Source: Halobaculum magnesiiphilum (GTDB lineage: Archaea; Halobacteriota; Halobacteria; Halobacteriales; Haloferacaceae). Taken from it: a DNA stretch of 64,000 nucleotides. Positions 1 through 64,000 of the stretch are shown here, piece after piece. The stretch's first letter is position 1. Each line of letters begins with the position of its first letter. The notes below the pieces were generated by a model, which was not told where the DNA came from, made no database searches, and saw only the letters and a program-made list of their open reading frames with translations. The translations under genes were made by a program, and so were the position numbers. The DNA is taken from assembly GCF_019823105.1 (NCBI RefSeq), contig NZ_CP081958.1:2232001-2296000 (forward strand), given 5' to 3'.

Positions 1-649
1 TGCGCTCCGGGGTCGATATCACCCCGACGGTCCCGGTCGCGTTCGCGTCGAACGAGAGCGTGAGCGTCTCCGCCCGGCTGACCGGAACCGTCTCCGTGCC
101 GCGGAGCCCGCCCGGACGGTGGAGGACGATCCGGCCGTTCGCGCGGACCGTTTCCACGTCCGCCTCGTCGAACGCGAGCCGGACGCGGTCGGTCCGGCGC
201 GGGAGCGTCACTGCCCCCGCGGCGTCGACCTCGCGGGCGCGTTCCTCGGTCGCCGAGACGAGGACGATCCGACGGAAGGAGACGCCGTCGGTCGGATCGC
301 CCCGCCGGACCACCGCCCGACCGTCGACCCGAACGACGAACGCGGCATCCGTCAGCGGCGGCGCGAGCGCGGCCAGTTCCTCGGGAGCGAGCGAATCGAG
401 CGCGCTGGCGTTCAGGACGTTCTCCCGCCGCGTCGCTGGCGAGTCGGCGGCCGTCAAGCGTTCGGCCACCGCGACGGCCGCGCGGCGCTCGCCCGGCTGG
501 CGGTCGGCGCCGGCGAGGGCTCCCTCGGCGAGCCCGAGCGTCACGCCGATCGTCGCCGTGAGGACGATCAACGCCGCGACGAGCGCCGCGAGGTTCGCCT
601 GCCCGCGGCGGTGCGTTCGGTCGCCTCCCGTCCCCTTCTGCCGGGTCAT
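1..649 (-). CDS. Pilin-like secreted/membrane protein, C-terminus beyond window
   Basis: Last visible gene of the pilus-like operon; 216 codons are present and the reading frame runs off the left edge. A short basic N-terminus with HRRGQANLAALVAALIVL is followed by one hydrophobic segment (about residues 16-45) and then a soluble Ala/Asp/Arg-rich domain, the layout of haloarchaeal minor pilin-like proteins that sit beside PilB/PilC pairs. The start ATG (649-647) overlaps the TGA of the preceding gene by 4 bp, so translation is probably coupled. The hydrophobic helix would anchor the protein in the membrane or pack in a pilus core. No enzymatic motif is visible. The specific family is not recognised; the role as a pilus component rests on the operon and the N-terminal helix. 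Confidence 0.7.
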   Translation of the reverse strand, partial: MTRQKGTGGDRTHRRGQANLAALVAALIVLTATIGVTLGLAEGALAGADRQPGERRAAVAVAERLTAADSPATRRENVLNASALDSLAPEELAALAPPLTDAAFVVRVDGRAVVRRGDPTDGVSFRRIVLVSATEERAREVDAAGAVTLPRRTDRVRLAFDEADVETVRANGRIVLHRPGGLRGTETVPVSRAETLTLSFDANATGTVGVISTPER

Positions 650-1134
650 CGACTCACCAACTCGATCGAAAGCCGTCCGTCCCCGCCGGCGACCGTGACC
701 ACCGTCTCCGCTCCGCTTCGCCACGCCCCGCTCACGGACGCGACGCGGTCCGGGAGCGCGAGCCGCAGCGATCCGCCGACCGACGGGTTCGGGTGGTCGA
801 GCCGGACGGCCCCGTCGGCGGCGACGATCCGGTACCCCGTGCCGCGGATCGTCGCCGGGATGTCGACGCGGCGTTCGACCCGAACCGACGATGCGCGGGG
901 CGGGACGGCGATTTCGATCTCCGTCGCGGCGCCGGCGAGCGCCCGGTCGGCCACGCGGTCGGCCGCGGCGTCGCGGTAATCCGGAACCGCACCGCCGAAC
1001 AGCGCCGTCGACAGACCGCCGACGAACAGCACGACGAGCCCGATCTCCAGGGTCTTCGAGACGACCGGCGTCACCGCGCGTTCGCGACGGCCGTCGGACC
1101 GGGCGGACGCGTCGATCGGGCGGCGTCCGGTCAT
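646..1134 (-). CDS. Pilin-like protein with N-terminal hydrophobic helix
   Basis: 162 aa. An Arg-rich N-terminus (RRERAVTPVVSKTLEIGL) leads into a single hydrophobic stretch (about 22-50) and a small beta-rich domain. The RAVTPVVS element resembles the processing region of haloarchaeal type IV pilins and pilin-like proteins, although a canonical class III cleavage site is not certain. It overlaps both neighbours by 4 bp and lies third downstream of the secretion ATPase, so it is most likely a minor pilin or assembly factor of the same machine. No catalytic residues are seen. Alternative: a membrane-tethered accessory protein that is not incorporated in a filament. Confidence 0.7.
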   Translation of the reverse strand: MTGRRPIDASARSDGRRERAVTPVVSKTLEIGLVVLFVGGLSTALFGGAVPDYRDAAADRVADRALAGAATEIEIAVPPRASSVRVERRVDIPATIRGTGYRIVAADGAVRLDHPNPSVGGSLRLALPDRVASVSGAWRSGAETVVTVAGGDGRLSIELVSR

Positions 1135-1907
1135 CGTCCCGCCTCCGCGTCGAGGCTGTGCACTACGAGGTACAGCTCACGGGAGCCGGGTAACCGCGCG
1201 ACGACGCTGTCGACGCCGTCGCCGTCGAGGTCGCGAACGGTCGTGACTGCGCCGCGTTCCTCGAAGAACGACCGCCACGGGCGGGGCGTCGCGGTCTCGA
1301 CGGCGATCCGCCACTCGCCGTCGCCGTAGGCGCTGCGGTCGTGGCGCACGCGCGTCGACAGGGGAACCCGCCCGCCGCCGGCGTACGAGAAGCGCGCGTC
1401 GCCGAGGTCGGCGACGCCGACGACCGTCGTTCCGGCCGAAGTCGCAAGCGGCGGGTCGGCGTCCATGACGGCGTTGCCCGGCGGCCCCCGGACGACCGCG
1501 CCGCCGACGAACGCGACGCGGTGGCCGTGGCTCGACCAGACGACGCCGCCGGCCTCCACGCGTCGGACCTCGCCGCTCTCGTTCAGGATCCGGACCGTCC
1601 GGTTCACGGTGTGCAGGCGGCCGTCGCTGTAGGAGACCGTGCCGCGGTGGTGACCGGTGACCTCGACGGGCGCGAGCGCGGCGTCCAGATCCGCCGACAC
1701 CCGGCCGGCGTCGACGCCCGCGGTGTTCGACTCCACGACGGTTCCGACGGTCGCCGTGAGGCCGGCCATCGAGACCGCCGTGATGCCGAGCAGCAGCGCG
1801 ATGCCGATGACGTGTGACTGGGCGCGGCGGTCGTGCTCGGCGTCGCGGCCGTCGCGTCCGTCGGCGCCGACGGACTCGTCGTCGCCGTCGCGGTTGCGAG
1901 GGATCAC
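1131..1907 (-). CDS. Pilin-like protein, DUF7289-type
   Basis: 258 aa from a GTG start at 1907-1905, which overlaps the TGA of the upstream membrane gene; longer open frame upstream is a shadow of that gene. The N-terminal 35 residues are acidic and end in DRRAQSHVIGIALLLGITAV, a signature common to haloarchaeal archaellin/pilin-like proteins (RAQS-hydrophobic helix). The rest is a predicted extracellular beta-rich domain containing repeated TV/RV strands and a DLDGDGVDSV segment. Context (PilB and PilC homologues immediately upstream) supports a role as a structural or minor pilin. Named DUF7289 from memory of haloarchaeal annotation; treat the number as tentative. Confidence 0.7.
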   Translation of the reverse strand: MIPRNRDGDDESVGADGRDGRDAEHDRRAQSHVIGIALLLGITAVSMAGLTATVGTVVESNTAGVDAGRVSADLDAALAPVEVTGHHRGTVSYSDGRLHTVNRTVRILNESGEVRRVEAGGVVWSSHGHRVAFVGGAVVRGPPGNAVMDADPPLATSAGTTVVGVADLGDARFSYAGGGRVPLSTRVRHDRSAYGDGEWRIAVETATPRPWRSFFEERGAVTTVRDLDGDGVDSVVARLPGSRELYLVVHSLDAEAGR

Positions 1908-3820
1908 AGCAACCCCGCGACCGCGAAGACGGCGTAACACACGACCACGAGCGAACCGGAGTGGAGGAGCATCGCGTAGCCGCCGCGGCCGGCGGCGCCG
2001 GCGAACAGCCCCGAGGCGAACACCGTCGCCTGCGCGACGACGTAGAAGCGGCGGCGGTCGCGCTCGGGGTCGACGGCGGTCGGGTCCAGCGCGCCGCCGC
2101 CGGCCGACAGCGACGCGAGATCGGAGAACCCGTCGAGCACGGTGAGGTTCACCGCGACGACGATCCCAACGACCAGCAGCGCGGTCGTCCACCCGACGGC
2201 GACGTAGACGAACATGTTGGCCCGGAGCGCACGCTTCTCGTGATAGAGTCGGCCGACTTCGGCCTGAAGCGTCTCGAACACCGCGTCCGCGTCGCTGCCG
2301 GCGTCGAGCGCGCCGGAGACGAGCCCGATCGTCTGGGCCGCAAGGGGGGTGCCGACGCGCTCGGTGAAGCGTCGAAGCGCCCCGGTTTGGACGTCCTCTT
2401 CCCGGCCGCCGCCGATACCGAGCGCGAACGCCAGGTCCGACACGTCCGGGTTCAGCCGGCCGAGGTCGACGTTCCGAGCGGCGTGGTCGACCGCCGCGGC
2501 AAGCGGCTCGCCGAGGGCGACGCGACCGGCGACGGCGTGGACGAAGTCGCTGATCTCCCGGTCTTTCGCGTCGTCTATCCGGCCGCGGCGGAGCGCGATC
2601 CCGCCGACGGGGACCGCGTAGGTCGCGTAGCCGAGCAGCGCGGCGTTCACGGGGTCGACGCCGGTCGCGAGGAGGCCGCCGAACGAGACGACTCCCAGCG
2701 GCGCGAGCGCGACGGCCGCGCTCGCGGGGTTCGTCGGGACCGACCGCACCAACGCCGGCGGGTCGCGCGGGGGTGCGTAGCTCGCCCGTTGGTCGGTCGG
2801 TCGGAGGTCTGAGACGAACGCGGCCGCGGCGGCGCCGAAGACGACGACCGCGCCGGCGGCGCCGTACACTGCGATCGCCCGCGCGGTGGTCGTTCCGAGC
2901 GGGGTCGCGATCCCCGCGGAAAGCCCCGGTGTGAGCACGCTCATCACCGTGAGGACGATGACGAGCAGCGCCGGGAGGACGAGAAGCACCACGAACAGCT
3001 CCGCGACGAGTTCCATCACGTCGGCGTTGCGCTCGCGCGTCTGCTCGCTGCGATGGCCGAGCATCCGCGACTCCAGCGTGAGATACCCGGTCAGCGCGTC
3101 GTCGCCCTGGGCGGCGTGCTCGCGGAACTTCAACAGGAACGGCGCGAGCGCGTCACGCGAGGGCGTGTCGCGGGCGACGCGGCCGATCCCCTCGTTCAGG
3201 CTTCCGGTGAGGGAGGCGGTCGTGAGCGCCGCGCGGATCGAGACGGCGGTCTCGCCGTAGGCGTCGTTGTCCCCGACGCGCCGCAGCATCGCCCGCGGGC
3301 CGTCGCTCCCCGACGACAGCGCGGTGAGAAACCGCGCTGCCCCCGGGAGCGTCCGCTCGATCCCGTTTCGTCGCGCCCTCGTGCGCCACCGGAGTCGAGC
3401 GCCGGCCAGCTTGACCGTCGCGTGCTTGACGGCGGCCCCGGCGAGGCCGGCGACCGCGGCGGCGACGTACGGCGACGGTATCGCTCCGACCCCGATGCGA
3501 CCCGGAATCGCCGCCGTGACGACTGCCGCGAACGGTGAGGGAGCGGCGGAGACGATCACGAACATCCAGCCGACCGTGAGCACGCACGCGACCCACGAGA
3601 GCCCGTACGCCCGCGCGACGTACACGTCGAAGCTCGTCGACATCGCCGCCCCGCGGTACCGCTTCCGGTCGGCCGCGTGACGGCGAGCGTCGGCGTGGCG
3701 CGAGAACAGCGTGTACAGCGCCCGATCGAGCATCGAGAGGTCGCCCTCGCCCCCGACACGGAGGCCGGAGGACCGCTCGGGTGCGCCCACTGACGCGCCG
3801 TCGGCAGTCGGATCGTTCAT
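1904..3820 (-). CDS. Type II/IV secretion system F family membrane protein (PilC/TadC-like)
   Basis: 638 aa, the polytopic platform protein of the pilus-like machine. It has several hydrophobic segments in two blocks with cytoplasmic GspF/TadC-type helical domains: ALSSGSDGPRAMLRRVG in the first half and VHAVAGRVALGEPLAAAVD in the second. This duplicated arrangement is typical of haloarchaeal PilC proteins. The chosen ATG at 3820-3818 overlaps the TGA of the ATPase gene; the open frame continues far upstream, but that part is the antisense/alternate-frame shadow of the ATPase gene. It should bind the PilB hexamer and feed pilins into the growing filament. Immediately followed by three pilin-like genes. 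Confidence 0.85.
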   Translation of the reverse strand: MNDPTADGASVGAPERSSGLRVGGEGDLSMLDRALYTLFSRHADARRHAADRKRYRGAAMSTSFDVYVARAYGLSWVACVLTVGWMFVIVSAAPSPFAAVVTAAIPGRIGVGAIPSPYVAAAVAGLAGAAVKHATVKLAGARLRWRTRARRNGIERTLPGAARFLTALSSGSDGPRAMLRRVGDNDAYGETAVSIRAALTTASLTGSLNEGIGRVARDTPSRDALAPFLLKFREHAAQGDDALTGYLTLESRMLGHRSEQTRERNADVMELVAELFVVLLVLPALLVIVLTVMSVLTPGLSAGIATPLGTTTARAIAVYGAAGAVVVFGAAAAAFVSDLRPTDQRASYAPPRDPPALVRSVPTNPASAAVALAPLGVVSFGGLLATGVDPVNAALLGYATYAVPVGGIALRRGRIDDAKDREISDFVHAVAGRVALGEPLAAAVDHAARNVDLGRLNPDVSDLAFALGIGGGREEDVQTGALRRFTERVGTPLAAQTIGLVSGALDAGSDADAVFETLQAEVGRLYHEKRALRANMFVYVAVGWTTALLVVGIVVAVNLTVLDGFSDLASLSAGGGALDPTAVDPERDRRRFYVVAQATVFASGLFAGAAGRGGYAMLLHSGSLVVVCYAVFAVAGLL

Positions 3821-6138
3821 CGGCGATTCCCTCTCGTGCGTTCGCTCGCCGGCCCGAACGCCCCGCTCGACCGTTCGGGACCGCGACGACGGCCGCCGTC
3901 GGTCGCGGTGTCCTGGGCGCCGGCGGCGGGCGCGTCCTCGTCGTCGCGGGCGGCCGTCTCGCGACGGACGCGCTCGACGGTCGCCGCCTCGTCGGTGCGC
4001 AGGTCCGCGAGGAAGTCGAACGTCTCCTCGACGTCGGTCACGCCCTCGCGGACGAGATACCGGACGTAGCGGTGTTTCCGATGGAACTCCCGCTCGACGG
4101 CCTCGACGGTCCGGTCGGTCCGGTCGGCGATGCCGTGGAACACCCGATGGTCGAGGCGCCGCGTCGCGTCGCCGAGTTCCGGGTGGTCGTACGCGAACGA
4201 GAAGTCGCCGTCCGGGTCGCGGTCGAGGACGCGGTTCCAGCCGACCGCGGCGCCGTCCTTCTCGACGACGCCGTTCGCCCCCGCGCAGTCGTCGAATGCG
4301 CCGTCGACGCCGATCTCGATCGCCTCGCTGACGTAGCGATCGCCGTCGGCGTTGTGGGGGAACACGACGAGGTCGATCTCCCCGAGGAGGTACGGCGGAA
4401 GGCCCTGCTCGATGACCCGGTTGACGAGCGCGTCCACGTCGTCGGCGTGGGTCGTGCCGAGCACGCCGTGGCCGGTGTTGAGGCTCTCGGCGAACGTCTC
4501 GAACGACGCCGGCGTGTTCACCTCGGCGATGACCTCCACATCGGGGTTCAGGTAGTTCGTCTCGGTCATCAGGTCCGCCATCGTGACGCGTTTGAACTCG
4601 TTCTCGTGCTCGCGGGTCGTCAGCGAGATACCCGTCTCGTGGGGAAGCAGCACCTCGCGGCTCCCCTCGTCGATGGAGACGGGCCGCGCGTCGAACGGAA
4701 TGAACGGGGTGTGCGCGTTCAGCAGCGTCGTCTTCCCGACGCCCGTCGCTCCGGAGAACAGAACGACGCCGCGGTGCTCGTACAGCATCCACAGGAGCGT
4801 GACCAGCTCCGTCGGGAGCGTCCCCGAGTTCAACAGATCGACCGGCGTGTGGGGATCGCTCGACTGCTTTCGAACCGACAGGTGCGGACCGCCGTCCGAG
4901 ATGACCGGGAGCGCGACCGCACAGCGGATCGTGTCGGGGACGCCGTCGAGGTCGACGTTCACCTTCGCGCTGGGGTTGGAGGCGTTCAGCTCCGTCCCGT
5001 CGAGGGCGGCGAGTTGGGTGACGACGTTGACGAACTCGGTCTCCGAGTCGAAGCTGAGGTTCGTCGGCACGCGGCCGTCGGCGTCCAGCCCGACCCGCGG
5101 AACGACCTTCACGCGCTCGCCGACGCGGTTGGCCTCCACGTCCTCCAGGTGCGGATCCCGCAGCGGTACCGTGAGGACGCCCTGGCCGACGTAATCGCGC
5201 AGCACGTAGTACACGAGGTCCGCGAGCCGGTCGGGCGCGTATCGCGAGTCGACCGGCGGCACCGCCAGGTCGTACTCGGCGAGGGCCGACCGTACCCGGT
5301 AGCCGGTCGCATCGAGCCACGCGCGGGTGTCCCGGGCGGTGAGCCGGCGCGAGAGGAACCGGCGGGCTCGCTCGCGCACGAACGCCGCGCGGTCCTCGAC
5401 GACCTCCGTCGCGGTCGTCTCCCAGACGCGTTCCTTGCACTCGGCGATCAGCTCCTCGTCGCCGGGGAGCAGCGGCGGCTCGCGGACGGCGTACTTCGTC
5501 GCGAAGCGGTCGTCGCCGAGCAGCCGGTCGCGGTACACCGCGACCTCGACGGCGAACCCCTCGAAACCGACCTCGTAGGTCCGGAGGCGCTCGCTGGCGA
5601 CGCGACCGACGTACAACGCGTTCACGGGCACGTCGGTGACGGCCGGCGCGAAGTCGCTCGTGTGGACGACGACGCGGCCGTCCTCGCCGTTCACGTCGGC
5701 GACCTCGACGCGGTCGTCGAGCGCCATCGGCGTCACCCGCCCGAGCAGGCGAAACTCCCGGAGCGTGTGGTAGTCGACGCGCCGGCGCAGCGCGGGCGTC
5801 GCCTCGACGAGCCTGTCGAGCGCGCGCTCGTACTTCGGCTCGAAGCCGGCGTCGGCGCGTTCGACGGCGCCCGCGCGGGTGAGCGGCCGGCGGTGCTGGC
5901 CCGCGTCGAAGCGGTCGGCGACGGCGGCGACCGCCCGATCGCCGGCGGCGCCGAGGCTCGGCTCGCGCGTCTCGTAGCTGAACTCGCTGCCCGCGGCGCC
6001 GCGCCGCTCGCGGACGGTGGCGACGACGCCCGGATACGACTCGTACTGCGCCCGCACGTCCGGCGCATACCACGCGTCGGCAGATCCGGGCGGTTCGGGC
6101 GCCGGCACGGTCGGCCGATCGCCCGTCGGATCGGTCAT
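3817..6138 (-). CDS. Type II/IV secretion system ATPase (PilB/TadA-like)
   Basis: 773 aa cytoplasmic motor for pilus assembly. The N-terminal two-thirds is the haloarchaeal-specific region; the C-terminal third carries the secretion-ATPase core: Walker A FSGATGVGKTTLLNA, an Asp-box-like SIDEGSREVLLPHE segment, Walker B-type VEVIAEVNTPASFE and the His-box GHGVLGTTHADDVD. The tail is charged and low-complexity. It is first in a five-gene operon with 4-bp overlaps throughout. A TATA-like element 27 bp upstream fits a leaderless transcript beginning at the ATG. Related proteins in Haloferax (PilB3) drive adhesion pili; whether this copy serves adhesion, secretion or DNA uptake cannot be told from sequence. 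Confidence 0.9.
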   Translation of the reverse strand: MTDPTGDRPTVPAPEPPGSADAWYAPDVRAQYESYPGVVATVRERRGAAGSEFSYETREPSLGAAGDRAVAAVADRFDAGQHRRPLTRAGAVERADAGFEPKYERALDRLVEATPALRRRVDYHTLREFRLLGRVTPMALDDRVEVADVNGEDGRVVVHTSDFAPAVTDVPVNALYVGRVASERLRTYEVGFEGFAVEVAVYRDRLLGDDRFATKYAVREPPLLPGDEELIAECKERVWETTATEVVEDRAAFVRERARRFLSRRLTARDTRAWLDATGYRVRSALAEYDLAVPPVDSRYAPDRLADLVYYVLRDYVGQGVLTVPLRDPHLEDVEANRVGERVKVVPRVGLDADGRVPTNLSFDSETEFVNVVTQLAALDGTELNASNPSAKVNVDLDGVPDTIRCAVALPVISDGGPHLSVRKQSSDPHTPVDLLNSGTLPTELVTLLWMLYEHRGVVLFSGATGVGKTTLLNAHTPFIPFDARPVSIDEGSREVLLPHETGISLTTREHENEFKRVTMADLMTETNYLNPDVEVIAEVNTPASFETFAESLNTGHGVLGTTHADDVDALVNRVIEQGLPPYLLGEIDLVVFPHNADGDRYVSEAIEIGVDGAFDDCAGANGVVEKDGAAVGWNRVLDRDPDGDFSFAYDHPELGDATRRLDHRVFHGIADRTDRTVEAVEREFHRKHRYVRYLVREGVTDVEETFDFLADLRTDEAATVERVRRETAARDDEDAPAAGAQDTATDGGRRRGPERSSGAFGPASERTRGNRR

Positions 6139-6160
6139 TACGGCTTGTGATTCGATATGG

Positions 6161-6172
6161 TATTTAGTATTT
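6161..6172 (-). promoter_or_regulatory. TATA-type promoter of pilus-like operon
   Basis: Minus strand reads AAATACTAAATA here, centred about 27 bp before the ATPase ATG at 6138, the spacing expected for a leaderless archaeal transcript. The AT-rich patch stands out against high-GC flanks. Confidence 0.5.
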
Positions 6173-6290
6173 TACATCGAAAATTAATGGGTGAGTGGAA
6201 GGAGATAACACGACTGCGACCCGGATCGCGCCCTGATAACGCTGGCTGCGGCCGGAACACCGAAGTTCCTACCTATCGACCCACCACCCG

Positions 6291-6929
6291 ATGCCCTCCC
6301 TGTTGGAGCGACTGCTCGGAGCCGACACGCCCGACGAACAGGTCGACCTCGAATCGCGTCAGGGAACCGCCGACGAGGCGCTTCGCGACGCCGTCGACCG
6401 CGCCGGCCACCCGGTCGAGGACTGCGGCGTCACCGCCGTCGCGGTCGTCAACGAGGGACCGGACGGCGAGCCGGTCGTCGTCCCGGTCGCGCGGTTCTCG
6501 CTCGGCGAGGGCGTCGAGGAGCCGGACCGCGACCTCGTGTGGGACCTCGTCGGCGAGGCCGCCGCCGCGATGCGCGAGCCGTTCGAGGACGTGTTCGTCC
6601 GCCACTACGACGTGCAGTTCACGTTCGACGGGGACGAACTGTTCGAAGCCGAGACGTGTCGGCGAGTGTTGCTCACGACGGATCTCGTCGACCGCTTCGC
6701 GACCGACGCGGGGGTTGCGGTCGCGGACCTCCGCGCGGCCGTCGAGGCGGCCGACGACATCGACGACGAGGTCGCCCCGGTTGCGTGGGGCGAACCGGTC
6801 GATTACAGCCGGAGCGACGACGCCGCGGTCGTGGTCGGCGGGACGGCCGCCGCGGCGGCCGCGAGCGCGAGCGCAGCCAGCTGTGCGGGTGCCGGCGCGG
6901 CGGCGGGCGCCGGTGGCGGCGCCTGCTGA
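6291..6929 (+). CDS. Hypothetical protein with Ala/Gly-rich Cys-ended tail
   Basis: 212 aa, not recognised. The first 170 residues form an acidic globular region (MPSLLERLLGADTPDEQVDL at the start; a compact alpha/beta-looking domain with VTAVAVVNEGPDGEPVVVPV). The last ~35 residues switch abruptly to alanine/glycine/serine with three cysteines and end GAGAAAGAGGGAC. No signal peptide or membrane segment at the N-terminus. It stands alone between the pilus operon (divergent) and an esterase (convergent). The tail may be a flexible linker or a metal/thiol-reactive tail, but that is speculation. No function is assigned. Confidence 0.7.
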   Translation: MPSLLERLLGADTPDEQVDLESRQGTADEALRDAVDRAGHPVEDCGVTAVAVVNEGPDGEPVVVPVARFSLGEGVEEPDRDLVWDLVGEAAAAMREPFEDVFVRHYDVQFTFDGDELFEAETCRRVLLTTDLVDRFATDAGVAVADLRAAVEAADDIDDEVAPVAWGEPVDYSRSDDAAVVVGGTAAAAAASASAASCAGAGAAAGAGGGAC

Positions 6930-6971
6930 CCGTCCCGGCGTCGGCGTCGACGTGCCGGTCGGCGTCGGGAG

Positions 6972-7907
6972 TCACCCGTCGGCGACCGCGTTCGCGACCT
7001 CGTCGGCGACCGTCGCGATCGCCTCGTGGGTTCGATCGACGCCCCGCATCGTCATGAAGCCGTGAACCATGTCCTCGTAGTTCAGGTAGCGCGTGGAGAT
7101 GCCGTCGCGGACGAGTTGTTCGGCGTACGCCCGGCCGCCGTCGCGAAGGGGGTCGAACCCCGCGGTGACGACGGTCGCGGCGGCGACGCCCGAGAGGTCG
7201 CCCGCGTTCGTCGGGTCGGCGTACGGGTTGCGGCGGTGGATGTCGTTCCCGTAGTAGCAGTCGCCGAACCACTCGATGTCGGCCTCGTCGAGGACGATCC
7301 CCGCGTGGTCGCGCATCGAGGGCAGGTCCGGGTCGATCCCGACGCCGGGGTACAGGAGCGACTGGTGGGCGATCTCGGGGCCGTCACGCTCTGCGGCCAT
7401 GAGGGCGACGACGGCCGCGAGGGTCCCGCCGGCGGAGTCGCCCGCGACCGCGACGGTTCCGGTCCCCCGGACCGCGTCCGGGTGCGCGGCGACCCACTCG
7501 ACGGCGGCGTACGCGTCCTCGACGGCCGCCGGGAAGGGATGCTCCGGGGCGAGGCGGTAGTCGACGGCACAGACGGCACAGCCGCTCTCGGTCGTGAGAT
7601 GGCGACACAGCCAGTCGTGCGTCCCGAGGCTCCCGAGAACGAACCCGCCGCCGTGGAAGAACACGACGGTCGGGTGCGGGCCCTCGCTGTCCGGGAGGTA
7701 GAGGCGGACGTCGAGGTCGCCGGCGGGGCCGGGAATCGACCGATCGACGACAGCGCCGACTTCCGGCGGGTTCCGGTTCTGTACCCACGTGACGGGTCGA
7801 GTGACGAGCCGGAGGAGCTTCAGCCCGTACCGACTGTGCGGGAGCGGGATCCGGCTCTGTCGCTCGACGGCCGCCCGGGCCTGCGGATCGATCTCGTCGG
7901 CGTGCAC
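6972..7907 (-). CDS. Alpha/beta hydrolase, HSL-type esterase/lipase
   Basis: 311 aa, hormone-sensitive-lipase (family IV) carboxylesterase. Oxyanion-hole motif HGGG follows VVFF; nucleophile elbow GDSAGG gives the catalytic Ser; the Asp is in GFDPLRD and the His in EDMVHGF near the C-terminus, so the triad is complete. DYRLAPEHPFPAAVED is the usual family block between them. No signal peptide, so an intracellular esterase acting on short-chain esters is expected. Monocistronic, convergent with the preceding hypothetical gene. A TATA-like element (minus strand ATTTAGTAT) 27 bp upstream of the ATG supports a leaderless start. Confidence 0.9.
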   Translation of the reverse strand: MHADEIDPQARAAVERQSRIPLPHSRYGLKLLRLVTRPVTWVQNRNPPEVGAVVDRSIPGPAGDLDVRLYLPDSEGPHPTVVFFHGGGFVLGSLGTHDWLCRHLTTESGCAVCAVDYRLAPEHPFPAAVEDAYAAVEWVAAHPDAVRGTGTVAVAGDSAGGTLAAVVALMAAERDGPEIAHQSLLYPGVGIDPDLPSMRDHAGIVLDEADIEWFGDCYYGNDIHRRNPYADPTNAGDLSGVAAATVVTAGFDPLRDGGRAYAEQLVRDGISTRYLNYEDMVHGFMTMRGVDRTHEAIATVADEVANAVADG

Positions 7908-7928
7908 TGGGACAGCTTCGCACGGCGG

Positions 7929-7938
7929 ATACTAAATC
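7929..7938 (-). promoter_or_regulatory. TATA-type promoter of esterase gene
   Basis: Minus strand ATTTAGTAT centred about 27 bp from the esterase ATG at 7907; consistent with leaderless transcription. Confidence 0.45.
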
Positions 7939-8120
7939 CTCGGTGGGAACCCGACCGCCAAGCCCCGACACCCCGACCACCTCAACCGGCTCGACCGGCC
8001 CGAGCGTCCCGACCGGCTCGATCGGCCTGACCGCCCCACCCCGCTGACCGTCTCGGCCGCCCCGTCCGTCCGGTGGCGACGTCCACGACGCCGGAGGTGC
8101 CGGTTCCCCGCCGGGCTAGA

Positions 8121-8129
8121 CATATATTC
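8121..8129 (+). promoter_or_regulatory. TATA-type promoter of iron/cobalamin ABC operon
   Basis: CATATATTC lies about 30 bp before the ATG of a 12-codon open frame (8155) and about 77 bp before the likely GTG start of the binding-protein gene. Confidence 0.45.
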
Positions 8130-8154
8130 GTGGAGCCCGTCCGTTGTTTCGACC

Positions 8155-8193
8155 ATGAGACAACGACCCACACCCCGCGGTCGGGACCGCTAA
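8155..8193 (+). other. Possible 12-aa upstream ORF (leader peptide)
   Basis: ATG at 8155 opens a 12-codon frame (MRQRPTPRGRDR, stop TAA) placed roughly one TATA-spacing downstream of the promoter and ending 8 bp before the GTG of the binding-protein gene, which has no Shine-Dalgarno sequence. It could be a leader that delivers ribosomes to the GTG; it could equally be chance. Expression not demonstrated. Confidence 0.25.
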
Positions 8194-8201
8194 TCCGGAC
8201 A

Positions 8202-9383
8202 GTGACCGGGAGCGAACGGACGCGGCGACAGTTGCTCGCGGCCCTTGGCGGCGCGGCGACCGTCGGGCTCGCCGGCTGCGGCGGCACGAGCGGCGGACCG
8301 AACGCCAGTGGCGACACGGCCGCGGCGCCGACGACCGGGACCACGGCGAATCCCCGAACGGAGACGGAGACGGCGACCCCCGAACCGGCGTACGAGGCGT
8401 GTATGGAGCCGGTGGGCTGTCTCTCGTTCGACGAGCCCCCGGAGACGTGGGCCGCCAACGCCGGCATCTACTGCGACATCGGCGTCGCGCTCGGGCTGGC
8501 CGACCGGCTCGCGGCGATCGGCTCGCCGCGGCGGTACTACACCGGGTACTACGAGGAGCTGCCGGGCGTCTCGTTCGACAAGAGCCAGTATCCGGTGCTG
8601 TCGCGGGGCACGCGGATGCCCAAGGAGTCGTTCTACGCCGCCGACGCGGACCTCCACGTCATCGACCCGGTGTGGATGGTGAACACCTTCGGATGGACGG
8701 AGGCCGACATCGAGGAGATCGCGACGAACGTCGGCCCGTTCTTCGGCAACTACATCCGCGAACAGCAGGACGCGTGGCACACGTACCGGTATCCGACGCT
8801 GTCGGAGGCGTTCGGCAACGTCGCGGCGCTGTTCGGCCGGCGCGACCGCTACGAGCGGATCGAGCAGGTACGCTCGGAGCTGGCCGAGACGATCCGCTCG
8901 CGGCTGCCCGAGGAGCGCACGGAGGTGTTGCTCCTGCGACCCCAAGGGATCCCGCCGAACTCCTTTTTCCCACAGTACATGGACGACTCCGTCTCGGATC
9001 TCCAGTGGCAGGTCGTCGAGGTCGAGGACGCCCTGACGGACAGCGGGATCCCCGAGTGGGGCGTCCGTATCGACTACGAGACGATCGCGCGGCTCGACCC
9101 CGAAGTGATCGTCATGGAGACCCAGTTCGCGGACGACTTCGTGCTCGACGACGAGTCGTTCCGGGAGTTCACGCTGGGGTTCATGCGCGACCACCCGGTC
9201 GCCCGCGACGTGACCGCCGTCGAGAACGGCCGTGTCCATGCCGGCGGCATCAACTACCAGGGCCCGATGGTCTCGCTGTTCCAGACCGAGCACGCCGCGC
9301 AGGTGGCCTATCCCGACGAGTTCGGCGACGAGGAGCTGTTCGACCGCGACCGCGTCGCGGGGATCGTCACGGGCGACGGATGA
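8202..9383 (+). CDS. ABC transporter substrate-binding lipoprotein (iron-siderophore/cobalamin type)
   Basis: 393 aa, FecB/BtuF-type (class III) binding protein anchored outside the membrane. The GTG at 8202 places a Tat signal TRRQLLAALGGAATVG directly at the N-terminus, followed by lipobox LAGC, so this start is preferred to in-frame codons up to 43 residues upstream. A Thr/Gly/Ser-rich linker leads to two lobes with the typical long-helix spacer and the C-terminal DFVLDDESFREFTLG and VHAGGINYQGP blocks. It heads a three-gene operon with permease and ATPase. Ligand (Fe-chelate, corrinoid or heme) cannot be decided from sequence. Confidence 0.85.
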   Translation: MTGSERTRRQLLAALGGAATVGLAGCGGTSGGPNASGDTAAAPTTGTTANPRTETETATPEPAYEACMEPVGCLSFDEPPETWAANAGIYCDIGVALGLADRLAAIGSPRRYYTGYYEELPGVSFDKSQYPVLSRGTRMPKESFYAADADLHVIDPVWMVNTFGWTEADIEEIATNVGPFFGNYIREQQDAWHTYRYPTLSEAFGNVAALFGRRDRYERIEQVRSELAETIRSRLPEERTEVLLLRPQGIPPNSFFPQYMDDSVSDLQWQVVEVEDALTDSGIPEWGVRIDYETIARLDPEVIVMETQFADDFVLDDESFREFTLGFMRDHPVARDVTAVENGRVHAGGINYQGPMVSLFQTEHAAQVAYPDEFGDEELFDRDRVAGIVTGDG

Positions 9384-9422
9384 GCCGCGGCCGTCCGCGG
9401 ACGCGAAGGCGAACGCGCTCGC

Positions 9423-10571
9423 GTGACGGACGACCCCCGCGACCGCCGGGGTGTCGCGATGGCCGGTGAGACCCGCGGGGAGACGGGGACGGCCGCCGAC
9501 CGGCGGCTCGCGTGGGTGAACCGGCAGCTCGTCGGCGTCGCCGTCGGCAGCGTCGCCGTCGTCGTCGTCGCGGCGACGCTGCAACTGAGCTTCGGCGCGT
9601 ATCCGGTTTCCCCGCTGGGCGCGTGGCGGGCGCTGGCTGACCCCGAGGTGCTGCTCAGCGCGGCAGCCTGGCGGGCGTTCCTGCTCGGGGGGAGGGTACC
9701 GGACTACGGGACGGCGACGCTCGTCGTGTGGACGATCCGGCTCCCGCGCGTGCTCGTGGCGCTGCTCGTGGGTGCGAACCTCGCCGTCTCGGGGGCCGTC
9801 CTCCAGGCGATCACCCGCAACGAGCTCGCGAGCCCGTTCGTCCTCGGCGTCTCCTCGGGTGCCGGCCTCGCGGTGTTGCTCACGGTCGTCGTGTTCACCG
9901 GGCTGCTCCCGCTGCTCCCGCTGTTCGCGGCCGTCGGTGGCGGGGTCGCGTTCCTGCTCGTGTACGCCATCGCGTGGCAGGGCGGCACCAACCCGGTGCG
10001 GCTGGTGCTCGCGGGCGTCATCGTCTCCAGCGTCTTCGGCTCGGTGCAGACGGGGCTGTTCCTGCTCATCGAGGACATCGGGCTCGTCCAGAGCGTCGTC
10101 GCGTGGACGACCGGCTCGCTCGTGGGAACAGACTGGGCACAGGTGCGAATGCTGCTCCCGTGGTCAGTCGCCGCGGTCGGGGCGTCGCTGCTGGGCGCCC
10201 GCGAGCTGAACGTCCTGACGCTTGGCGAGGAGACGGCCGCCTCGCTCGGGCTTTCGGTCGAGCGCGTTCGATTCCTTCTCTCGAGCGTCGCGGTGCTGGC
10301 GGCGGCAGCGAGCGTCGCCGCCGCGGGGATCGTCGGCTTCGTCGGCCTCGTCGTCCCGCACATCGTCCGCCGGAGCGTCGGCACCGACCACAAGCGCCTA
10401 CTCGTCGGCTGCGTCTTCGCCGGCCCGGCGCTGCTGCTCGCCGCCGACGCCGGCGCCCGGCTCGCGCTCTCGCCCGCGCAGATCCCCGTCGGCATCGTCA
10501 CCGGGCTCCTCGGTGGCCCGTACTTCCTGTATCTCATGCGCAAACACGGCGACTTCGGAGGGTTCCAATGA
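9423..10571 (+). CDS. FecCD/BtuC-family ABC permease
   Basis: 382 aa, about ten transmembrane segments. Family blocks: RLPRVLVALLVGANLAVSG after TM2, ASPFVLGVSSGAGLAVLL, and the cytoplasmic coupling region LGEETAASLGL. C-terminus GFVGLVVPHIVRR is the standard FecCD signature. The GTG at 9423 is the longest plausible start; ATG at 9459 is an alternative that removes a charged leader. The stop overlaps the ATPase start (ATGA). With its neighbours it forms an importer for iron complexes or cobalamin. Confidence 0.9.
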   Translation: MTDDPRDRRGVAMAGETRGETGTAADRRLAWVNRQLVGVAVGSVAVVVVAATLQLSFGAYPVSPLGAWRALADPEVLLSAAAWRAFLLGGRVPDYGTATLVVWTIRLPRVLVALLVGANLAVSGAVLQAITRNELASPFVLGVSSGAGLAVLLTVVVFTGLLPLLPLFAAVGGGVAFLLVYAIAWQGGTNPVRLVLAGVIVSSVFGSVQTGLFLLIEDIGLVQSVVAWTTGSLVGTDWAQVRMLLPWSVAAVGASLLGARELNVLTLGEETAASLGLSVERVRFLLSSVAVLAAAASVAAAGIVGFVGLVVPHIVRRSVGTDHKRLLVGCVFAGPALLLAADAGARLALSPAQIPVGIVTGLLGGPYFLYLMRKHGDFGGFQ

Positions 10572-11407
10572 CCGACACACGCGACACCGACCGACCCGCC
10601 GGCGACGACGTCCTCGCCGCCGAGGACCTCGTGTTGCGCTACCCCGAGTCGGACACTCCGGTGATCGACGGTGCGACCCACGCGTTCCCCGAAGGCCGGG
10701 TCACCGCGCTCGTCGGACCGAACGGGAGCGGCAAGAGCACGCTGCTGCGCGGGCTCGCCGGGCGGCTCGCGCCCCGGTCGGGGACCGTGACGCTCCGGGG
10801 TCGGCCGCTCGACGACTACGGGGACCGGGAGCGCGCCCGCGAACTCGCTCGGCTTCCACAGGAGCCGACCGCACCCGACGGAATAACCGTCGAGGAGTTA
10901 GCCTATCACGGCCGCTATCCCCACCGGGGGTTCCTCGACACGGTCGACGACGCGGACGTTACGGCGGTCGACCGCGCCCTGCGGCTCGTCGGCATCGACC
11001 GCCTGCGCGACCGGCCGCTGGCGGACCTCAGCGGCGGCCAGCGCCGGCTCGCGTGGGTCGCGATGGTGCTGGCACAGGACGCCGACGTGCTCCTCCTGGA
11101 CGAGCCGACGACGTTCCTCGACCTGCGCCACCAACTCGCCGTGATGGACGTGGTGCGGACGCTGCGCGAGGACGACGAGACGACGGTCGTGCTCGTCCTT
11201 CACGACATCGAGCAGGCCGCCCGCTACGCGGACGAGATGGTCGTCCTCCGACAGGGGGACGTCCACGCGGCCGGCCCGCCAGCGTCGGTGCTGGAGCCGG
11301 ATCTGCTCGCGGAGGTGTTCGGCATCGAGGCCGAGGTCGAACCCGGACGCTTCGGCCCGCGGATCACGCCGATCGGGCCGGCCGATTCGGTGACTGGGTC
11401 GCGATGA
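10568..11407 (+). CDS. ABC transporter ATP-binding protein (FecE/BtuD type)
   Basis: 279 aa. Walker A GPNGSGKSTLLR, signature LSGGQRRLAWVAM, Walker B DVLLLDEPTTFLD, and switch His in LVLHDIEQA. The signature has RRLAW instead of the usual QRAWIA-like run, typical variation in the iron/B12 subgroup. The N-terminal 20 residues are a flexible acidic extension. ATG overlaps the permease stop, completing the operon that starts at 8202. It powers uptake at the cytoplasmic face. Confidence 0.9.
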   Translation: MTDTRDTDRPAGDDVLAAEDLVLRYPESDTPVIDGATHAFPEGRVTALVGPNGSGKSTLLRGLAGRLAPRSGTVTLRGRPLDDYGDRERARELARLPQEPTAPDGITVEELAYHGRYPHRGFLDTVDDADVTAVDRALRLVGIDRLRDRPLADLSGGQRRLAWVAMVLAQDADVLLLDEPTTFLDLRHQLAVMDVVRTLREDDETTVVLVLHDIEQAARYADEMVVLRQGDVHAAGPPASVLEPDLLAEVFGIEAEVEPGRFGPRITPIGPADSVTGSR

Positions 11408-11435
11408 CCTGCGCCCCCGGAGACGACGTTCGACG

Positions 11436-12497
11436 TCAGAACTCGTCGATCACCGGGATCCCCTCGGTCCCGAAGTCGGTCATCGCGGACAGCTTGTCGT
11501 TCACGTCGTCCAGCGTCACCGTCTCGCTGACGACGGCGCTGGGATCGAGGTTGTCGCGGGCGACCATCCGGAAGATCTCGTCGTAGCGCGTCGGCGGCAG
11601 CCCCAGCGAGCCGACGAACTCGATCTCCTGCATCACCATCGCGTCGGTGGGGAGGCCGACCATCCCCTCCTCCTCGGCGGTGGTGAGGCCGATCTGGACG
11701 TGCGTCCCCCGCGTGCCGAGGCTGCGCACCGAGTTGCGGCACGTCTCGGCGATGCCGAGCGCGTCGACGGAGACGTGACAGCCGCCGCCCGCGAGCGCCT
11801 GCACCGCCCCCGGCACGTCGTCGGTGTCGCCGGCGTTGACCGTCTCGGCGGCGCCCAGCTCCTCGGCCGTCGAGAGCTTCTGGTCGTCGAGGTCGACGGC
11901 GACGACGTTCGCGCCGAGGGCGTCGGCGACGTGGACCGCCGAGAGGCCGACCCCGCCGACGCCGTGGACGGCGACCCAGTCGCCCGCCTCGATGGGCGCC
12001 CGGTGGGCCAGCCCGTGGAAGGCCGTCATGAAGCGGCAGCCCAGCCCCGCCATGTCGACGGAGCCCACGCCGTCGGGGAGGTGGACGAGGTTGTGGTCGG
12101 CCGCGGGCACGTGGACCAGCTCGGCGAACGCGCCGGGAACCGGCTCGACGAACCCCAGCGGCATCGGGTTCTCGCAGGTGTTCCCGTGGCCGGTCCGGCA
12201 CTGCATGCACGTGCCGTCGCCGAGGTTGAACGGCACCGCGACGTGGTCGCCCTCGGCGAAGGTCGTCACGTCCTCGCCGACGGCGGCGACGCGCCCCGCC
12301 GGCTCGTGGCCGAGGATCTGGCCCGGCTGGGGCTGGATGCCCAGCCAGTCCCAGTCGCCCTGCCAGCCGTGCCAGTCCGACCGACAGATCCCGCACGCCT
12401 CGACCTCGACGACCACGCCCTTCGGGTCGGGTTCCGGGTCGTCGACCTCGGTTACGTCGAGCGGTTCCCCGTGCTCCCGTAGGACTGCTGCTCGCAT
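11436..12497 (-). CDS. Zinc-dependent alcohol dehydrogenase family protein (MDR)
   Basis: 353 aa medium-chain dehydrogenase. Catalytic zinc ligands: Cys in ACGICRSDWH, His-Glu in ILGHEPAGRV, and Cys in MAGLGCRF. Rossmann motif VHGVGGVGLSAVH binds NAD(P). The structural zinc lobe is altered: the usual four-Cys pattern is DGTCMQCRTGHGNTC, with Asp at the first position, leaving three cysteines. Substrate (primary alcohol or a polyol) is not determinable. Monocistronic, convergent with the ABC operon. An AACAA-N9-TTGTT inverted repeat lies 18-36 bp upstream of the start (12515-12533) and could be an operator, with low confidence. Confidence 0.85.
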   Translation of the reverse strand: MRAAVLREHGEPLDVTEVDDPEPDPKGVVVEVEACGICRSDWHGWQGDWDWLGIQPQPGQILGHEPAGRVAAVGEDVTTFAEGDHVAVPFNLGDGTCMQCRTGHGNTCENPMPLGFVEPVPGAFAELVHVPAADHNLVHLPDGVGSVDMAGLGCRFMTAFHGLAHRAPIEAGDWVAVHGVGGVGLSAVHVADALGANVVAVDLDDQKLSTAEELGAAETVNAGDTDDVPGAVQALAGGGCHVSVDALGIAETCRNSVRSLGTRGTHVQIGLTTAEEEGMVGLPTDAMVMQEIEFVGSLGLPPTRYDEIFRMVARDNLDPSAVVSETVTLDDVNDKLSAMTDFGTEGIPVIDEF

Positions 12498-12581
12498 GAC
12501 GGCTGATCGTTGGTAACAATTGACATAGTTGTTCCTGCCCGATCGGACCGATACTGACCTGGCTGCCGACAGCGACGCGGA

Positions 12582-13724
12582 TCAGTCGACCCCCGCGATC
12601 TCGAACCGGGCGCCGCCGTCGTCGCTCTCGGTCACCGTCACGTCCCAGCCGTGGGCGTCGGCGATCTGCGTGACGATCGTGAGTCCGAACCCGGTCCCGT
12701 CATCCGCCGTCGAGTAGCCGTGATCGAGGACCCGCTCGCGGTCGGCCGGCGTGATCCCCGGGCCGTCGTCCGCGACGAAGAAGCCCGACCCGTCGGCCAA
12801 CTCGCCGACCCGGATGGCGACGTCGTCGCCGCCGTGTTCGATCGCGTTGCGAAAGAGGTTCTCGAACAGCTGCTGGAGCCGGGTGCCGTCGGCGGTGATC
12901 CGGCGGTCGATCTCCACGGTCAGCGTCGCGTCCGCGGTCGCGACGAACGACCAGCAGTCGCTCGCCGCCTCGCCCACGTCGACGGCCTCCGTCTCGTCGA
13001 TCGACTCGCCCTCCCGGGCCAACACCAGCAGGTCCTCGATCAGCGTCTCCATCCGGTCGAGGGCGTCCCGACACCGATCGTAGTGGTCGGGGTCTCCGGT
13101 CTCCTCCGCGAGATCCAGATACCCCTGGACGACGCTGAGCGGGTTCCGAAGGTCGTGTGAAACGACCTTTGCGAACTCCTCCAACTGGTCGCGCTGCCGT
13201 TGAATGCGTTCGGTCGCCTGCTTCTGAAACAGTTCGTAGCTCACCCACTCGGCCATCAACTCCACGAACGTCGACTCCGCGTCGCTGAAGGGGCGCTCGC
13301 GCGGCTCGGTATCGGCGAAACAGAACGTCCCGTAGATCTCGTCGTCGACGATCACCTTGGCCCCGATGTACGACTCCAGCCCGAACTGCTGGTAGGCGGA
13401 GTCTTCCTCCCAGCCCTCGACTTCGGCGTGTTGGACGGTGAGCGAGTCGTCGTGCGACAGCGTCCGTCGGCAGTACGTCTTGTCGAGTGGACACGACTCC
13501 CCCGGCTGTAACAGCGGGTGGTCGCCGACGGCGTTGACGATGACCTGCTCGTCGTCGGAGATCTCCGTGAGGAACCCGGCTTGAACCCCCAGATACGCCC
13601 GACCGAGTTCCAGCAGGTCGGACACCTTCGTGTCGAACGACCGCTCGTAGTCGGCGGTGATGCGGTACATCCGCCGGACCGCCCCCAGATCGGAGATGTC
13701 CTCTCGGTCGGATAGCTCGGTCAT
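12582..13724 (-). CDS. GAF-domain sensor histidine kinase
   Basis: 380 aa, soluble. A GAF-type sensor (about residues 25-175, including CPLDKTYCRRT with two cysteines) precedes a short coiled linker, HisKA with phospho-acceptor VVSHDLRNPLSVVQGYL, and HATPase_c with N box FRNAIEHGG, G1 DDGPGI and G2 GTGFGLTIV. No receiver domain or transmembrane segment, so it likely senses a cytoplasmic signal. No partner regulator is adjacent, as is usual for haloarchaeal kinases. A TATA-like GTTATCC 28 bp upstream supports a leaderless start at the ATG. Confidence 0.9.
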   Translation of the reverse strand: MTELSDREDISDLGAVRRMYRITADYERSFDTKVSDLLELGRAYLGVQAGFLTEISDDEQVIVNAVGDHPLLQPGESCPLDKTYCRRTLSHDDSLTVQHAEVEGWEEDSAYQQFGLESYIGAKVIVDDEIYGTFCFADTEPRERPFSDAESTFVELMAEWVSYELFQKQATERIQRQRDQLEEFAKVVSHDLRNPLSVVQGYLDLAEETGDPDHYDRCRDALDRMETLIEDLLVLAREGESIDETEAVDVGEAASDCWSFVATADATLTVEIDRRITADGTRLQQLFENLFRNAIEHGGDDVAIRVGELADGSGFFVADDGPGITPADRERVLDHGYSTADDGTGFGLTIVTQIADAHGWDVTVTESDDGGARFEIAGVD

Positions 13725-13868
13725 TGTGCGTGGCTACCGTCACGCGATGGATAACTGTTGGCGGTGGTCGCTCCAGTATCGTCGGCTGTGTTCGGATCTC
13801 GGGTGACGATCCGCAGATCGTCGACGGAAAGGCGAGCGGTCTCGTGTCTGTCCTCCTCTTCGCGACAG

Positions 13869-14861
13869 CTACCCGTCGACGGCTCCCCCGGTGGGTGTCC
13901 GGACGGGTCCGTCGCCGTGGAGCGCCAACCGCACGGCGACGGCGATGCCGACGAACAGGAACACGTCGCCCAGCGGCGCCAGTAGCGGACCCGAGGGCGC
14001 CCAGAGGTCGAGCGGGCGGGCCGAGGCAACGAACGCGGGCACGAGCACCGTCGCGGACTGCACGCCCACGATGACGGCGATCCCCTTGCCGAGATCGCGG
14101 GCGGCGACGCGCGGCCCGGCGACGAACAGCACCGCGAGGAGGAACGACGCCTCCGACAGCCACTCGACCGGGAACTGCGACGGCGGGATCCCCACGTTCC
14201 GGGCCCACGCCCCCGTGACCGTGACCGAAACCGATCCGCCGGCGCCCGCGCGTGTGGCCGCTCGGAGCAGGTCCCCGAGGCCGTTCGCCGCCACCAGACC
14301 GCCGGCACCGACGAGCGCCGCCAGCCCCGCCGCGACGAGGCCCCGCTTGACAGACAGCCCCGGGCCGAGGGATTTCTTCGGGAGGTTGGCGAACAGCGGG
14401 TGTCGGTCGGCGCCTTCGGCAGCCGCGGCGAGTCGTTCGTAGCCGCCGTGGTAGGCGAGCCACACGGCGACCGCGATCGCGAGGAGGCTCACGACCGTCG
14501 ACAGCGGGACGACGAGCACGAGGGGGCCGACCGAGCCCGGGAACCCGGTCGCCAGCGTCGTCCCGACGGTGACCAGAAGGTCGACCCCGTAGACGAGGGC
14601 GGCCCCGCCGGCGACGACGCGGGGGGTCGGCCGAGCGACCACGCCGACGACGGCCAGCAGGAACGGGGCGAACGTCACGGTGGCTACGGCCGCCTGGATC
14701 AGGAGGGCGCCGAGGATCGCGACGGGGTCGCCGGCGGGGGTTCCGCTCCGCGAGGACAGCCGGAGCCACCCGAACGCGACGAACGCGAACGCGACCAGCG
14801 CTGCGGAACCGAGCGCGGCGGGAAGGGCGCTGCGAGCGTCGAGGTCGTCGTGGAGGGACAT
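13869..14861 (-). CDS. Multi-pass membrane protein, function unknown
   Basis: 330 aa with about seven hydrophobic segments. A YIP1/DUF-like arrangement of alternating hydrophobic stretches is split by a cytoplasmic loop around residues 145-180 (RLAAAAEGADRHPLFANLP). No transporter signature is recognisable. Transcribed away from the divergent ABC exporter pair at 15038; AT-rich TTTATTCGG 28 bp upstream fits a leaderless promoter. Function not assigned; nearness to an ABC-2 exporter may be coincidental. Confidence 0.7.
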   Translation of the reverse strand: MSLHDDLDARSALPAALGSAALVAFAFVAFGWLRLSSRSGTPAGDPVAILGALLIQAAVATVTFAPFLLAVVGVVARPTPRVVAGGAALVYGVDLLVTVGTTLATGFPGSVGPLVLVVPLSTVVSLLAIAVAVWLAYHGGYERLAAAAEGADRHPLFANLPKKSLGPGLSVKRGLVAAGLAALVGAGGLVAANGLGDLLRAATRAGAGGSVSVTVTGAWARNVGIPPSQFPVEWLSEASFLLAVLFVAGPRVAARDLGKGIAVIVGVQSATVLVPAFVASARPLDLWAPSGPLLAPLGDVFLFVGIAVAVRLALHGDGPVRTPTGGAVDG

Positions 14862-14935
14862 CGCTCACACGTCAGACAGAACCCGAATAAACCTTCTGTC
14901 GACTCGTCCGTGTCGTCGTCGCTGACGCCGCCGTC

Positions 14936-15003
14936 GACACCGCCGGTGACGCCGCCATCGTCACCACCGCCACCACCGCCACCACCGCCACCATCGCCGC
15001 CGC
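14936..15003. repeat. Short tandem CCACCG-type repeat
   Basis: Runs of CACCACCGC units (imperfect 9-bp periodicity) in the intergenic space before the ABC exporter operon. Too short and uniform for a CRISPR; most likely a simple-sequence tract prone to length change. Confidence 0.6.
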
Positions 15004-15008
15004 ACCCC

Positions 15009-15016
15009 TTATCAGC
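15009..15016 (+). promoter_or_regulatory. TATA-type promoter of ABC exporter pair
   Basis: CTTATCAG centred about 26 bp before ATG 15038, fitting a leaderless mRNA. Confidence 0.4.
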
Positions 15017-15037
15017 CGTGCACGACTATTCCGGCCG

Positions 15038-16114
15038 ATGGCACCGACGACAGGGGACGGACGCGACCACGATCCGGACGCGACGCCAGCGTTCTCCGTC
15101 GAGGGACTCTCCAAGCGCTTCGGCTCCGGGGAGGACGCCGTCCGCGCCGTCGACGACGTCTCTTTTTCGGTCGACCGGGGGTCGGTCGTCGGACTGCTCG
15201 GCCCCAACGGCGCCGGGAAGACGACGCTGATCAAGTCGGTCCTCGGGACCGTCATTCCCGACGAGGGCACCGTCCGCGTGCTCGGCCGCGACGCCGCCGA
15301 CGGGCGACGGGCCGCCTACGCTGACGTGGACGCGATGCTGGAGGGTGCCCGGAACGACTACTGGCGTTTGACCGTCCGGGAGAACCTCCGCTACTTCGCG
15401 ACCATCGGCGGCGTCGCCCCCGACTCGGTCGCCGGCAGGCACGAGCGACTGCTCGACCGGCTCGACCTGGCCGACAGGGCGGACACGCCGGTCCGGGAGC
15501 TGTCGCGGGGGATGAAACAGAAGGTGTCGCTGGCGAGCGTGCTCGCGGGCGGGGCGAAGCTGGTGTTCCTCGACGAGCCGACGCTCGGGCTCGACGTGGA
15601 GGGGTCGCGGACGCTGCGGCGGGAGATCCGCCGGCTCGCCGAGGAGGAGGACCTCACGGTCGTCGTGAGCAGCCACGACATGCGCGTCATCGAGGACGTC
15701 TGCGACCGCGTGGTCGTCATGTCCGAGGGGTCGATCGTCGCCGACGACGCCGTCGAGCGGCTGCTCGGCGCCGTCGACGACTACCGCGTGCGGGTCGCGA
15801 GCGACGACCTCTCGCCGGCGACGGTCGCCGACCTGCGCGACCGGTTCGCCGTCGCCGACGCGGACGCGAGCGCGGAGCCGCCCACCCTGGAGGTCAACAC
15901 CGACGGCGACGCGGTGTACGACCTCTTCGACGCGCTGCGCGCGGCCGACGTGACGCTCGACCGCGTCGACACCGTCGAGCCCAGTCTGGAGGACGTGTTC
16001 GTCCGACTGACCGATGCGAAGCCCGACGATTCGAGCGAGGTCGAACCGAACGGCGACCGCCCGCGCGAGCGACGGCGGGCGGGCGTCGCCGGCGACGGCG
16101 GAGGTGCGCAGTGA
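15038..16114 (+). CDS. ABC-2 type exporter ATP-binding protein
   Basis: 358 aa. Walker A GPNGAGKTTLIK, signature LSRGMKQKVSLA, Walker B LVFLDEPTLGLD and switch SSHDM. Typical of daunorubicin/DrrA- or CcmA-like drug and polymer exporters; the signature LSRGMKQK (not LSGGQ) is characteristic of this group. C-terminal ~100 residues form the usual accessory domain, followed by a charged Arg-rich tail. Its TGA overlaps the permease start by 4 bp. Cargo unknown. Confidence 0.9.
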   Translation: MAPTTGDGRDHDPDATPAFSVEGLSKRFGSGEDAVRAVDDVSFSVDRGSVVGLLGPNGAGKTTLIKSVLGTVIPDEGTVRVLGRDAADGRRAAYADVDAMLEGARNDYWRLTVRENLRYFATIGGVAPDSVAGRHERLLDRLDLADRADTPVRELSRGMKQKVSLASVLAGGAKLVFLDEPTLGLDVEGSRTLRREIRRLAEEEDLTVVVSSHDMRVIEDVCDRVVVMSEGSIVADDAVERLLGAVDDYRVRVASDDLSPATVADLRDRFAVADADASAEPPTLEVNTDGDAVYDLFDALRAADVTLDRVDTVEPSLEDVFVRLTDAKPDDSSEVEPNGDRPRERRRAGVAGDGGGAQ

Positions 16115-16992
16115 CGACCGCCGACGCCGCGGACGGATCCTCGAACGGGCCCTCGAACGAGACATCCGCGGGCGCCGCCGTCGCCAGGGACGGCGCCTCG
16201 ACCGGCGACGACCCGCGGCCGGCGACGTACCTCGATCTCGCGCGGGCGGTCCTCTACCGGGAGTTCCTGATCTTCGTCCGCTATCCGGCGAACGCGATCG
16301 GCGGCATCGTCGTCTCGCTCGTGTTCTTCGGGCTGTTGTTCTTCGGCGGGCGGCTCCTGGCGGGGCAGGCGCTCGCCGACTCGCTCTCGGGGATCGTCGT
16401 CGGCTACTTCCTGTGGACGCTCGCGGTCGGCGCGTACTCCTCGGTGTCCAACGACATCGGCAGCGAGGTCCAGTGGGGGACCCTGGAGCGGCACGTCACG
16501 ACGCCGTTCGGGTTCGCCCCCGTGGCCCTGCTCAAGGGCGTCGCGAAGGTGGTTCGGACGTTCCTCACCTCCGCGGTGATCCTCGCGGTGATGCTCGTCG
16601 TGACCGACACGACGCTGGCGCTCGCGCCGGTGACGGTCGTCGTCGTCGCGGGGCTGGCGATCGTCTCCGTGCTCGGGTTGGGGTTCGCCGCCGGCGGGGT
16701 GACCGTGTTGTACAAGCGGGTCGGCAACTGGCTGAACCTCCTCCAGTTCGGCTTCGTCGTGCTCGTCTCCGCGCCGGTGCTCGACCAGCCGTGGCTGCGG
16801 GCGCTGCCGTTGGCCCACGGGAGCGCGATGCTCCAGCGGGCGATGGTCGACGGCGTCCGCCTGTGGGAGTTCCCGCTCGCGGACCTGGCGCTGCTCGTCG
16901 CCGTCGCCGTCGGCTACCTCGCGGCCGGCTACGTCGTCTTCCATTACGCGACCCGGCGGGCGCGGCGGCTCGGCGTGCTCGGCGACTACTGA
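16111..16992 (+). CDS. ABC-2 type exporter permease
   Basis: 293 aa. About 35 disordered N-terminal residues precede six transmembrane segments, with the ABC-2 hallmark near residues 155-230 (conserved loop LYKRVGNWLNLLQF before TM5). GTG start at 16111 overlaps the ATPase gene. Together they form a two-component homodimeric exporter of hydrophobic small molecules or lipids; the substrate cannot be inferred. Confidence 0.85.
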   Translation: MTTADAADGSSNGPSNETSAGAAVARDGASTGDDPRPATYLDLARAVLYREFLIFVRYPANAIGGIVVSLVFFGLLFFGGRLLAGQALADSLSGIVVGYFLWTLAVGAYSSVSNDIGSEVQWGTLERHVTTPFGFAPVALLKGVAKVVRTFLTSAVILAVMLVVTDTTLALAPVTVVVVAGLAIVSVLGLGFAAGGVTVLYKRVGNWLNLLQFGFVVLVSAPVLDQPWLRALPLAHGSAMLQRAMVDGVRLWEFPLADLALLVAVAVGYLAAGYVVFHYATRRARRLGVLGDY

Positions 16993-17044
16993 CGGCCGCC
17001 CTCGGCGCAACCCCTAACACGGTCGGGCCGATACGGGAGACACT

Positions 17045-17470
17045 GTGACCTTCGACCCGACAAACCAGGGGATCGACGCCGAGGAGGCCCACGAGCGCGT
17101 GACCGACGCGATCGCCGACAACGAGGTGGTGCTGTTCATGAAGGGCGACGCGCGAATGCCACAGTGTGGCTACTCGAAGCGCGCGATCGGACTGATCGGC
17201 CAGTACCGCGACGACGTGGCGACGGTGAACACGCTCGAGAACCTCGACGCCTTCCGCGAGGCGTTGGAGGCCGAGAGCGGCTGGGAGACCATCCCGCAGA
17301 CGTTCGTCGACGGCGAGTTCGTCGGCGGCAGCGACATCCTCGCGGAGCTGGAGGAGCGCGGCGAGCTCGCCGAGACGCTCGACGCCGACGGTGCGGCCGC
17401 GGGCGACGCCGACGCGGGCGTCGCCGACACCGCGGCCGACGTGTCCGACGGACCGGACGCGCCGTTCTAA
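17045..17470 (+). CDS. Monothiol glutaredoxin (Grx4/Grx5 family)
   Basis: 141 aa. Single active cysteine in MPQCGYSKRAIG (CGYS replacing the common CGFS), preceded by KGDARMPQ, and followed by IPQTFVDGEFVGGSD, the cis-Pro and GG-D motifs for glutathione/gamma-glutamylcysteine and Fe-S cluster binding. Such proteins deliver or store [2Fe-2S] clusters. Haloarchaea use gamma-glutamylcysteine as thiol, so the partner is probably that. The last ~30 residues are an acidic Ala/Asp tail outside the fold. GTG start follows a CCCTAAC TATA-like element about 27 bp upstream. Confidence 0.9.
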   Translation: MTFDPTNQGIDAEEAHERVTDAIADNEVVLFMKGDARMPQCGYSKRAIGLIGQYRDDVATVNTLENLDAFREALEAESGWETIPQTFVDGEFVGGSDILAELEERGELAETLDADGAAAGDADAGVADTAADVSDGPDAPF

Positions 17471-18207
17471 CTCGGGTACGTTCTGGACTCGGCGCTCTCT
17501 GTTTTCTCGCGAACTCGGCTTGTCCAGCGCGGACCTCCCACGCGCTTCCGTGAACTGCTCGTTTGCTACTCGCGTCGCGGTTCGCCCGCGAGTTCGACGG
17601 GCTGTCGAGGCCCGCATCACGTTTCGGCGGTCATTGACCGGTGCACGAAGTAGTACCAAAAATCTGGTTGGTATATTATATTATATGTATTCAAACATAC
17701 TAATGGCGGTTCGATTCTCACAGCGGTCCGGCCGAGGTCGGAGCCCTGATCGACCGACTGCCGCCGCGAGATTCCGGGCGTGATCGATCGGGGTCACAGC
17801 GTATCGGGCGGTCGTGTTCCTCACGAAGTTCTGTAGACGCTGTGGCGCCTCTGGTGTACTGGTCGCTGCTGGCCGGAAATCCGGGAACGCGTTCGTTTCG
17901 GTTCGACAGTGGCACGCAGTCAGGATCGCCGGCTCCTGATCGCGGGGGAGGCACGCCACCGTGACCGAGACTGCGTTGCGAGCGGGCTGTGGGTCGGTCG
18001 TCTACTACGGTTCCGAACAGCGTTCCGTGAGCGCCTGCGAGAAATCATCATATTCCAATGTATTCTCTAAAATTGATGGTTCTGTCGAACCGAGCCGACT
18101 TCGAACGTCGCCGACTCGTCTCGTTTCCGACCTCCTCCACACCACCGGGTCGATCCGATCGATGTCGTGTGACAGTTCGTGGTCTCCAGTGCAGTCACCT
18201 ACGTCAC

Positions 18208-18222
18208 ACAGCTTATAGCTGT
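18208..18222. promoter_or_regulatory. Perfect 6+3+6 palindrome
   Basis: ACAGCTTATAGCTGT, a 15-bp inverted repeat with 6-bp arms, 272 bp upstream of rdfA within an otherwise featureless gap; possible protein-binding site, unverified. Confidence 0.3.
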
Positions 18223-18478
18223 TTGGGGAATTGCGTCCGATCCGATCGCGAATGGTCCTGGTGGCCCCCGACCTCGAGGACAGGTACCGCCGTCTCGGGA
18301 CGTGGCCGGGACGACATCGACGGCTCCTTGCGGGTCGCGTCGCGCGAAGGTCAACTCATATATGCCTCTACTCCGTTGCAGCAACGCGTGCGCAGTAGTG
18401 ACCTATCCTCTCGGGAGCCAGTTACCCCCGAGGGCGCCGGTTCGAGGGCTGACGGACGTGACCGACTCCGGTCCGTTC

Positions 18479-18484
18479 GGGAGG
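18479..18484 (+). promoter_or_regulatory. Shine-Dalgarno of rdfA
   Basis: GGGAGG about 9 bases before ATG 18494. It fixes this ATG as start and indicates a leadered transcript, unlike most genes in the window. Confidence 0.5.
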
Positions 18485-18493
18485 AACGACGGC

Positions 18494-19126
18494 ATGACTG
18501 AGTCCGATCTGAGCGGCCATCAGAAGGAGCGGAAGATCGTTCGTGTCATGCGAACGTACGATCTGGACCACTTGGAGGTCCAGCTCGTCAACCGGTGGAC
18601 CGGTACCGGCGAGGAGCAGTTCACGATCCGGGAACTCGCTCGGTGGTTCAACGTGCGGGTGGTCGAGCGTGCGATGGAGGACCACGATGTCAGCTTCGAC
18701 GGGTTGGTCCCGGACCCGGAGACGGTGTACGACGCGATCGACGCCGACGACCCGGACGAACACCAGGAGCGCGTGCTCGAGGCGCTCAGGGACAGTGGCT
18801 TTCCCGTCGACGACCTCGCCGAGGACCTCCCCCACTGGCGGTCCGTCTACGCCTGGCTCACCGAGGACAAGGAGGTCGAGGGCGGGAACACGCGCGAGCC
18901 GCTGACTCCCCAGCGCGGGCAAGAACGGATCGACAAGCTCCTCTCTCGCGTCGAACGGGTGAGCGACTCGACGCTCTCCCAGCTCGCTCGGAACCGGGAG
19001 GGGGAGGTTCCGGACGCGGAGGTATCCGTTCGACTCCGTGTGAAGTGTTCCGAGTGCGAGCACACGTGCGTTCACCGCGAGTGGATCCAGGCCGGTGGCT
19101 GTCCCAACTGTACGGATCCGGCGTGA
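18494..19126 (+). CDS. rdfA: Rod-determining factor RdfA
   Basis: 210 aa. N-terminus MTESDLSGHQKERKIVRVM, an HTH-like helical region around FTIRELARWFNVRVVERAM, then an acidic middle, and a C-terminal zinc ribbon CSECEHTC...GGCPNC with four cysteines. This matches haloarchaeal RdfA, a protein reported to be required for rod formation in Haloferax volcanii. The Shine-Dalgarno nine bases upstream sets the start. Convergent with an archaea-specific SMC-related gene, a recurring genomic partnership. The mechanism is unknown; the zinc ribbon and helices suggest nucleic-acid or protein binding. Confidence 0.85.
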   Translation: MTESDLSGHQKERKIVRVMRTYDLDHLEVQLVNRWTGTGEEQFTIRELARWFNVRVVERAMEDHDVSFDGLVPDPETVYDAIDADDPDEHQERVLEALRDSGFPVDDLAEDLPHWRSVYAWLTEDKEVEGGNTREPLTPQRGQERIDKLLSRVERVSDSTLSQLARNREGEVPDAEVSVRLRVKCSECEHTCVHREWIQAGGCPNCTDPA

Positions 19127-19224
19127 GACCCGTCGTTCGGACCCGCCGTGCCGATTCGTAACGGTTCGTCCCGCGACCCACGCGGTCGGACGGGTCCGAC
19201 TCGCCAGCCCGGACGGGAGCGGCG

Positions 19225-21234
19225 CTACGGTCTCGGGTACTCGACCGTGTTGACCGTTCCCGTGACGGAGTCGAGGTGCCGGGAGTGGGCCGGAAGGAGG
19301 GCCGCGACGAGGTAGTCGGTCCGCTCCTCGACGTAGTCCAGGAGTCGGGCGATCCGGGCGGAGTCGATCATCTCCACGGAGTCCAGGACGACCACCGGCG
19401 AGATGTCGCCGATGTCGTGGACGAGATAGCCGGTGAGGGCCGTGACCATCCCGACGACCTCGCGCTCGGATTCCGAGAGGGTGTCGACGGTGTCGCGCAC
19501 CGTCTTCCCCCGGTCCGTCTCCCGGCTGACCCGGAGTCGGAACTCCTCGTCCAGCCGCTCGAGCCGGATCCCGTCGACGTTCTCGTATTCGAGGAGGTCG
19601 AGGACCTCGTCGACTCGGTCGTTGAACCTCGCCTCCAGCTCACGCTCCCGGTTCTCGATCTGGTTCTTGACCTCGTCCAGCTCCGTCGTCACCTCGTCGA
19701 GGGCTTCCTCGACCTCCGCCTGCGCGTCCACCGTCTCGGCGTTCGTCTCGATCCTGTCGGTGACCGCGTCGAGTTCCTCCCGCTTGTCACCGAGCGCGGA
19801 CCGGGTTTCCCGCAGGTCGGCTTTGGCGTCGGTCAGCTCCTCGACCTCGTCACCCCCGCGTTCGGCCATCTGCTCTTCGATCTCGGCCAACGCCTCCTTC
19901 TTCTCCTCGACGGTGGCCCTCGCTTCCTCGACCTCCTCGCGCTTGGATTCGAGCCGCCGCTGGTCGGTTTCGATCTCCGCCTCCAGCGTCTCCCTCCGTG
20001 CGCGCTTCGACTCGTACCTGCTGATCTGGTCGACGACGACGCTGCGTCGGGACTCCAGGCGCTCGATCTCCTCGTCCAGTTCGTCCCGCTTCCCTTCGAG
20101 CTGGGTTCTCAGCGAGGAGAGCTGGACCCTGAGCCGCTCCAACTGATCGAGCCCGACCGTGCTCCCGCAGACGCTGCACTGCGTCCGTTCGTCCGTCTCG
20201 TCGCCGACCAACGAGGACTCGATGTCGATCCCCTCCCCCGGGGAGGGACCGTTCGCGAGTGGCCCGTCCGGGATCTCGCCGGCGTCGAGACCGAGCGATC
20301 CGACGATCGCCTCACCGGCGAGGTCTCCCGAGCGGAGTTCGTCGTGGGCATCGATAACGGCGTCCAGTTTGTCGATGTTCGTCCTGACCCGCGACCGCCT
20401 GTTCCGGAGCTCGCGGAGTTCGCCGGCGAGGTCGTCCCGTTCGGCTCGCGTCTCCTCGATGTCGATGTCGGGGACGGCCAGGTCGTCCAGGGACGCCCGG
20501 GCGGCGGACAGGCTGTTCTCGATGGATCGGAGCGTTCGCTTGCGACTTCGAAGGGTGCTCTCGGCCTCCGTCAGCTCCTCCTCGAGCTCGGCCACGACGT
20601 CGGACTCCTCCCCGGGATCCGAAACCCGCTTCTCGAGCTCCTCGACCCGCTCCGCGAGCCGATCGCGTTCGGCGGTCAGCTCCTCGATCTCGGTCTCCAG
20701 TCGGTTCCGGTCCGCCTCCAGTCCGACGAGCGTCCGTTTGGCTTCCTCGATGGTGTCGAGTTCGTCCCGGAGGGCGTCGCGCCGCTCCCTGAGTTCGGCC
20801 TCACGCTCGGCGAGCGCGTCACGGTCGACCGGTTGCAACAGGAGATCGTAGAGGTCGCCGCCCCGCTCGACGGTCCGTCGGATCTCGTTGTCCTCCAGGA
20901 GGAACGCGAATAGTTCCGCGGACCGAACGCGCTCCGTGTCGCTGAGGACCCCCGATCCGCTCCACACGTCCCGGCTCCCCTCCCTGCTGACGGTCCGCGT
21001 GTACGTTTCCCCGTCCATCTCGATCGTGACCTGCCCCTCGGCCGCCCCTCGACGGACCGTTCCCACGGACGAGCCCATCCCGGAGATGAGCGCCCGCAGG
21101 AAGGAACTCCTGTTCGTCGCGTTCTCGCCGACCAGCGCGTTCACGCCGTTCGTCAGGTCGACGGTCGTCTCACGGATCCCGCCGACGTCCGTCACCTCGA
21201 CGGTGATCTGATCCGGAACGACTTGCGTTGACAT
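19225..21234 (-). CDS. Archaea-specific SMC-related protein (ASRP)
   Basis: 669 aa. Head-hinge-head layout: N-terminal P-loop region, long coiled coils (about 140-340 and 365-545), a central zinc-hook-like CSVC (Cys353, Cys356) and a C-terminal Walker B-like PVVVLDSVEMIDSARI. The Walker A is degenerate: GENATNRSS (36-44) lacks the Gly-Lys of GxxxxGK[S/T], a trait of this archaeal family, so ATP binding or hydrolysis may be altered. The start MSTQVVPDQ at 21234 is preferred over an in-frame start nine codons earlier. Pairs convergently with rdfA; a shared role in cell shape or chromosome organisation is plausible but inferred. Confidence 0.85.
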   Translation of the reverse strand: MSTQVVPDQITVEVTDVGGIRETTVDLTNGVNALVGENATNRSSFLRALISGMGSSVGTVRRGAAEGQVTIEMDGETYTRTVSREGSRDVWSGSGVLSDTERVRSAELFAFLLEDNEIRRTVERGGDLYDLLLQPVDRDALAEREAELRERRDALRDELDTIEEAKRTLVGLEADRNRLETEIEELTAERDRLAERVEELEKRVSDPGEESDVVAELEEELTEAESTLRSRKRTLRSIENSLSAARASLDDLAVPDIDIEETRAERDDLAGELRELRNRRSRVRTNIDKLDAVIDAHDELRSGDLAGEAIVGSLGLDAGEIPDGPLANGPSPGEGIDIESSLVGDETDERTQCSVCGSTVGLDQLERLRVQLSSLRTQLEGKRDELDEEIERLESRRSVVVDQISRYESKRARRETLEAEIETDQRRLESKREEVEEARATVEEKKEALAEIEEQMAERGGDEVEELTDAKADLRETRSALGDKREELDAVTDRIETNAETVDAQAEVEEALDEVTTELDEVKNQIENRERELEARFNDRVDEVLDLLEYENVDGIRLERLDEEFRLRVSRETDRGKTVRDTVDTLSESEREVVGMVTALTGYLVHDIGDISPVVVLDSVEMIDSARIARLLDYVEERTDYLVAALLPAHSRHLDSVTGTVNTVEYPRP

Positions 21235-21415
21235 ACGTGTCCGCAACCGAGGGATCGACATACGTGTTTCTCACACGAGCGTATGTCTGTGTTACTACCT
21301 CGTTCGTGAACACTCCCGAAACACGGTGGGGGATGGGCGACGGTCACTGGGAGGGCGGCGGATGCAACGGGCCGAGCCGATGGACGGAACGTGTTCGCTG
21401 AGATCTCGGGGGCGC

Positions 21416-22231
21416 TCAACTGAACGTCGGGAAGTCGTCCTCCGTCTCGCCCATGTTCACGTTGACCTCGATAATGTTGGCGGTGTTGACCACCTGTTCG
21501 ACGATCTCGTCGTGGTACTCGGGGTTCTGCATTCGCTGGACCGGTCCCGAGACGCTCACCGAGCCGAGGACGCGACCGTGTCGGTTGCGGATCGGGGCGC
21601 CGATCGCCTGCAATCCCTTGATCTCCTCTTGGTCGTTGAGTGCGTATCCTCGCTCGCGCACGGTCTCCAACTCGTCGAACAGCTCCTCGGGGTCGGTGAT
21701 CGTCTCGTCGGTCTTCCCCGGGAGCCCGTACTGGTCGACGATCCACTCCACGCGTTCCCGCGGGAGATGGGCGAGTATCGCCTTCCCCGTGGCCGAGAAG
21801 TGGAGGTAGTCGGCCCGCTGGAGTTTGTTCACCTGGTAGCTGGTACCCACCGCCTTCTCGCCGCTTACCTTGTAGAGGTTCACGCTCAACCCGTGCTGTT
21901 CGGTCGCCAGGTGGGCGAACTCCCCGGTCTCCTCGGCGAGGGTGTCCAGATGCGACTTGCCGATCCGATACAGCGTGTTCTGATTTCGCACGTACTCCCC
22001 GACGAGCAGGAACTGCAGCGACAGCCGGTACGTGTCGTCCTCCTTCACGACGAACTTCTCCTCCCGGAGCGTACACAGGTAGTTGTACGCGACGCTCTTG
22101 GAGATGTCCAGGTGGTCCGCGAGTTCGGTGACGCCGGCGCCGTCGAGTTCCTTGAGCGCCCGCACGATCCCGAACGCACGCGACACCGTCTCCAGGGTCC
22201 GCGGCGACCCGGACGACGTGTCCTTGTTCAT
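21416..22231 (-). CDS. IclR-family transcriptional regulator
   Basis: 271 aa. N-terminal winged HTH (about 10-70; GVTELADHLDISKSVAYNYL as recognition helices) and C-terminal IclR effector domain (about 85-260; YLHFSATGKAILAHLP, GIGAP-like LQAIGAPIRNRHG, GSVSVSGPVQRM). IclR proteins bind palindromes as dimers and sense small carbon or nitrogen metabolites. A 17-bp palindrome overlaps its own promoter, suggesting autoregulation. Next to an amidohydrolase gene and upstream of a peptide-type ABC operon, which are its likely targets. Confidence 0.9.
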   Translation of the reverse strand: MNKDTSSGSPRTLETVSRAFGIVRALKELDGAGVTELADHLDISKSVAYNYLCTLREEKFVVKEDDTYRLSLQFLLVGEYVRNQNTLYRIGKSHLDTLAEETGEFAHLATEQHGLSVNLYKVSGEKAVGTSYQVNKLQRADYLHFSATGKAILAHLPRERVEWIVDQYGLPGKTDETITDPEELFDELETVRERGYALNDQEEIKGLQAIGAPIRNRHGRVLGSVSVSGPVQRMQNPEYHDEIVEQVVNTANIIEVNVNMGETEDDFPTFS

Positions 22232-22261
22232 GGGTACCGATCAGGTCCGGACCACATAGTC

Positions 22262-22278
22262 GTTTGTATTTCACAAAC
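22262..22278. promoter_or_regulatory. Palindromic operator candidate for IclR regulator
   Basis: GTTTGT-ATTTC-ACAAAC, perfect 6-bp inverted arms with 5-bp spacer, 31-47 bp upstream of the IclR start and overlapping the AT-rich core promoter position. Size and placement fit IclR autoregulation. Confidence 0.5.
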
Positions 22279-22482
22279 CATCGGCCCCGGACGGACAACA
22301 GGAGTACCTCGTATCGGATGCTTCGCTCCGTGGATCGCCAGTCCCTCGCCGTTCACTCGGCGTTCGCTCGACGCCCGGCTCGTCCGGTACGCCGTACACA
22401 CGGACCTCAGTCCCGCTCGCTCGGCTCTCCGAGTCGGTTCGTACAGCGAGAACGCCAGCGATCGCGAGGAACGACGTTCGGG

Positions 22483-23730
22483 TTACTCGGTGGAGAGGGA
22501 TGCAACCGCGTGGGCCATGACGCGAGTCACCGTCGCACAGTCCTCCCAGTCGGTCCACTCGCGCGGGTTGTGCGAGACGCCGTCGACGGACGGCGCGAAC
22601 AGCAGCGCCGCGTCCGTGACGGTGCCGATGTGCATCGTGTCGTGGCCCGCCCCGGAGTGGAGATCCATCGTCTCGACGTTCGCGGCGTCGCCGGCCTCCC
22701 GGAGCGTTCGTCTGAGTCGAGGGCTCATCTCGACGGGTCTGCGGTCCCACGCGTGGTCGAAGGTCGTCGTGACCGGCCGTTCTCGTTTCAACCGGGACAG
22801 GCTCTCGCGGGCGGCGGCCGTGATCGACTCGATCGAGTCGTAGCTCACGTCACGGACGTCGATCGTCAGGTCGACCGACCCGGGGATGACGTTCGGCGCG
22901 TTGGGCGAGACGTCCAGCTTGCCGACGGTCGCGACCGCCGTGTCGCGGACGCCGGGACGCTCGTCCGTCGCCGCCTCGACATCCAGCACGAGTTCGCTGG
23001 CCGCCGCCAACGCGTCCGAGCGTTCCTCCATCGACGTCGACCCGGCGTGGTTCGCCTCGCCGACGATCTCGACGTGACACCGAGTGAGCCCGACGATACT
23101 CGAGACGATCCCGACGGGAACGCCCGCGTCGACGAGCCGTTCGGACTGCTCGATGTGGATCTCGATCCACGCGTCCCACTCGGTCGCGTCGACGCGCCCG
23201 TCGCTCCGAAAGCCGATGTCCGCGAGCGCGTCGCCGAGCGGGACCTCGTTCCCGTCGCGGATCGCGAGCGCCTCCTCGACGGTGAGTTCGCCGACGGCGA
23301 CCCCCGACCCGATGAGCCCGCCGCCGAATCGCTGCCCCTCCTCCTCGGTGAACGAGACGACCTCGATCGGGCGATCCGGTTCGATACCCTCCTCCTGAAG
23401 CGTCCGAATCGCTTCGAGCGCGGCGTACACGCCGAGGGGGCCGTCGAAGATGCCCCCCTCGGGGACCGAATCGAGGTGGCTTCCCATCGCGACCGCGTCG
23501 GCGTCGGGGTCGGCGCTCTCCGGGCACCAGCGACCGACGACGTTCCCGACTCCGTCGATCCGGACGGTCAAGCCGGCATCCCGAAGGCGCTCGCACAGGA
23601 ACTCGCGAGCACGACGGTCGGCCGTCGTTCCCGTGAGCACCGTCCGCCCGTTCCCCTCCTCCGACGGTACCGCCCCGAACTCGGCCGTCGCCTCGAGGTC
23701 GCTCCGCAGGCGCTTGCGATTGACTTCCAT
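22483..23730 (-). CDS. Zn-dependent amidohydrolase, M20 family (HyuC/AllC type)
   Basis: 415 aa. Metal and active-site blocks: GSHLDSVPEGGIFDGPLGV (His and Asp ligands), FTEEEGQRFGGG (general-base Glu and ligand Glu), IEIHIEQ (ligand His), NHAGSTSM (dimerisation-domain His) and SGAGHDTMHI; C-terminal GVSHNPREW carries the last His. This combination marks N-carbamoyl-L-amino-acid hydrolase / allantoate amidohydrolase / beta-ureidopropionase. It would release ammonia or carbamate from an N-carbamoyl substrate in the cytoplasm. Lies between the IclR gene and the divergent ABC operon, suggesting the ABC system imports its substrate. Confidence 0.9.
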   Translation of the reverse strand: MEVNRKRLRSDLEATAEFGAVPSEEGNGRTVLTGTTADRRAREFLCERLRDAGLTVRIDGVGNVVGRWCPESADPDADAVAMGSHLDSVPEGGIFDGPLGVYAALEAIRTLQEEGIEPDRPIEVVSFTEEEGQRFGGGLIGSGVAVGELTVEEALAIRDGNEVPLGDALADIGFRSDGRVDATEWDAWIEIHIEQSERLVDAGVPVGIVSSIVGLTRCHVEIVGEANHAGSTSMEERSDALAAASELVLDVEAATDERPGVRDTAVATVGKLDVSPNAPNVIPGSVDLTIDVRDVSYDSIESITAAARESLSRLKRERPVTTTFDHAWDRRPVEMSPRLRRTLREAGDAANVETMDLHSGAGHDTMHIGTVTDAALLFAPSVDGVSHNPREWTDWEDCATVTRVMAHAVASLSTE

Positions 23731-23936
23731 GAGGTACTCTCTGAGTCTCGGGGCCCGCTATATTACTCTACGGTACCCGTCGGGACGACTGCTCGCGCTT
23801 CGGTATCGTCCTCGCGTGCGCCTCGACGACCGGAGCCGCCGACGGTCGGTCGATATCCGCACACGCCAGGCGACGGACAGTCGGTCTTCGATCGCGTCTC
23901 CGCAGACACGTCGAACGGCCGATCGGACAGTGACCC

Positions 23937-23947
23937 AAATACTTATG
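23937..23947 (+). promoter_or_regulatory. TATA-type promoter of peptide-type ABC operon
   Basis: AAATACTTATG centred about 31 bp before ATG 23974, in an AT-rich patch between divergent genes. Confidence 0.45.
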
Positions 23948-23973
23948 TAGGGTGAATCGAACGTAGCAGATGT

Positions 23974-25632
23974 ATGCAAGACGGTAGCAAGGGGTCAGAT
24001 CCCTCGGATAGCCGCAGCACTAGGCGTCGTGCGTTCCTCAGCGCGGTCGGCGCGACGGGCGTGTCCGCGCTCGCCGGCTGCGCCGGAAGCGACTCGGGTT
24101 CAACCGACAGCGACAGTGACGGGGGCGGCGATGGTGGGTCCGACGGCGGCGGAGAGAGCACGCCGACGGCCGATCCCGGCGGCGCACAGGTCGGCGGCAC
24201 GCTCCAGTGGGGCGGAGCCGTCCCCGTGCAGGGGCTCGACCCGCACATCGACACCTCGGCGGCGTCCAAGCGCGTCCTCGAGAACATCTACGAGGAGTTG
24301 GTGAAGCTCCAGGACGACTACTCGCTTGAACCGCACCTGGCGAAGTCTCTGGAGCAGACGGAGGACAACACGCTGCTGTCGATGGAACTGCGCGAGGGCG
24401 TCACCTTCCACGACGGCTCGGAGATGACCTCCGAGGACGTGCTGGCGACCTACGAGCGCGTCCAGAACGGCGACTTCCTTGCCACGGGCTTCTTCGAGAA
24501 CGTCGAGGAGCTCCGGGCGCCCGACGACTATACCTTCGAGATCAAGCTGAACCGGCCGTTCGCGCCGTTCATCGCCAAGATGGCGACGGCCGAGCTCGCG
24601 ATCATGCCGGCCGAGAACGCCGCGAAAGACCAGGTCGAGGAGCCGATCGGGACCGGTCCCTACCGGTTCGAGAGCCGGGAGGTCGAGACCTCGTTCACGA
24701 TGAGTCGCTACGAGGACTACTGGGGCGCCAGCGACGAGGACGGCCCCTTCATCGACGAGATCGTCAAAAGCGAGATCCCCGACCCCAGCGTCCGCCTGCA
24801 GTCGTTCAACGCGGGCGAGTACGACTTCATCAACGGCATCGCGCCGCGGGACGCCGAGAGCGTCCGCAACAACTCCAACGTCCGCTTCGAGACGCAGTTC
24901 CCGAAGTCGCTCGTGTACCTCGGGCTGAACTGCGACCGCGAGCCCTTCGACAACAAGGACGCGCGGCTGGCGCTCGATTACGCCATCGACAAGGAGAAAG
25001 TCGCCGAGGCGGCCCTCTACGGCACCGGGCAGACGACCGCGTCGCCGGCGGCGCCCGGCAGCCCCTACGTCCACCCGGACCTCGGGCCGCGCGAGCGCGA
25101 CCTCGACAAGGTCCAGGAGCACCTCGACGCCGCGGGCATGTCCGACGGCTACTCGGCCACGTTCAAGATCCCGCAGTCGTACCCGACGCAGGTGCAGGGC
25201 GCGGAGGTGATCGCCGCCGACGCCGCCGAGGCCGGCATCGACCTGGAGATCCAGCAGATCACGTGGAGCACGTGGCTCTCGGACGTCTACTCGAACCGCG
25301 ACTTCCAGGCGACGACGAGTTCGTACCTCGCGCTGTGGTACCCGGACGTGTCGTTCTACAAGTTCCTCCACCCGAACGGGGCGTTCTTCTTCACCGGCTG
25401 GGAGAACGAGGAGTACAACTCCCTGGTCGAGGAGGCCCGCACGATCTACGACGAGGACGAGCGGGCGGACCTCTACCACGACGCGACCGAGATCCTGCAG
25501 GAGGAGCGCTCCGGGCACCTGTTGCTGTGGTGGCAGCCGAGCATCTACGCCGCCCAGCCCGAGTACAAGGGGCCGATGGGCGCGCCGGACGGGTCCACAC
25601 TCCAGTTCCAGGACAACTGGCTCGACCGGTAA
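23974..25632 (+). CDS. ABC transporter substrate-binding lipoprotein, peptide/opine type (SBP_bac_5)
   Basis: 552 aa. Tat signal STRRRAFLSAVGATG, lipobox LAGC, then an acidic Ser/Gly linker (about 35-65). The mature part is a DppA/OppA-class (cluster C) protein: GGTLQWGG at the first strand, LREGVTFHDGSEMTSEDV signature near 130, and DNKDARLALDYAIDKEKV mid-protein. It captures oligopeptides or similar amide compounds on the cell surface. First gene of a four-gene importer operon divergent from the amidohydrolase, which suggests ureido or amide ligands rather than ordinary peptides (inference). Confidence 0.9.
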   Translation: MQDGSKGSDPSDSRSTRRRAFLSAVGATGVSALAGCAGSDSGSTDSDSDGGGDGGSDGGGESTPTADPGGAQVGGTLQWGGAVPVQGLDPHIDTSAASKRVLENIYEELVKLQDDYSLEPHLAKSLEQTEDNTLLSMELREGVTFHDGSEMTSEDVLATYERVQNGDFLATGFFENVEELRAPDDYTFEIKLNRPFAPFIAKMATAELAIMPAENAAKDQVEEPIGTGPYRFESREVETSFTMSRYEDYWGASDEDGPFIDEIVKSEIPDPSVRLQSFNAGEYDFINGIAPRDAESVRNNSNVRFETQFPKSLVYLGLNCDREPFDNKDARLALDYAIDKEKVAEAALYGTGQTTASPAAPGSPYVHPDLGPRERDLDKVQEHLDAAGMSDGYSATFKIPQSYPTQVQGAEVIAADAAEAGIDLEIQQITWSTWLSDVYSNRDFQATTSSYLALWYPDVSFYKFLHPNGAFFFTGWENEEYNSLVEEARTIYDEDERADLYHDATEILQEERSGHLLLWWQPSIYAAQPEYKGPMGAPDGSTLQFQDNWLDR

Positions 25633-25653
25633 CCCCTCTCATTCTTCTCATCG

Positions 25654-26607
25654 ATGTACAACTACGTACTGCGCCGGATGGGATTCATGGCGGTGACGCT
25701 GTTTTTCGTCACGGTCATCGCGTTCGCCGTGACCAACATCCTGCCGGGAGACGTGGCCCTGCTCATCCTCGGGCCGAACGCGACGGAGGAATCGCTGGAG
25801 GCGCTCCGGACACAGATGGGACTCAACCGCCCGCTGTACGTCCGGTACCTCGACTGGGTCGTCGGACTGTTGCAGGGAGACATGGGGCAATCGCTCCGGT
25901 TCAGCGAGCCGGTCGCCGCGCTCGTCGCCGAGCGACTGCCGCGCTCGCTACTGTTGGCCGTGTCGGCCACGCTCGTCGCGGTCCTGCTGTCGATCCCGCT
26001 GGGCGTGTACGCCGCGGTGAACCAGAACGAGGCACCGGACATCTCGGCGTCGATGTTCGCGTTCGTCGGCATCTCGATGCCCATCTTCCTGTGGGGGCTG
26101 GTGTTCATCCTGCTGTTCGCGGTGGTGTTCAACTTCTTCCCGACCGGGGGGTACGTCCCGCCGAGCGAGGACCCGGTCGCGACGCTCTCACACCTCGTGT
26201 TGCCGGCCGGCGCGATGGGCTTCGCGCTCACCGCCTACATCATGCGCATGACTCGGTCGTCCATGATCGAGGTGCTCGGCGAGGAGTACATCAACCTCGC
26301 CCGGGCGAAGGGGATGAGCCAGCGCGTGATCGTGTTGCGACACGCGCTCAAGAACGCCGTCATCCCGGTGATCACGGTCATCGCGTTCCAGTTCAGCTAC
26401 GCCTTCGGCGGGGTCGTCGTCCTCGAGGAGGTGTTCTTCTGGCCCGGCATCGGCCGGCTGACGCTGACCGCGATCCAGAGTCGCGACATCCCCCTGATCC
26501 AGGGGTGCATCATCGTCGTCGCACTGATATACATGTTCTCGAACTTCGCGGCCGACCTGCTGTACGCCTACTTCGACCCGCGTATCCGCTACGGGGGTGA
26601 GGAGTGA
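25654..26607 (+). CDS. ABC permease, DppB type
   Basis: 317 aa, six transmembrane segments. DppB hallmarks: N-terminal YVLRRMGFMAVTLFFVTVI, LGLNRPLYVRYLDW-like block (MGLNRPLYVRYLDWVVGLLQ) and EAA loop EYINLARAKGMSQRVIVLRH. Last residues PRIRYGGEE are typical. Its TGA overlaps the next ATG (TGATG). Forms the channel with the DppC homologue. Confidence 0.92.
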   Translation: MYNYVLRRMGFMAVTLFFVTVIAFAVTNILPGDVALLILGPNATEESLEALRTQMGLNRPLYVRYLDWVVGLLQGDMGQSLRFSEPVAALVAERLPRSLLLAVSATLVAVLLSIPLGVYAAVNQNEAPDISASMFAFVGISMPIFLWGLVFILLFAVVFNFFPTGGYVPPSEDPVATLSHLVLPAGAMGFALTAYIMRMTRSSMIEVLGEEYINLARAKGMSQRVIVLRHALKNAVIPVITVIAFQFSYAFGGVVVLEEVFFWPGIGRLTLTAIQSRDIPLIQGCIIVVALIYMFSNFAADLLYAYFDPRIRYGGEE

Positions 26608-27545
26608 TGGCGACCGAACAGAGCGACCGAGCGACCGGCCGGTTCGAACTCGACGACGCACAGCGCGAGCGGATCCGCCGGTTCGCCCGGAAGTTCCGAA
26701 ACAACACGAAGGCGATGCTCGGGCTGACGATCGTCGTGTCGCTCGTGGTCGTCGCGATCTTCGCGCGACCGATCGCCGTCCAGGGGGTCACGATCCAGCC
26801 GTTCTCGCTGGCTCCGTACCCGGTCGCGGAGACGAACATCCCCGCCCGCACGCAGCCGCCGTCCCTGGCGCACCCGTTCGGGACCGACGACCTCGGCCGC
26901 GACATCTTCAGCCGCGTTGTCGTGGGGAGCCGGATCTCGCTGTACGTCGGCTTCGGCGCCATCTCGGTCGCGCTGGCCGTCGGCGCGGTCCTCGGCGTCA
27001 TCGCCGGCTATGCCGGCGGACTGACCGACGAACTGGTGATGCGACTGATGGACGCCGCCATGGCGTTCCCGCCCGTGCTGCTCGCGCTCACGCTCCTCGT
27101 CGTGCTGGGGCCGGAGCTGAGCAACGTCATCATCGCGCTGGCGTTCGTGTACACGCCGTACATCGCCCGGGTCTCCCGGAGCGCGGCGCTGGCCGAACGC
27201 AGCGAGTCGTACGTGGAGGCGGCCGTCGCGAGGGGCGAGAGCAACTCGCGGATCGTCTTCAGCGAGGTGTTCCCCAACTGTACCGCCCCGATGCTGGTGC
27301 AGGGGTCGCTGAACGTCTCGTTCGCCATCCTGGCGGAAGCGAGCCTCTCGTTCCTCGGGCTCGGGGCACAGCCGCCCCGACCCTCGTGGGGACTCATGAT
27401 CAACACGGGTCGCGGCTTCATGGAGACCGCGCCGTGGATGCTGCTGTTCCCGGCGCTGGCGATCGGTATCGCCGTCGTCGGGTTCAACATGCTCGGGGAC
27501 GGGCTGCGCGACGTGCTCGACCCGAAGGTGGAGGCGATAGAATGA
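26607..27545 (+). CDS. ABC permease, DppC type
   Basis: 312 aa from ATG 26607; an in-frame GTG one codon earlier overlaps the previous stop and is less likely. N-terminal DppC domain with RFARKFRNNTKAMLGLTIV, then HPFGTDDLGRDIFSRVV, a strong DppC signature, and EAA loop SYVEAAVARGESNSRIVF. About six transmembrane segments. It pairs with the upstream permease; stop overlaps the fused ATPase start. Confidence 0.92.
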   Translation: MATEQSDRATGRFELDDAQRERIRRFARKFRNNTKAMLGLTIVVSLVVVAIFARPIAVQGVTIQPFSLAPYPVAETNIPARTQPPSLAHPFGTDDLGRDIFSRVVVGSRISLYVGFGAISVALAVGAVLGVIAGYAGGLTDELVMRLMDAAMAFPPVLLALTLLVVLGPELSNVIIALAFVYTPYIARVSRSAALAERSESYVEAAVARGESNSRIVFSEVFPNCTAPMLVQGSLNVSFAILAEASLSFLGLGAQPPRPSWGLMINTGRGFMETAPWMLLFPALAIGIAVVGFNMLGDGLRDVLDPKVEAIE

Positions 27546-29758
27546 GCGCCGACACGCCGGACGCGACGGCGACCGACGCGACGGCGACTGACACGACGGC
27601 GACGGACGCGACGAGGGAACGCGACGCGACGGCCGCCGAGCGCGACGCCGACGCGCCGCTGCTCGACGTCCGCGACCTCCGGACGGTCTTCCGGACCGAG
27701 GACGGCGAGGTCGTCGCCACCGACGAGGTGTCGTTCACCCTCGACCACGGCGAGACGATGGGGCTCGTCGGCGAGTCGGGCGCGGGCAAGTCCGTGACCG
27801 CCCGCTCGCTCATGCGCCTCATCGACTCCCCCGGCGAGATCACCGGCGGCGAAGTGCTGTTCGACGGCGAGGACCTCCTCTCGTACTCCGAGCCGGAGAT
27901 GCGCGACGTTCGGGGGAACCGGATCGCGATGATCCCGCAGGACCCGATGTCCTCGCTCAACCCCGTGATGACCGTCGGCGAGCAGATCGCCGAGACCATC
28001 CGCCGCCACCAGGGCGCCTCGAAGGACGAGGCGCACCGACGGGCGATCGAGGCGATGGACGACGTGGGGATCCCCGACGCCGCGGAGCGCGTCGACGACT
28101 ACCCACACGAGTTCTCGGGCGGGATGCGCCAGCGCGTGCTGGTGGCGATCGGCTTCTCCTGTGAGCCCGACCTCATCATCGCCGACGAGCCGACGACGGC
28201 GCTCGACGTGACCACGCAGGCGAAGATCCTCGAACTCCTGAACGACATGCAGGAGCGCGAGGGGACGGCGGTGTTGATGATCACGCACAATCTCGGCGTC
28301 GTCGCACAGACCTGTGACCACGTCGGCGTGATGTACGCCGGGAACCTCGTCGAGACGGCGCCGCTCGAGGACCTGTTCGACCGCCCCCGCCACCCCTACA
28401 CCAGGGCGCTCATCGACTCGATCCCGGAGGTCGACGCCTCCTACGACGAGTTACCGACGCTCGACGGGTCGATGCCCGACCTGGCGGACCTGCCCACGGG
28501 CTGTAACTTCGCGCCGCGGTGCCCCCACGCCACGGAGGACTGTCGCGCGGGCGGCGACCCGGCGCTCGACCGCGTTTCGGGGTCCTTCTCACAGGCGGCC
28601 TGCATTCACGCGGACGACTTGGACCTCTCGGAGAGCGCGGCGCCCGAAACCGAGGGCGGCCGCGACGAGGTCGACCGGAGCGGGGAGCCGCTGTTCGAGG
28701 TCAGCGGACTGAAGAAGCACTTCCCCGCCGGCGACGGCGCGTTCGGGAGCCTCTCGCTGACGCGCGGCGAGAGCGGGTTCCCGACGTTCGAGCGACGCTA
28801 CGTGAAGGCGGTCGACGGGATCGACTTCGACGTCTACCCCGGCGAAACCGTCGGGCTCGTCGGCGAGTCCGGCTGCGGGAAGTCGACGGTCGCGCGCACC
28901 GCGCTTCGGCTCCTCGAACCCACGGCCGGCGAGGTGTACTTCGACGGGCAGCCGCTCCACGAGCTCGGCGACACCGAGGTCCGCAGCCTGCGCCGGGAGA
29001 TGCAGATGATCTTCCAGGACCCCGGGAGCTCGCTGAACCCGCGAAAGACCGTCGGGCGGATCGTCGGCCGGGCGATGGAGAAACACGACATCGCTACCGG
29101 CGAGGAGAAGCGCCGCCGCGTCGGCGAACTGCTCGAACGGGTCGGCCTCTCCGCGGAGGCCGCCTCCAAGTACCCCCACGAGTTCTCCGGGGGCCAACAG
29201 CAGCGCGTCGCCATCGCGCACGCGCTGGCGGTCGAGCCGAAGCTCATCGTCTGTGACGAGCCGGTGTCGGCGCTCGACGTGAGCGTCCAGGCGCAGATCC
29301 TCAACCTCCTGAACGAGATCCAGGAGGAACGCGGGCTCGCGTACCTGTTCATCTCGCACAACATCGGCGTCGTCCGCCACAGCTGCGACCGCGTCGCGGT
29401 CATGTACCTCGGCGAGATCGCCGAGTTCGGAACCGTCGATCAGGTGTTCTCGGCGCCGTTCCACCCCTACACCGAGAGCCTCCTGTCGGCGGTCCCCGAG
29501 GCGGACCCGCGGCGCAGGCCCGACCGGATCCTGCTCGAGGGGAGCGTCCCCTCCCCGATCGATCCGCCGTCGGGCTGTCCGTTCCAGACGCGATGCCCGA
29601 AGAAGATCGGCGACGTCTGCGAGACGGACGTGCCGGACCTGGAGGACATGGGTGACGGACACCGCATCTCGTGTCACCTCTCGGTCGAGGAGATGAGCGA
29701 GCGCGACTCGTTCATCGGGACGCCATCGGTCGACGCGCCCGGCGCGGACTCGGACTGA
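27542..29758 (+). CDS. Fused peptide-type ABC ATPase (DppD-DppF)
   Basis: 738 aa with two complete ABC cassettes in one chain. The first (about 40-335) has GESGAGKSVTARS, FSGGMRQRVLVA and LIIADEPTTALD plus the oligopeptide C-terminal extension with CNFAPRCPHATEDC. The second (about 385-715) has GESGCGKSTVART, FSGGQQQRVAIAH, LIVCDEPVSALD and CPFQTRCPKKIGDVC; the four-Cys ends can carry an Fe-S cluster in DppD-type proteins. The first 30 residues are repeated Thr-Asp-Ala units encoded by a short tandem DNA repeat. Powers the importer encoded just upstream. Confidence 0.93.
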   Translation: MSADTPDATATDATATDTTATDATRERDATAAERDADAPLLDVRDLRTVFRTEDGEVVATDEVSFTLDHGETMGLVGESGAGKSVTARSLMRLIDSPGEITGGEVLFDGEDLLSYSEPEMRDVRGNRIAMIPQDPMSSLNPVMTVGEQIAETIRRHQGASKDEAHRRAIEAMDDVGIPDAAERVDDYPHEFSGGMRQRVLVAIGFSCEPDLIIADEPTTALDVTTQAKILELLNDMQEREGTAVLMITHNLGVVAQTCDHVGVMYAGNLVETAPLEDLFDRPRHPYTRALIDSIPEVDASYDELPTLDGSMPDLADLPTGCNFAPRCPHATEDCRAGGDPALDRVSGSFSQAACIHADDLDLSESAAPETEGGRDEVDRSGEPLFEVSGLKKHFPAGDGAFGSLSLTRGESGFPTFERRYVKAVDGIDFDVYPGETVGLVGESGCGKSTVARTALRLLEPTAGEVYFDGQPLHELGDTEVRSLRREMQMIFQDPGSSLNPRKTVGRIVGRAMEKHDIATGEEKRRRVGELLERVGLSAEAASKYPHEFSGGQQQRVAIAHALAVEPKLIVCDEPVSALDVSVQAQILNLLNEIQEERGLAYLFISHNIGVVRHSCDRVAVMYLGEIAEFGTVDQVFSAPFHPYTESLLSAVPEADPRRRPDRILLEGSVPSPIDPPSGCPFQTRCPKKIGDVCETDVPDLEDMGDGHRISCHLSVEEMSERDSFIGTPSVDAPGADSD

Positions 29759-29795
29759 CCGTCCGGCCTCCGGACGGCGCTCCTCGTCGGCCTTC

Positions 29796-30314
29796 CTACG
29801 ACGCTTCCTTCGGGACCAACGCCGCGCTCGACCGGTAGAGCGCGACGTCGACGAGTCCGAACAGCAGGCCAACGACCAGACCGACGACGGCCCCCGCGGC
29901 CGCGCCGATCGCGAGCAGGAAGACCGTCGCGGTGACGTCGACCATTCCGTGGACCACCACGTTCACGGCGGCGATGGCGAGCGCGATGCCCACCACGAAC
30001 CCCATGCCGACGAGCGCGCCGCCGGCGGTCCCCCGGAGGATGAGCCGGCCGGTCCCTCCGGTCTCGCTGCGTCCGAGACCGCCCTTCGCGAACACCCACC
30101 GAGTCGACAGCCAGTTCAGCACCCAGAGGTAGCCGAACCCGGCCAGGCCGGGAACGGTTCCGAATCCCGGAAGGACGTCCGCGAGCGCCCCGGACAGGTG
30201 ACCGAGGAGCACCAGCGGGAGGGCGAACGCCACGAGGTTGAACGTGGCGACGAGCCAGACCTCGGTGCCGTCGGCGGCGGCGTCCGGCCGGTCGACGTCG
30301 GTCGGCTCATCCAT
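29796..30314 (-). CDS. Four-helix membrane protein, unknown
   Basis: 172 aa. Acidic 20-residue N-terminus, then about four or five hydrophobic segments rich in Gly/Ala/Val (LALAIAAVNVVVHGMVDVTA in the middle). Start ATG overlaps the end of the gene upstream by 8 bp, so the two are co-translated and probably act together in the membrane. No family recognised and no charged catalytic residues within the helices. Confidence 0.7.
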   Translation of the reverse strand: MDEPTDVDRPDAAADGTEVWLVATFNLVAFALPLVLLGHLSGALADVLPGFGTVPGLAGFGYLWVLNWLSTRWVFAKGGLGRSETGGTGRLILRGTAGGALVGMGFVVGIALAIAAVNVVVHGMVDVTATVFLLAIGAAAGAVVGLVVGLLFGLVDVALYRSSAALVPKEAS

Positions 30315-30741
30315 GGGCCAGCACCTCGGCGAGCACGACGACGGCCAGGAGCGAGACGGTGGTCGCCAGATAGCTCCCTTCGAGGATCGGTCCGAACTCG
30401 GGCTCCCGTCGGAGGTCGGTCCCCGCGGGCGCCCGCAGTACCAGACTCGTCCGGAGGAACGATCCGAGGACCACGCCGAGCACGACGAGCAGCTTCGTCG
30501 CCAGCAGCCCGCCCCACCGCGTCCCCGGGCCGGGCGCGCCGAGGGAACCGACGTTCCCGACGCCCGTCGCGAGCAGCAGCCCCAGGAGACCCCAGAAGGC
30601 GCACTCGACGTTGAGCAGTCTCGCTCGCGCCGGAGGAACGGCTGTTCGGAACGCGTACCAGGCGACCGCGCTCACGCCGACGAGCGCGACCATCGACAGG
30701 AGGTGAACCGTCCTGACAGCGAGGTGGAGGGCAGTGGACAT
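30307..30741 (-). CDS. Small CopD-like membrane protein
   Basis: 144 aa, four hydrophobic segments. N-terminal HLAVRTVHLLSMVALVG with His residues on one helix and a TKLLVVLGVVLGSFLRT segment later resemble CopD/DUF2269-type four-helix proteins that may bind heme or copper; similarity is by eye only. First of a two-gene unit; TATA-like TTATTTG 28 bp upstream supports a leaderless start. Confidence 0.6.
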   Translation of the reverse strand: MSTALHLAVRTVHLLSMVALVGVSAVAWYAFRTAVPPARARLLNVECAFWGLLGLLLATGVGNVGSLGAPGPGTRWGGLLATKLLVVLGVVLGSFLRTSLVLRAPAGTDLRREPEFGPILEGSYLATTVSLLAVVVLAEVLAHG

Positions 30742-30813
30742 CGGCGACTGATGGTCGCGGGAGTGACAAATAACCGTGGGTTCGGCCGCCCACCCCCGCG
30801 CGACTCGCCGTCG

Positions 30814-31515
30814 TCAGTACTTGATCCCGAACTCCAGTATCTCCTCGGGGTAGTCGCCCTTGAACGTCTCGTCGGTGCCGGCGCGGATCCGCTCGCGCGC
30901 CGAGCGCGCCTCGGTCAGCAGGTCGCGGAGATCGGCCACCGGAGTCTCTGAGTAGTCCACCCGGAGGTTGTGGTAGAACTCCGGCTCCGGCGCGGCGACG
31001 AGCAACGCCGCGCTCAATTCACCTCGCTCGTCGCCGCCGGCTGCCTCGCCCGCCTCGAGCGCCGAAACGAGTCGCTCGGCCACGTCGCCGTCGGCGGTCT
31101 CGTAGGCGGTCGCCGCCTCCTCCAGCACCTCCGGCCCGACGAGCATGTTTCCCGCGACGGTGAACTCGGAACCGACGCGGCTCCCGCACCACGGGACACA
31201 GGAGTCCCCGGTGAAGGCGAACTCGCTGTCCTCGCCGACGCCGTGGACCTGTCGGTAGGCGGCGTGTTCGTCCGCGTCGAGAAGCGCCTCTAGCGCCTCG
31301 TCCACCCGCTCGCCGTCATCGGCTCGGGCCACGCCGTCGCGGCCGTGTTCGGTTCTCGTGTACGACTGCGTGACGACCGCCGCGTGTTCGCTCACGTACG
31401 GACAGGTCGCGCCGACGGCGACCGTACCGGTCGTCACGGCCGCGCCGAACGCGTTCGCCTCCGGGTCACGGACGGCGATCGAAAACGTTCCGGGGTACTC
31501 GTGGCTGGTACTCAT
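30814..31515 (-). CDS. DUF1028 family protein
   Basis: 233 aa from ATG 31515; an in-frame start eight codons upstream lies within the TATA region (ATACGAATA on minus strand, 27 bp upstream) and is rejected. GTFSIAVRDPEANAFGAAV at the start, VTQSYTRTEHG, FTGDSC and EFTVAGNMLVGPEV are the DUF1028 (Ntn-hydrolase-like fold) blocks. Members are often found beside peptide transporters and amidohydrolases, as here; their activity is not established. Could act on an amide or carbamoyl intermediate imported by the adjacent ABC system. Confidence 0.88.
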   Translation of the reverse strand: MSTSHEYPGTFSIAVRDPEANAFGAAVTTGTVAVGATCPYVSEHAAVVTQSYTRTEHGRDGVARADDGERVDEALEALLDADEHAAYRQVHGVGEDSEFAFTGDSCVPWCGSRVGSEFTVAGNMLVGPEVLEEAATAYETADGDVAERLVSALEAGEAAGGDERGELSAALLVAAPEPEFYHNLRVDYSETPVADLRDLLTEARSARERIRAGTDETFKGDYPEEILEFGIKY

Positions 31516-32202
31516 ACTCGACCGTCGGGCGGCGCCCATATACGAATACCCTTCCCCGCCGGACGCCCGTCGGTCACGGACGGTCGTGACTCGCCTCGGG
31601 CGACCGAACTATCTGTTTCAAATACTATCTCGAAACATGATACCTTCGTTCCATCGTTAGCTCGGAGATCTGCGCTTGGCCGCACGGGTTCCCCGCCCTA
31701 CTGTATGCGTTCGACGATGAAACGACCGATCACGGGAGTCGGCCCTTCGGACCATGAACTCGGCGTGTTTTCGACCCGCCCCCGAACTCATCGAGGATCG
31801 CGACAGCTCCGATATCCCCGGAACACGGGACGCGTTCCGGCGCGAACGGGACGTTGATCCCCGATTTCGTCCTCTCTGGCGTCGACGGCCTGCGGTCGGT
31901 CGAGTCCCTCTCACGGTGTGGAAGCGATCTCCAGTCCGAGCACACGGGAAGTCGAACCGCCGCCGGCAAAAATATAGATAAACAAATACTACTACTAATA
32001 TACCAATATTCAAATGGTTTGTTATCGCCGTGTGGACGCGACGACCGGGCGGCTCATCGCGCCCACCAGGGATCGCCGACCTCGGTGATCCCCGACGGCG
32101 CCCGTGTACTGCAGACTGCGGCTCGCCCCCCGCCGTCGAACTGATTACAGAGATTGATTCTCTCGTGGTTGGCTATTTACGACGCGAGGAATCACCCGCC
32201 AC
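31516..32202. other. Intergenic region with AT-rich tract, no supported gene
   Basis: About 690 bp without a credible coding frame. Contains the DUF1028 promoter at the left end and a notable AT-rich tract at about 31968-32030 (tandem TACTAC/ATATACC-like words) that contrasts with surrounding DNA. TATA-like CTATTTAC (32173-32180) near the right end probably drives the response-regulator gene. I see no RNA gene or repeat family member. Confidence 0.45.
32173..32180 (+). promoter_or_regulatory. TATA-type promoter ahead of response regulator
   Basis: CTATTTAC centred 26-27 bp before ATG 32203, which opens a 16-codon frame overlapping the regulator's GTG start. Confidence 0.4.
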
Positions 32203-32253
32203 ATGGCTTCACTGATGACCGATCCGACACGACGGACGACGGGGCGACCGTGA
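32203..32253 (+). other. Possible 16-aa upstream ORF overlapping regulator start
   Basis: ATG at TATA spacing opens MASLMTDPTRRTTGRP and ends in a TGA that overlaps the GTG at 32250 (GTGA). Suggests stop-restart coupling to the response regulator. Unverified. Confidence 0.3.
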
Positions 32254-32795
32254 GCGACGACGCGTCGGCCACGGTGTTGCTCGTCGACGACGAGGCGGCG
32301 TTGGTCTCGTTGTACGAGGCGTACCTCGGCGACCGGTACGAGGTCGAGACGGCGACCGACGGGGAGGAGGCGTTGTCCGTCGCCGACGACTCGGTGGACG
32401 TGGCGCTGCTCGACCGACGGATGCCCGGGATGAACGGCGAGGAGGTGCTCCGGGAGCTGCGCGCGGCGGAGATCGACTGTCGCGTCGCGATGCTCACGGC
32501 GGTCGAGCCGACGGTCGACATCGTCGACATGCCGTTCGACGACTACCGCGTCAAGCCGGTCGACGAGTCCGAGCTGATCGGGCTCGTCGACGTGTTGATC
32601 GAGCGGGCCTCGTACGACGAGCGCAGCCAGGAGTTCTTCGCGCTCGCGTCGAAGAAGGCGGCCCTGGAGATCGCCGGCGAGACCTCGACGGACGCGTACG
32701 CGACGCTGTGTGACGACATCGAGGCGGTCCGGTCGGAACTCGACGACCACCTCGACGCGGTCGGCGCGGAGGCGGCGTTCTCCGACGTCGCGTGA
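32250..32795 (+). CDS. HalX-domain response regulator
   Basis: 181 aa. Receiver domain (about 8-115): acidic pocket VLLVDDEAALV, phospho-acceptor Asp in DVALLDRRMPGMNGEE, Thr in MLTAVEP and Lys in YRVKPVDE. The C-terminal ~65 residues are the haloarchaeal HalX domain (SYDERSQEFFALASKKAALE), helical, function unclear. No DNA-binding domain. The GTG start has no Shine-Dalgarno and overlaps a short upstream frame. Partner kinase is unknown; the GAF kinase at 12.6 kb is one candidate among many. Confidence 0.88.
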   Translation: MSDDASATVLLVDDEAALVSLYEAYLGDRYEVETATDGEEALSVADDSVDVALLDRRMPGMNGEEVLRELRAAEIDCRVAMLTAVEPTVDIVDMPFDDYRVKPVDESELIGLVDVLIERASYDERSQEFFALASKKAALEIAGETSTDAYATLCDDIEAVRSELDDHLDAVGAEAAFSDVA

Positions 32796-32965
32796 GCCGC
32801 GGGGAGAGTTCCACCGATCCGACGAACCTGTCGCGAATCCTTCTCTCGCCCTCCGGTCACGGCTGCGGTGATCCGGTCCGAATGTGTCGAGGACGCGCAA
32901 CGACAGTCACCACGATCCGGGAACCGTCCACGGCAGCCAACTCGTTCGCTCCCGTCGGTCTTCAC

Positions 32966-33397
32966 ATGTACGACCGGATCCTCGTTCCCACGGACGGGAG
33001 CACGGCCGTCGAGGGCGCCATCGAGCGGGCCATCGACCTCGCCGAGACGTACGACGCGACGCTGCACGCGCTCGCGGTCGTCGAGCCCGTCTACACCGTC
33101 AACGAGGGACTCGGGTCGATCTACGAAACCCTCGAGGCCGGCGCCCGGGAGTCGACCGATGAGGTCGCCGAGCGCGCGGCGGCGGCGGACGTGACGGCGG
33201 TCACCGCGTTGCGGACCGGCGTCCCCCACCGCGAGATCCTCGACTACGTCGACGACGAGGAGATCGACCTCGTCGTCATGGGCACCCACGGCCGCACCGG
33301 GCTGGACCGATATCTCCTCGGCAGCGTCACCGAGAAGGTCGTCCGCCTCTCGGACGTGCCGGTGCTCACGGTCCGCCACCGCGAGGACGAGGGGTGA
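32966..33397 (+). CDS. UspA-family universal stress protein
   Basis: 143 aa. MYDRILVPTDGSTAVEGAIE at the N-terminus, and the ATP-binding MGTHGRTGLDRYLLGSVTEK (G-2X-G-9X-G(S/T)) near the C-terminus, ending in VPVLTVR. ATG 32966 is the family start; the longer open frame upstream lacks family features. Cytoplasmic homodimer, stress-associated. Separate from neighbours. Confidence 0.92.
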   Translation: MYDRILVPTDGSTAVEGAIERAIDLAETYDATLHALAVVEPVYTVNEGLGSIYETLEAGARESTDEVAERAAAADVTAVTALRTGVPHREILDYVDDEEIDLVVMGTHGRTGLDRYLLGSVTEKVVRLSDVPVLTVRHREDEG

Positions 33398-33436
33398 CGA
33401 CCCCCGACTCGGGTCCCTCCGGCGATCTCGCCCGAG

Positions 33437-33446
33437 CAATTATACC
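33437..33446 (+). promoter_or_regulatory. TATA-type promoter
   Basis: GCAATTATAC centred about 27 bp before ATG 33469, the spacing of leaderless haloarchaeal promoters. Confidence 0.5.
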
Positions 33447-33468
33447 GACGTAGCCCCTGGTACGGAAG

Positions 33469-33573
33469 ATGACAGCCCACGACGGAGTACGGGACGCGCT
33501 CTCGCGGGGCGCGTCCGGCGGTCGCGCCCGTAGTGCTCTCGCTACACCGCTCGCCACACCGGGGGCGTGGTAG
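33469..33573 (+). CDS. Possible 34-aa small protein upstream of dehydrogenase
   Basis: Small open frame with ATG exactly at the expected leaderless position from an ATTATAC box. Sequence starts MTAHDGVRDALSRGASGGRA and ends ATPLATPGAW. Its TAG ends three bases before the GTG of the dehydrogenase gene, which has no ribosome-binding site, suggesting translational coupling or a leader peptide. No homology recognised. Alternative: a chance frame in the 5' leader. Confidence 0.35.
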   Translation: MTAHDGVRDALSRGASGGRARSALATPLATPGAW

Positions 33574-33576
33574 CCC

Positions 33577-34716
33577 GTGGCGGGACGGACGGTGTACTTC
33601 ACCGGTCCCCGGGAGGTGACGGTGCGGGAGACGGACGTGCCGGACCCGGGGTCGGGAGAGCTCGTCGTCGAGGCCACGGCGTCGGCGATCAGCCCCGGGA
33701 CGGAGCTGTTGTTGTACCGCGGCGAGATGAACCCGGAGACGGCCGTCGACGAGACGCTCCCGTCGCTGTCGGGGTCGCTCTCGTACCCGTTCCCGTACGG
33801 CTACTCGACCGTCGGGACGGTGACCGGGGTCGGGCCCGGGGTCGACCCGGGGTGGCACGGCGAGACGGTGCTGGCCTTCCACCCGCACGCCAGCGAGTTC
33901 GTCGTCGATGTCGACGCGGTGAGCCGCGTTCCAGACGGGATCTCGCCCGAGCGGGCCGTGTTCCTCCCGAACGTCGAGACGGCGGTGACCCTGGCGCTCG
34001 ACGGCGAGCCGGCGATCGGCGAGCGCGCGGTCGTGTTCGGGCAGGGCGTCATCGGGCTGCTCACCACGGCGCTGTTGTCGTCGTTCCCGCTCTCGGAGCT
34101 GGTGACCGTCGAGACGCTCGCGAGCCGACGCGAGCTCTCCGCGGCGATGGGTGCCGACCGGAGCGTCGACCCCGAGGTCGTCGACCCGGAGTCCCTGTTC
34201 GCCGGCGGTTCGGGAGGCGACCGGGCGGTCGACGGGTCCCCGGGTCAGGACCCGGACCCGGGGTCCACCCCCGCCCCCGCCTCCGCTCCCGCCTCGGCGT
34301 CGCCGTCGACGCCGGCGGGCGACCGCGACGAGTCGCGCTCGCCGGACCGGGCGGACCTGACGTACGAGCTGTCGGGCAACCCCGCGGCGCTCGACGACGC
34401 CGTCGACGCGACCGGGTACGACGGCCGCGTCGTCGTCGGGTCGTGGTACGGAACCAAGCCCGCCGAGCTGTCGCTGGACGGCCGGTTCCACCGCAGCCGG
34501 ATCGACATCCGCGCCAGCCAGGTGAGCACGCTCGCGCCCGAGCGACGCGGCCGGTGGACCGTCGGGCGCCGCCTCGCGACCGCGTGGCGCCGGCTGCGCG
34601 ACATCGACACCGACCGGCTCGTCACCCACCGGATCCCGGTCGCGGAGGCGCCCGACGCGTACGACCTTCTCGACCGCCGACCCGAGGAGGCGGTGCAGGT
34701 GCTCCTGACGTACTGA
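33577..34716 (+). CDS. Zinc-type medium-chain dehydrogenase/oxidoreductase
   Basis: 379 aa. MDR fold: N-terminal GroES-like domain (ATASAISPGTELLLYRGEM, YPFPYGYSTVGTV), then Rossmann VVFGQGVIGLLTTALL. It belongs to the subgroup that lacks the catalytic Cys/His zinc set of alcohol dehydrogenases (SPGTEL instead of CGTD) and is used on prenylated or pterin-like substrates in some organisms. A low-complexity Pro/Ala/Ser insert (about residues 215-262) interrupts the nucleotide-binding half, likely a surface loop. GTG start at 33577. Substrate unknown. Confidence 0.85.
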   Translation: MAGRTVYFTGPREVTVRETDVPDPGSGELVVEATASAISPGTELLLYRGEMNPETAVDETLPSLSGSLSYPFPYGYSTVGTVTGVGPGVDPGWHGETVLAFHPHASEFVVDVDAVSRVPDGISPERAVFLPNVETAVTLALDGEPAIGERAVVFGQGVIGLLTTALLSSFPLSELVTVETLASRRELSAAMGADRSVDPEVVDPESLFAGGSGGDRAVDGSPGQDPDPGSTPAPASAPASASPSTPAGDRDESRSPDRADLTYELSGNPAALDDAVDATGYDGRVVVGSWYGTKPAELSLDGRFHRSRIDIRASQVSTLAPERRGRWTVGRRLATAWRRLRDIDTDRLVTHRIPVAEAPDAYDLLDRRPEEAVQVLLTY

Positions 34717-34861
34717 CGCGGGCGCCCCGGTTCGTCGCCGACGTGGACGCCTCGGTCCGCCGTCGACCACGCGACCGGCGACGATCGACGGCCGACAGCC
34801 GACCGGCGGCCACGGCTCCGTCGAAATCCCTTAGCCCGGGGGCGCGCTAGCGGACCACATC

Positions 34862-35875
34862 GTGGACAGACGGACGTTGGTCACCGCGGCGTTGGCCCTC
34901 CTGGCGGTGCTCGCGCTTGGCGTCGCCGCCGCGACGCTCGACTCGGCGACGACGACCGCGAGCGACGGCTTCGGGGCGGGCTCCGCAACGGACGAGTCCG
35001 GCATCGGCGCCGAGGACGAGGGCGCCGCCGACCTCGGCGGCGACGGGCCGTCCGGGGAGGCGAGCCTCAGTGTGAGCATCTGCGTCGAGTTCCTCACCAG
35101 ACCGGGCGTACAGATCGCCTTACTCGCGGGCGTCGGGCTGTTCCTCGCGGCGATGTACCGGACGAACCGCTCGTGGCTCCTCAGCGGCATGTTCGTCTCG
35201 GCGGCGCTGTTCCCGCTGGGCGTGCTGTACCTGGGGCTGATCTCCTGCGGGTCGGAGCCGACCGATATCGCCGTCGGCGCCGCCCAGTCGGCCGTCGAGA
35301 ACGCCTCGCTACTCCCCTCCGGCGGCGGGTCCGCGGGCGCGAACGCCGCCGGCGAGGCGCTCTCGGCGCCGACGGCCATCGTCGGGCTGCTGTTGGTCGT
35401 CGCGATCCTCGGGAGCGTCCTCCTGCTGTTCGTCTCCACCGGCGACGACGACGACGAACTCGCCGACGAACCCCCGGAGCCGCCGGGCCCCGAGCGCCGG
35501 CGCGAGGTCGGCGCCCGCGCGGGCGAGGCGGCCGACCGATTGGAGTCCGACGCCGACCTGGAGAACGAGGTGTACCGCGCGTGGCGCGAGATGACGGGCG
35601 CGCTGGCGGTCGAGAACCCCCGGTCGACGACGCCCGCGGAGTTCGCGGCCGCGGCCGTCGACGCCGGGATGGCCCGCGAGGACGTGACCGCGCTCACGGA
35701 CCTGTTCGAGGCCGTTCGCTACGGCGACGAACCGGCGACCCCCGAGCGCGAGCGCGAGGCCGTCGCCGCGTTGCGCCGGATCGAGGAGGCGTACGCCGAC
35801 GGCGACCTCCCGGGCGACGACGCCGGCGGCGACACGAGTCCCGACGGCCGACACGGCGGGGGTGGCCGGCGGTGA
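34862..35875 (+). CDS. DUF4129 membrane protein
   Basis: 337 aa from GTG. An N-terminal transmembrane segment or signal (about 8-26), two central segments (about 80-125), another near 175-195, then an acidic Pro-rich linker and the C-terminal DUF4129 domain (VYRAWREMTGALAVENPRST, TPAEFAAAAVDAGM). The family is associated with DUF58/MoxR systems, and in bacteria with transglutaminase-like proteins. First gene of a four-gene unit with 4-bp overlaps. Probably an assembly or sensing component at the membrane. Confidence 0.85.
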   Translation: MDRRTLVTAALALLAVLALGVAAATLDSATTTASDGFGAGSATDESGIGAEDEGAADLGGDGPSGEASLSVSICVEFLTRPGVQIALLAGVGLFLAAMYRTNRSWLLSGMFVSAALFPLGVLYLGLISCGSEPTDIAVGAAQSAVENASLLPSGGGSAGANAAGEALSAPTAIVGLLLVVAILGSVLLLFVSTGDDDDELADEPPEPPGPERRREVGARAGEAADRLESDADLENEVYRAWREMTGALAVENPRSTTPAEFAAAAVDAGMAREDVTALTDLFEAVRYGDEPATPEREREAVAALRRIEEAYADGDLPGDDAGGDTSPDGRHGGGGRR

Positions 35876-36450
35876 GAGCCGTCGCCGCCCTCGGCGTCGC
35901 CGCGGTCGCGTTCGGCTTCGTGGTCGTCGTCCAGCGCGGGCTCGCGGGGCTGTTCGACCTGACGTACGTGTTCGTCACCGGCGCGGGCGTGCTCGCGCTC
36001 GTGCAGGGGATCCGGTACGCGAACGAGGCCCGCACGGTCGAGCACCGCGCCACCGAGACGGGCGATCCCGAGGACCGCTACGAGGTGCCCGTCCCCGGCG
36101 ACGACGACGACGAACTGATCTCCCGTGGGGGGTTCTCCCGCGCCAGCATCAAGCGCCGCCGGGAGTTCCACCATCACCTCCGTGAGGTCGCCGAGGAGAC
36201 GCTTCGCGCCCGCGGCGACTACGCGGACGGCGAGGTCGCCGACGCCGTCGACGACGGCACCTGGACGGACGACCCGGTCGCCGCGTGGTTCCTCGGAACG
36301 GACATCTCCCCGCCACCGAGAGCGCGCCTGCGGCGGCTGCTCGGCGCGGACGCGGAGTTCCGCTACGGCGTCGTCCACACCGTCGACGCGCTCTCGGCCG
36401 CCGGCGCCGAGGGCGGCGCCCTCGATACGCTCTCGGGGGTGGATCGGTGA
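35872..36450 (+). CDS. Membrane protein of DUF4129-DUF58 cluster (DUF7269-like)
   Basis: 192 aa, GTG start overlapping the DUF4129 stop (GTGA). Two N-terminal transmembrane segments (about 2-20, 25-45) and a cytoplasmic domain with ISRGGFSRASIKRRREFHHH, a conserved-looking basic patch. Family number tentative, from memory of haloarchaeal annotation. Position between DUF4129 and DUF58 indicates a partner in the same complex. Function unknown. Confidence 0.75.
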   Translation: MRAVAALGVAAVAFGFVVVVQRGLAGLFDLTYVFVTGAGVLALVQGIRYANEARTVEHRATETGDPEDRYEVPVPGDDDDELISRGGFSRASIKRRREFHHHLREVAEETLRARGDYADGEVADAVDDGTWTDDPVAAWFLGTDISPPPRARLRRLLGADAEFRYGVVHTVDALSAAGAEGGALDTLSGVDR

Positions 36451-37808
36451 GCGAACGCGTCTCTCGGGACCGGGGATCGGCCGACGGGTCCACCGGCGCG
36501 AACGGCCGCAACGCCGACCCGCTCGGCCGGATCCGCCCGCGCGGCGTCGTACCGACGGGGCGGTGGACGGGGATGGCCGCGCTGGCGCTCCTCCCCGTCG
36601 GGCTCGGCGTCCTGCTGCGACATCCGCCGCTCCTGTTGGTCGGCGCCCTTGGCGTCGCCTTCGCCGCGTACGCCCGCGGCGATTCCGCGCCGGACATCGA
36701 CGTGACGATCGAGCGCGACCTCTCGGATCCGACCCCCGACCCGGGCGAGGAGGTGACCGTCACGCTGCGCGTCCGCAACGAGGGCGACGGCGTGCTCCCG
36801 GACCTCCGGCTGGTCGACGGCGTGCCGGCGGCGCTGGCGACGGACGCCCCCGCGCGGCTCGGTACCGCGCTGCGACCCGGGCGGACGGCGACGGTCAGCT
36901 ACCGCGTGACGGCGATCCGGGGCGTCCACGAGTGGGACCCGGTCCACGTGCTCGCGCGCAATCCCAGCGGCTCGCGCGAGCGCGACGCCCGGCTGGACGC
37001 CGGGGGCGCGACGACGCTCCGGTGTACGCCGGAGCTGGAGGCGTCGGCGTCGCTGCCCCTCCGTGGGCTTACGACCGTCTACTCGGGGCGCGTGCCCACG
37101 GACGTGGGCGGGTCCGGGATCGAGTTCCACTCCACGCGGGAGTACCGCCACGGCGACCCCGCCAAGCGAGTGAACTGGGCCCGGTACGCCCGCAGCGGCG
37201 AGCTCTCGACGCTGGAGTTCCGCGAGGAGCGCGCGGCGACGGTCGTCGTCTGCATCGACGCCCGCGAGGAGGCGTACCTCGCGCCGGACGCGGAGTCGCC
37301 CAACGCCGTCGAGCGGAGCGTCGAGGCGGCCTCGCAGGCGGTGCCCGCGCTGCTGGACAGCGGCGACCGCGTCGGCGTCGCCGCGTTCGGCCCCGGCGAC
37401 TGCCGGCTCGACCCCGGCGTCGGCGACGACCACGCCGCCCGCGCCCGCGAGCTGCTGGCGACCCACCCCGCGCTGGCGCCGACGCCGACCGACGAGCGCT
37501 TCCTCCCGACGACGTGGGTGCGTCGCTTCCGACGGTGGCTCCCCGCGGACGCGCAGGTGTTGTTCTGCACGCCCCTGCCCGACGACTACGCCGCGACGGT
37601 CGCCCGCCGGCTCGACGCCTACGGCCACGCGGTCACGGTGATCTCCCCGGACTCGACGGCCGACGACACGCCGGGCCACCGCCTCGCCGGCATCGAGCGG
37701 GCGAATCGGCTCTCGCGGCTCCGCTCGGCCGGCATCCGCGTGATCGACTGGGGAGAGGAGTCGCTGGCGACCGAGTTGGAGCGCGCGGCCGCGCGGTGGT
37801 CGCGATGA
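36447..37808 (+). CDS. DUF58 domain protein (VWA-like)
   Basis: 453 aa, GTG start overlapping the previous stop. Two transmembrane segments (about 40-75), an Ig-like beta domain (about 85-185), then DUF58 with the signature GIEFHSTREYRHGDPAKRVN followed by WARYARSGEL and a von Willebrand A-like fold (VVVCIDAREE at the MIDAS position). Works with MoxR ATPases as a chaperone-like module in metal insertion or envelope maintenance. The MoxR partner is encoded convergently 510 bp downstream. Confidence 0.9.
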   Translation: MSERVSRDRGSADGSTGANGRNADPLGRIRPRGVVPTGRWTGMAALALLPVGLGVLLRHPPLLLVGALGVAFAAYARGDSAPDIDVTIERDLSDPTPDPGEEVTVTLRVRNEGDGVLPDLRLVDGVPAALATDAPARLGTALRPGRTATVSYRVTAIRGVHEWDPVHVLARNPSGSRERDARLDAGGATTLRCTPELEASASLPLRGLTTVYSGRVPTDVGGSGIEFHSTREYRHGDPAKRVNWARYARSGELSTLEFREERAATVVVCIDAREEAYLAPDAESPNAVERSVEAASQAVPALLDSGDRVGVAAFGPGDCRLDPGVGDDHAARARELLATHPALAPTPTDERFLPTTWVRRFRRWLPADAQVLFCTPLPDDYAATVARRLDAYGHAVTVISPDSTADDTPGHRLAGIERANRLSRLRSAGIRVIDWGEESLATELERAAARWSR

Positions 37809-38299
37809 CGGTCACGCGCAAGCCGCCCCGGCTGGGCGTCGCGCTCGCGGCGCTGGCGTCGGCCCTCGGCGCGGCGGCGCTCGGGCTCACGTCGCCCCCG
37901 GCTGGCGGTCTCGGCGCGGCCGGCGTCGCGCTCGTCGCCGTCGGCACGCTCGTCGGATCGCGGCGCGTGCTGGGTGCCGGCGCGGCGGCGCTCGCGACGG
38001 GCGTCCTGCTGGCCGGCGGGGTCTCGGGGGCCGGGCCGGGAACGCTGCTCGTCGGCGGCCTCGCGGCGGCGCTGTCATGGGATCTGGGCGAGCACGCGCT
38101 CGGGCTCGGGGAACAACTGGGTCGCGAGACGGACGTGACCAGAAACGTCGCGACCCACGCGGCCGGCTCGGTCGCCGTCGGCGCCGTCGCCGCCGCGGTG
38201 TCGTTCGGCGTCTACGTCGCCGCCGCGGGCGGACAGCCGGTCGTCGCGCTCGTGTTCCTGCTGGTCGGGGCGATCGCGTTGGTGAGCGCGGTTCGGTGA
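37805..38299 (+). CDS. Small membrane protein of DUF58 cluster (DUF7519-like)
   Basis: 164 aa, ATG overlapping the DUF58 stop. About five short Ala/Gly-rich hydrophobic segments, with a conserved-looking loop SWDLGEHALGLGEQLGRET in the middle. Ends the four-gene operon 18 bp before the convergent MoxR gene. Function unknown; family number tentative. Confidence 0.75.
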   Translation: MTVTRKPPRLGVALAALASALGAAALGLTSPPAGGLGAAGVALVAVGTLVGSRRVLGAGAAALATGVLLAGGVSGAGPGTLLVGGLAAALSWDLGEHALGLGEQLGRETDVTRNVATHAAGSVAVGAVAAAVSFGVYVAAAGGQPVVALVFLLVGAIALVSAVR

Positions 38300-38317
38300 G
38301 AACCGACCGGTCCCCGA

Positions 38318-39298
38318 CTACTCCGCGGGCTCCGTCCCGGTTTCGGCGTCGCGAACGGTCGGCACCTCGACGCGGTCGAGCACGGCTCGGAGCACGTCGG
38401 TCTTCGCCACGTCGTCGACCTTCGCGTCCGGCGTGAGCACCAGTCGGTGCGCGAGCACCGGCGTCGCGACGCGCTTCACGTCGTCGGGCGTGACGTACTC
38501 GCGGCCCGCGAGCGTCGCCGCCGCCCGAGCCGTCTCGAACAGCCGTTGGGTGCCCCGAGGGGACACCCCGACCTCGACGCGTCGGTCCCCCCGGGTGGCG
38601 CGCGTCACGGCGGCCATGTACTCCAGCAGGTCGTCGTGGACGCGGACGGACTCGGGGGCCTCGCGGGCCCCCAGCACCCGCCCTTCGTCGAGCACCGGAT
38701 CGACGCTCGGGTCCTGTTCGCCGCGGCCGGCGCGGCGGCGCAGGAGCTCGATCTCCCCGTCGAGATCCGGGTAGCCCATCGACGTTTTCACCGTGAACCG
38801 GTCGAGTTGCGCCTCCGGCAGCGGGAAGTTCCCCGACTGCTCGACGGGGTTCTGGGTCGCGATGAGGAAGAACGGCTCCGGGAGCTCGTAGGTCGTGCCG
38901 TCGACGGTCACCTGCTCTTCCTCCATCGCCTCCAGCAGCGCCGCCTGCGTCTTCGGCGGCGCGCGGTTGATCTCGTCGGCGAGGACGACGTTCGCGAAGA
39001 TCGGCCCCTCCGAGAACTCGAACTCCGCGGTGCCCTCGTCGTAGACGGTGGTGCCGGTCACGTCCGAGGGGAGGAGATCCGGGGTGAACTGCACGCGCGA
39101 GAACGACAGCCCCAGCGCCGTCGCCATCGACCGCGCGGTGAGCGTCTTGCCCGTGCCGGGCACGTCCTCGATGAGCACGTGCCCGCGGGAGAGCAGGCCC
39201 AGGAGGATGTCCTCGAAGAAGGCGTCGTCGGCGACGATCGCGGCGCGGAGGGTGTCGAGCACGTCCTCGCAGGCCGCGCTCGCGTCGGGAACGTCCAT
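38318..39298 (-). CDS. MoxR-type AAA+ ATPase
   Basis: 326 aa. Walker A EDVPGTGKTLTARSMA, Walker B VVLADEINRAPPKTQAALLE, sensor ATQNPVEQSGNFPLPEAQLD with the MoxR signature, and arginine finger region LDRFTVKTSMGYPD. C-terminal lid domain follows. Functions with DUF58 proteins. Unusually for operon partners it is convergent rather than co-directional with the DUF58 gene, so it has separate promoter control. Confidence 0.93.
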   Translation of the reverse strand: MDVPDASAACEDVLDTLRAAIVADDAFFEDILLGLLSRGHVLIEDVPGTGKTLTARSMATALGLSFSRVQFTPDLLPSDVTGTTVYDEGTAEFEFSEGPIFANVVLADEINRAPPKTQAALLEAMEEEQVTVDGTTYELPEPFFLIATQNPVEQSGNFPLPEAQLDRFTVKTSMGYPDLDGEIELLRRRAGRGEQDPSVDPVLDEGRVLGAREAPESVRVHDDLLEYMAAVTRATRGDRRVEVGVSPRGTQRLFETARAAATLAGREYVTPDDVKRVATPVLAHRLVLTPDAKVDDVAKTDVLRAVLDRVEVPTVRDAETGTEPAE

Positions 39299-39407
39299 GT
39301 TCGGTTGGGGTGTTCGACCGGCAAGAAGCCTCGGGGTTCGGTGAGGCGTGGCACACGGTCGATCGAACCGAAACGGTTTACAGGCTGACCGCCCGACGTG
39401 AAGGTGA

Positions 39408-39492
39408 GCCGAGGTAGCCTAGCCTGGCCAAGGCGGCAGATTCGAAATCTGCTGTCCATTCGGACTCGGGAGTTCAAATCTCTCCCTCGGCG
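39408..39492 (+). tRNA. tRNA-Ser (anticodon CGA)
   Basis: 85 nt. Acceptor GCCGAGG pairs with CCTCGGC; discriminator G. D arm TAGCCTAGCCTGGCCAAGGCG; anticodon stem GCAGA/TCTGC with loop TTCGAAA (anticodon CGA); long variable arm GTCCATTCGGAC; T loop TTCAAAT with a GGGAG/CTCTC stem including one G-U pair. CCA is not encoded. No intron. Reads UCG serine codons. Partial copies of its 3' end follow downstream. Confidence 0.93.
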
Positions 39493-40075
39493 CTTCTACG
39501 AGACGCACCGTGACGAGCGACGAGCAATGCGTGGCCGAGCGGAGTGAGGCCACGACGCGAACGGCGAACGGAGTGAGCCGTGAGCGGAGCGAGTCGCGAG
39601 GAACCGCGCCGACGTGAACGGTTTTGCGGAGAGATTTGAGCAGGGAGTGAAGCGAGCGGACGCGAGCGGAACGACCGGGTTCAAATCTCTCCCTCGGCGC
39701 TTTTCGCGCGAACAAGACTGCGAGAGTCCTCCGTGGCTCTCGCACCCGTGAGCGCGAAACGACTTCCGGAGGGATTTGAACACGGAAGTCGCAGCGCCGA
39801 GCGAACGAAGTGAGCGACCGACCGTCTCGGCGAAGTTCAAACCTCGCTCCTGGTGGAATTCCGACGATACAGGCCGTGAGCGTAGCGACAACGCCGATCC
39901 GAGCCGATCCCGTCCGGAAGACGAAACTCACACTATACACTGTTATTCGCGATATAGAATCAATCTCGGTCGCCCTGAGTTGACCGTCGCCCCGGCGCCT
40001 GTCGAGTCCAAGCGTTCCGGCGGCACCACTGGGCGGCAGCTCTGCGAGAAAACGGGGGAAGCCGGTCGCGCCGAT
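39493..40075. repeat. Chain of tRNA-Ser 3'-end copies and short palindromes
   Basis: A 24-bp copy of the tRNA T-arm and acceptor end (39472-39495 in the tRNA) recurs exactly at 39679-39702. Inverted partial copies start GGAGAGATTTGAGC (about 39628) and GGAGGGATTTGAAC (about 39769), each facing a direct copy, the last being GTTCAAACCTCGCTCC (about 39834). Between them are short hairpins with loops GAGCGGAGTGA or GAACGGAGTGA and many GAGCGAANGAAGTGAGCGA words. No protein gene is supported here; open frames on both strands are repeat artefacts. Looks like remnants of repeated tRNA-end insertion or an extragenic repeat family. Confidence 0.6.
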
Positions 40076-40549
40076 TCAGGCGTCCTCGACGGCCGCCAGC
40101 AACTCCCCGTAGTCGGGTTCGTTCGTGGGGTCGTCGGCGACCCAGTCGTAGGCGACCCGTCCGTCGTCGTCGAGAACGAACACGGCGCGGTTGGCGACGT
40201 CGTACAGCCCGAGATCTGGGATGTCCATCGAGAGGTCGTACGCCTCGATGGCGTCACCGGCCATGTCGCTGACGAGGTCGAACTCGAGATCGTACTCGTC
40301 GGCGAACGCGCCCTGTGAGAACGCCGAGTCGGCGCTCACGCCGAACAGCGTCGCGTCGGCGGCCGCGAGGTCGGCGTGGTGCTCCCGCAGGGCGACCATC
40401 TCGTTGGAGCACGGCGGCGTGAACGCGCCGGGGAAGAACGCGAGCACGACCGGCCCCTCGCCGAGGTGGTCGTCGAGGTCGAACGACTCGTGGTCGCTAC
40501 CCTTGTACGTCGCGGTGAACGTCGGCGCGGCGTCTCCTTGCGACACCAT
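40076..40549 (-). CDS. Peroxiredoxin/redoxin domain protein
   Basis: 157 aa from ATG 40549 (an upstream in-frame start adds six residues). AhpC/TSA thioredoxin fold; peroxidatic site FFPGAFTPPCSNEMVALREH with a single Cys (PPCSNE rather than TPVCT). No other Cys, so a 1-Cys or partner-resolved mechanism. Reduces peroxides with a haloarchaeal thiol donor. Monocistronic. Confidence 0.88.
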   Translation of the reverse strand: MVSQGDAAPTFTATYKGSDHESFDLDDHLGEGPVVLAFFPGAFTPPCSNEMVALREHHADLAAADATLFGVSADSAFSQGAFADEYDLEFDLVSDMAGDAIEAYDLSMDIPDLGLYDVANRAVFVLDDDGRVAYDWVADDPTNEPDYGELLAAVEDA

Positions 40550-40621
40550 GACGACGGATCGTATCACCGCGTGGATAGTAAATCCTCCTCGGTTGTGTAC
40601 CGCACGACGCCGACGGGCGCG

Positions 40622-40951
40622 TCACTCCCCGCCGTCGGCGTACGCGTCGAGCCTTCCCGGGTCGCCGTCGTCGCCGCCGCGGAGGCGTCGCCGTCGCTTG
40701 TCGTAGGCCCCGTCGAGGTCGAGCAGTTGGCGCTGTCGGGAGACGAGGTACCCGTCGACCTCGCTGTTGTCGGCGGGGTGGGCGGCGTGGATCCACACCG
40801 GGCGGTCGGCGCCCGTCGAGAGCCCGTCGGCCCACGCCTCCGCGGCGCCGCGGTCGCCGAACTCCCGGCGGGTGCCGTCCCGCAGCACCGCGTGGCCGAC
40901 CGCCGCGTTCGCCTTGCGCGCGGACGGCTTCACCTCGACCAGGTAGCTCAC
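40622..40951 (-). CDS. Small conserved haloarchaeal protein (DUF7528-like)
   Basis: 109 aa from GTG 40951-40949, selected because ATTTATC (40974-40980, minus strand) lies 26 bp upstream, the leaderless spacing; a longer frame would begin upstream of this promoter. Begins VSYLVEVKPSARKANAAVGH, then a small alpha/beta fold with VWIHAAHPADN, ending in an Arg-rich tail and acidic end. Function unknown; family number tentative. Confidence 0.75.
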   Translation of the reverse strand: MSYLVEVKPSARKANAAVGHAVLRDGTRREFGDRGAAEAWADGLSTGADRPVWIHAAHPADNSEVDGYLVSRQRQLLDLDGAYDKRRRRLRGGDDGDPGRLDAYADGGE

Positions 40952-40972
40952 GCCCCCGCATAGTACGGCATC

Positions 40973-40981
40973 CGATAAATA
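40973..40981 (-). promoter_or_regulatory. TATA-type promoter of DUF7528-like gene
   Basis: Minus strand ATTTATCGG, 26 bp before the GTG start; decides the short start of that gene. Confidence 0.5.
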
Positions 40982-41045
40982 CGTCCGGAGTTCCGACGGC
41001 GTCGCGGCCGCGGTTTCCACATCCCCGGCGGTTCGCCCGACCGCG

Positions 41046-41411
41046 TCACAGCAAGTGCGAGAAGTTCCACAGCCCGATCAGCCCGAACCACGTCGCGCAG
41101 CCGAGATACACCGCCGCGCGGAGCCCGGGCACGTACCAGTCGGGGGTCTCGCCGCCGACGAGGCGGTCGATGAGGACGCCCGACTCGGCGAGGAGGCCGA
41201 CGATCACCATCGTGATCACGGTGAGCAGCGCCATCCCCCCGACGGGACCGAGCCACGCCATCAGCGCCCGCGAGAGCGGCACCGACTCGCGCACGGAGTC
41301 CGAAAGGTGGAGCACCACCACCGTCGAGACGGCGTCCAGGCCCTTCCCGACGAGCAGCGCACCCGCCAGCGTCGCTCGGCGCATGACCGACGCTTGGGCG
41401 TGATCTGTCAT
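41046..41411 (-). CDS. Small multi-pass membrane protein, unknown
   Basis: 121 aa, three or four hydrophobic segments (about 12-34, 52-75, 95-115). Contains GKGLDAVSTVVVLHLSDSVRE, with Asp and Glu residues at membrane borders, and ends GLWNFSHLL. A palindrome-like GGTATACGGTATCC lies just upstream of the ATG; if it is the TATA box, Met10 would be the start instead. No family recognised. Confidence 0.7.
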   Translation of the reverse strand: MTDHAQASVMRRATLAGALLVGKGLDAVSTVVVLHLSDSVRESVPLSRALMAWLGPVGGMALLTVITMVIVGLLAESGVLIDRLVGGETPDWYVPGLRAAVYLGCATWFGLIGLWNFSHLL

Positions 41412-41451
41412 AACGGTATACGGTATCCGCGTCGGCGACGTGGGGGGCCGG

Positions 41452-41832
41452 CTATTCGACGACCTCGACGATGTCCCCGGGCTCCACGTCCTCCGCGGCG
41501 CCGGCCGGCAGCTCGATGATCGTGTCCGCGGTGCCCCAGCCGAGCCCGACCCACGGCCGGAGGCGCTTCGCCTTCGTCACCTCGCCGTCGACGAGCCAGA
41601 GCGCGTCGATGGCGAACGGGACGAACAGCATGTGGAGGCTCCGCGAGTCGGCCTCCTCGAACGGGAACACGAGCGCGTAGTCGTCGGGAACCGACCGACG
41701 GAACATCAGCCCGCGCGCCTGCGACCCGAACGAATCGGCCACGTCGACGTCCGTCGCGAGGACGTGCTCGCGCGGCGCCGACGGCGCCTCGTTCTCCGGG
41801 TCGATGGCCGCGGACCGGTGGATCACTCGCAC
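41452..41832 (-). CDS. DUF192 family protein
   Basis: 126 aa from GTG 41832 (a second GTG two codons on is equally possible). DUF192 core: VADSFGSQARGLMFRRSVPD (the RGLMFR motif), LVFPFEEADSRSLHMLFVPF, IDALWLVDGEV and WGTADTIIELPAG. Members are small beta-barrel proteins, often secreted or membrane-attached in bacteria; biochemical role unknown. The longer open frame upstream is not supported by family features. Confidence 0.88.
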   Translation of the reverse strand: MRVIHRSAAIDPENEAPSAPREHVLATDVDVADSFGSQARGLMFRRSVPDDYALVFPFEEADSRSLHMLFVPFAIDALWLVDGEVTKAKRLRPWVGLGWGTADTIIELPAGAAEDVEPGDIVEVVE

Positions 41833-42068
41833 GGGGCGTGGTGGACGGGCCGGGGGTATGAACGTATCCGTTCGCGCGATCGCGCTCGCGACGCGCGCAA
41901 CCTGCACGCCGCTCTCGTCGTGTCGTCGCCCTGTCGTGGATCGTGATCCATCCATATATCTACCGAGATCGAACGAATACATGCGATTTTCCCGAACAGC
42001 GATTACACACAAAAACCGTACGACGGCGAGACGAAACGGAACTCTACCGACGCCGAACGACCGCGGGG

Positions 42069-42077
42069 CTTATTATC
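42069..42077 (+). promoter_or_regulatory. TATA-type promoter of zinc-ribbon gene
   Basis: CTTATTATC centred 27 bp before ATG 42100; leaderless spacing. Confidence 0.5.
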
Positions 42078-42099
42078 GTGTGCATCGTTACCATGATCC

Positions 42100-42243
42100 A
42101 TGCGTCCGGACCCATACCACACCGGGACGGTGCGCGTCTTCGAGTGCCGGACGTGCTCGGCGCGCATCGAGGCGGAGCACAGCCCGAGCGCCTGTCCAGA
42201 GTGCGGCGGCGACCTGCAGGACATCAGCGTCCCGCGGGAGTGA
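42100..42243 (+). CDS. 47-aa rubrerythrin-like zinc-ribbon protein
   Basis: A very small gene. MRPDPYHTGTVRVFECRTCS starts the protein; two zinc knuckles, ECRTCSAR and ACPECGGD, give a CxxC...CxxC ribbon with a short loop. Ends DLQDISVPRE. A TATA box 27 bp upstream and a clean TGA support it as real. Such micro-zinc-finger proteins are abundant in haloarchaea and often regulate metabolism or stress responses; target unknown. Convergent promoters nearby: the DUF192 gene is transcribed away. Confidence 0.8.
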   Translation: MRPDPYHTGTVRVFECRTCSARIEAEHSPSACPECGGDLQDISVPRE

Positions 42244-42290
42244 TCCTGCGGGAGTGATCGTTTTTACCCGAGCGCGACGCGAGTTCCCGT

Positions 42291-42878
42291 ATGGAGCGGA
42301 CGCCAGACGGGACGCCGGTCGGCGTCGACGACCCCTACGAGTTCGCCGGCCGGTGTGACCACCTGACGGGCGACGGTCGCTGTCGCTTCGCGCTCGAACG
42401 CGCCGGCGACGACCGCGAGTTCGCGGCCGAGCGGCGCCGCGTCGACTATGCCTGCGTCGCCGCCGACGAGGACGCCGACTGGCGCGACTGCCCGCACTAC
42501 CGGTCGACGACCGACGCGAAGGCGTGCGCGCGGTGTGGGCTGGAGGAGGTCCGGATCGCCCACGACGACCGCCGCCCACTCGTCGAGGAGCACCACCTCT
42601 CGTACGGGGCGGGCGCGGCGGAGGGAGGACGCGCGGATGGACCGGAGCGATCGCCGGACAGCGAGTCGAATCGGAGCCTGTCCCACGAGATCACGGTGGG
42701 GTTGTGCCGGTGGTGTCACACGAAGGTGCACAAGTCGTTCGCCCGCGTCGACGACGACGCGAGTCCCGACCCGGAGGCGGTCGCCGAACGCGAGAGCCGC
42801 CGCGGCGACGAACTCGGCGAACTGGGCTTCTCGTCCGCCAGCGAACGCTACGGCGACGACCGCCGGGGCGACGAGTGA
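42291..42878 (+). CDS. Zinc-binding protein with HNH-like motif (DUF7097-like)
   Basis: 195 aa. Cys-rich: CDHLTGDGRCRF and a second cluster CARCGLEE...VEEHHLSYG...GLCRWCHTKVHKSF. The CxxC-HH-CxxCH order resembles the beta-beta-alpha-metal HNH nuclease fold (EEHHLSY providing the catalytic His). Acidic disordered segment between the halves. Function could be nucleic-acid binding or cleavage; not demonstrated. TATA-like GTTTTTAC 28 bp upstream supports a leaderless start. Family number tentative. Confidence 0.7.
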   Translation: MERTPDGTPVGVDDPYEFAGRCDHLTGDGRCRFALERAGDDREFAAERRRVDYACVAADEDADWRDCPHYRSTTDAKACARCGLEEVRIAHDDRRPLVEEHHLSYGAGAAEGGRADGPERSPDSESNRSLSHEITVGLCRWCHTKVHKSFARVDDDASPDPEAVAERESRRGDELGELGFSSASERYGDDRRGDE

Positions 42879-42993
42879 CGCGGACGCGACGACGAGCAGC
42901 GCAGGTCGCGACGGCGACGGCTGAGGTACGCATATCCGTGCATCGCTCGGTGAGAAGCGGGCCGCTTTTCACCACGTCCGCGCAATCCACCGT

Positions 42994-43548
42994 ATGAGCG
43001 AGCCGCGCATCGTGGTCATCGACAACCACGGACAGTTCACACACCTCGAGGGCCGGGCGCTTCGCGACGTGGGCGTCGACACCGAGATCCTCGACAACGA
43101 CACCGACCCCGACGACATCGGCGCCGACGGGATCGTCCTCTCGGGCGGCCCGAGCATCGACCGCGTCGGCCGCTGTTCCGACTACCTCGACCTGGGCGTG
43201 CCCGTGCTCGGCATCTGTCTGGGCCTGCAGTTCATCGCCGAGGAACTTGACGGCCGCGTCGAGCCCGGCGACTACGGCGGCTACGCCGACGTCGACGTAC
43301 GGATCCGCGACGACGACGACCCGCTGGTCGGGTCGCTGGCGCCCGAGACGCGCACGTGGGCCAGCCACGCCGACGAGGTCGTCGAGGCGCCCGACGGGTT
43401 CGCCGTCACCGCCGACAGCGACGTGTGCGGCGTCGAGGCGATGTCCGACACCGACCGCGACCTGTACGGCGTCCAGTGGCACCCCGAGGTGAGCCACACC
43501 GAGCGGGGACAGGAGGTCTTCGAGAACTTCGCCGAGATCTGTCGGTAG
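42994..43548 (+). CDS. guaAA: GMP synthase subunit A (glutamine amidotransferase)
   Basis: 184 aa class I amidotransferase. Nucleophile in VLGICLGLQFIAEEL, oxyanion GGPS, catalytic His and Glu in QWHPEVSHTERG. Releases ammonia from glutamine for the separate subunit B to make GMP from XMP in the cytoplasm, as in most archaea where GuaA is split. Subunit B is not in the window. ATG follows an upstream TTTTC-containing promoter-like patch. Confidence 0.93.
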   Translation: MSEPRIVVIDNHGQFTHLEGRALRDVGVDTEILDNDTDPDDIGADGIVLSGGPSIDRVGRCSDYLDLGVPVLGICLGLQFIAEELDGRVEPGDYGGYADVDVRIRDDDDPLVGSLAPETRTWASHADEVVEAPDGFAVTADSDVCGVEAMSDTDRDLYGVQWHPEVSHTERGQEVFENFAEICR

Positions 43549-43762
43549 TCGCCCTCGGTTTCTCCGATCGGCGGTTCCCTCTTGTGGTTTCGAGCTGGAT
43601 CGGTTCCGCTCCGAGAAGTCACTGCTGTGAGCCTGTCCGAGCGATTCAGGTCGAACACGTACCCGCCGGCGTCCGGTCCTTCCGTTCGTCCCTCGGTAGC
43701 GGGACGCACGACGAGTACGCCTCATTTTTACGTCCCGCACGCGTTCGCCACCGTCAACGCGT

Positions 43763-45703
43763 ATGACTGCGACCCAGAGCAACCTCGCCGGCCTCTCGCG
43801 GTTCATCTTCCGCGCGCCGTCGTGGTACACGTCGGTCGCGTTCGCCCTCCTGTTGGCGGCCGTCGCGGGCGTCGGCGCCTTCGAGCGCCCGGAGACGTCC
43901 GTCGTCTGGCGCGGCGTGCTGTTCGTCGGTCGCGACGCCTGGGAGGGCGTGTTCTTCATCGGCATCCCGACGGTCGTCGCCGGGCTCGGCACCGCGTGGG
44001 TCGACCGGCTCGTCGGCGGGAAGCTCACGCCGAACCGCTCGTCCCTGCTCGCGCTGGTGTGTGAGGTCGTCATCGTCGCCTTCCTCGCGGTGGGGGGGCT
44101 CGTGGCGTACCTGACCCCGCTGTCCCAGCGGTTCGTCTTCGACGTGCTCGTCGTCGCGTTGGCGTCGGTGTTCGCCATCCGCCTGCTCGTGATCATGGCG
44201 GTCTCGCGGTCGTCGCTCCCGGTCGCGGCGGTGCCCGCGAGCATCCAGACGCTGACCGCCGCGGTCCTGCTGTTCGTCTACAGCGGCACGCTCCGCCTCC
44301 TCGAGGTCGGCGGGCCGCTGCTCGACACGTTCCTCATGCCGTACCTCTCGCGGCCCCAGGAGGCGCCGCCGGCGCTGTCGGCGATCAGCCCGGACCACTT
44401 CCTCGTGCTCGGGCTCACCTGCGCGCTGTATGCGGGCGCGGTGTGGACCTTCCTCTACGTCGTCGACCGCCCATGGCGCAACACGCTCGGCGTCTCGGTG
44501 CTCGACTTCCTCCAGGGGTTCATCGGTCACGTCGCCGAGGGGTCCCGCGAGTTGGAGGACTTCTTCGAGCAGCTGGGCGAGGAGGCGGTCGTCCCCGTGA
44601 CGGTCCTCTCGCTGCGGACGCCCGACGGCGAGGAGAAGGCCCGCTGGGTGCTCCCGATGATCCACCCCGGGCCGATGGGCGAGATCGGCGGCGGCAACCT
44701 CCCCGTCCGCATCGCCGCCGCGACCGACGGCGTCGCGTTCCCGCCGCACGCGACCGCCGGACACGACTTCAACCTCGTCACCGAACGCGAGGTCGACACC
44801 GTCGTCGAGGCGGCCGACCGCGCGTACGACCGGCTCACCTACTCCCCGGAGGCGACCGAGAGCGTCCGCGCGACCGCCGGCGAGGCGTCGATCCTGGGGC
44901 AGGGGTTCGACGACGACGCCCTGCTCGTGTCGACGTTCGCACCCGGCTTCGCCGACGACGTGGAGTACGCCGTCGGGCTGTCGACGGCCGCCGAGGCGCG
45001 CACCGAGGGGCTGGACGACGTGCTGCTCGTCGACGCCCACAACTCCAACAACGGCCTCGACGGCCCGGACCTGGGCCACGTCACCCCCGGGTCGACGCGC
45101 TCGTTCGACATGATACAGGCGGCCCGCCGTGTCGGCGAGCGCCTCGCGGTCGCGCCCCGTGGCGACCTCTCGGCGGGCGTCGCCTGGGAGCGCACGGACT
45201 GGGTCCCCGAGGAGGGGATCGGCCCGCTCGGCGTCCGCGCGATGGTGACGGAGGTCGACGGCGGCGCCGAGGCCGCCAACGCCGACCCGCAGACGACCGC
45301 GTACGTGCTCGTCGACGGCAACAACATGGAGCCCGGACTGCGCGGACACCTCGTCGACGCCGTCGTCGACGCCGTCGACGCCGACGAGGCGGAGGTGATG
45401 ACGACCGACACGCACATCGTCAACACCGTCGAGGCGGACAACCAGGTCGGCGCGGCCATCGACCGCGACGCGCTCACGGACGTGGTCGTCGACGTGGCCC
45501 GGCAGGCGGCCGCCGACGCCGAACCCGTCGAGTCCGGCATGGCGACCGAACACGCGGAGGTGACGGTGTTCGGTAACGACCGCACCGAGTCGCTCGCGAG
45601 CCACGCCAACGCCGCCGTCTCGATGGGCGGCGCCCTCGCGGCGGCGGTCATCCTCGCGTCGCTGGCGATCTCGGTGCTGCTGTTCTTCGTGACGGGCGCG
45701 TAA
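43763..45703 (+). CDS. DUF2070 family membrane protein
   Basis: 646 aa. About seven transmembrane segments in the first 230 residues, then a large cytoplasmic domain with MIHPGPMGEIGGGNLPVRIA, DDALLVSTFAPGFADDVEYA and LLVDAHNSNNGLDGPDLG, and one final transmembrane helix (GALAAAVILASLAISVLLFF). This is the archaea-wide DUF2070 family, function unknown; the PGPMGEIGGGN and VDAHNS motifs resemble a metal-dependent hydrolase pocket. Monocistronic. Confidence 0.9.
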   Translation: MTATQSNLAGLSRFIFRAPSWYTSVAFALLLAAVAGVGAFERPETSVVWRGVLFVGRDAWEGVFFIGIPTVVAGLGTAWVDRLVGGKLTPNRSSLLALVCEVVIVAFLAVGGLVAYLTPLSQRFVFDVLVVALASVFAIRLLVIMAVSRSSLPVAAVPASIQTLTAAVLLFVYSGTLRLLEVGGPLLDTFLMPYLSRPQEAPPALSAISPDHFLVLGLTCALYAGAVWTFLYVVDRPWRNTLGVSVLDFLQGFIGHVAEGSRELEDFFEQLGEEAVVPVTVLSLRTPDGEEKARWVLPMIHPGPMGEIGGGNLPVRIAAATDGVAFPPHATAGHDFNLVTEREVDTVVEAADRAYDRLTYSPEATESVRATAGEASILGQGFDDDALLVSTFAPGFADDVEYAVGLSTAAEARTEGLDDVLLVDAHNSNNGLDGPDLGHVTPGSTRSFDMIQAARRVGERLAVAPRGDLSAGVAWERTDWVPEEGIGPLGVRAMVTEVDGGAEAANADPQTTAYVLVDGNNMEPGLRGHLVDAVVDAVDADEAEVMTTDTHIVNTVEADNQVGAAIDRDALTDVVVDVARQAAADAEPVESGMATEHAEVTVFGNDRTESLASHANAAVSMGGALAAAVILASLAISVLLFFVTGA

Positions 45704-45752
45704 CCGGAGGGCGCTCGCTCTCGACTATCCCACGCCAGAATCGGCTCGCCCG

Positions 45753-46664
45753 TCAGTCGCGCAGCGTCTCGACGACCGAGCCGATCTCGTTGGTCTGCTC
45801 CTCGACGGCGGCGGCGATTTCGTCGGCCTCGGCGGCGATCTCGTCGGCGTCCCCGGCGGCGTCCTCGACCATCGCGGACACCTCCTCGGCGGAGGCCGCT
45901 TGTTCGTCGGTCGCGCGAGCGACCTCGCTGACCCCCGCGGACGCCTCCGAGACGGTGTCGGCGATCTCCCCGAGGTGGTCCATCGCCTCGGCGGTCTGGG
46001 ACACGCCCTCGTCGATGCGCTCGTTGCTCCCCTCGATCTCGTCGACGACCTCGTTCATCTCGGCTTTGATCTCGTCGACGGTCTCCTCGACGGCCTCGGC
46101 CTCCTCCTGTGAGTCCTCGGCGAGGTTCTTCACCTCGTTGGCGACGACGGCGAAGCCGTCGCCCTCGGCGCCGGCGCGGGCGGCCTCGATGTTGGCGTTG
46201 AGCGCCAGCAGGTTCGTCTGCTCGGCGATGTCGTCGATCACGTCCACGAACTCGTCGATGTCCTCGATCCGGCTGCCGATCCGCTCGATCCCCTCGGTCA
46301 TCGACTCGGCCGCGTCGGCGACCGCGCGGATCGCGTTCATCGCCTCCTCGGCGGACTCCTCGCCCCGTTCGGCGGCCGCTTCGGCGTCGTCGGCCGCCGC
46401 GGCGACCTGCTCGGCCGAGGAGGCGACCTCCTCGATGGCCGCCGAGAGGTTCGTCATCTCGTCGCTCACGGTCCGCATGTCCTCGGACTGCTCGTCGGCC
46501 AGTCCGGCGATCTCCGTCGTCGACACCGCGACCTGCTGGGAGGCGGCCTGCAGCCCGGTGAGCGCGTCGGCTGCGTCCTCGTTCATCTCCTCGGCGTCCG
46601 CGTCGATCGCGTCGTCGATGTCGACCTCGATGTCGCCCACGTCGTCTGACTCGGTGGTTGCCAT
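45753..46664 (-). CDS. Soluble methyl-accepting chemotaxis transducer
   Basis: 303 aa. No transmembrane or obvious ligand domain; essentially a long coiled-coil signalling module with the conserved hairpin tip DIAEQTNLLALNANIEAARA and following EGDGFAVVANEVKNLAED. Very acidic. Start ATG 46664 is 28 bp from a GATATTATCC box; the earlier TTG is too near it. Couples to CheA/CheW in the cytoplasm. The sensing input is not apparent. Confidence 0.9.
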   Translation of the reverse strand: MATTESDDVGDIEVDIDDAIDADAEEMNEDAADALTGLQAASQQVAVSTTEIAGLADEQSEDMRTVSDEMTNLSAAIEEVASSAEQVAAAADDAEAAAERGEESAEEAMNAIRAVADAAESMTEGIERIGSRIEDIDEFVDVIDDIAEQTNLLALNANIEAARAGAEGDGFAVVANEVKNLAEDSQEEAEAVEETVDEIKAEMNEVVDEIEGSNERIDEGVSQTAEAMDHLGEIADTVSEASAGVSEVARATDEQAASAEEVSAMVEDAAGDADEIAAEADEIAAAVEEQTNEIGSVVETLRD

Positions 46665-46687
46665 ATCCGCGTATCCTCTCAAAAACG

Positions 46688-46697
46688 GATAATATCC
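46688..46697 (-). promoter_or_regulatory. TATA-type promoter of chemotaxis transducer
   Basis: Minus strand GATATTATCC, 28 bp before ATG 46664. Confidence 0.5.
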
Positions 46698-46777
46698 CGC
46701 ATCAAATTATCACGACACGGAATTATTACAACCAATGATCCCTGACCCGTGGCTACAGGCGCTTCGATCCGGCCCGA

Positions 46778-47386
46778 TCACGGGTCACGATCGGCCGGGA
46801 ACCAGTCGGCGGCGTCGCGATAGCGCCCGCCGATGTCGGCGACGGCGCCGTCGACCGCCCCGTCGCAGCCGACGTGCGTAAGCTCCGAGACTTTGCCCCC
46901 CAGCGCGCCGGCGACGCGCTCGAACGCCCGCCGGTCAGGCTTGCGCCACCCGCAGGCGACGCTCGTCACGACGGCGTTGAAGTCGTTGCGCGCGAGGTCC
47001 GACCGCACGAGCACGCGGCCGACCAGCTCGGGCACCGCGCAGTTCGCGAGCAGCCCGACCGGTCCGTCCTCGCGCGCGCGTTCGACCGCGTCGACCGCCC
47101 CCGTGCGGGTTCGGACCGCCGGGTCGAAGGCGGCGACGACGGCCCGTCGGGCGGCGTTGCCGGGGGCGTCGACGCCGCGGGACGCGAGCGCCCGGCTCAC
47201 GTGCGCCGGGAGCGGAACCTCCGCGCCCGCGGGGGCGTCGACGTGGGTCTCGCCGTAGGCGTCGGCCCAGTCGTCGGGGACATCGACGCCGCGGGCTCGC
47301 AATTCGTCGCCGACGGCCGCCGCCGGGTCCGACGGGAGGTCGGCCTCGACGAGCGTGTCGAACAGCGCGAACGAGACGGCGGTCAC
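46778..47386 (-). CDS. HAD-superfamily protein
   Basis: 202 aa from GTG 47386, placed so that the motif I strand VTAVSFALFDTLVEADLP is at the N-terminus; GTG 47443 is an alternative. Motif I is atypical (FDTLVEA, with only one Asp instead of DxD). Later GLLANCAVPEL (motif II-like), CGWRKPDRRAFERV (motif III Lys) and HVGCDGAVDGAVADIGGR (motif IV). Phosphatase-like fold; activity uncertain given the altered motif I. Substrate unknown. Confidence 0.75.
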   Translation of the reverse strand: MTAVSFALFDTLVEADLPSDPAAAVGDELRARGVDVPDDWADAYGETHVDAPAGAEVPLPAHVSRALASRGVDAPGNAARRAVVAAFDPAVRTRTGAVDAVERAREDGPVGLLANCAVPELVGRVLVRSDLARNDFNAVVTSVACGWRKPDRRAFERVAGALGGKVSELTHVGCDGAVDGAVADIGGRYRDAADWFPADRDP

Positions 47387-47637
47387 GACCGCCTCTCGAC
47401 CCCGAGCCGCCAAGAACGCTCCGACGGAGTCCGCCGATTCCACGGCTCCGGTCGGCGGTCCAGATCGCGGCGATCTGCGGATTTCATATCGCGATATACA
47501 ATACACAGCTGAATCGCGCCCATCGGTGGGGGCGGTCTCCGAGGACTCTCAGAGGCTGCAGGGCCGGTTTGCGCTGTTGGCGCCGCAGGCGACGTACGGG
47601 GAGAAAACCGGGTCGAACCGTTCGACCCGCGGACGCG

Positions 47638-47940
47638 TCACCCGGAACTCGGCATCACCAGATCCGAGACGGACACGTCGGGGCCGTCCGGTTCCGGCAG
47701 CGGGAGGTACGATTCCAGTCTCCGGTACTCGTAGGCGAGCGCGGGCACGACCATCAGTCCGACCGTCCCGGCGACGGCGACGTAATCGCCGTACTGGAGG
47801 TTCACCGACGCGATGGCGAGCCACGCCGCGGTCCACGCGAGTACTGTGCTGGCTATCACGACTTCGACCACCACGGTCACGGCGCTCGGGAGTCGGTCCC
47901 CGAGGGTCGACCGTGCCTCGGCAGTCGATGGCAGTGGCAC
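47638..47940 (-). CDS. Two-helix membrane protein, unknown
   Basis: 100 aa from GTG. Two hydrophobic segments (about 20-45 and 52-70) separated by LAIASVNLQYGDYVAVAG, ending in an acidic Pro-rich tail PEPDGPDVSVSD. No family recognised. Monocistronic, between a HAD gene and the M24 gene on the same strand. Confidence 0.7.
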   Translation of the reverse strand: MPLPSTAEARSTLGDRLPSAVTVVVEVVIASTVLAWTAAWLAIASVNLQYGDYVAVAGTVGLMVVPALAYEYRRLESYLPLPEPDGPDVSVSDLVMPSSG

Positions 47941-48030
47941 GTCCGGACGGCGCTGTGTGCGGGCCGACGGAAAAGCGTGGGGCGCGCTTTCGACGCTGAA
48001 AGCGCCCCGGAAAAAGGTCGATCCGCGGGG

Positions 48031-49215
48031 TTACCGGATGACGTTCGACTCCAGGTCCCGCGGGAAGTACGTCAGCCATTCGGTGCCGTTCTCGGTGATG
48101 GCGATGGTGTCGGAGTGCCGGTAGCCGTACTCGTCGGTGTAGATCCCGGGTTCGATGGTGTAGATCTGTCCGGGCGCCATCACCTCGTCGCCCTCTTCGA
48201 CGTACTCGTAGTCGTCCCAGCCGCGGTCGATGTACGGCGGCTCGTGGCCCCCGAGGCCGATGTTGTGGCCGACGTGGTGCTGGGCGGTGTCCTCGATCCC
48301 CTGTTCGAGGAAGTAGTCGCGGACGACCTCGTCGACGCCGGCGATCGACTGCCCGGGACCGAGCGCGTCGATGGCGATAGTTTGAGCCTCGAGCATCAGC
48401 TCGAAGTAGTGGACCTGCTCGTCGGAGGGCTCCCCGACGAACATTGTGCGTTCCAACTCGGAGTGGTAGCCGTCGACGTTCGCGGACGCGCCCGTGATCA
48501 ACACGTCCCCCTCCGAGATCCGTTCGTTGGGGGTGTGGCCGTGCGGAAGGGCGGTCTCGCTGCCGGAGATGTAGCCGGCGTGGACGGGTCCGGACCCTCG
48601 CGTGCGCACGGCGTATCGATCGCCGAGCGTGTCGAGCATCGCCCGGGAGGCCTCGGTCGTGGCCTTCTGGCTCACCGTCACGGGGTGGGCGCCGACCTCG
48701 GTGTAGTCGGCGAGATAGCGGTGGGCGAGGTTCGCCCACTTCGCGGACTCGCGCACCAGATCCACCTCGGCGTCGGTCTTCTCCCAGCGCATGCGGTCGA
48801 CCCACGACTGGCTCTCGACCTCGACGAACTCCGAGAGAGCGGGGCCCTCGTACCCCATCACGCCGGGCGCGCCGTCGGCGTCGGAGACGACCGATTCGGC
48901 GCCCATCCCCTCCAGCATCGCCGCCGCGGTCTCGATCGGCTTCCCCTGCGGGTAGTCGAAGTAGTGGTGGACCGCGTCGATCCGGGGGTTCGGCTCCACG
49001 CGCTCGACCTCAAGCCGTGGGACGGTGATCTCCATGCCGTCCCGCGTGACCGCGAGGACGACCGGGCGCTCGGTCTGGATGTGATGGAACCCCGAGAGGT
49101 ACTCGATGCTCGTCGCGTCGAGGAACGTCGCCGCGTCGGCAGCGGTGTCCGCGAGCCGCCCGCGGACCTCCGCGAGCCGCGCGTCGAACTCCGATTCGGG
49201 GAGTTTCGTCGCCAT
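48031..49215 (-). CDS. M24-family (Xaa-Pro peptidase-like) protein with altered metal ligands
   Basis: 394 aa. N-terminal creatinase/prolidase domain (about 1-140) and C-terminal pita-bread domain with GHTPNERISEGDVLITGASA, GYHSELERTMFVG, HHVGHNIGLGGHEPP, IEPGIYTDEYGYRHSDT. The metal set is broken: the first Asp of D-x-G is replaced in ITGASANVDG, the SDxTRT Asp is Glu (SELERT, about residue 252), and the final Glu of R-x-E-D is Ser (RHSD). His and one Glu remain. It is therefore like creatinase, which uses the fold without metals. Substrate may not be a Xaa-Pro peptide. Start ATG 49215 chosen by family alignment. Confidence 0.85.
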   Translation of the reverse strand: MATKLPESEFDARLAEVRGRLADTAADAATFLDATSIEYLSGFHHIQTERPVVLAVTRDGMEITVPRLEVERVEPNPRIDAVHHYFDYPQGKPIETAAAMLEGMGAESVVSDADGAPGVMGYEGPALSEFVEVESQSWVDRMRWEKTDAEVDLVRESAKWANLAHRYLADYTEVGAHPVTVSQKATTEASRAMLDTLGDRYAVRTRGSGPVHAGYISGSETALPHGHTPNERISEGDVLITGASANVDGYHSELERTMFVGEPSDEQVHYFELMLEAQTIAIDALGPGQSIAGVDEVVRDYFLEQGIEDTAQHHVGHNIGLGGHEPPYIDRGWDDYEYVEEGDEVMAPGQIYTIEPGIYTDEYGYRHSDTIAITENGTEWLTYFPRDLESNVIR

Positions 49216-49455
49216 GGCAGCCGAATTCGCCGCTCGCGGGATAAGCGTCCGGGAAGCGGCGCGGGGTGCTGCTGTGTTCGCCGGTCGGCGCCGATACAGC
49301 GTATAGTGCGATACGAAATCGGGGTCGTGGTGTTGCGAAGATGGGGGATAATGCACAGGTTCAGCGGAGACTGTTCATCCGCCAGAGGTTTCTCGTGCAG
49401 TTCCATTCACGGGTGAAATCTTGGTTTCTCTCAGAACACAAAAAAGAATTTAGTC

Positions 49456-49463
49456 GTCATTGC
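49456..49463. repeat. 8-bp target-site duplication (left)
   Basis: GTCATTGC immediately before the IS left end; matches 50157-50164. Confidence 0.7.
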
Positions 49464-50156
49464 GGCCGTGTTAAGTTAGGAATGAGGCGGTCGTTGGTTC
49501 GGGTGATCTATGACCGAATTCGACCGCCTCAGCGGAGATATCGAGTGGATCGACTTGGAGTTTGTGGAGCGAGAGCGGACACCCGAGCAGATCATTGAAG
49601 TCGGTATTCAACTCCATCTCGCGGGTCTATCACTTTCGAATACCAAACAGTATCTTGAGAGGTTGGGTGTCGAACGGAGTCGTACCGCGATTCATAACTG
49701 GGTACAGAAGGCAGATCTACAGCCGGCTGGCGACGGAGCTCCGAATCAGATCGCAGTCGACGAGACAGTGATTCGGATCAACAACGAACGACACTGGCTG
49801 TACGCTGCCGTCGATCCCGAAACGAACGAATTCCTCCATGTTAGGCTGTTTCAGACGAGAACCACGCAACTCACCGTGCTGTTCCTTCGTGAACTCCGCG
49901 AGAAACAGCAGATCGAGCAAACGACTTTTCTCGTCGATGGAGCGCACTATCTCAAAGCCGCGCTGGAGCGGCTCGGACTCCGATTTCAAATATCTCGCCA
50001 CGGAAATCGGAATGCTGTCGAACGTGTCTTTCGTGAGGTAAAACGCAGAACCTCTTCGTTTTCAAATACGTTCAGCAACGTGGAGCCACCGACGGCAGAA
50101 TCGTGGCTCCAAGCCTTCGCCGTCTGGTGGAATCGATGCTAAAGTTAACACGACGC
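49464..50156. mobile_element. IS6-family insertion sequence, apparently complete (693 bp)
   Basis: Bounded by 8-bp direct repeats GTCATTGC. Left end GGCCGTGTTAAGTTAG and right end (inverted) GCGTCGTGTTAACTTTAG share the CGTGTTAA core, imperfect terminal inverted repeats. Carries one transposase gene filling almost the whole element. 8-bp duplications are the IS6-family rule, so the insertion is probably recent. Subtype not assigned. Confidence 0.8.
49510..50142 (+). CDS. IS6-family transposase
   Basis: 210 aa, usual size for archaeal IS6 elements. DDE catalytic residues: Asp in IAVDETVIRI, Asp in FLVDGAHYL, Glu in NAVERVFREVKRRT. N-terminal helical region (about 20-75) binds DNA ends; C-terminal WLQAFAVWWNRC. 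Frame intact with no internal stop, so the copy may be active. Stop is 14 bp from the element end. Confidence 0.92.
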   Translation: MTEFDRLSGDIEWIDLEFVERERTPEQIIEVGIQLHLAGLSLSNTKQYLERLGVERSRTAIHNWVQKADLQPAGDGAPNQIAVDETVIRINNERHWLYAAVDPETNEFLHVRLFQTRTTQLTVLFLRELREKQQIEQTTFLVDGAHYLKAALERLGLRFQISRHGNRNAVERVFREVKRRTSSFSNTFSNVEPPTAESWLQAFAVWWNRC

Positions 50157-50282
50157 GTCATTGCAGATGGTCTCTCGGAGCTCATCGTCGAGGGCGTGGT
50201 AGTTCTGTTTTAATATCTCCATATCTTCCTCACTCTGTTTGATCTTGTAGCGGCAATGGGAATTGGCGCGATACTGAAATTC
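50145..50282 (-). pseudogene. C-terminal remnant of an unknown gene interrupted near its end by the IS
   Basis: Minus-strand frame EFQYRANSHCRYKIKQSEED continuing MEILKQNYHALDDELRETIC then ND. It has no start codon of its own (a TGA precedes it) and looks like a true coding fragment: amphipathic, charge-patterned, no low complexity. Before the insertion its end would read ...ICNDD-stop; with the IS it reads ...CNDASC-stop inside the IS end. Upstream DNA has stops in all nearby frames, so the rest of the gene is lost. Confidence 0.35.
50157..50164. repeat. 8-bp target-site duplication (right)
   Basis: GTCATTGC immediately after the IS right end; matches 49456-49463. Confidence 0.7.
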
Positions 50283-50543
50283 TCAGATACGCCGACTCCA
50301 TTACGTAGAATCCCTATTACACTCCATGAGGAGAGACCGAGACAGCGGTTAATTGGAGGTATACTACGGAGCGAAAAGGTCGAACCTCTCTGACTCTTGG
50401 TAGAAAGGTCGTGACCGATACAGAGGGTGTATGCAGCACCAACCTGTGGTGTGCTACTCGTTCAGATTTCTCGGGTGTGGGTGACGGTTAAGAAGACACA
50501 ATCCTTGGTACCAATCGAACACTAACACGCAACAACCCATCTC

Positions 50544-51587
50544 CTATATAAATCTGAGACAGACCGGGGAACCTAGCTCCGTCACCTCTCCGATTCGGTC
50601 GAACGTTCCTGCTTCTGAGTCGAACCCGAACGGCACGATATTGTCGCTGTGCTGATGACAGACGAACACGCGTTCGCCGCCAGGGTGAATCGCAAAGTTG
50701 CGAGGCCACTCCCCATCCGTCGATCTGACGGCCGTCCGCGAGACGTTCAGTGGCGATTCCCGCGTCGCGAACAACGCGAAGGAGTTGTGTCCCCTGTTCG
50801 TGGCGAGCACATACTCGCCGTCAGGATGGACGTGAACGTCGGCGGCGATGGTCCCACTCGGATCAACGTCGTCCGGGAGCGTCGAATGGGTCTCCGCGAT
50901 CACAGGGGACCGGGGGTCGGTTAGGTCAAGGATTGCGAGAGTCGCATCAAGTTCGTTCAGAAGGTAGCCGGCGGGTTTGTTCGGGTGGACCGCGAGGTGA
51001 CGCGGTCCGGCACCCGGCTTGCAGTCGATCGTCGCGTCCCTGAGCGGGCGGAGCCGCTCCGCGCGACGGTCCAGCTCGTAGACGACGACCTGGTCGGTGC
51101 CGAGGTCGGGGACGTATAAGAGGGTGTCCGTAACGAACCACGCCGAGTGTGGATGCGGGGCCGCCTGTCGGTCCTCGTTCGGCCCAGACCCCTCGTGTTC
51201 CTGTCTGTCCAACGGGCCATCAAGTGCACCGTCAGTAGTCACGGATAGCAGCGTCACGGAGCCACCCGCGTAGTGAGAGACGACGGCGTACTCCCCACAC
51301 GGGTCAAGCGCGACGTGGCATGGCCTGGCATCCCCAGTCTCCGTCACGTCGAGGCGGTCGAGCGAGCCGTCGTCCTCGTCGACGCGATAGCTGACTGCCG
51401 ATCCGTTCTCCCGCTCGTTCACGGCGACGAAGAACCGCTCCGTAGGGTGGATGTCCAGGAACGATGGGTCTTCCTCCCACGCAGTATCACACAGTGTGAT
51501 CGATACATCGTCAACGCGGTACGTCGAAAGCCCATCGCCTCCGTCCCGTGTGTACGAGCCGACGACGGCGAACGCCGATTCGTTCAT
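50544..51587 (-). CDS. Lactonase family protein (seven-bladed beta-propeller)
   Basis: 347 aa. 6-phosphogluconolactonase/YbhE-type propeller: FAVVGSYTRDGGDGLSTYRV opening blade, DPSFLDIHPTERFFVAVNE, PCHVALDPCGEYAVVSHYAG, and the active-site blade PHPHSAWFVTDTLLYVPDLG, GAGPRHLAVHPNKPAGYLLN. Hydrolyses sugar lactones. Last gene of the carbohydrate cluster, seven bp after the dehydrogenase gene, which would generate its lactone substrate. No signal peptide, so cytoplasmic. Confidence 0.88.
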   Translation of the reverse strand: MNESAFAVVGSYTRDGGDGLSTYRVDDVSITLCDTAWEEDPSFLDIHPTERFFVAVNERENGSAVSYRVDEDDGSLDRLDVTETGDARPCHVALDPCGEYAVVSHYAGGSVTLLSVTTDGALDGPLDRQEHEGSGPNEDRQAAPHPHSAWFVTDTLLYVPDLGTDQVVVYELDRRAERLRPLRDATIDCKPGAGPRHLAVHPNKPAGYLLNELDATLAILDLTDPRSPVIAETHSTLPDDVDPSGTIAADVHVHPDGEYVLATNRGHNSFALFATRESPLNVSRTAVRSTDGEWPRNFAIHPGGERVFVCHQHSDNIVPFGFDSEAGTFDRIGEVTELGSPVCLRFI

Positions 51588-51593
51588 CGGACG

Positions 51594-52478
51594 CTAGAGG
51601 TTCCGCCAGCTCTGTTCGGGCTCCCAATCGAGTAGCTCCTTCGCCTTCGAAAGGTCTACGATCGCCTCGTGGCCGGGGAGTGGTTCCCGCACGTCGGCCT
51701 CAGGGTAGAACGTATCGACGACCTCGGCGGTCATCGCGTCGGCCGTGGTGTCGCCCGCGACTGCCCAGAACACCTCGTGACCGTCGTAGTCCGCCTCGAT
51801 CGCCTTCCGGGCGATCGACGCCGCATCTGCGATCGTGAGATAGGAGAAATACACCTCTCGACCCGTTGCCGGATGTACGTCGTGGAGTGCGTCGAGTGAC
51901 CGGTCGGGTTCGACGAAGTACTCGTGCATCTCCGCATCGTTGGTCACCCACGGGTACCGTAGCGAAGAGATGGTGAGGTCGGTCGACGGCCGTCGGCCGA
52001 AGCCGTCCGCGGTGACCTCCATCGCGTGTTTGGCGATTCCGTAGGGATCGCCGGGCGTGCGCGGGTGGGCCTCGTCGAGTGGAATGTACCGAACGTCCGC
52101 CGGACGCTCTTGATGCTCGCTTCCCATGGCGTTGATGCTGGAAGCCAGACAGACCGACTCTAGCCCGAGCGCGTCGGCCGCCTCAAGGACGTGCGCGGCC
52201 GACATGACGTTGCTCTCGTACACCCTGAAATCGGGGTTGCCATAGGGGTTTGGGATAGTTCCCATGTGGATGACGGCGTCCACGTCCGTCTTCGCGAACG
52301 CGCCGTACGTCTCGCCAGCGTCGAGTAGGTCCGTCGTTACGTACTTGTCGGAGACCTCCTCGTGCCGTTTCCCGCGCGAGACGTTCACCGTCTCGTAGCC
52401 GTGCTCCCCGAGGTGTTCGAGGATTGCCGAGCCGATCTTCCCGTTGCCTCCTGTGACCGCTATCGTGTCGAGTGTCAT
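51594..52478 (-). CDS. NAD-dependent sugar dehydrogenase/epimerase (SDR, uronate/azf-type)
   Basis: 294 aa extended SDR. VTGGNGKIGSAILEHLG binds NAD(P), ASSINAMGSEHQ supplies the catalytic Ser and DPYGIAKHAME the Tyr-x-x-x-Lys pair. Resembles uronate dehydrogenase and the haloarchaeal azf-type enzymes that oxidise aldoses or aldose phosphates to lactones. With a lactonase on one side and mannonate dehydratase on the other, oxidation of D-mannose (or another aldose) to a 1,5- or 1,4-lactone is the best reading; true epimerase activity is less likely. Confidence 0.82.
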   Translation of the reverse strand: MTLDTIAVTGGNGKIGSAILEHLGEHGYETVNVSRGKRHEEVSDKYVTTDLLDAGETYGAFAKTDVDAVIHMGTIPNPYGNPDFRVYESNVMSAAHVLEAADALGLESVCLASSINAMGSEHQERPADVRYIPLDEAHPRTPGDPYGIAKHAMEVTADGFGRRPSTDLTISSLRYPWVTNDAEMHEYFVEPDRSLDALHDVHPATGREVYFSYLTIADAASIARKAIEADYDGHEVFWAVAGDTTADAMTAEVVDTFYPEADVREPLPGHEAIVDLSKAKELLDWEPEQSWRNL

Positions 52479-52519
52479 AGGTTGTGTCAATCGTATTGAT
52501 GGTGGTTGTTGACGCCGCG

Positions 52520-53482
52520 CTACTCCAGCAGCCCCTTGATGTACCCGATCGCGAACAGCCGACCCATGTCGGTGTACCCCGCCATCGCGTCGTCGCGGTC
52601 CTGTTCGCCGACCATCCGCGGGACGTGATCCGGGCGGATCGGCCCTTCGAAGCCGACCTCCCGGTACGCCTCGATGGCGGCTTTCATGTCGGTCGGCCCC
52701 TCGTCGTGCCACGTCTCGACGAAGTTCCGTTCGTCGCCCTCGACGTCGCGGAAGTGGACGAAGTGGATCCGGTCGCCGAACTCGCGGATCGCCTCGATCG
52801 TGTCGGCGCCCATCGCGGAGAAGTTCCCCTGACAGAAAGTGACACCGTGGTGCGGGCTGTCGTGGAGATCGAGGATCCGCCGGTAGTCCTCGACGGATTG
52901 GACGATTCGCGGGATGCCGCGGACGGGTGACGTTGGTGGGTCGTCGGGGTGTAACGCGAGGTTCACGCCGTACTCCTCGGCGACGGGGACCACCTCGTCA
53001 AGGAAGTACTGCAGGTTCTCCCAGAGGTCGTCTTCCGTAATTCCGGCGGCTTCGTGGGCAGGGGCACGCTCCATCCACTCGTGGTCGTAGCCGATGCGCT
53101 GGGAGTTGCCGCGCCCCGGCACCGAGTCGGAGGTGCGGATGACGCCGAGCGGGTTCTCGGTCCACACCCAGCAGTACGTGTCAATTCCGAGTCGGCCCAT
53201 GTTCTCGATAAGGGTTTTGACGGTCTCGATCTCCTCGTCGCGGCCCTCGTTCCCGAGGACGGTCTCCTCCATCGGCGGGCGATCTTCGACGACATCCAGC
53301 GAGAGGCCGTGGTCCTCGAATCGAGTCACCGTGCGCTGGAGCGTGTCGTACTCCCACCAGTCGTCGACGCCCCAGAAGCGCACGACGGCAGTGTCGATGC
53401 CGAGTTGCTTGGCGATGGTCCACCGCCGATCCGGCTTCGGCGGGAGCATTACGGTCGGGTCCATGTCGTATCGGTCAGTCAT
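52520..53482 (-). CDS. uxuA: Mannonate dehydratase (UxuA family)
   Basis: 320 aa TIM-barrel. NLALHPDDPPTSPVRGIPRI, HGVTFCQGNFSAMGADTIEA, RIHFVHFRDVEGDERNFVET, and the C-terminal RPDHVPRMVGEQ carry the metal and substrate ligands of the UxuA family (Mn/Fe bound by His, Cys, His, Asp). Dehydrates D-mannonate to 2-keto-3-deoxygluconate. Shorter than bacterial UxuA (about 390 aa) but all C-terminal motifs are present. No glucuronate isomerase or mannonate oxidoreductase is nearby, so a hexuronate origin of mannonate is not indicated. Confidence 0.88.
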   Translation of the reverse strand: MTDRYDMDPTVMLPPKPDRRWTIAKQLGIDTAVVRFWGVDDWWEYDTLQRTVTRFEDHGLSLDVVEDRPPMEETVLGNEGRDEEIETVKTLIENMGRLGIDTYCWVWTENPLGVIRTSDSVPGRGNSQRIGYDHEWMERAPAHEAAGITEDDLWENLQYFLDEVVPVAEEYGVNLALHPDDPPTSPVRGIPRIVQSVEDYRRILDLHDSPHHGVTFCQGNFSAMGADTIEAIREFGDRIHFVHFRDVEGDERNFVETWHDEGPTDMKAAIEAYREVGFEGPIRPDHVPRMVGEQDRDDAMAGYTDMGRLFAIGYIKGLLE

Positions 53483-53504
53483 TTGTGTTTGTGGTCGTGG
53501 AATG

Positions 53505-54743
53505 TCAGTCGTCGGGCTGTGGGTCGTGCGCGGAGCGCCAGCACTCGTAGAACGCGCTGACAGGGTGGTAGTCGGGCTCAACGCCCGGTGGGTCGGGGGC
53601 GATGAGGTCGCCGCCGTCATTGGCCAGGAGGCGCTTCTCGTACCAGAGGCCAGCAGGCCCTCGGTAGCTGTCGGTACACGCGAGGAACCGGTGGTTCAAT
53701 TCCTGAAGGTGGTCGACCGTGTGGAGGTCACCGTATTCGGCGGCCCGCTCGGCGAGCGCTGCGGACGCACCGATGGCCTCCGCCAGTGCCCAACCGTACT
53801 GGTCGGACACGATTGGCCTCCCGTACTTCTCGTGGGTATACACGAAGCCGGTCCCCGTCCAGCCGTTGTCGACGGCAGTCTCGAACAACTCTAGCGCACG
53901 GGCGTACCAGCCGCCATCGGGCACGTACTCGTCGTTCTCCCCTGCGTCGGTCCCCTCGTCGTATCGGTCGAGCAGCGCGAGGAACTTCGCCCACTCGACG
54001 TGGTGGCCGGGCTGGTACCCCGGCGGCCGGAACTGGTGACGGGGTTCGTCCTCGTTGTACCCGAAGTCGTGGTCCCAGTCGTCGGTGTAGTGTTCCCACA
54101 GCAGTCCGTCGGTCTCCCTAGCAAGAGCGATCGTAATTGTATACGCGATGTGCCGGGCACGGTCGAGGTACCTCGTTTCTCCCGTGGCTTCGTAGGCGGC
54201 GAGGTAGGCCTCGCAGGCGTGCATGTTCGCGTTCTGGCCGCGGTATTCCTCCTGCTCGGTCCAGTCAGGGGCGCAGTCGCTCCGGACCATCCCGGCACCG
54301 TCGCGGAAGCGATCCTCGAGCAGCTCGTGGGTCGCCACGAGATCGTCCTCGGCGCCGTCAATATCGGCTGCTGTCGCACGTGCGAACGCGAGGAGGACGA
54401 AGGCATGCCCGTACGCCGATCGAGTCCGGTTGAGTGGCTCGCCATCTTTGCCGACAACGAGGTGGTAGCCATCCCCGTCGTCGGTGCGGTGCGCCTGTCG
54501 GAGAAACGCGAGCCCGTGTTCGGCAGCGTCGAGACACCAATCCGGGCCGTCGGCGACCGCACCGATCGCGAAGTTCGCGATCGACCGACACGTTGCCACG
54601 AGATGTCGCCGATGGTCGGTGTACGGATCTCCGGAGACCGGATGCAATAGCCGGAAGCCGCGTTCTGCGAGTGCGTCCGGATACTGCACACGGAGCGTCG
54701 CGAGTAGCCGGCCACGATTCGCGTTCGAAGGAGAGTTAATCAT
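53505..54743 (-). CDS. AGE-family sugar isomerase/2-epimerase
   Basis: 412 aa alpha6/alpha6 barrel of the N-acylglucosamine 2-epimerase superfamily. RSAYGHAFVLLAFARA, NANMHACEAYLAAYEATGET (family NxHM block), PGYQPGHHVEWAKFLALLDR (catalytic His) and SDQYGWALAEAIGASAAL are typical. Members interconvert mannose and fructose, glucose and fructose, sulfoquinovose and its ketose, or epimerise C2. Clustered with a beta-fructosidase upstream and mannonate dehydratase downstream, so mannose isomerase (fructose to mannose) is the likely role. Cytoplasmic. Confidence 0.85.
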   Translation of the reverse strand: MINSPSNANRGRLLATLRVQYPDALAERGFRLLHPVSGDPYTDHRRHLVATCRSIANFAIGAVADGPDWCLDAAEHGLAFLRQAHRTDDGDGYHLVVGKDGEPLNRTRSAYGHAFVLLAFARATAADIDGAEDDLVATHELLEDRFRDGAGMVRSDCAPDWTEQEEYRGQNANMHACEAYLAAYEATGETRYLDRARHIAYTITIALARETDGLLWEHYTDDWDHDFGYNEDEPRHQFRPPGYQPGHHVEWAKFLALLDRYDEGTDAGENDEYVPDGGWYARALELFETAVDNGWTGTGFVYTHEKYGRPIVSDQYGWALAEAIGASAALAERAAEYGDLHTVDHLQELNHRFLACTDSYRGPAGLWYEKRLLANDGGDLIAPDPPGVEPDYHPVSAFYECWRSAHDPQPDD

Positions 54744-54752
54744 CTCAAATTA

Positions 54753-55409
54753 TTATAATTGGCTGGGACTCGCGCCTGCGTTCTGTGACATTTCGATTTC
54801 CAGATTCCGTGATTCCTTGATCAGTAGGACATGCAATGAAGCCGTAACTCCGGCGAACAGGAGAACGAACGCGACCGTCAGCAAAACGGTCAACGCGAGT
54901 AGCGCCGTTGTGAGGAGCGCGGTGGCGAGCGCGGCTGTTGGGTGTGTGCTCACCCAGCGGACCCCCCGCCGTATCGCCGTCACGGGCATTGTTCCGGAGG
55001 CCATCTCGTCGAACGTAGGGATCAGCACCAGACCGACGTAGAGGGCGATGTAGCCGCTGACCAGAGCAACTACTTCACCGAACAGTGCCCCCTGTTCGAG
55101 TGCTTGCACCCCATACATGGTCGCGATGGCGGTGAAAGCGACGGGGACACCGCTGAACACAGCGCTTGCGACGCCGTTCTGCCGGAGGATCGCAATGATT
55201 CGTGACCAATCGATCGTGTTTCGGTCAGACCGGAGATCCTGCACAGCGACGTACACCGCCAACGTCGAAGGTCCGACCGTGATTATCGGGAGCGAGCAAA
55301 CTACCCAGAGGATGCTCAGGACGGCCAGCCGAAGTCCGTTCCCGTACACGAATCGGGGGAGCTGCGAGAGCGCCCTCGTGAATGCCAGTCGATTAGATTC
55401 GTTCGTCAT
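54753..55409 (-). CDS. DUF624 (YesL-like) membrane protein
   Basis: 218 aa, about five transmembrane segments. N-terminal FVYGNGLRLAVLSILWVVCS and SLPIITVGPSTLAVYVAVQD are the DUF624 signature. In bacteria, members accompany CUT1 sugar transporters (for example YesL). Lies 4 bp downstream of the permease gene stop, co-transcribed. Probably an accessory of the sugar ABC transporter; role unknown. Confidence 0.82.
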   Translation of the reverse strand: MTNESNRLAFTRALSQLPRFVYGNGLRLAVLSILWVVCSLPIITVGPSTLAVYVAVQDLRSDRNTIDWSRIIAILRQNGVASAVFSGVPVAFTAIATMYGVQALEQGALFGEVVALVSGYIALYVGLVLIPTFDEMASGTMPVTAIRRGVRWVSTHPTAALATALLTTALLALTVLLTVAFVLLFAGVTASLHVLLIKESRNLEIEMSQNAGASPSQL

Positions 55410-55412
55410 GGA

Positions 55413-56279
55413 TTATCCCGTTCCAGCCTGCATCTGGACGCTGGAAATGAGCTTGTCCTGGAACAGCAGGAAGACGATGAACAGCGGCAGCGAAGCCAGC
55501 GCCAGCGAGGTCATGATTACGTTCGGGGCCAGTGCGTTCACCGACCGAAGCGTAACGACACCGATCGGGAGCGTGTACAACTGGTCGTTATTGAGCACGA
55601 TTAGCGGCCACAGGAACTGGTTCCAGCTCCAGATGAAGACGAACAGACCGAGTGCCGTCAGGATCGGCGTCGACAGCGGCATAATGATCTGGGCGTAGAT
55701 TCTGAACGGGGAGAACCCGTCGAGGCGGGCTGCCTCCTCCAGTTCCTTCGGGATGTCCCTGAAGAACTGAACGAGTAGGAACACACCCAGTGGACCCGCC
55801 GCAAACGGCAGGATGATAGCCCAGTAAGAGTTGACCATCCCCAGGTTGTTGACCACGGTGAACAGGGGAATGATGTTGACGTACCCTGGAATCATGAAGC
55901 TCGCCAGAATAACCCCCAGTACGACGCTACGCCCAGGCCACTTGAGCCGCGTGAGCGAGAACGCGATCATCGAGTCGACCACGAGCACTAGGAACGTCGT
56001 GATGCTGGCGATCAGGAACGTGTTGAACGCCCACTGGTAGATGATCGGTTCCTGGACGAGGAAGCGTTCCCAATAGGCGAACGTCACGTCCGACGGGATC
56101 AAGAAGAACTCGCCACTGGCGACGAGCCCTGCGGGCGTCACCGACAGCTGGAACATCCGCCAGAAGGGGATGAAGAAGGCGATCGCTATCCCGTACATCA
56201 CGACGTACAGGGCAATCCGTGACAGCCGCTCTCGTCCGATGCGATCGACGAACCGATTTGATGCGCTTGAATTACTCAT
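55413..56279 (-). CDS. Sugar ABC permease, MalG type (CUT1)
   Basis: 288 aa from ATG 56279, overlapping the MalF-type stop by 8 bp; a longer in-frame start upstream is a shadow. Six transmembrane segments; EAA loop IPKELEEAARLDGFSPFRIY. C-terminal QDKLISSVQMQAGTG is similar to MalG/LacG endings (GxTxGAVKG). Part of an oligosaccharide importer. Confidence 0.92.
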   Translation of the reverse strand: MSNSSASNRFVDRIGRERLSRIALYVVMYGIAIAFFIPFWRMFQLSVTPAGLVASGEFFLIPSDVTFAYWERFLVQEPIIYQWAFNTFLIASITTFLVLVVDSMIAFSLTRLKWPGRSVVLGVILASFMIPGYVNIIPLFTVVNNLGMVNSYWAIILPFAAGPLGVFLLVQFFRDIPKELEEAARLDGFSPFRIYAQIIMPLSTPILTALGLFVFIWSWNQFLWPLIVLNNDQLYTLPIGVVTLRSVNALAPNVIMTSLALASLPLFIVFLLFQDKLISSVQMQAGTG

Positions 56280-57201
56280 TGTTCGTCCCCACGATGTAGT
56301 AGTTGAGTGCCGAGACCACGACCAGAATCGCCAGCAGCGTGTACCCAACAGCCGAACCGAACCCTAGCTGTCGCGTCTCGAACCCGAGTTGGTAGAGGTA
56401 GTAGACGAGCGTCTGCGTCTCCCCGCTCGGTCCGCCCCTCGTCATCACGAAGGGCTGGCCGAACACCTGGAACTGGAAGATCGTCGAGGCGATGACGACG
56501 AACAACAGTCCGTTTTTCATGTGCGGGAGTGTAATATCGCGGAACATCCGCCACGGACCTGCACCGTCGAGTCGTGCTGCCTCGTACAGGCGCTCCGGGA
56601 CGTTCTGTCGGGACGCCAGCAGGATGGCGAAGTAGAATCCTGTCTGCCACCACACGGTCGTGATGACGAGCGAGGGCATCGCCCAGAGATTCGAATTCAG
56701 CGGACTCCCCTCGATCAAGGAACCCAAGAGAAAGGTCCCGATACCTCCCTCCGCGAACATCTGTACCCAGATAAGTCCGACAACCGACACTGTCAGCACG
56801 TACGGGCTGAAGTAGAGGAACTGGAGGAGACGGTCTCCGACCAGTTCCTTGTTCAATCCGAGTGCGAGCACGAGGCTCAGTCCGACGATCAACGGGACGG
56901 TCATCGCAACGAACTCGAGGGTGTTCCAGAGGGCGTTCCAGAAGACTGGGTCGGAGAGCAGACGGGCGTAGTTTCCCACGCCGACGAACGTGGACTCCGA
57001 CGGCCTGAGGAAGTTCCACTCGAAGAGGCTCATGTACAGCCCTTTCGCCAATGGGTACAACATAAACACCGCAAACAGGGTGAGGTACGGCGACGCGAAC
57101 AGGAGCCCGATGATGAGCTCTCGCGTCGACCGCTCGGAGATGAACCGATTGAAGAACCCCGACGAAGTGTTGGCCGTGGCCGTGTCTACGTTTTCAGCCA
57201 T
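56272..57201 (-). CDS. Sugar ABC permease, MalF type (CUT1)
   Basis: 309 aa, six transmembrane segments after a ~35-residue cytoplasmic N-terminus. EAA loop YEAARLDGAGPWRMFRDITL. Follows the binding-protein gene by 4 bp and overlaps the MalG gene. Forms the membrane channel with it. Confidence 0.92.
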   Translation of the reverse strand: MAENVDTATANTSSGFFNRFISERSTRELIIGLLFASPYLTLFAVFMLYPLAKGLYMSLFEWNFLRPSESTFVGVGNYARLLSDPVFWNALWNTLEFVAMTVPLIVGLSLVLALGLNKELVGDRLLQFLYFSPYVLTVSVVGLIWVQMFAEGGIGTFLLGSLIEGSPLNSNLWAMPSLVITTVWWQTGFYFAILLASRQNVPERLYEAARLDGAGPWRMFRDITLPHMKNGLLFVVIASTIFQFQVFGQPFVMTRGGPSGETQTLVYYLYQLGFETRQLGFGSAVGYTLLAILVVVSALNYYIVGTNNE

Positions 57202-57205
57202 GGAA

Positions 57206-58573
57206 TCACGCGTCGTCTAACGCCGATTGGAGCGAGTTCGCAGCCTGCGTGAGTGCCTCGTCGACACTCATGTTTTGGAGGTACATCTCGTACAGCGGCT
57301 TCCAGTACCGGTTGCTGTTGAGATGAATCGGCGTCATCGGCTGGTACTCGATCTGGTTGTTCGTGACCATCTCGTGCATCCGCGAGATACTCTTGAACTC
57401 CGTCCAGAGCTTCGTGTTCTTCACTTCGCTCGATGTAGCAACTGACTTCGCGGCGGGGAGGTGCCCTCCGGCAGACGCCCAGAGCGTGTGATTCTGCGTG
57501 ATGTATTCGGCGAACTCGACGGCGGCCTGCTTCTCGGTTTCATTGTGGCTGTCGTTGACCGGGAAGTACAGCGAGTTGCTCTCGGCCCATGCGACGTCCT
57601 CGCCGGAACCGGGGAACATGAAGGGTTTGTGGAACTCGAACGAGAGGTCCTCAGGGACTTCCCCGTTCTCGTTCTCGAAGTTGTTGATCCCCCACGTTCC
57701 CTCGACGACCATACCGAGGTCACCGTTGACGAAGTCGTTGATTCGACCCAATCCGCTCCTGAACTCCGTTTTGTCCCAGCCGTGCTCGCCGACGACGGAC
57801 GACATCAATTGAGCTGCTTCCTTCCCGGGACCTTGGTCGAAGACGACGTCGTAGTTACCCGGTTCTCCCTCGATGATGTTACCGCCTGCCTGGGTGAGTG
57901 CGATGATGTACGCACGGAGCGCACTCTGGCCTGCCTGACCATTGAGCATCGAGAACGCTCGCGAGTCCGTTTCTTCCACGATCGTGTTACACGCGTCGGA
58001 AAACGACTGCCAGTCCGCGAAGTCGGGGTCGACTCCCGCTTCCTCCATGACGGCGTCGTTCGTGTAGAGTCCCTTCCCGTGGATGTCGAGCGGGAGCGCG
58101 TAGGTCTGCCCGTCGACTTGGAGGTTGTCCCACGCCGATTGGAAGTACTTGTTCTTCGCGCCGTTGGAGAGGTAGTCGTCGATGGGGTGACAGATCTGCT
58201 GGAGGTGACGACCGTAGGAGCCGTAGTAGCTCGCAACGTGAGGCGCGTTTCCGGAGCTGACAGACGTGAATAGCTTGGTCAGGAACTCCTCGAACGGGAC
58301 GCTCTGTTTGTTGACGGTGATCCCGTTGTCTAGAGCGTTGAAGTCCTCGACAAGCGAGGTCATCTCTTCGTTCTCCTGCGCCCCGAAGTACATCCAGTAA
58401 TCGAGCTGAATCGAATCGGAACTACCACCGCTGCTGCCGTCACCGCCACCGCCGGTGAGGCCAGAACAGCCAGCGAGCCCACTGGCCAGAAGCGCGCCGC
58501 CAGTACCGAGCGCGGCACGCCGAGTGATCTGTTTGCTGTTCGAATCGTCAGTCGCGTGATTCTGGTTCGTCAT
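57206..58573 (-). CDS. Sugar ABC substrate-binding lipoprotein (CUT1)
   Basis: 455 aa. Tat signal QITRRAALGTGGALLASG and lipobox LAGC, then Gly/Ser-rich linker. Mature domain is MalE-like (SBP_bac_1): QLDYWMYFGAQENEEMTSLV at first strand, GKGLYTNDAVMEEAGVDPDF hinge block, DLGMVVEGTWGINNFENENG. Binds an oligosaccharide outside the cell; given the GH32 enzyme, fructo-oligosaccharide or sucrose is likely. Confidence 0.9.
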   Translation of the reverse strand: MTNQNHATDDSNSKQITRRAALGTGGALLASGLAGCSGLTGGGGDGSSGGSSDSIQLDYWMYFGAQENEEMTSLVEDFNALDNGITVNKQSVPFEEFLTKLFTSVSSGNAPHVASYYGSYGRHLQQICHPIDDYLSNGAKNKYFQSAWDNLQVDGQTYALPLDIHGKGLYTNDAVMEEAGVDPDFADWQSFSDACNTIVEETDSRAFSMLNGQAGQSALRAYIIALTQAGGNIIEGEPGNYDVVFDQGPGKEAAQLMSSVVGEHGWDKTEFRSGLGRINDFVNGDLGMVVEGTWGINNFENENGEVPEDLSFEFHKPFMFPGSGEDVAWAESNSLYFPVNDSHNETEKQAAVEFAEYITQNHTLWASAGGHLPAAKSVATSSEVKNTKLWTEFKSISRMHEMVTNNQIEYQPMTPIHLNSNRYWKPLYEMYLQNMSVDEALTQAANSLQSALDDA

Positions 58574-58651
58574 TGGTGTGTTCGAGGTTGTATCTGGTTC
58601 GTTAGTTGTTGAGCGGTACTGCGGGATTGCTCGGTGTGGTGTACTGTTCGC

Positions 58652-59788
58652 TCATGATTCGGCTGTAGCCGACGAGCTGCTGGGGTTTCGGACGCGCTCA
58701 CCGACGAGAAGGTTCTCGCCCGTCTGTCGGTCGAACAGGTGGACGTGGTCCTCGGGAAGAGACAGCCCGACCGTCGTCCCAGGCTCGAAGCGAGTGCTTC
58801 CGTCGACTCGGACGGTCCACTCGGTCTCGTGCTTCGAGAGGTAGAGGTAGTTATCACTCCCCTCGTGTTCGAGGACGTCGAGTTCGGCTGTGATCGATTC
58901 TGACTCGTCGACCCGAACGTGTTCTGGACGAATTCCGAGAACGAACTCGTCAGTCGTCGCGCGGGCACGACATCTCGAGACGAGGTCTTTCGACGGCTGA
59001 TAGTCGAAGTCGTCGGCCACGAACCGCCCGTCTTCCAGTTCGACATCGAAGAAGTTCATCGACGGTGATCCGATGAAGTCCGCGACGAACTGGTTCGCTG
59101 GTTCAGCATACACGGTTTCGGGTGTGCCGACCTGCTGTATCGTTCCGTCGTCGAGGATCACAATTCGGTCCGACATGGTCATCGCCTCCGTCTGGTCGTG
59201 GGTAACATAGACCGACGTCGTCTCAAGGTCGTCCTGAATCCGCTGGAGCTCCGTTCGCATGTGGAGTCGCAGTTTCGCGTCTAGGTTCGACAGCGGTTCG
59301 TCGAACAGGAACACCTCTGGCTTCCGGACGATGGCGCGACCGGTGGCGACGCGCTGTTGTTGCCCTCCGGAGAGGCTGTTTGGTTTCTTGTCGAGGAGAT
59401 CTTCGATGCCCATCATCTCAGCGGTCTCCTCGACACGGGACTGAATCTTCTCGTCCGAGAGATCAGTGGTCAGTCGAAGTCCGTACGACATGTTCTTCCT
59501 AACGCTCATGTGGGGATAGAGCGCGTACTCCTGGAACACCATCGCCACACCCCGGTTCTGTGGTGCGACGTTGGTCACGACCTGGTCACCGATGCGCAGT
59601 GTCCCGTCAGTGATGTCCTCTAGCCCGGCTATCATCCTGAGTAGCGTCGACTTGCCGGATCCGGAGGGTCCGACGATAGTGAGGAACTCTCCGTCCCGAA
59701 CGTCGAGGCTAACGCCATCGACTGCCACTATCGTCCCCGAATCACCGCCGTACTCCTTTCGTATGTTATCGATTGTTATGCTTCCCAT
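58652..59788 (-). CDS. Sugar ABC ATPase (MalK/UgpC type)
   Basis: 378 aa from MGSITIDNIRKEYGG (ATG 59788; an in-frame start three codons earlier is less family-like). Walker A GPSGSGKSTLLRMIAG, signature LSGGQQQRVATGRAI, Walker B VFLFDEPLSNLDA, switch VTHDQTEAMTM, then C-terminal TOBE regulatory domain (ELDVLEHEGSDNYLY, LSLPEDHVHLFDRQTGENLL). Follows the GH32 gene; the binding-protein start lies 78 bp further downstream. Confidence 0.92.
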   Translation of the reverse strand: MGSITIDNIRKEYGGDSGTIVAVDGVSLDVRDGEFLTIVGPSGSGKSTLLRMIAGLEDITDGTLRIGDQVVTNVAPQNRGVAMVFQEYALYPHMSVRKNMSYGLRLTTDLSDEKIQSRVEETAEMMGIEDLLDKKPNSLSGGQQQRVATGRAIVRKPEVFLFDEPLSNLDAKLRLHMRTELQRIQDDLETTSVYVTHDQTEAMTMSDRIVILDDGTIQQVGTPETVYAEPANQFVADFIGSPSMNFFDVELEDGRFVADDFDYQPSKDLVSRCRARATTDEFVLGIRPEHVRVDESESITAELDVLEHEGSDNYLYLSKHETEWTVRVDGSTRFEPGTTVGLSLPEDHVHLFDRQTGENLLVGERVRNPSSSSATAES

Positions 59789-59907
59789 CAAGAACACAAC
59801 TAGACGCCACCGACTTCAATCTTTCTCACAACTGTGGTGAATATTGTTTAGTCCTGGTGAGAAGTTATCGATCCCAGAAAGGGTCCATCGAGAATGACTC
59901 GACGATG

Positions 59908-62067
59908 CTACTCGTATGCGGAGCCCATTTCCCAGACGTCGAGCGAGTTGACCATCACATCGTTATAGGTCGAATAGAGGTCGACGCCGAGACTGTCTGA
60001 CCGAGTGGGATAGATACGGCTCGTGAGGCACTGAGCGTCGTTCGCGAACAGCTCGATAACTGACCGGTCGAGGAACACGCGTAAGGTGAAGGTTCCGTCT
60101 TCCGCCAGCCGGATCGGCATCGACTGAGCAGAGTTGTCCACGTTCGAACTCAGACTGGACTGGCTCCTGTCGACCCGGACTTCCCGTTCCGGAATGTCGC
60201 AGGTAACGACCGTTCGCTCCTCACCTTCCGGCGACTGTCTAAGTATCAACCCGAACTCCTCTACGTCCGCCGCGTCGAGCGTGAGTGAGAGTTCCAACGC
60301 ATCACCCGAGACGCCATCGAGGTAGCCTGACTCTCCGGGAACGACCTGTACGTCCTCGAAGTGATGGTGCGTTTCGCGGAGCTCAGCCACACTGTCTGCT
60401 ACATTGATTTGCTGACGTTGATCCTTGGTCATGGAAATTTCTCGTGGAAGTGACATGTGTCCGGACCACCCAGCCTCCCACTGGCTCTCTGCGTTCCTCT
60501 CCTCTCGTACCCAGCCGAACATGATCGTCTTGCCGTCGTCCGTCTTCATCGACTGAGGTGCGTAGAATGCACCGTGGTCGAGCAGGGAGCGGCGGTCCGG
60601 TTCGAAGTGTAACTCGTCCTGGTCGTACGCTCCAGTGATAGCGACAACGTTAGTGTAGTCAGAGATGTGGAGGAGGGCACCGTCGTCGAAGCGGAGGAGT
60701 TCGGGACACTCCCATATGGGCCCGGTCTCTCGCCAGTCACCAACGAGAAGGGGGTGGCAGTACTCCCAGTCACGGAGGTTCTCCGACCGGAACAGCAGAG
60801 CGGTTCCGCCCTCTCGTTCGATTCCGGAGCCGATTATCTGGTACCAAACACCGTCGACTCTGTGGAGCGCGTGATCGCGGAACTCAATGTCCCAGTGAAC
60901 GGTAGAGAGGAGGTCGAGCGAGTCCGGTGGTGTTTCGATCACTGGATTCGCCGGGTCTTTGCGCCAAGTCGTCAGGTCGTCGTCGGCGGCGGTTGCGAGA
61001 CATGGGAGTTGCGTCCGCCCGCTCCCGCCCGTGTACATGATACGAGGCGTCCCGTCGTCATCGACGAGCGCGCCGGACCAACATCCGTGTTCGTCGGGAC
61101 CGCCCGGCGTCGGCGTCAACGCGAGCGGCTTGTCTTCCCAGTGTACCAAGTCGTCACTGACTGCGTGACCCCAGTGTATCGTCCCGTGGAACGGGCCCGA
61201 TGGGTTGTACTGGTAGAACAAGTGGTAGCTTCCGTTCCAGTGGACGAGTCCGTTCGGGTCGTTGAGCCAGTTCGCCGGTGGTGAGAAGTGATACTTCGGG
61301 CGGTGAAGCCGGTCCGGAACCGCGCGGCGCATTGCCTCTAATTCTTCACGACCCTTCGGTCGACCCATCGTCGGTGGAGTCCGCTCGTTCCCGTTCAGAT
61401 AGGAGCAGATGTTCCGCAGAAGGCGGGTTCGAGTCTCCAGGTGCCTGTCGCTTTCAGTCGTCGACGAAAACCCGTGTCCGACACCAATCACACGACCATT
61501 GCCGAATTCCCAGTGGAGGAGGGATTTTTTCGAGGGATATCTGGATGACTCGACCGTCGCAGCCAATACATCTCCCTCCTTCGGTGTCTTATCCTCGTAG
61601 TGAACTGAGAGTGTTTCCTCCGACGTGACTGTCCGAACTTCGAAGTCATCGATCCCCTCGAACACAGGATGCGTCTCGTAGAGCTTTCTCACGAGGAAAC
61701 CACTCGAATCCGGCGTTCGACGTTCGACCCAGTCGGGTTCGTGCGTCTCGACACCGAGCGACGTTGCGGCAGTAACCGCACCATGAGTCAACAATAATCC
61801 GCCACCTGATTCGACGAACGAACGAATCTTCTTGCAAGCCGTGTTCGACGCCTCAACGGGAGCCTCGCTGTGCCACCACAGAACGTCGTAATTGTCGATA
61901 TTCGAGTCAGTTAGGTCCGATAGGGCGACCACGTCCGCTTCGGATGCCAGAGCAGACCACTCGATCGACTCTGGCACTTGCTTGCGCCCTTCTGGGACGA
62001 TGCACGCAACCCTGTACGTAGGGTGAGTCGCTGACATCGAGGTCTCCTCCTCCTGCTCAATATTCAT
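59908..62067 (-). CDS. GH32 beta-fructosidase with N-terminal ThuA/GATase-like domain
   Basis: 719 aa. Residues about 10-215 form a ThuA-like, class I GATase-type flavodoxin fold (VLWWHSEAPVEASN, GGGLLLTHGAVTAATSLGVE, GNGRVIGVGHGFSS) without the catalytic Cys. GH32 follows: nucleophile Asp270 in NWLNDPNGLVHW, RDP-like motif altered to FRDHALHR (about 397) and acid/base Glu453 in WECPEL. C-terminal GH32 beta-sandwich ends near 719. No signal peptide, so intracellular hydrolysis of imported sucrose or fructans (levan/inulin type). First gene of the minus-strand cluster; ATG 62067 fits a TATA element 27 bp upstream. Confidence 0.88.
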   Translation of the reverse strand: MNIEQEEETSMSATHPTYRVACIVPEGRKQVPESIEWSALASEADVVALSDLTDSNIDNYDVLWWHSEAPVEASNTACKKIRSFVESGGGLLLTHGAVTAATSLGVETHEPDWVERRTPDSSGFLVRKLYETHPVFEGIDDFEVRTVTSEETLSVHYEDKTPKEGDVLAATVESSRYPSKKSLLHWEFGNGRVIGVGHGFSSTTESDRHLETRTRLLRNICSYLNGNERTPPTMGRPKGREELEAMRRAVPDRLHRPKYHFSPPANWLNDPNGLVHWNGSYHLFYQYNPSGPFHGTIHWGHAVSDDLVHWEDKPLALTPTPGGPDEHGCWSGALVDDDGTPRIMYTGGSGRTQLPCLATAADDDLTTWRKDPANPVIETPPDSLDLLSTVHWDIEFRDHALHRVDGVWYQIIGSGIEREGGTALLFRSENLRDWEYCHPLLVGDWRETGPIWECPELLRFDDGALLHISDYTNVVAITGAYDQDELHFEPDRRSLLDHGAFYAPQSMKTDDGKTIMFGWVREERNAESQWEAGWSGHMSLPREISMTKDQRQQINVADSVAELRETHHHFEDVQVVPGESGYLDGVSGDALELSLTLDAADVEEFGLILRQSPEGEERTVVTCDIPEREVRVDRSQSSLSSNVDNSAQSMPIRLAEDGTFTLRVFLDRSVIELFANDAQCLTSRIYPTRSDSLGVDLYSTYNDVMVNSLDVWEMGSAYE

Positions 62068-62091
62068 CACTACAGTGGTTACATTAGTAGG

Positions 62092-62100
62092 ACTTATGGT
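62092..62100 (-). promoter_or_regulatory. TATA-type promoter of fructan cluster
   Basis: Minus strand ACCATAAGT, about 28 bp before ATG 62067, in the 118-bp divergent spacer shared with the regulator gene. Confidence 0.45.
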
Positions 62101-62185
62101 TGTTGGTCGTATTGGGTCTGCCGAAGCGAGAAACGAGTCTCCGAAATAGGTGGAGATGCAATGTACAACATACACCCGCTAATTC

Positions 62186-64000
62186 ATGTCTGAACCAGAC
62201 ACCGCAAAGTTAGCCGTTCTGAAAGAAACCCTTCGAGAGCACGTCGGGTTGTCGAAGTACGAGGCAGATGTCTATCTGGCGCTCGTCCGCGGTGGGGCCC
62301 AGACAATGACCGAGATCTCAAAGGCGAGTGATGTTCCAAAGCAGCGGGTGTACGATACTGTCGATGACCTACGTGACGAGGGATTTGTCGAGATAATCGA
62401 CGACTATCCACAGAAGGCGTACGCAGTGGACCCGATTGAGGCGTTCTCTGACATCCAAACGCAGCTCAAACAGGCCGAGGAGTACCTTGATGAGATGCAT
62501 GAGACGGTCGAGAACGTCGAGAGTGGAGTTGCCCTGTTCAAGGACGATCGAACCATCGAGAAGTACGTTAGAGAACTCATCGCGAGCGCGAAGCAGGATA
62601 TACTAGTCCTCTGCCCTCGTTCCAAACTGGGACGCATCGTCGACCACTTGGACGAGTGTGAGGACCAGCAGGTACGGCTCATCGTGTCTGATCTCGCTCC
62701 AGAGTTGGCAGATGTGGAGTTCGACCTCGACGAGAAGGTCCCCGAGGCGGTCGACACGATTCGAGGAACAACGACAACGGAGCATTTCGCTCTCTCGGTC
62801 GACCGTGAACGAGGTCTTTACTGGTCGAGCGCGTCGACGGGTCAGTCGACGGACGACGATCGGGGCTTCTATATCACAAATCCGCAACTCGTACTGGTAC
62901 TCGACCGATTCATCTCCGAATCGGTGTGGCCTCTCTCCCGACCACTCCGCTCTCGAATTCCCACGCTTCCACAGCAGTATCTTCGCATCCGCGACTGCCT
63001 CTCTGACCTATCCGATCTCACGAACGCTCGACCGCTCGACAGTATTACAGTCGAATTCGAAGGGTACGACACGAGGACCGGCGAGGAGGTACAGGAAACA
63101 GGAACTCTTAGCAGGTTCTATTACGCGGAGTACGACCGTCGTGCGTCGATCACCCTCAACGTCGGAGATCGCGAAGACGAGGCAGAGTCCCCCCTTGTAA
63201 CGGTCGGCGGAATCGGAAGTCGGACCGAGGATTTCGCCGCGGACACGATCACAGTTCGAGAGACGGTTGAGCGAACGAGTGACTCATTAAATCAAGAGAC
63301 TCGTGAGCATCTCCGCACCTGTCGAGAGGAACTCCCCGGTCAGTTCGGAACCAAATCAGTCGTGACAGGGTTCGACGCATTCGTCGACCGAATGCGGGAC
63401 GTCATCGACGAGTGGACGAACGGGTATCACCAGCAAACTGAGTTCGAGAAATTCAAACAGTCTCTCTTTGAGTTCGACGCGAGTGAGCGGACACCTCGTA
63501 TCGAATGGGCCCAGACGAGCACGGAACCAGGGGGGCATGTCGCTCACTCGGGTCAGACGTTCGCGGGTCTCGGCTACGATGTGACACTCATTGGACCACT
63601 TGGAACGCCAATAGCTTCGGAGTTTAGACGCGCGTTCCGTAATCAGACACTCGTCAGTACCGGTCAAACGACGTACACGGACTACTTGCGGTTCAAAGAT
63701 CAAAAACTGCTCTTCACCGAGCCGAACACGGACCGAATCTCGTGGGACAATCTTCTCGACGAGGTCGGCCTTACGGAGCTCGCGGAGCACATTGATGGGT
63801 CCGCGCTTCTCACGTTAGGAACTGCGTTCTCGACGACGAAACTGCCCTCGATCTTTCGGGGCATTCGTGAAGAGTTGTGGCCGACGCTCTCCTCACCGCC
63901 CAAGCACGTTCAGGTCACTACCGACGCGATCCACCGGTTCGCACCGTCACTGGTTCGTGAGGGATACTCGGAACTCGACCAGTTGGACGACACGGTACCG
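62186..64000 (+). CDS. TrmB-type regulator fused to PfkB-like sugar-kinase domain (partial)
   Basis: 605 codons visible, open to the right edge. Residues 1-75 are a TrmB winged HTH (LREHVGLSKYEADVYLALV, ISKASDVPKQRVYDTVDDLR), then a coiled linker and PLD-like effector domain (about 85-260; DILVLCPRSKLGRIVDHL). A second beta-rich region follows to about 340. From residue 393 a ribokinase/PfkB-like domain starts: VTGFDAFVDRMRDVIDEW, then EPGGHVAHSGQTFAGLGYDV and TLIGPLGTP, the sugar-binding N-terminal half. I traced the codons across the junction and the frame is continuous. C-terminal ATP site (DTxGAGD) is beyond the window. Divergent from the fructan cluster, so it likely controls it. Confidence 0.82.
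   Translation, partial: MSEPDTAKLAVLKETLREHVGLSKYEADVYLALVRGGAQTMTEISKASDVPKQRVYDTVDDLRDEGFVEIIDDYPQKAYAVDPIEAFSDIQTQLKQAEEYLDEMHETVENVESGVALFKDDRTIEKYVRELIASAKQDILVLCPRSKLGRIVDHLDECEDQQVRLIVSDLAPELADVEFDLDEKVPEAVDTIRGTTTTEHFALSVDRERGLYWSSASTGQSTDDDRGFYITNPQLVLVLDRFISESVWPLSRPLRSRIPTLPQQYLRIRDCLSDLSDLTNARPLDSITVEFEGYDTRTGEEVQETGTLSRFYYAEYDRRASITLNVGDREDEAESPLVTVGGIGSRTEDFAADTITVRETVERTSDSLNQETREHLRTCREELPGQFGTKSVVTGFDAFVDRMRDVIDEWTNGYHQQTEFEKFKQSLFEFDASERTPRIEWAQTSTEPGGHVAHSGQTFAGLGYDVTLIGPLGTPIASEFRRAFRNQTLVSTGQTTYTDYLRFKDQKLLFTEPNTDRISWDNLLDEVGLTELAEHIDGSALLTLGTAFSTTKLPSIFRGIREELWPTLSSPPKHVQVTTDAIHRFAPSLVREGYSELDQLDDTVP

Follow-up and report, generated by a model that had tools for sequence, protein, structure and literature searches.

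Ten co-directional genes run on the minus strand from position 62067 to 50544 of the window, the 64,000-nucleotide stretch of Halobaculum magnesiiphilum DNA analysed here. They encode, in order, a GH32 beta-fructosidase, a CUT1 importer, a DUF624 membrane protein, an AGE-superfamily isomerase, a UxuA-type mannonate dehydratase, an SDR and a lactonase (Table 1). Intergenic gaps, from GH32 onward, are 119, 78, 4, −8, 3, 9, 22, 41 and 6 bp; the AGE gene starts 9 bp past the DUF624 stop codon. Open reading frames and Pfam matches bear out the families, order, strand and position given in the original prediction, which also described the gaps correctly, most being shorter than 45 bp and one an overlap.

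Table 1 Features of the operon and its flanks.
Feature	Position	Strand	Evidence and remarks
IS6-family transposase	49510..50142	+	NF033587, 191.9 bits (cut-off 125)
PF10282 seven-bladed beta-propeller lactonase, predicted mannono-lactonase	50544..51587	-	PF10282, 284 bits
Extended SDR, predicted mannose 1-dehydrogenase	51594..52478	-	PF01370, 75.5 bits; real start ATG at 52478
UxuA-type mannonate dehydratase, 320 aa	52520..53482	-	PF03786, 265.7 bits; NF003027
AGE-superfamily isomerase, predicted D-mannose/fructose isomerase	53505..54743	-	PF07221, 248 bits
DUF624 membrane protein, transporter-associated	54753..55409	-	PF04854, 23.8 bits, just below the 24.2 cut-off
CUT1 permease 2	55413..56279	-	PF00528; 59–78% identity in fructan loci
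CUT1 permease 1	56272..57201	-	PF00528; 8 bp overlap with permease 2
Tat lipoprotein solute-binding protein (SBP)	57206..58573	-	PF13416/PF01547
UgpC/MsmK-type ATPase	58652..59788	-	PF00005 and TOBE; NF008653, 458.6 bits (cut-off 432)
GH32 beta-fructosidase, predicted intracellular	59908..62067	-	PF00251, 249 bits; PF08244, 107 bits; ATG at 62067
Candidate operator, inverted repeat CCACTGTAGTG	62068..62078		Touches the GH32 start
Divergent TrmB-ketohexokinase fusion regulator	62186..64000	+	Continues to 64396, beyond the window

The conserved motifs WLNDPNG, FRD and WECPE were read directly in the beta-fructosidase and, with the two Pfam matches, place it in GH32; its N-terminal domain is ThuA-like by a weak match. 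The SBP carries a twin-arginine lipoprotein leader while no export signal was seen by eye in GH32, so the enzyme probably cuts its substrate inside the cell, in the cytoplasm. The inverted repeat is located downstream of a TATA-like CATAAG and aligns with TCAC-N7-GTGA, at the equivalent position in four other fructan loci.

The AGE protein was assigned to its superfamily by the PF07221 profile. Its best NCBIfam match is the curated D-mannose isomerase NF051846, at 179.8 bits against a cut-off of 600 and hence below equivalog level. Its closest solved relatives are of the mannose-isomerase/YihS type (PDB 3gt5, 5x32 and YihS, 2afa/2rgk), and these types score 113–189 bits versus 37.8 bits for cellobiose 2-epimerase. 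The motifs NANMH, PGYQPGHH and DYHP were identified by direct reading. Residues H175, H247 and H393, which we take to be the catalytic histidines going by the YihS family, align with 3gt5 and 5x32 and are invariant in alignment A2.

UxuA scored 207.2 bits with NF003027, over the cut-off of 191, and 160.3 bits with TIGR00695, under the cut-off of 199.55. Its motifs HPDDPP, FCQGN, HFRDV and RPDH(VP), in which the His, Cys, His and Asp-His are presumably metal or active-site residues, align with PDB 1tz9, 3ban and 4eac and are invariant in alignment A3. Copies with 74% identity adjoin a UxaC-like glucuronate isomerase gene in two loci (L109 and L113), which points to a true mannonate context. The SDR contains TGGNGKIG and YGIAK motifs, and its orthologues (64–82% identity) mostly adjoin UxuA; some relatives are found in sulfatase/PL8/GH88 loci, suggesting that other sugars are possible. 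None of its close relatives has been characterised, its AlphaFold model is of low confidence (pLDDT 37.5), and the NAD cofactor named for it in the original prediction is putative. PDB relatives of the lactonase include the gluconolactonase PpgL (6igb), and a lactonase orthologue is present in the module of four loci (L036/H. noricense, L037, L038 and L098).

The operon is a join of two modules, a fructan-uptake module and an AGE-UxuA-SDR(-lactonase) module. The former, a TrmB-type regulator divergent to GH32-ATPase-SBP-permeases-DUF624, is kept in eight other haloarchaeal loci (L096, L154, L156, L158, L160–L162 and L170), and in 0/8 of them is it followed by AGE-UxuA-SDR-lactonase. The latter is present in other genomes without GH32 and lies there within mannitol/sorbitol (msc) clusters of the Haloarcula type. 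At the join there is a step in GC content, from 58% to 64%. Each half is also seen as a conserved string of genes in unrelated genomes, a recurrence that argues for more than chance. The join itself was seen once: GH32 beside this AGE-UxuA-SDR-lactonase module was not found elsewhere in 391 sampled haloarchaeal genomes. The nearest case is Actinarchaeum halophilum, which has GH32 with an SDR, a distant AGE and UxuA, together with ketohexokinase and 1-phosphofructokinase; it was also the only close relative returned by a genome-contig scan with the SDR, a scan limited by its exact peptide patterns. Around some 25 AGE genes that stand alone, no consistent partner gene was seen. A single ancestral fructan-to-KDG locus was considered and rejected, because other genomes carry one half without the other and the GC content of the two is not the same. 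The original prediction would take a lack of co-occurrence of the gene set in other genomes as refuting the pathway. The failure to find GH32 beside the module elsewhere in the 391 genomes counts in part against the prediction, and the joining of two modules here explains it.

The operon block sits on a horizontally acquired island, whose PepQ–ZnuB site is empty in 4/7 sister genomes. The IS6-family transposase marks its downstream edge; terminal repeats of this IS6 copy were not found by a simple search. The island origin of the block had been missed in the original prediction.

The msc cluster of Haloarcula hispanica, whose locus was checked in this analysis, has been demonstrated experimentally to produce fructose for phosphorylation by ketohexokinase (PMC11519228), and ketohexokinase is likewise the sugar-entry enzyme in msc clusters L171–L173. 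In Natrinema versiforme, AGE-UxuA-SDR lies directly behind the mannitol/sorbitol importer genes. In N. salinisoli, Natrinema sp. SYSU A 869, Halocatena salina (where the UxuA in place is only a remnant) and genome G226, the module likewise lies within an msc cluster or behind one. Of 47 genomes with an msc cluster, 11 lack an intact ketohexokinase, and all or part of the module was present in 5 of these, against 0/36 of the genomes that have one (p = 3e-4). Counting against the pathway, 1-phosphofructokinase is present in 4 of the 11 module-bearing genomes tested for it. The genome containing the window has an msc cluster of its own (46–87% identity). The ketohexokinase/1-phosphofructokinase route for fructose was not found there: the genome has no 1-phosphofructokinase, no PTS EIIC and no intact ketohexokinase, only the fused, degenerate copy. 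The lower part of the semi-phosphorylative Entner-Doudoroff pathway is present, as KDG kinase (NF041332, 533 bits over a 440 cut-off) and KDPG aldolase (TIGR01182, 201 bits over 156).

From the observed gene content and conservation we infer the following route, substrate by substrate and reaction by reaction. Oligofructans or sucrose would be imported by the CUT1 ABC importer and cut by GH32 in the cytoplasm. AGE would convert fructose to mannose, the SDR would oxidise mannose to mannono-lactone, the propeller lactonase would open this to mannonate, and UxuA would dehydrate mannonate to 2-keto-3-deoxygluconate (KDG), with host KDG kinase and KDPG aldolase completing the breakdown. Both hexoses of sucrose, glucose and fructose, would thereby converge on KDG. 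We favour this conversion of fructose through mannose and mannonate to KDG, spending no early phosphate, as the best reading and hold it with moderate confidence; the order of steps is supported by the presence of the module in fructose-making loci, the context of UxuA, and the KDG kinase and KDPG aldolase. The families and reaction order of the predicted fructan-to-KDG pathway are supported, while its six families do not form one ancestral locus.

It is unlikely, in our estimate, that the module instead serves exogenous mannose or another aldose as a passenger behind the fructan operon, with fructose going to F6P by PfkB and then through Pgi. The genome does encode Pgi and, at C1:1165924, a fructokinase-like PfkB (187.6 bits to the fructokinase model, below the 450 cut-off), and similar PfkB genes are near GH32 in L162–L165. 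SDR, lactonase and UxuA alone would be enough for mannose, and such a route has been proposed earlier (PMC10963439, PMC3102087). AGE, however, would be superfluous for mannose, yet it stands ahead of UxuA and SDR in this gene set and begins directly behind DUF624 of the fructan operon; the module also turns up in msc clusters, which generate fructose, and in settings without ketohexokinase.

AGE might also run in reverse or act on another substrate (2-epimerisation, or a disaccharide), with SDR, lactonase and UxuA acting on an aldose from, for example, sulfated or uronic polysaccharides. Cellobiose 2-epimerase and GlcNAc epimerase belong to the AGE superfamily, distant AGE copies adjoin ketohexokinase in L171 and L172, suggesting a mannose-to-fructose direction there, and relatives of the SDR co-occur with sulfatases, GH88 and PL8. 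We nevertheless regard this as improbable: the cellobiose 2-epimerase match is far weaker than those to the mannose-isomerase/YihS types, within its close clade the SDR mostly accompanies UxuA, and mannonate fits the product chemistry of UxuA.

The divergent regulator combines PF01978 and PF11495 with a C-terminal PF25270 domain (321.5 bits) that has a PfkB fold in the model. Where ketohexokinases have the motif TTS[AS]GDHF, the window fusion reads RNVDDHF; all 15 of the aligned fused copies have lost the anion-hole Gly, and 8 of the 15 have lost the Asp. This degeneration suggests that the fusion is probably a fructose sensor. That the domain is still catalytic, so that fructose is handled as fructose-1-phosphate, is very doubtful given the motif losses and a genome without 1-phosphofructokinase to use F1P, although the PF25270 match is strong, the window copy retains the motif Asp and one TrmB fusion (L169) has an intact motif. 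The protein looks as if a DNA-binding regulator had gained an enzyme domain, one that is losing its catalytic motif in loci that release its former substrate. No paper pairing TrmB with ketohexokinase was found in the open-access literature. The fusion gene, at 62186 onward, had not been noticed in the original prediction.

Together with the preferred fructose-to-KDG reading, these data suggest an origin for the operon in which a conserved haloarchaeal fructan-uptake locus was joined to a mobile AGE-UxuA-SDR-lactonase module, one that elsewhere lies where fructose is made and ketohexokinase is missing; the divergent TrmB regulator would sense fructose via its degenerate ketohexokinase domain. 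More broadly, and tentatively enough that we put it slightly short of an even chance, AGE-UxuA-SDR(-lactonase) may be a mobile, phosphorylation-free fructose cassette that has repeatedly replaced ketohexokinase in haloarchaeal polyol and fructan loci, the fructan loci being controlled by a TrmB protein with a captured ketohexokinase as fructose sensor. If the fructose-to-KDG reading is right, it would add a third haloarchaeal fructose entry to the PTS and ketohexokinase routes. No phosphate would be spent ahead of KDG, both sucrose halves would meet at one Entner-Doudoroff intermediate, and fructose use by polyol- or fructan-importing haloarchaea without intact ketohexokinase or 1-phosphofructokinase would be explained.

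Several known systems share parts of this arrangement. The sulfoquinovose Entner-Doudoroff pathway, with which the original prediction drew a parallel, is alike in logic only: an SDR dehydrogenase, a lactonase and a dehydratase precede a KDG-like intermediate, and YihS is of the AGE superfamily. The window operon differs in using UxuA, and no sulfoquinovosidase (GH31), IlvD/Edd-type dehydratase or sulfo-KDG (sulfo-sugar) aldolase was found in it by Pfam or noticed by eye among other island ORFs. Membership in the sulfo-Entner-Doudoroff pathway was rejected because these partner genes are absent. The E. coli-type hexuronate pathway (UxaC-UxuB-UxuA) has a UxuA that forms KDG from mannonate, as is predicted for this operon, whose UxuA has close copies beside UxaC-like genes; here, UxaC and UxuB are absent and mannonate is predicted to come from mannose oxidation, not fructuronate reduction.

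A mannose-mannonate-KDG route was proposed for Natronoglomus mannanivorans (PMC10963439) and suggested for H. lacusprofundi (PMC3102087), so this half of the pathway had already been put forward for haloarchaea; the fructose entry would be undescribed, and no paper that connects an epimerase of the AGE type, mannonate dehydratase and fructose was found in the open-access literature. The earlier route shares the conversion of mannose to mannonate, the mannonate dehydratase and the semi-phosphorylative Entner-Doudoroff pathway, but starts from mannan or mannose with a different candidate dehydrogenase and has no AGE, module lactonase or fructose entry. The regulator's C-terminal domain belongs with haloarchaeal ketohexokinases (PF25270) by sequence and fold, but is fused to TrmB with a degenerate GD motif and is likely a ligand sensor, not an enzyme. 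The Haloarcula hispanica msc system is alike in CUT1 import and an intracellular fructose intermediate, and homologous clusters elsewhere house the AGE-UxuA-SDR module. There, ketohexokinase and 1-phosphofructokinase take fructose through F1P to FBP, whereas the window's genome, with both enzymes missing or degenerate, is predicted to take fructose through mannose and mannonate to KDG.

The original prediction described one minus-strand run from GH32 to a lactonase, and re-reading of the ORFs, families and gaps bore out its strand, order and spacing; it comprises ten genes (62067 to 50544: GH32, ATPase, SBP, permeases P1 and P2 of a CUT1 importer, DUF624, AGE, UxuA, SDR and lactonase). Mechanical ORF listing made SDR and UxuA too long, by extending their frames upstream of the true starts given in the table. 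The window (C1:2232001-2296000) lies in a 3.73 Mb haloarchaeal genome with chromosomal flanks of ~70% GC, dropping to 52-65% between ~49 and 67 kb. The island-flanking genes PepQ and ZnuB are adjacent (within ~100 bp) in four of seven sister genomes of the genus in which both were located (L202, L203, L204, L206), ~2.4 kb apart in two, and 13.4 kb apart, with content different from that of the window, in one (G063, L207). The island is thus a 17-18 kb insertion at an insertion-accepting site, apparently a hotspot. AGE, UxuA and ketohexokinase were each found in 0/10 other genomes of the genus.

Features of the island and operon (window coordinates)
Feature	Position	Remark
Aminopeptidase PepQ	48031-49356	island-flanking gene
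IS6 transposase	49510-50142	one side of island
SDR	start 52478	
UxuA	start 53482	
Permease 2	start 56279	
ATPase	start 59788	
GH32	59908-62067	ATG at 62067; weak ThuA/glutamine-amidotransferase-like domain at N-terminus
Inverted repeat	62068-62078	abuts GH32 start
TrmB-ketohexokinase fusion	62186-64396	window part 62186-64000; rest in adjoining loci L003/L004
Transposase	64848-66827	opposite side of island; weak ISH3-type C-terminus
Zinc permease ZnuB	from ~67029 (L004:4030-5082)	island-flanking gene

The operon appears elsewhere as two separate modules. The fructan-uptake half, GH32 through DUF624 with the TrmB fusion, recurs in eight loci (L096, L154, L156, L158, L160, L161, L162, L170), mostly at 45-79% identity (SBP 37% in L160/L161), and continues into AGE-UxuA-SDR-lactonase in 0/8. 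AGE-UxuA-SDR, with or without lactonase, recurs in L035, L036, L037, L038, L041 and L098, UxuA-SDR alone in L097 and L099, and decayed copies in both L072 and L103, which suggest gain and loss of this module; none of these ten loci carries a window-type GH32. The window AGE begins 9 bp past DUF624, and GC content is 0.585 over GH32-DUF624 against 0.642 over AGE-lactonase, as would be expected if two differently derived pieces had been joined recently.

Mannonate is the likely substrate of UxuA, because copies 74% identical to it adjoin a UxaC-like glucuronate isomerase (L109, L113; UxaC assigned by eye); its motif residues are invariant. Further copies at 73-75% identity occupy conserved loci (L104-L108, L110, L111) with a TRAP-like transporter, IclR-type regulator and SDR (by eye), which are likely haloarchaeal hexuronate loci. 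The closest PDB matches of AGE were 3gt5 (189 bits) and 5x32 (187), the latter a D-mannose isomerase; YihS types scored ~113-117 and cellobiose 2-epimerase 38. Distant AGE copies adjoin ketohexokinase in L171 and L172, a placement compatible with fructose/mannose interconversion. Many related haloarchaea, mostly of one genus (g2), carry a solitary close-clade AGE (L039-L071, 58-70% identity) with no consistent neighbour gene. The close SDR clade (64-82%) mostly accompanies UxuA, with exceptions; Halomontanus rarus also has SDR with UxuA, as does Halostagnicola larsenii at 59%. The SDR carries an SRGK stretch after its second strand, a hint that the cofactor may be NADP and not NAD. SDR relatives also lie among sulfatases, GH88, GH172 and PL8 (L189, Halocatena marina; L185, Haloarcula marina), hinting that the clade may take other aldoses. 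The lactonase is an ordinary PF10282 protein.

The gene upstream of GH32 encodes TrmB fused to a PF25270 ketohexokinase. The motif TTS[AS]GDHF is present in 34/34 aligned standalone ketohexokinases. Its Gly is lost in all 15 fused copies, nearly all of which lie close to GH32, and its Asp in eight; the window fusion reads RNVDDHF. The fused copies retain D401 and G449-G450, and mostly also D397 and H454. Most of residues 370-736 are confidently modelled and match PfkB kinases, and the N-terminal part matches TrmB. Such degenerate fusions occur in the window, L096 and L154-L166; L169 holds a fusion with intact motif within an ABC/dehydrogenase operon. In alignment, the inverted repeat abutting GH32 corresponds to TCAC-N7-GTGA at four further loci. 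We infer that the fusion would sense fructose.

The window's genome encodes KDG kinase and KDPG aldolase, and no PTS EIIC, 1-phosphofructokinase (1-PFK) or intact ketohexokinase was found in it. It carries its own complete Haloarcula-type mannitol/sorbitol (msc) cluster (C1:776252-787506, L177), without ketohexokinase. A second fructose route is possible, because the genome also encodes Pgi and a fructokinase-like PfkB, the latter scoring 187.6 bits where the cut-off is 450. As for the AGE-UxuA route, 1-PFK is absent from seven and present in four of 11 genomes with its module; it occurs in 8/10 msc genomes bearing ketohexokinase.

Both fructose routes are encoded in Actinarchaeum halophilum, since one neighbourhood (L093/L115) holds UxuA (73%), AGE (41%) and SDR (64%) together with 1-PFK and intact ketohexokinase, beside a DeoR-like regulator and a secreted GH32 with a ricin-type lectin domain. 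Co-occurrence of the predicted families in other genomes was thereby found in part: this neighbourhood links them, but elsewhere in the 391 haloarchaeal genomes sampled the operon's own GH32 and the AGE-UxuA-SDR module were found apart. The neighbourhood supports a link between fructan use and these enzymes, yet not an exclusive one.

In Haloarcula hispanica, mannitol and sorbitol are imported and oxidised to fructose by the msc system, as established by deletion and enzymology, and the fructose is then phosphorylated by ketohexokinase (PMC11519228). On pNVE414 of Natrinema versiforme (L035) the order is Zn-dehydrogenase-SBP-P1-P2-UgpC-AGE-UxuA-SDR-dgoD, the importer and dehydrogenase genes being homologous (50-87%) to msc cluster HAH_5138-5148 of H. 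hispanica. Similar arrangements occur in N. salinisoli, Halocatena salina, Natrinema sp. SYSU A 869 and genome G226; in L171, L172 and L173, ketohexokinase stands in msc clusters in place of the module. Among 47 sampled genomes with msc permease, 36 had a strong ketohexokinase match (motif read directly in 14, the others classed by score) and 0/36 the module. It was present in 5/11 genomes without such a match (one-sided Fisher p = 3e-4, taking no account of phylogeny; the five represent four genera and three families). In the Halocatena copy (G360), what stands beside AGE is no more than a remnant of UxuA, and UxuA paralogues lie at other places; with G360 omitted (4/11 vs 0/36), p is still small by hand calculation.

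The original prediction knew of no described archaeal pathway of this form. Its mannose-mannonate-KDG half had been proposed before: a mannonate dehydratase was suggested for mannose in Halorubrum lacusprofundi (PMC3102087), and mannose-mannonate-KDG in Natronoglomus (PMC10963439). No description of fructose entry via AGE and UxuA was found in the open-access literature. The individual families are known; their combination and its tie to fructose-generating loci appear new.
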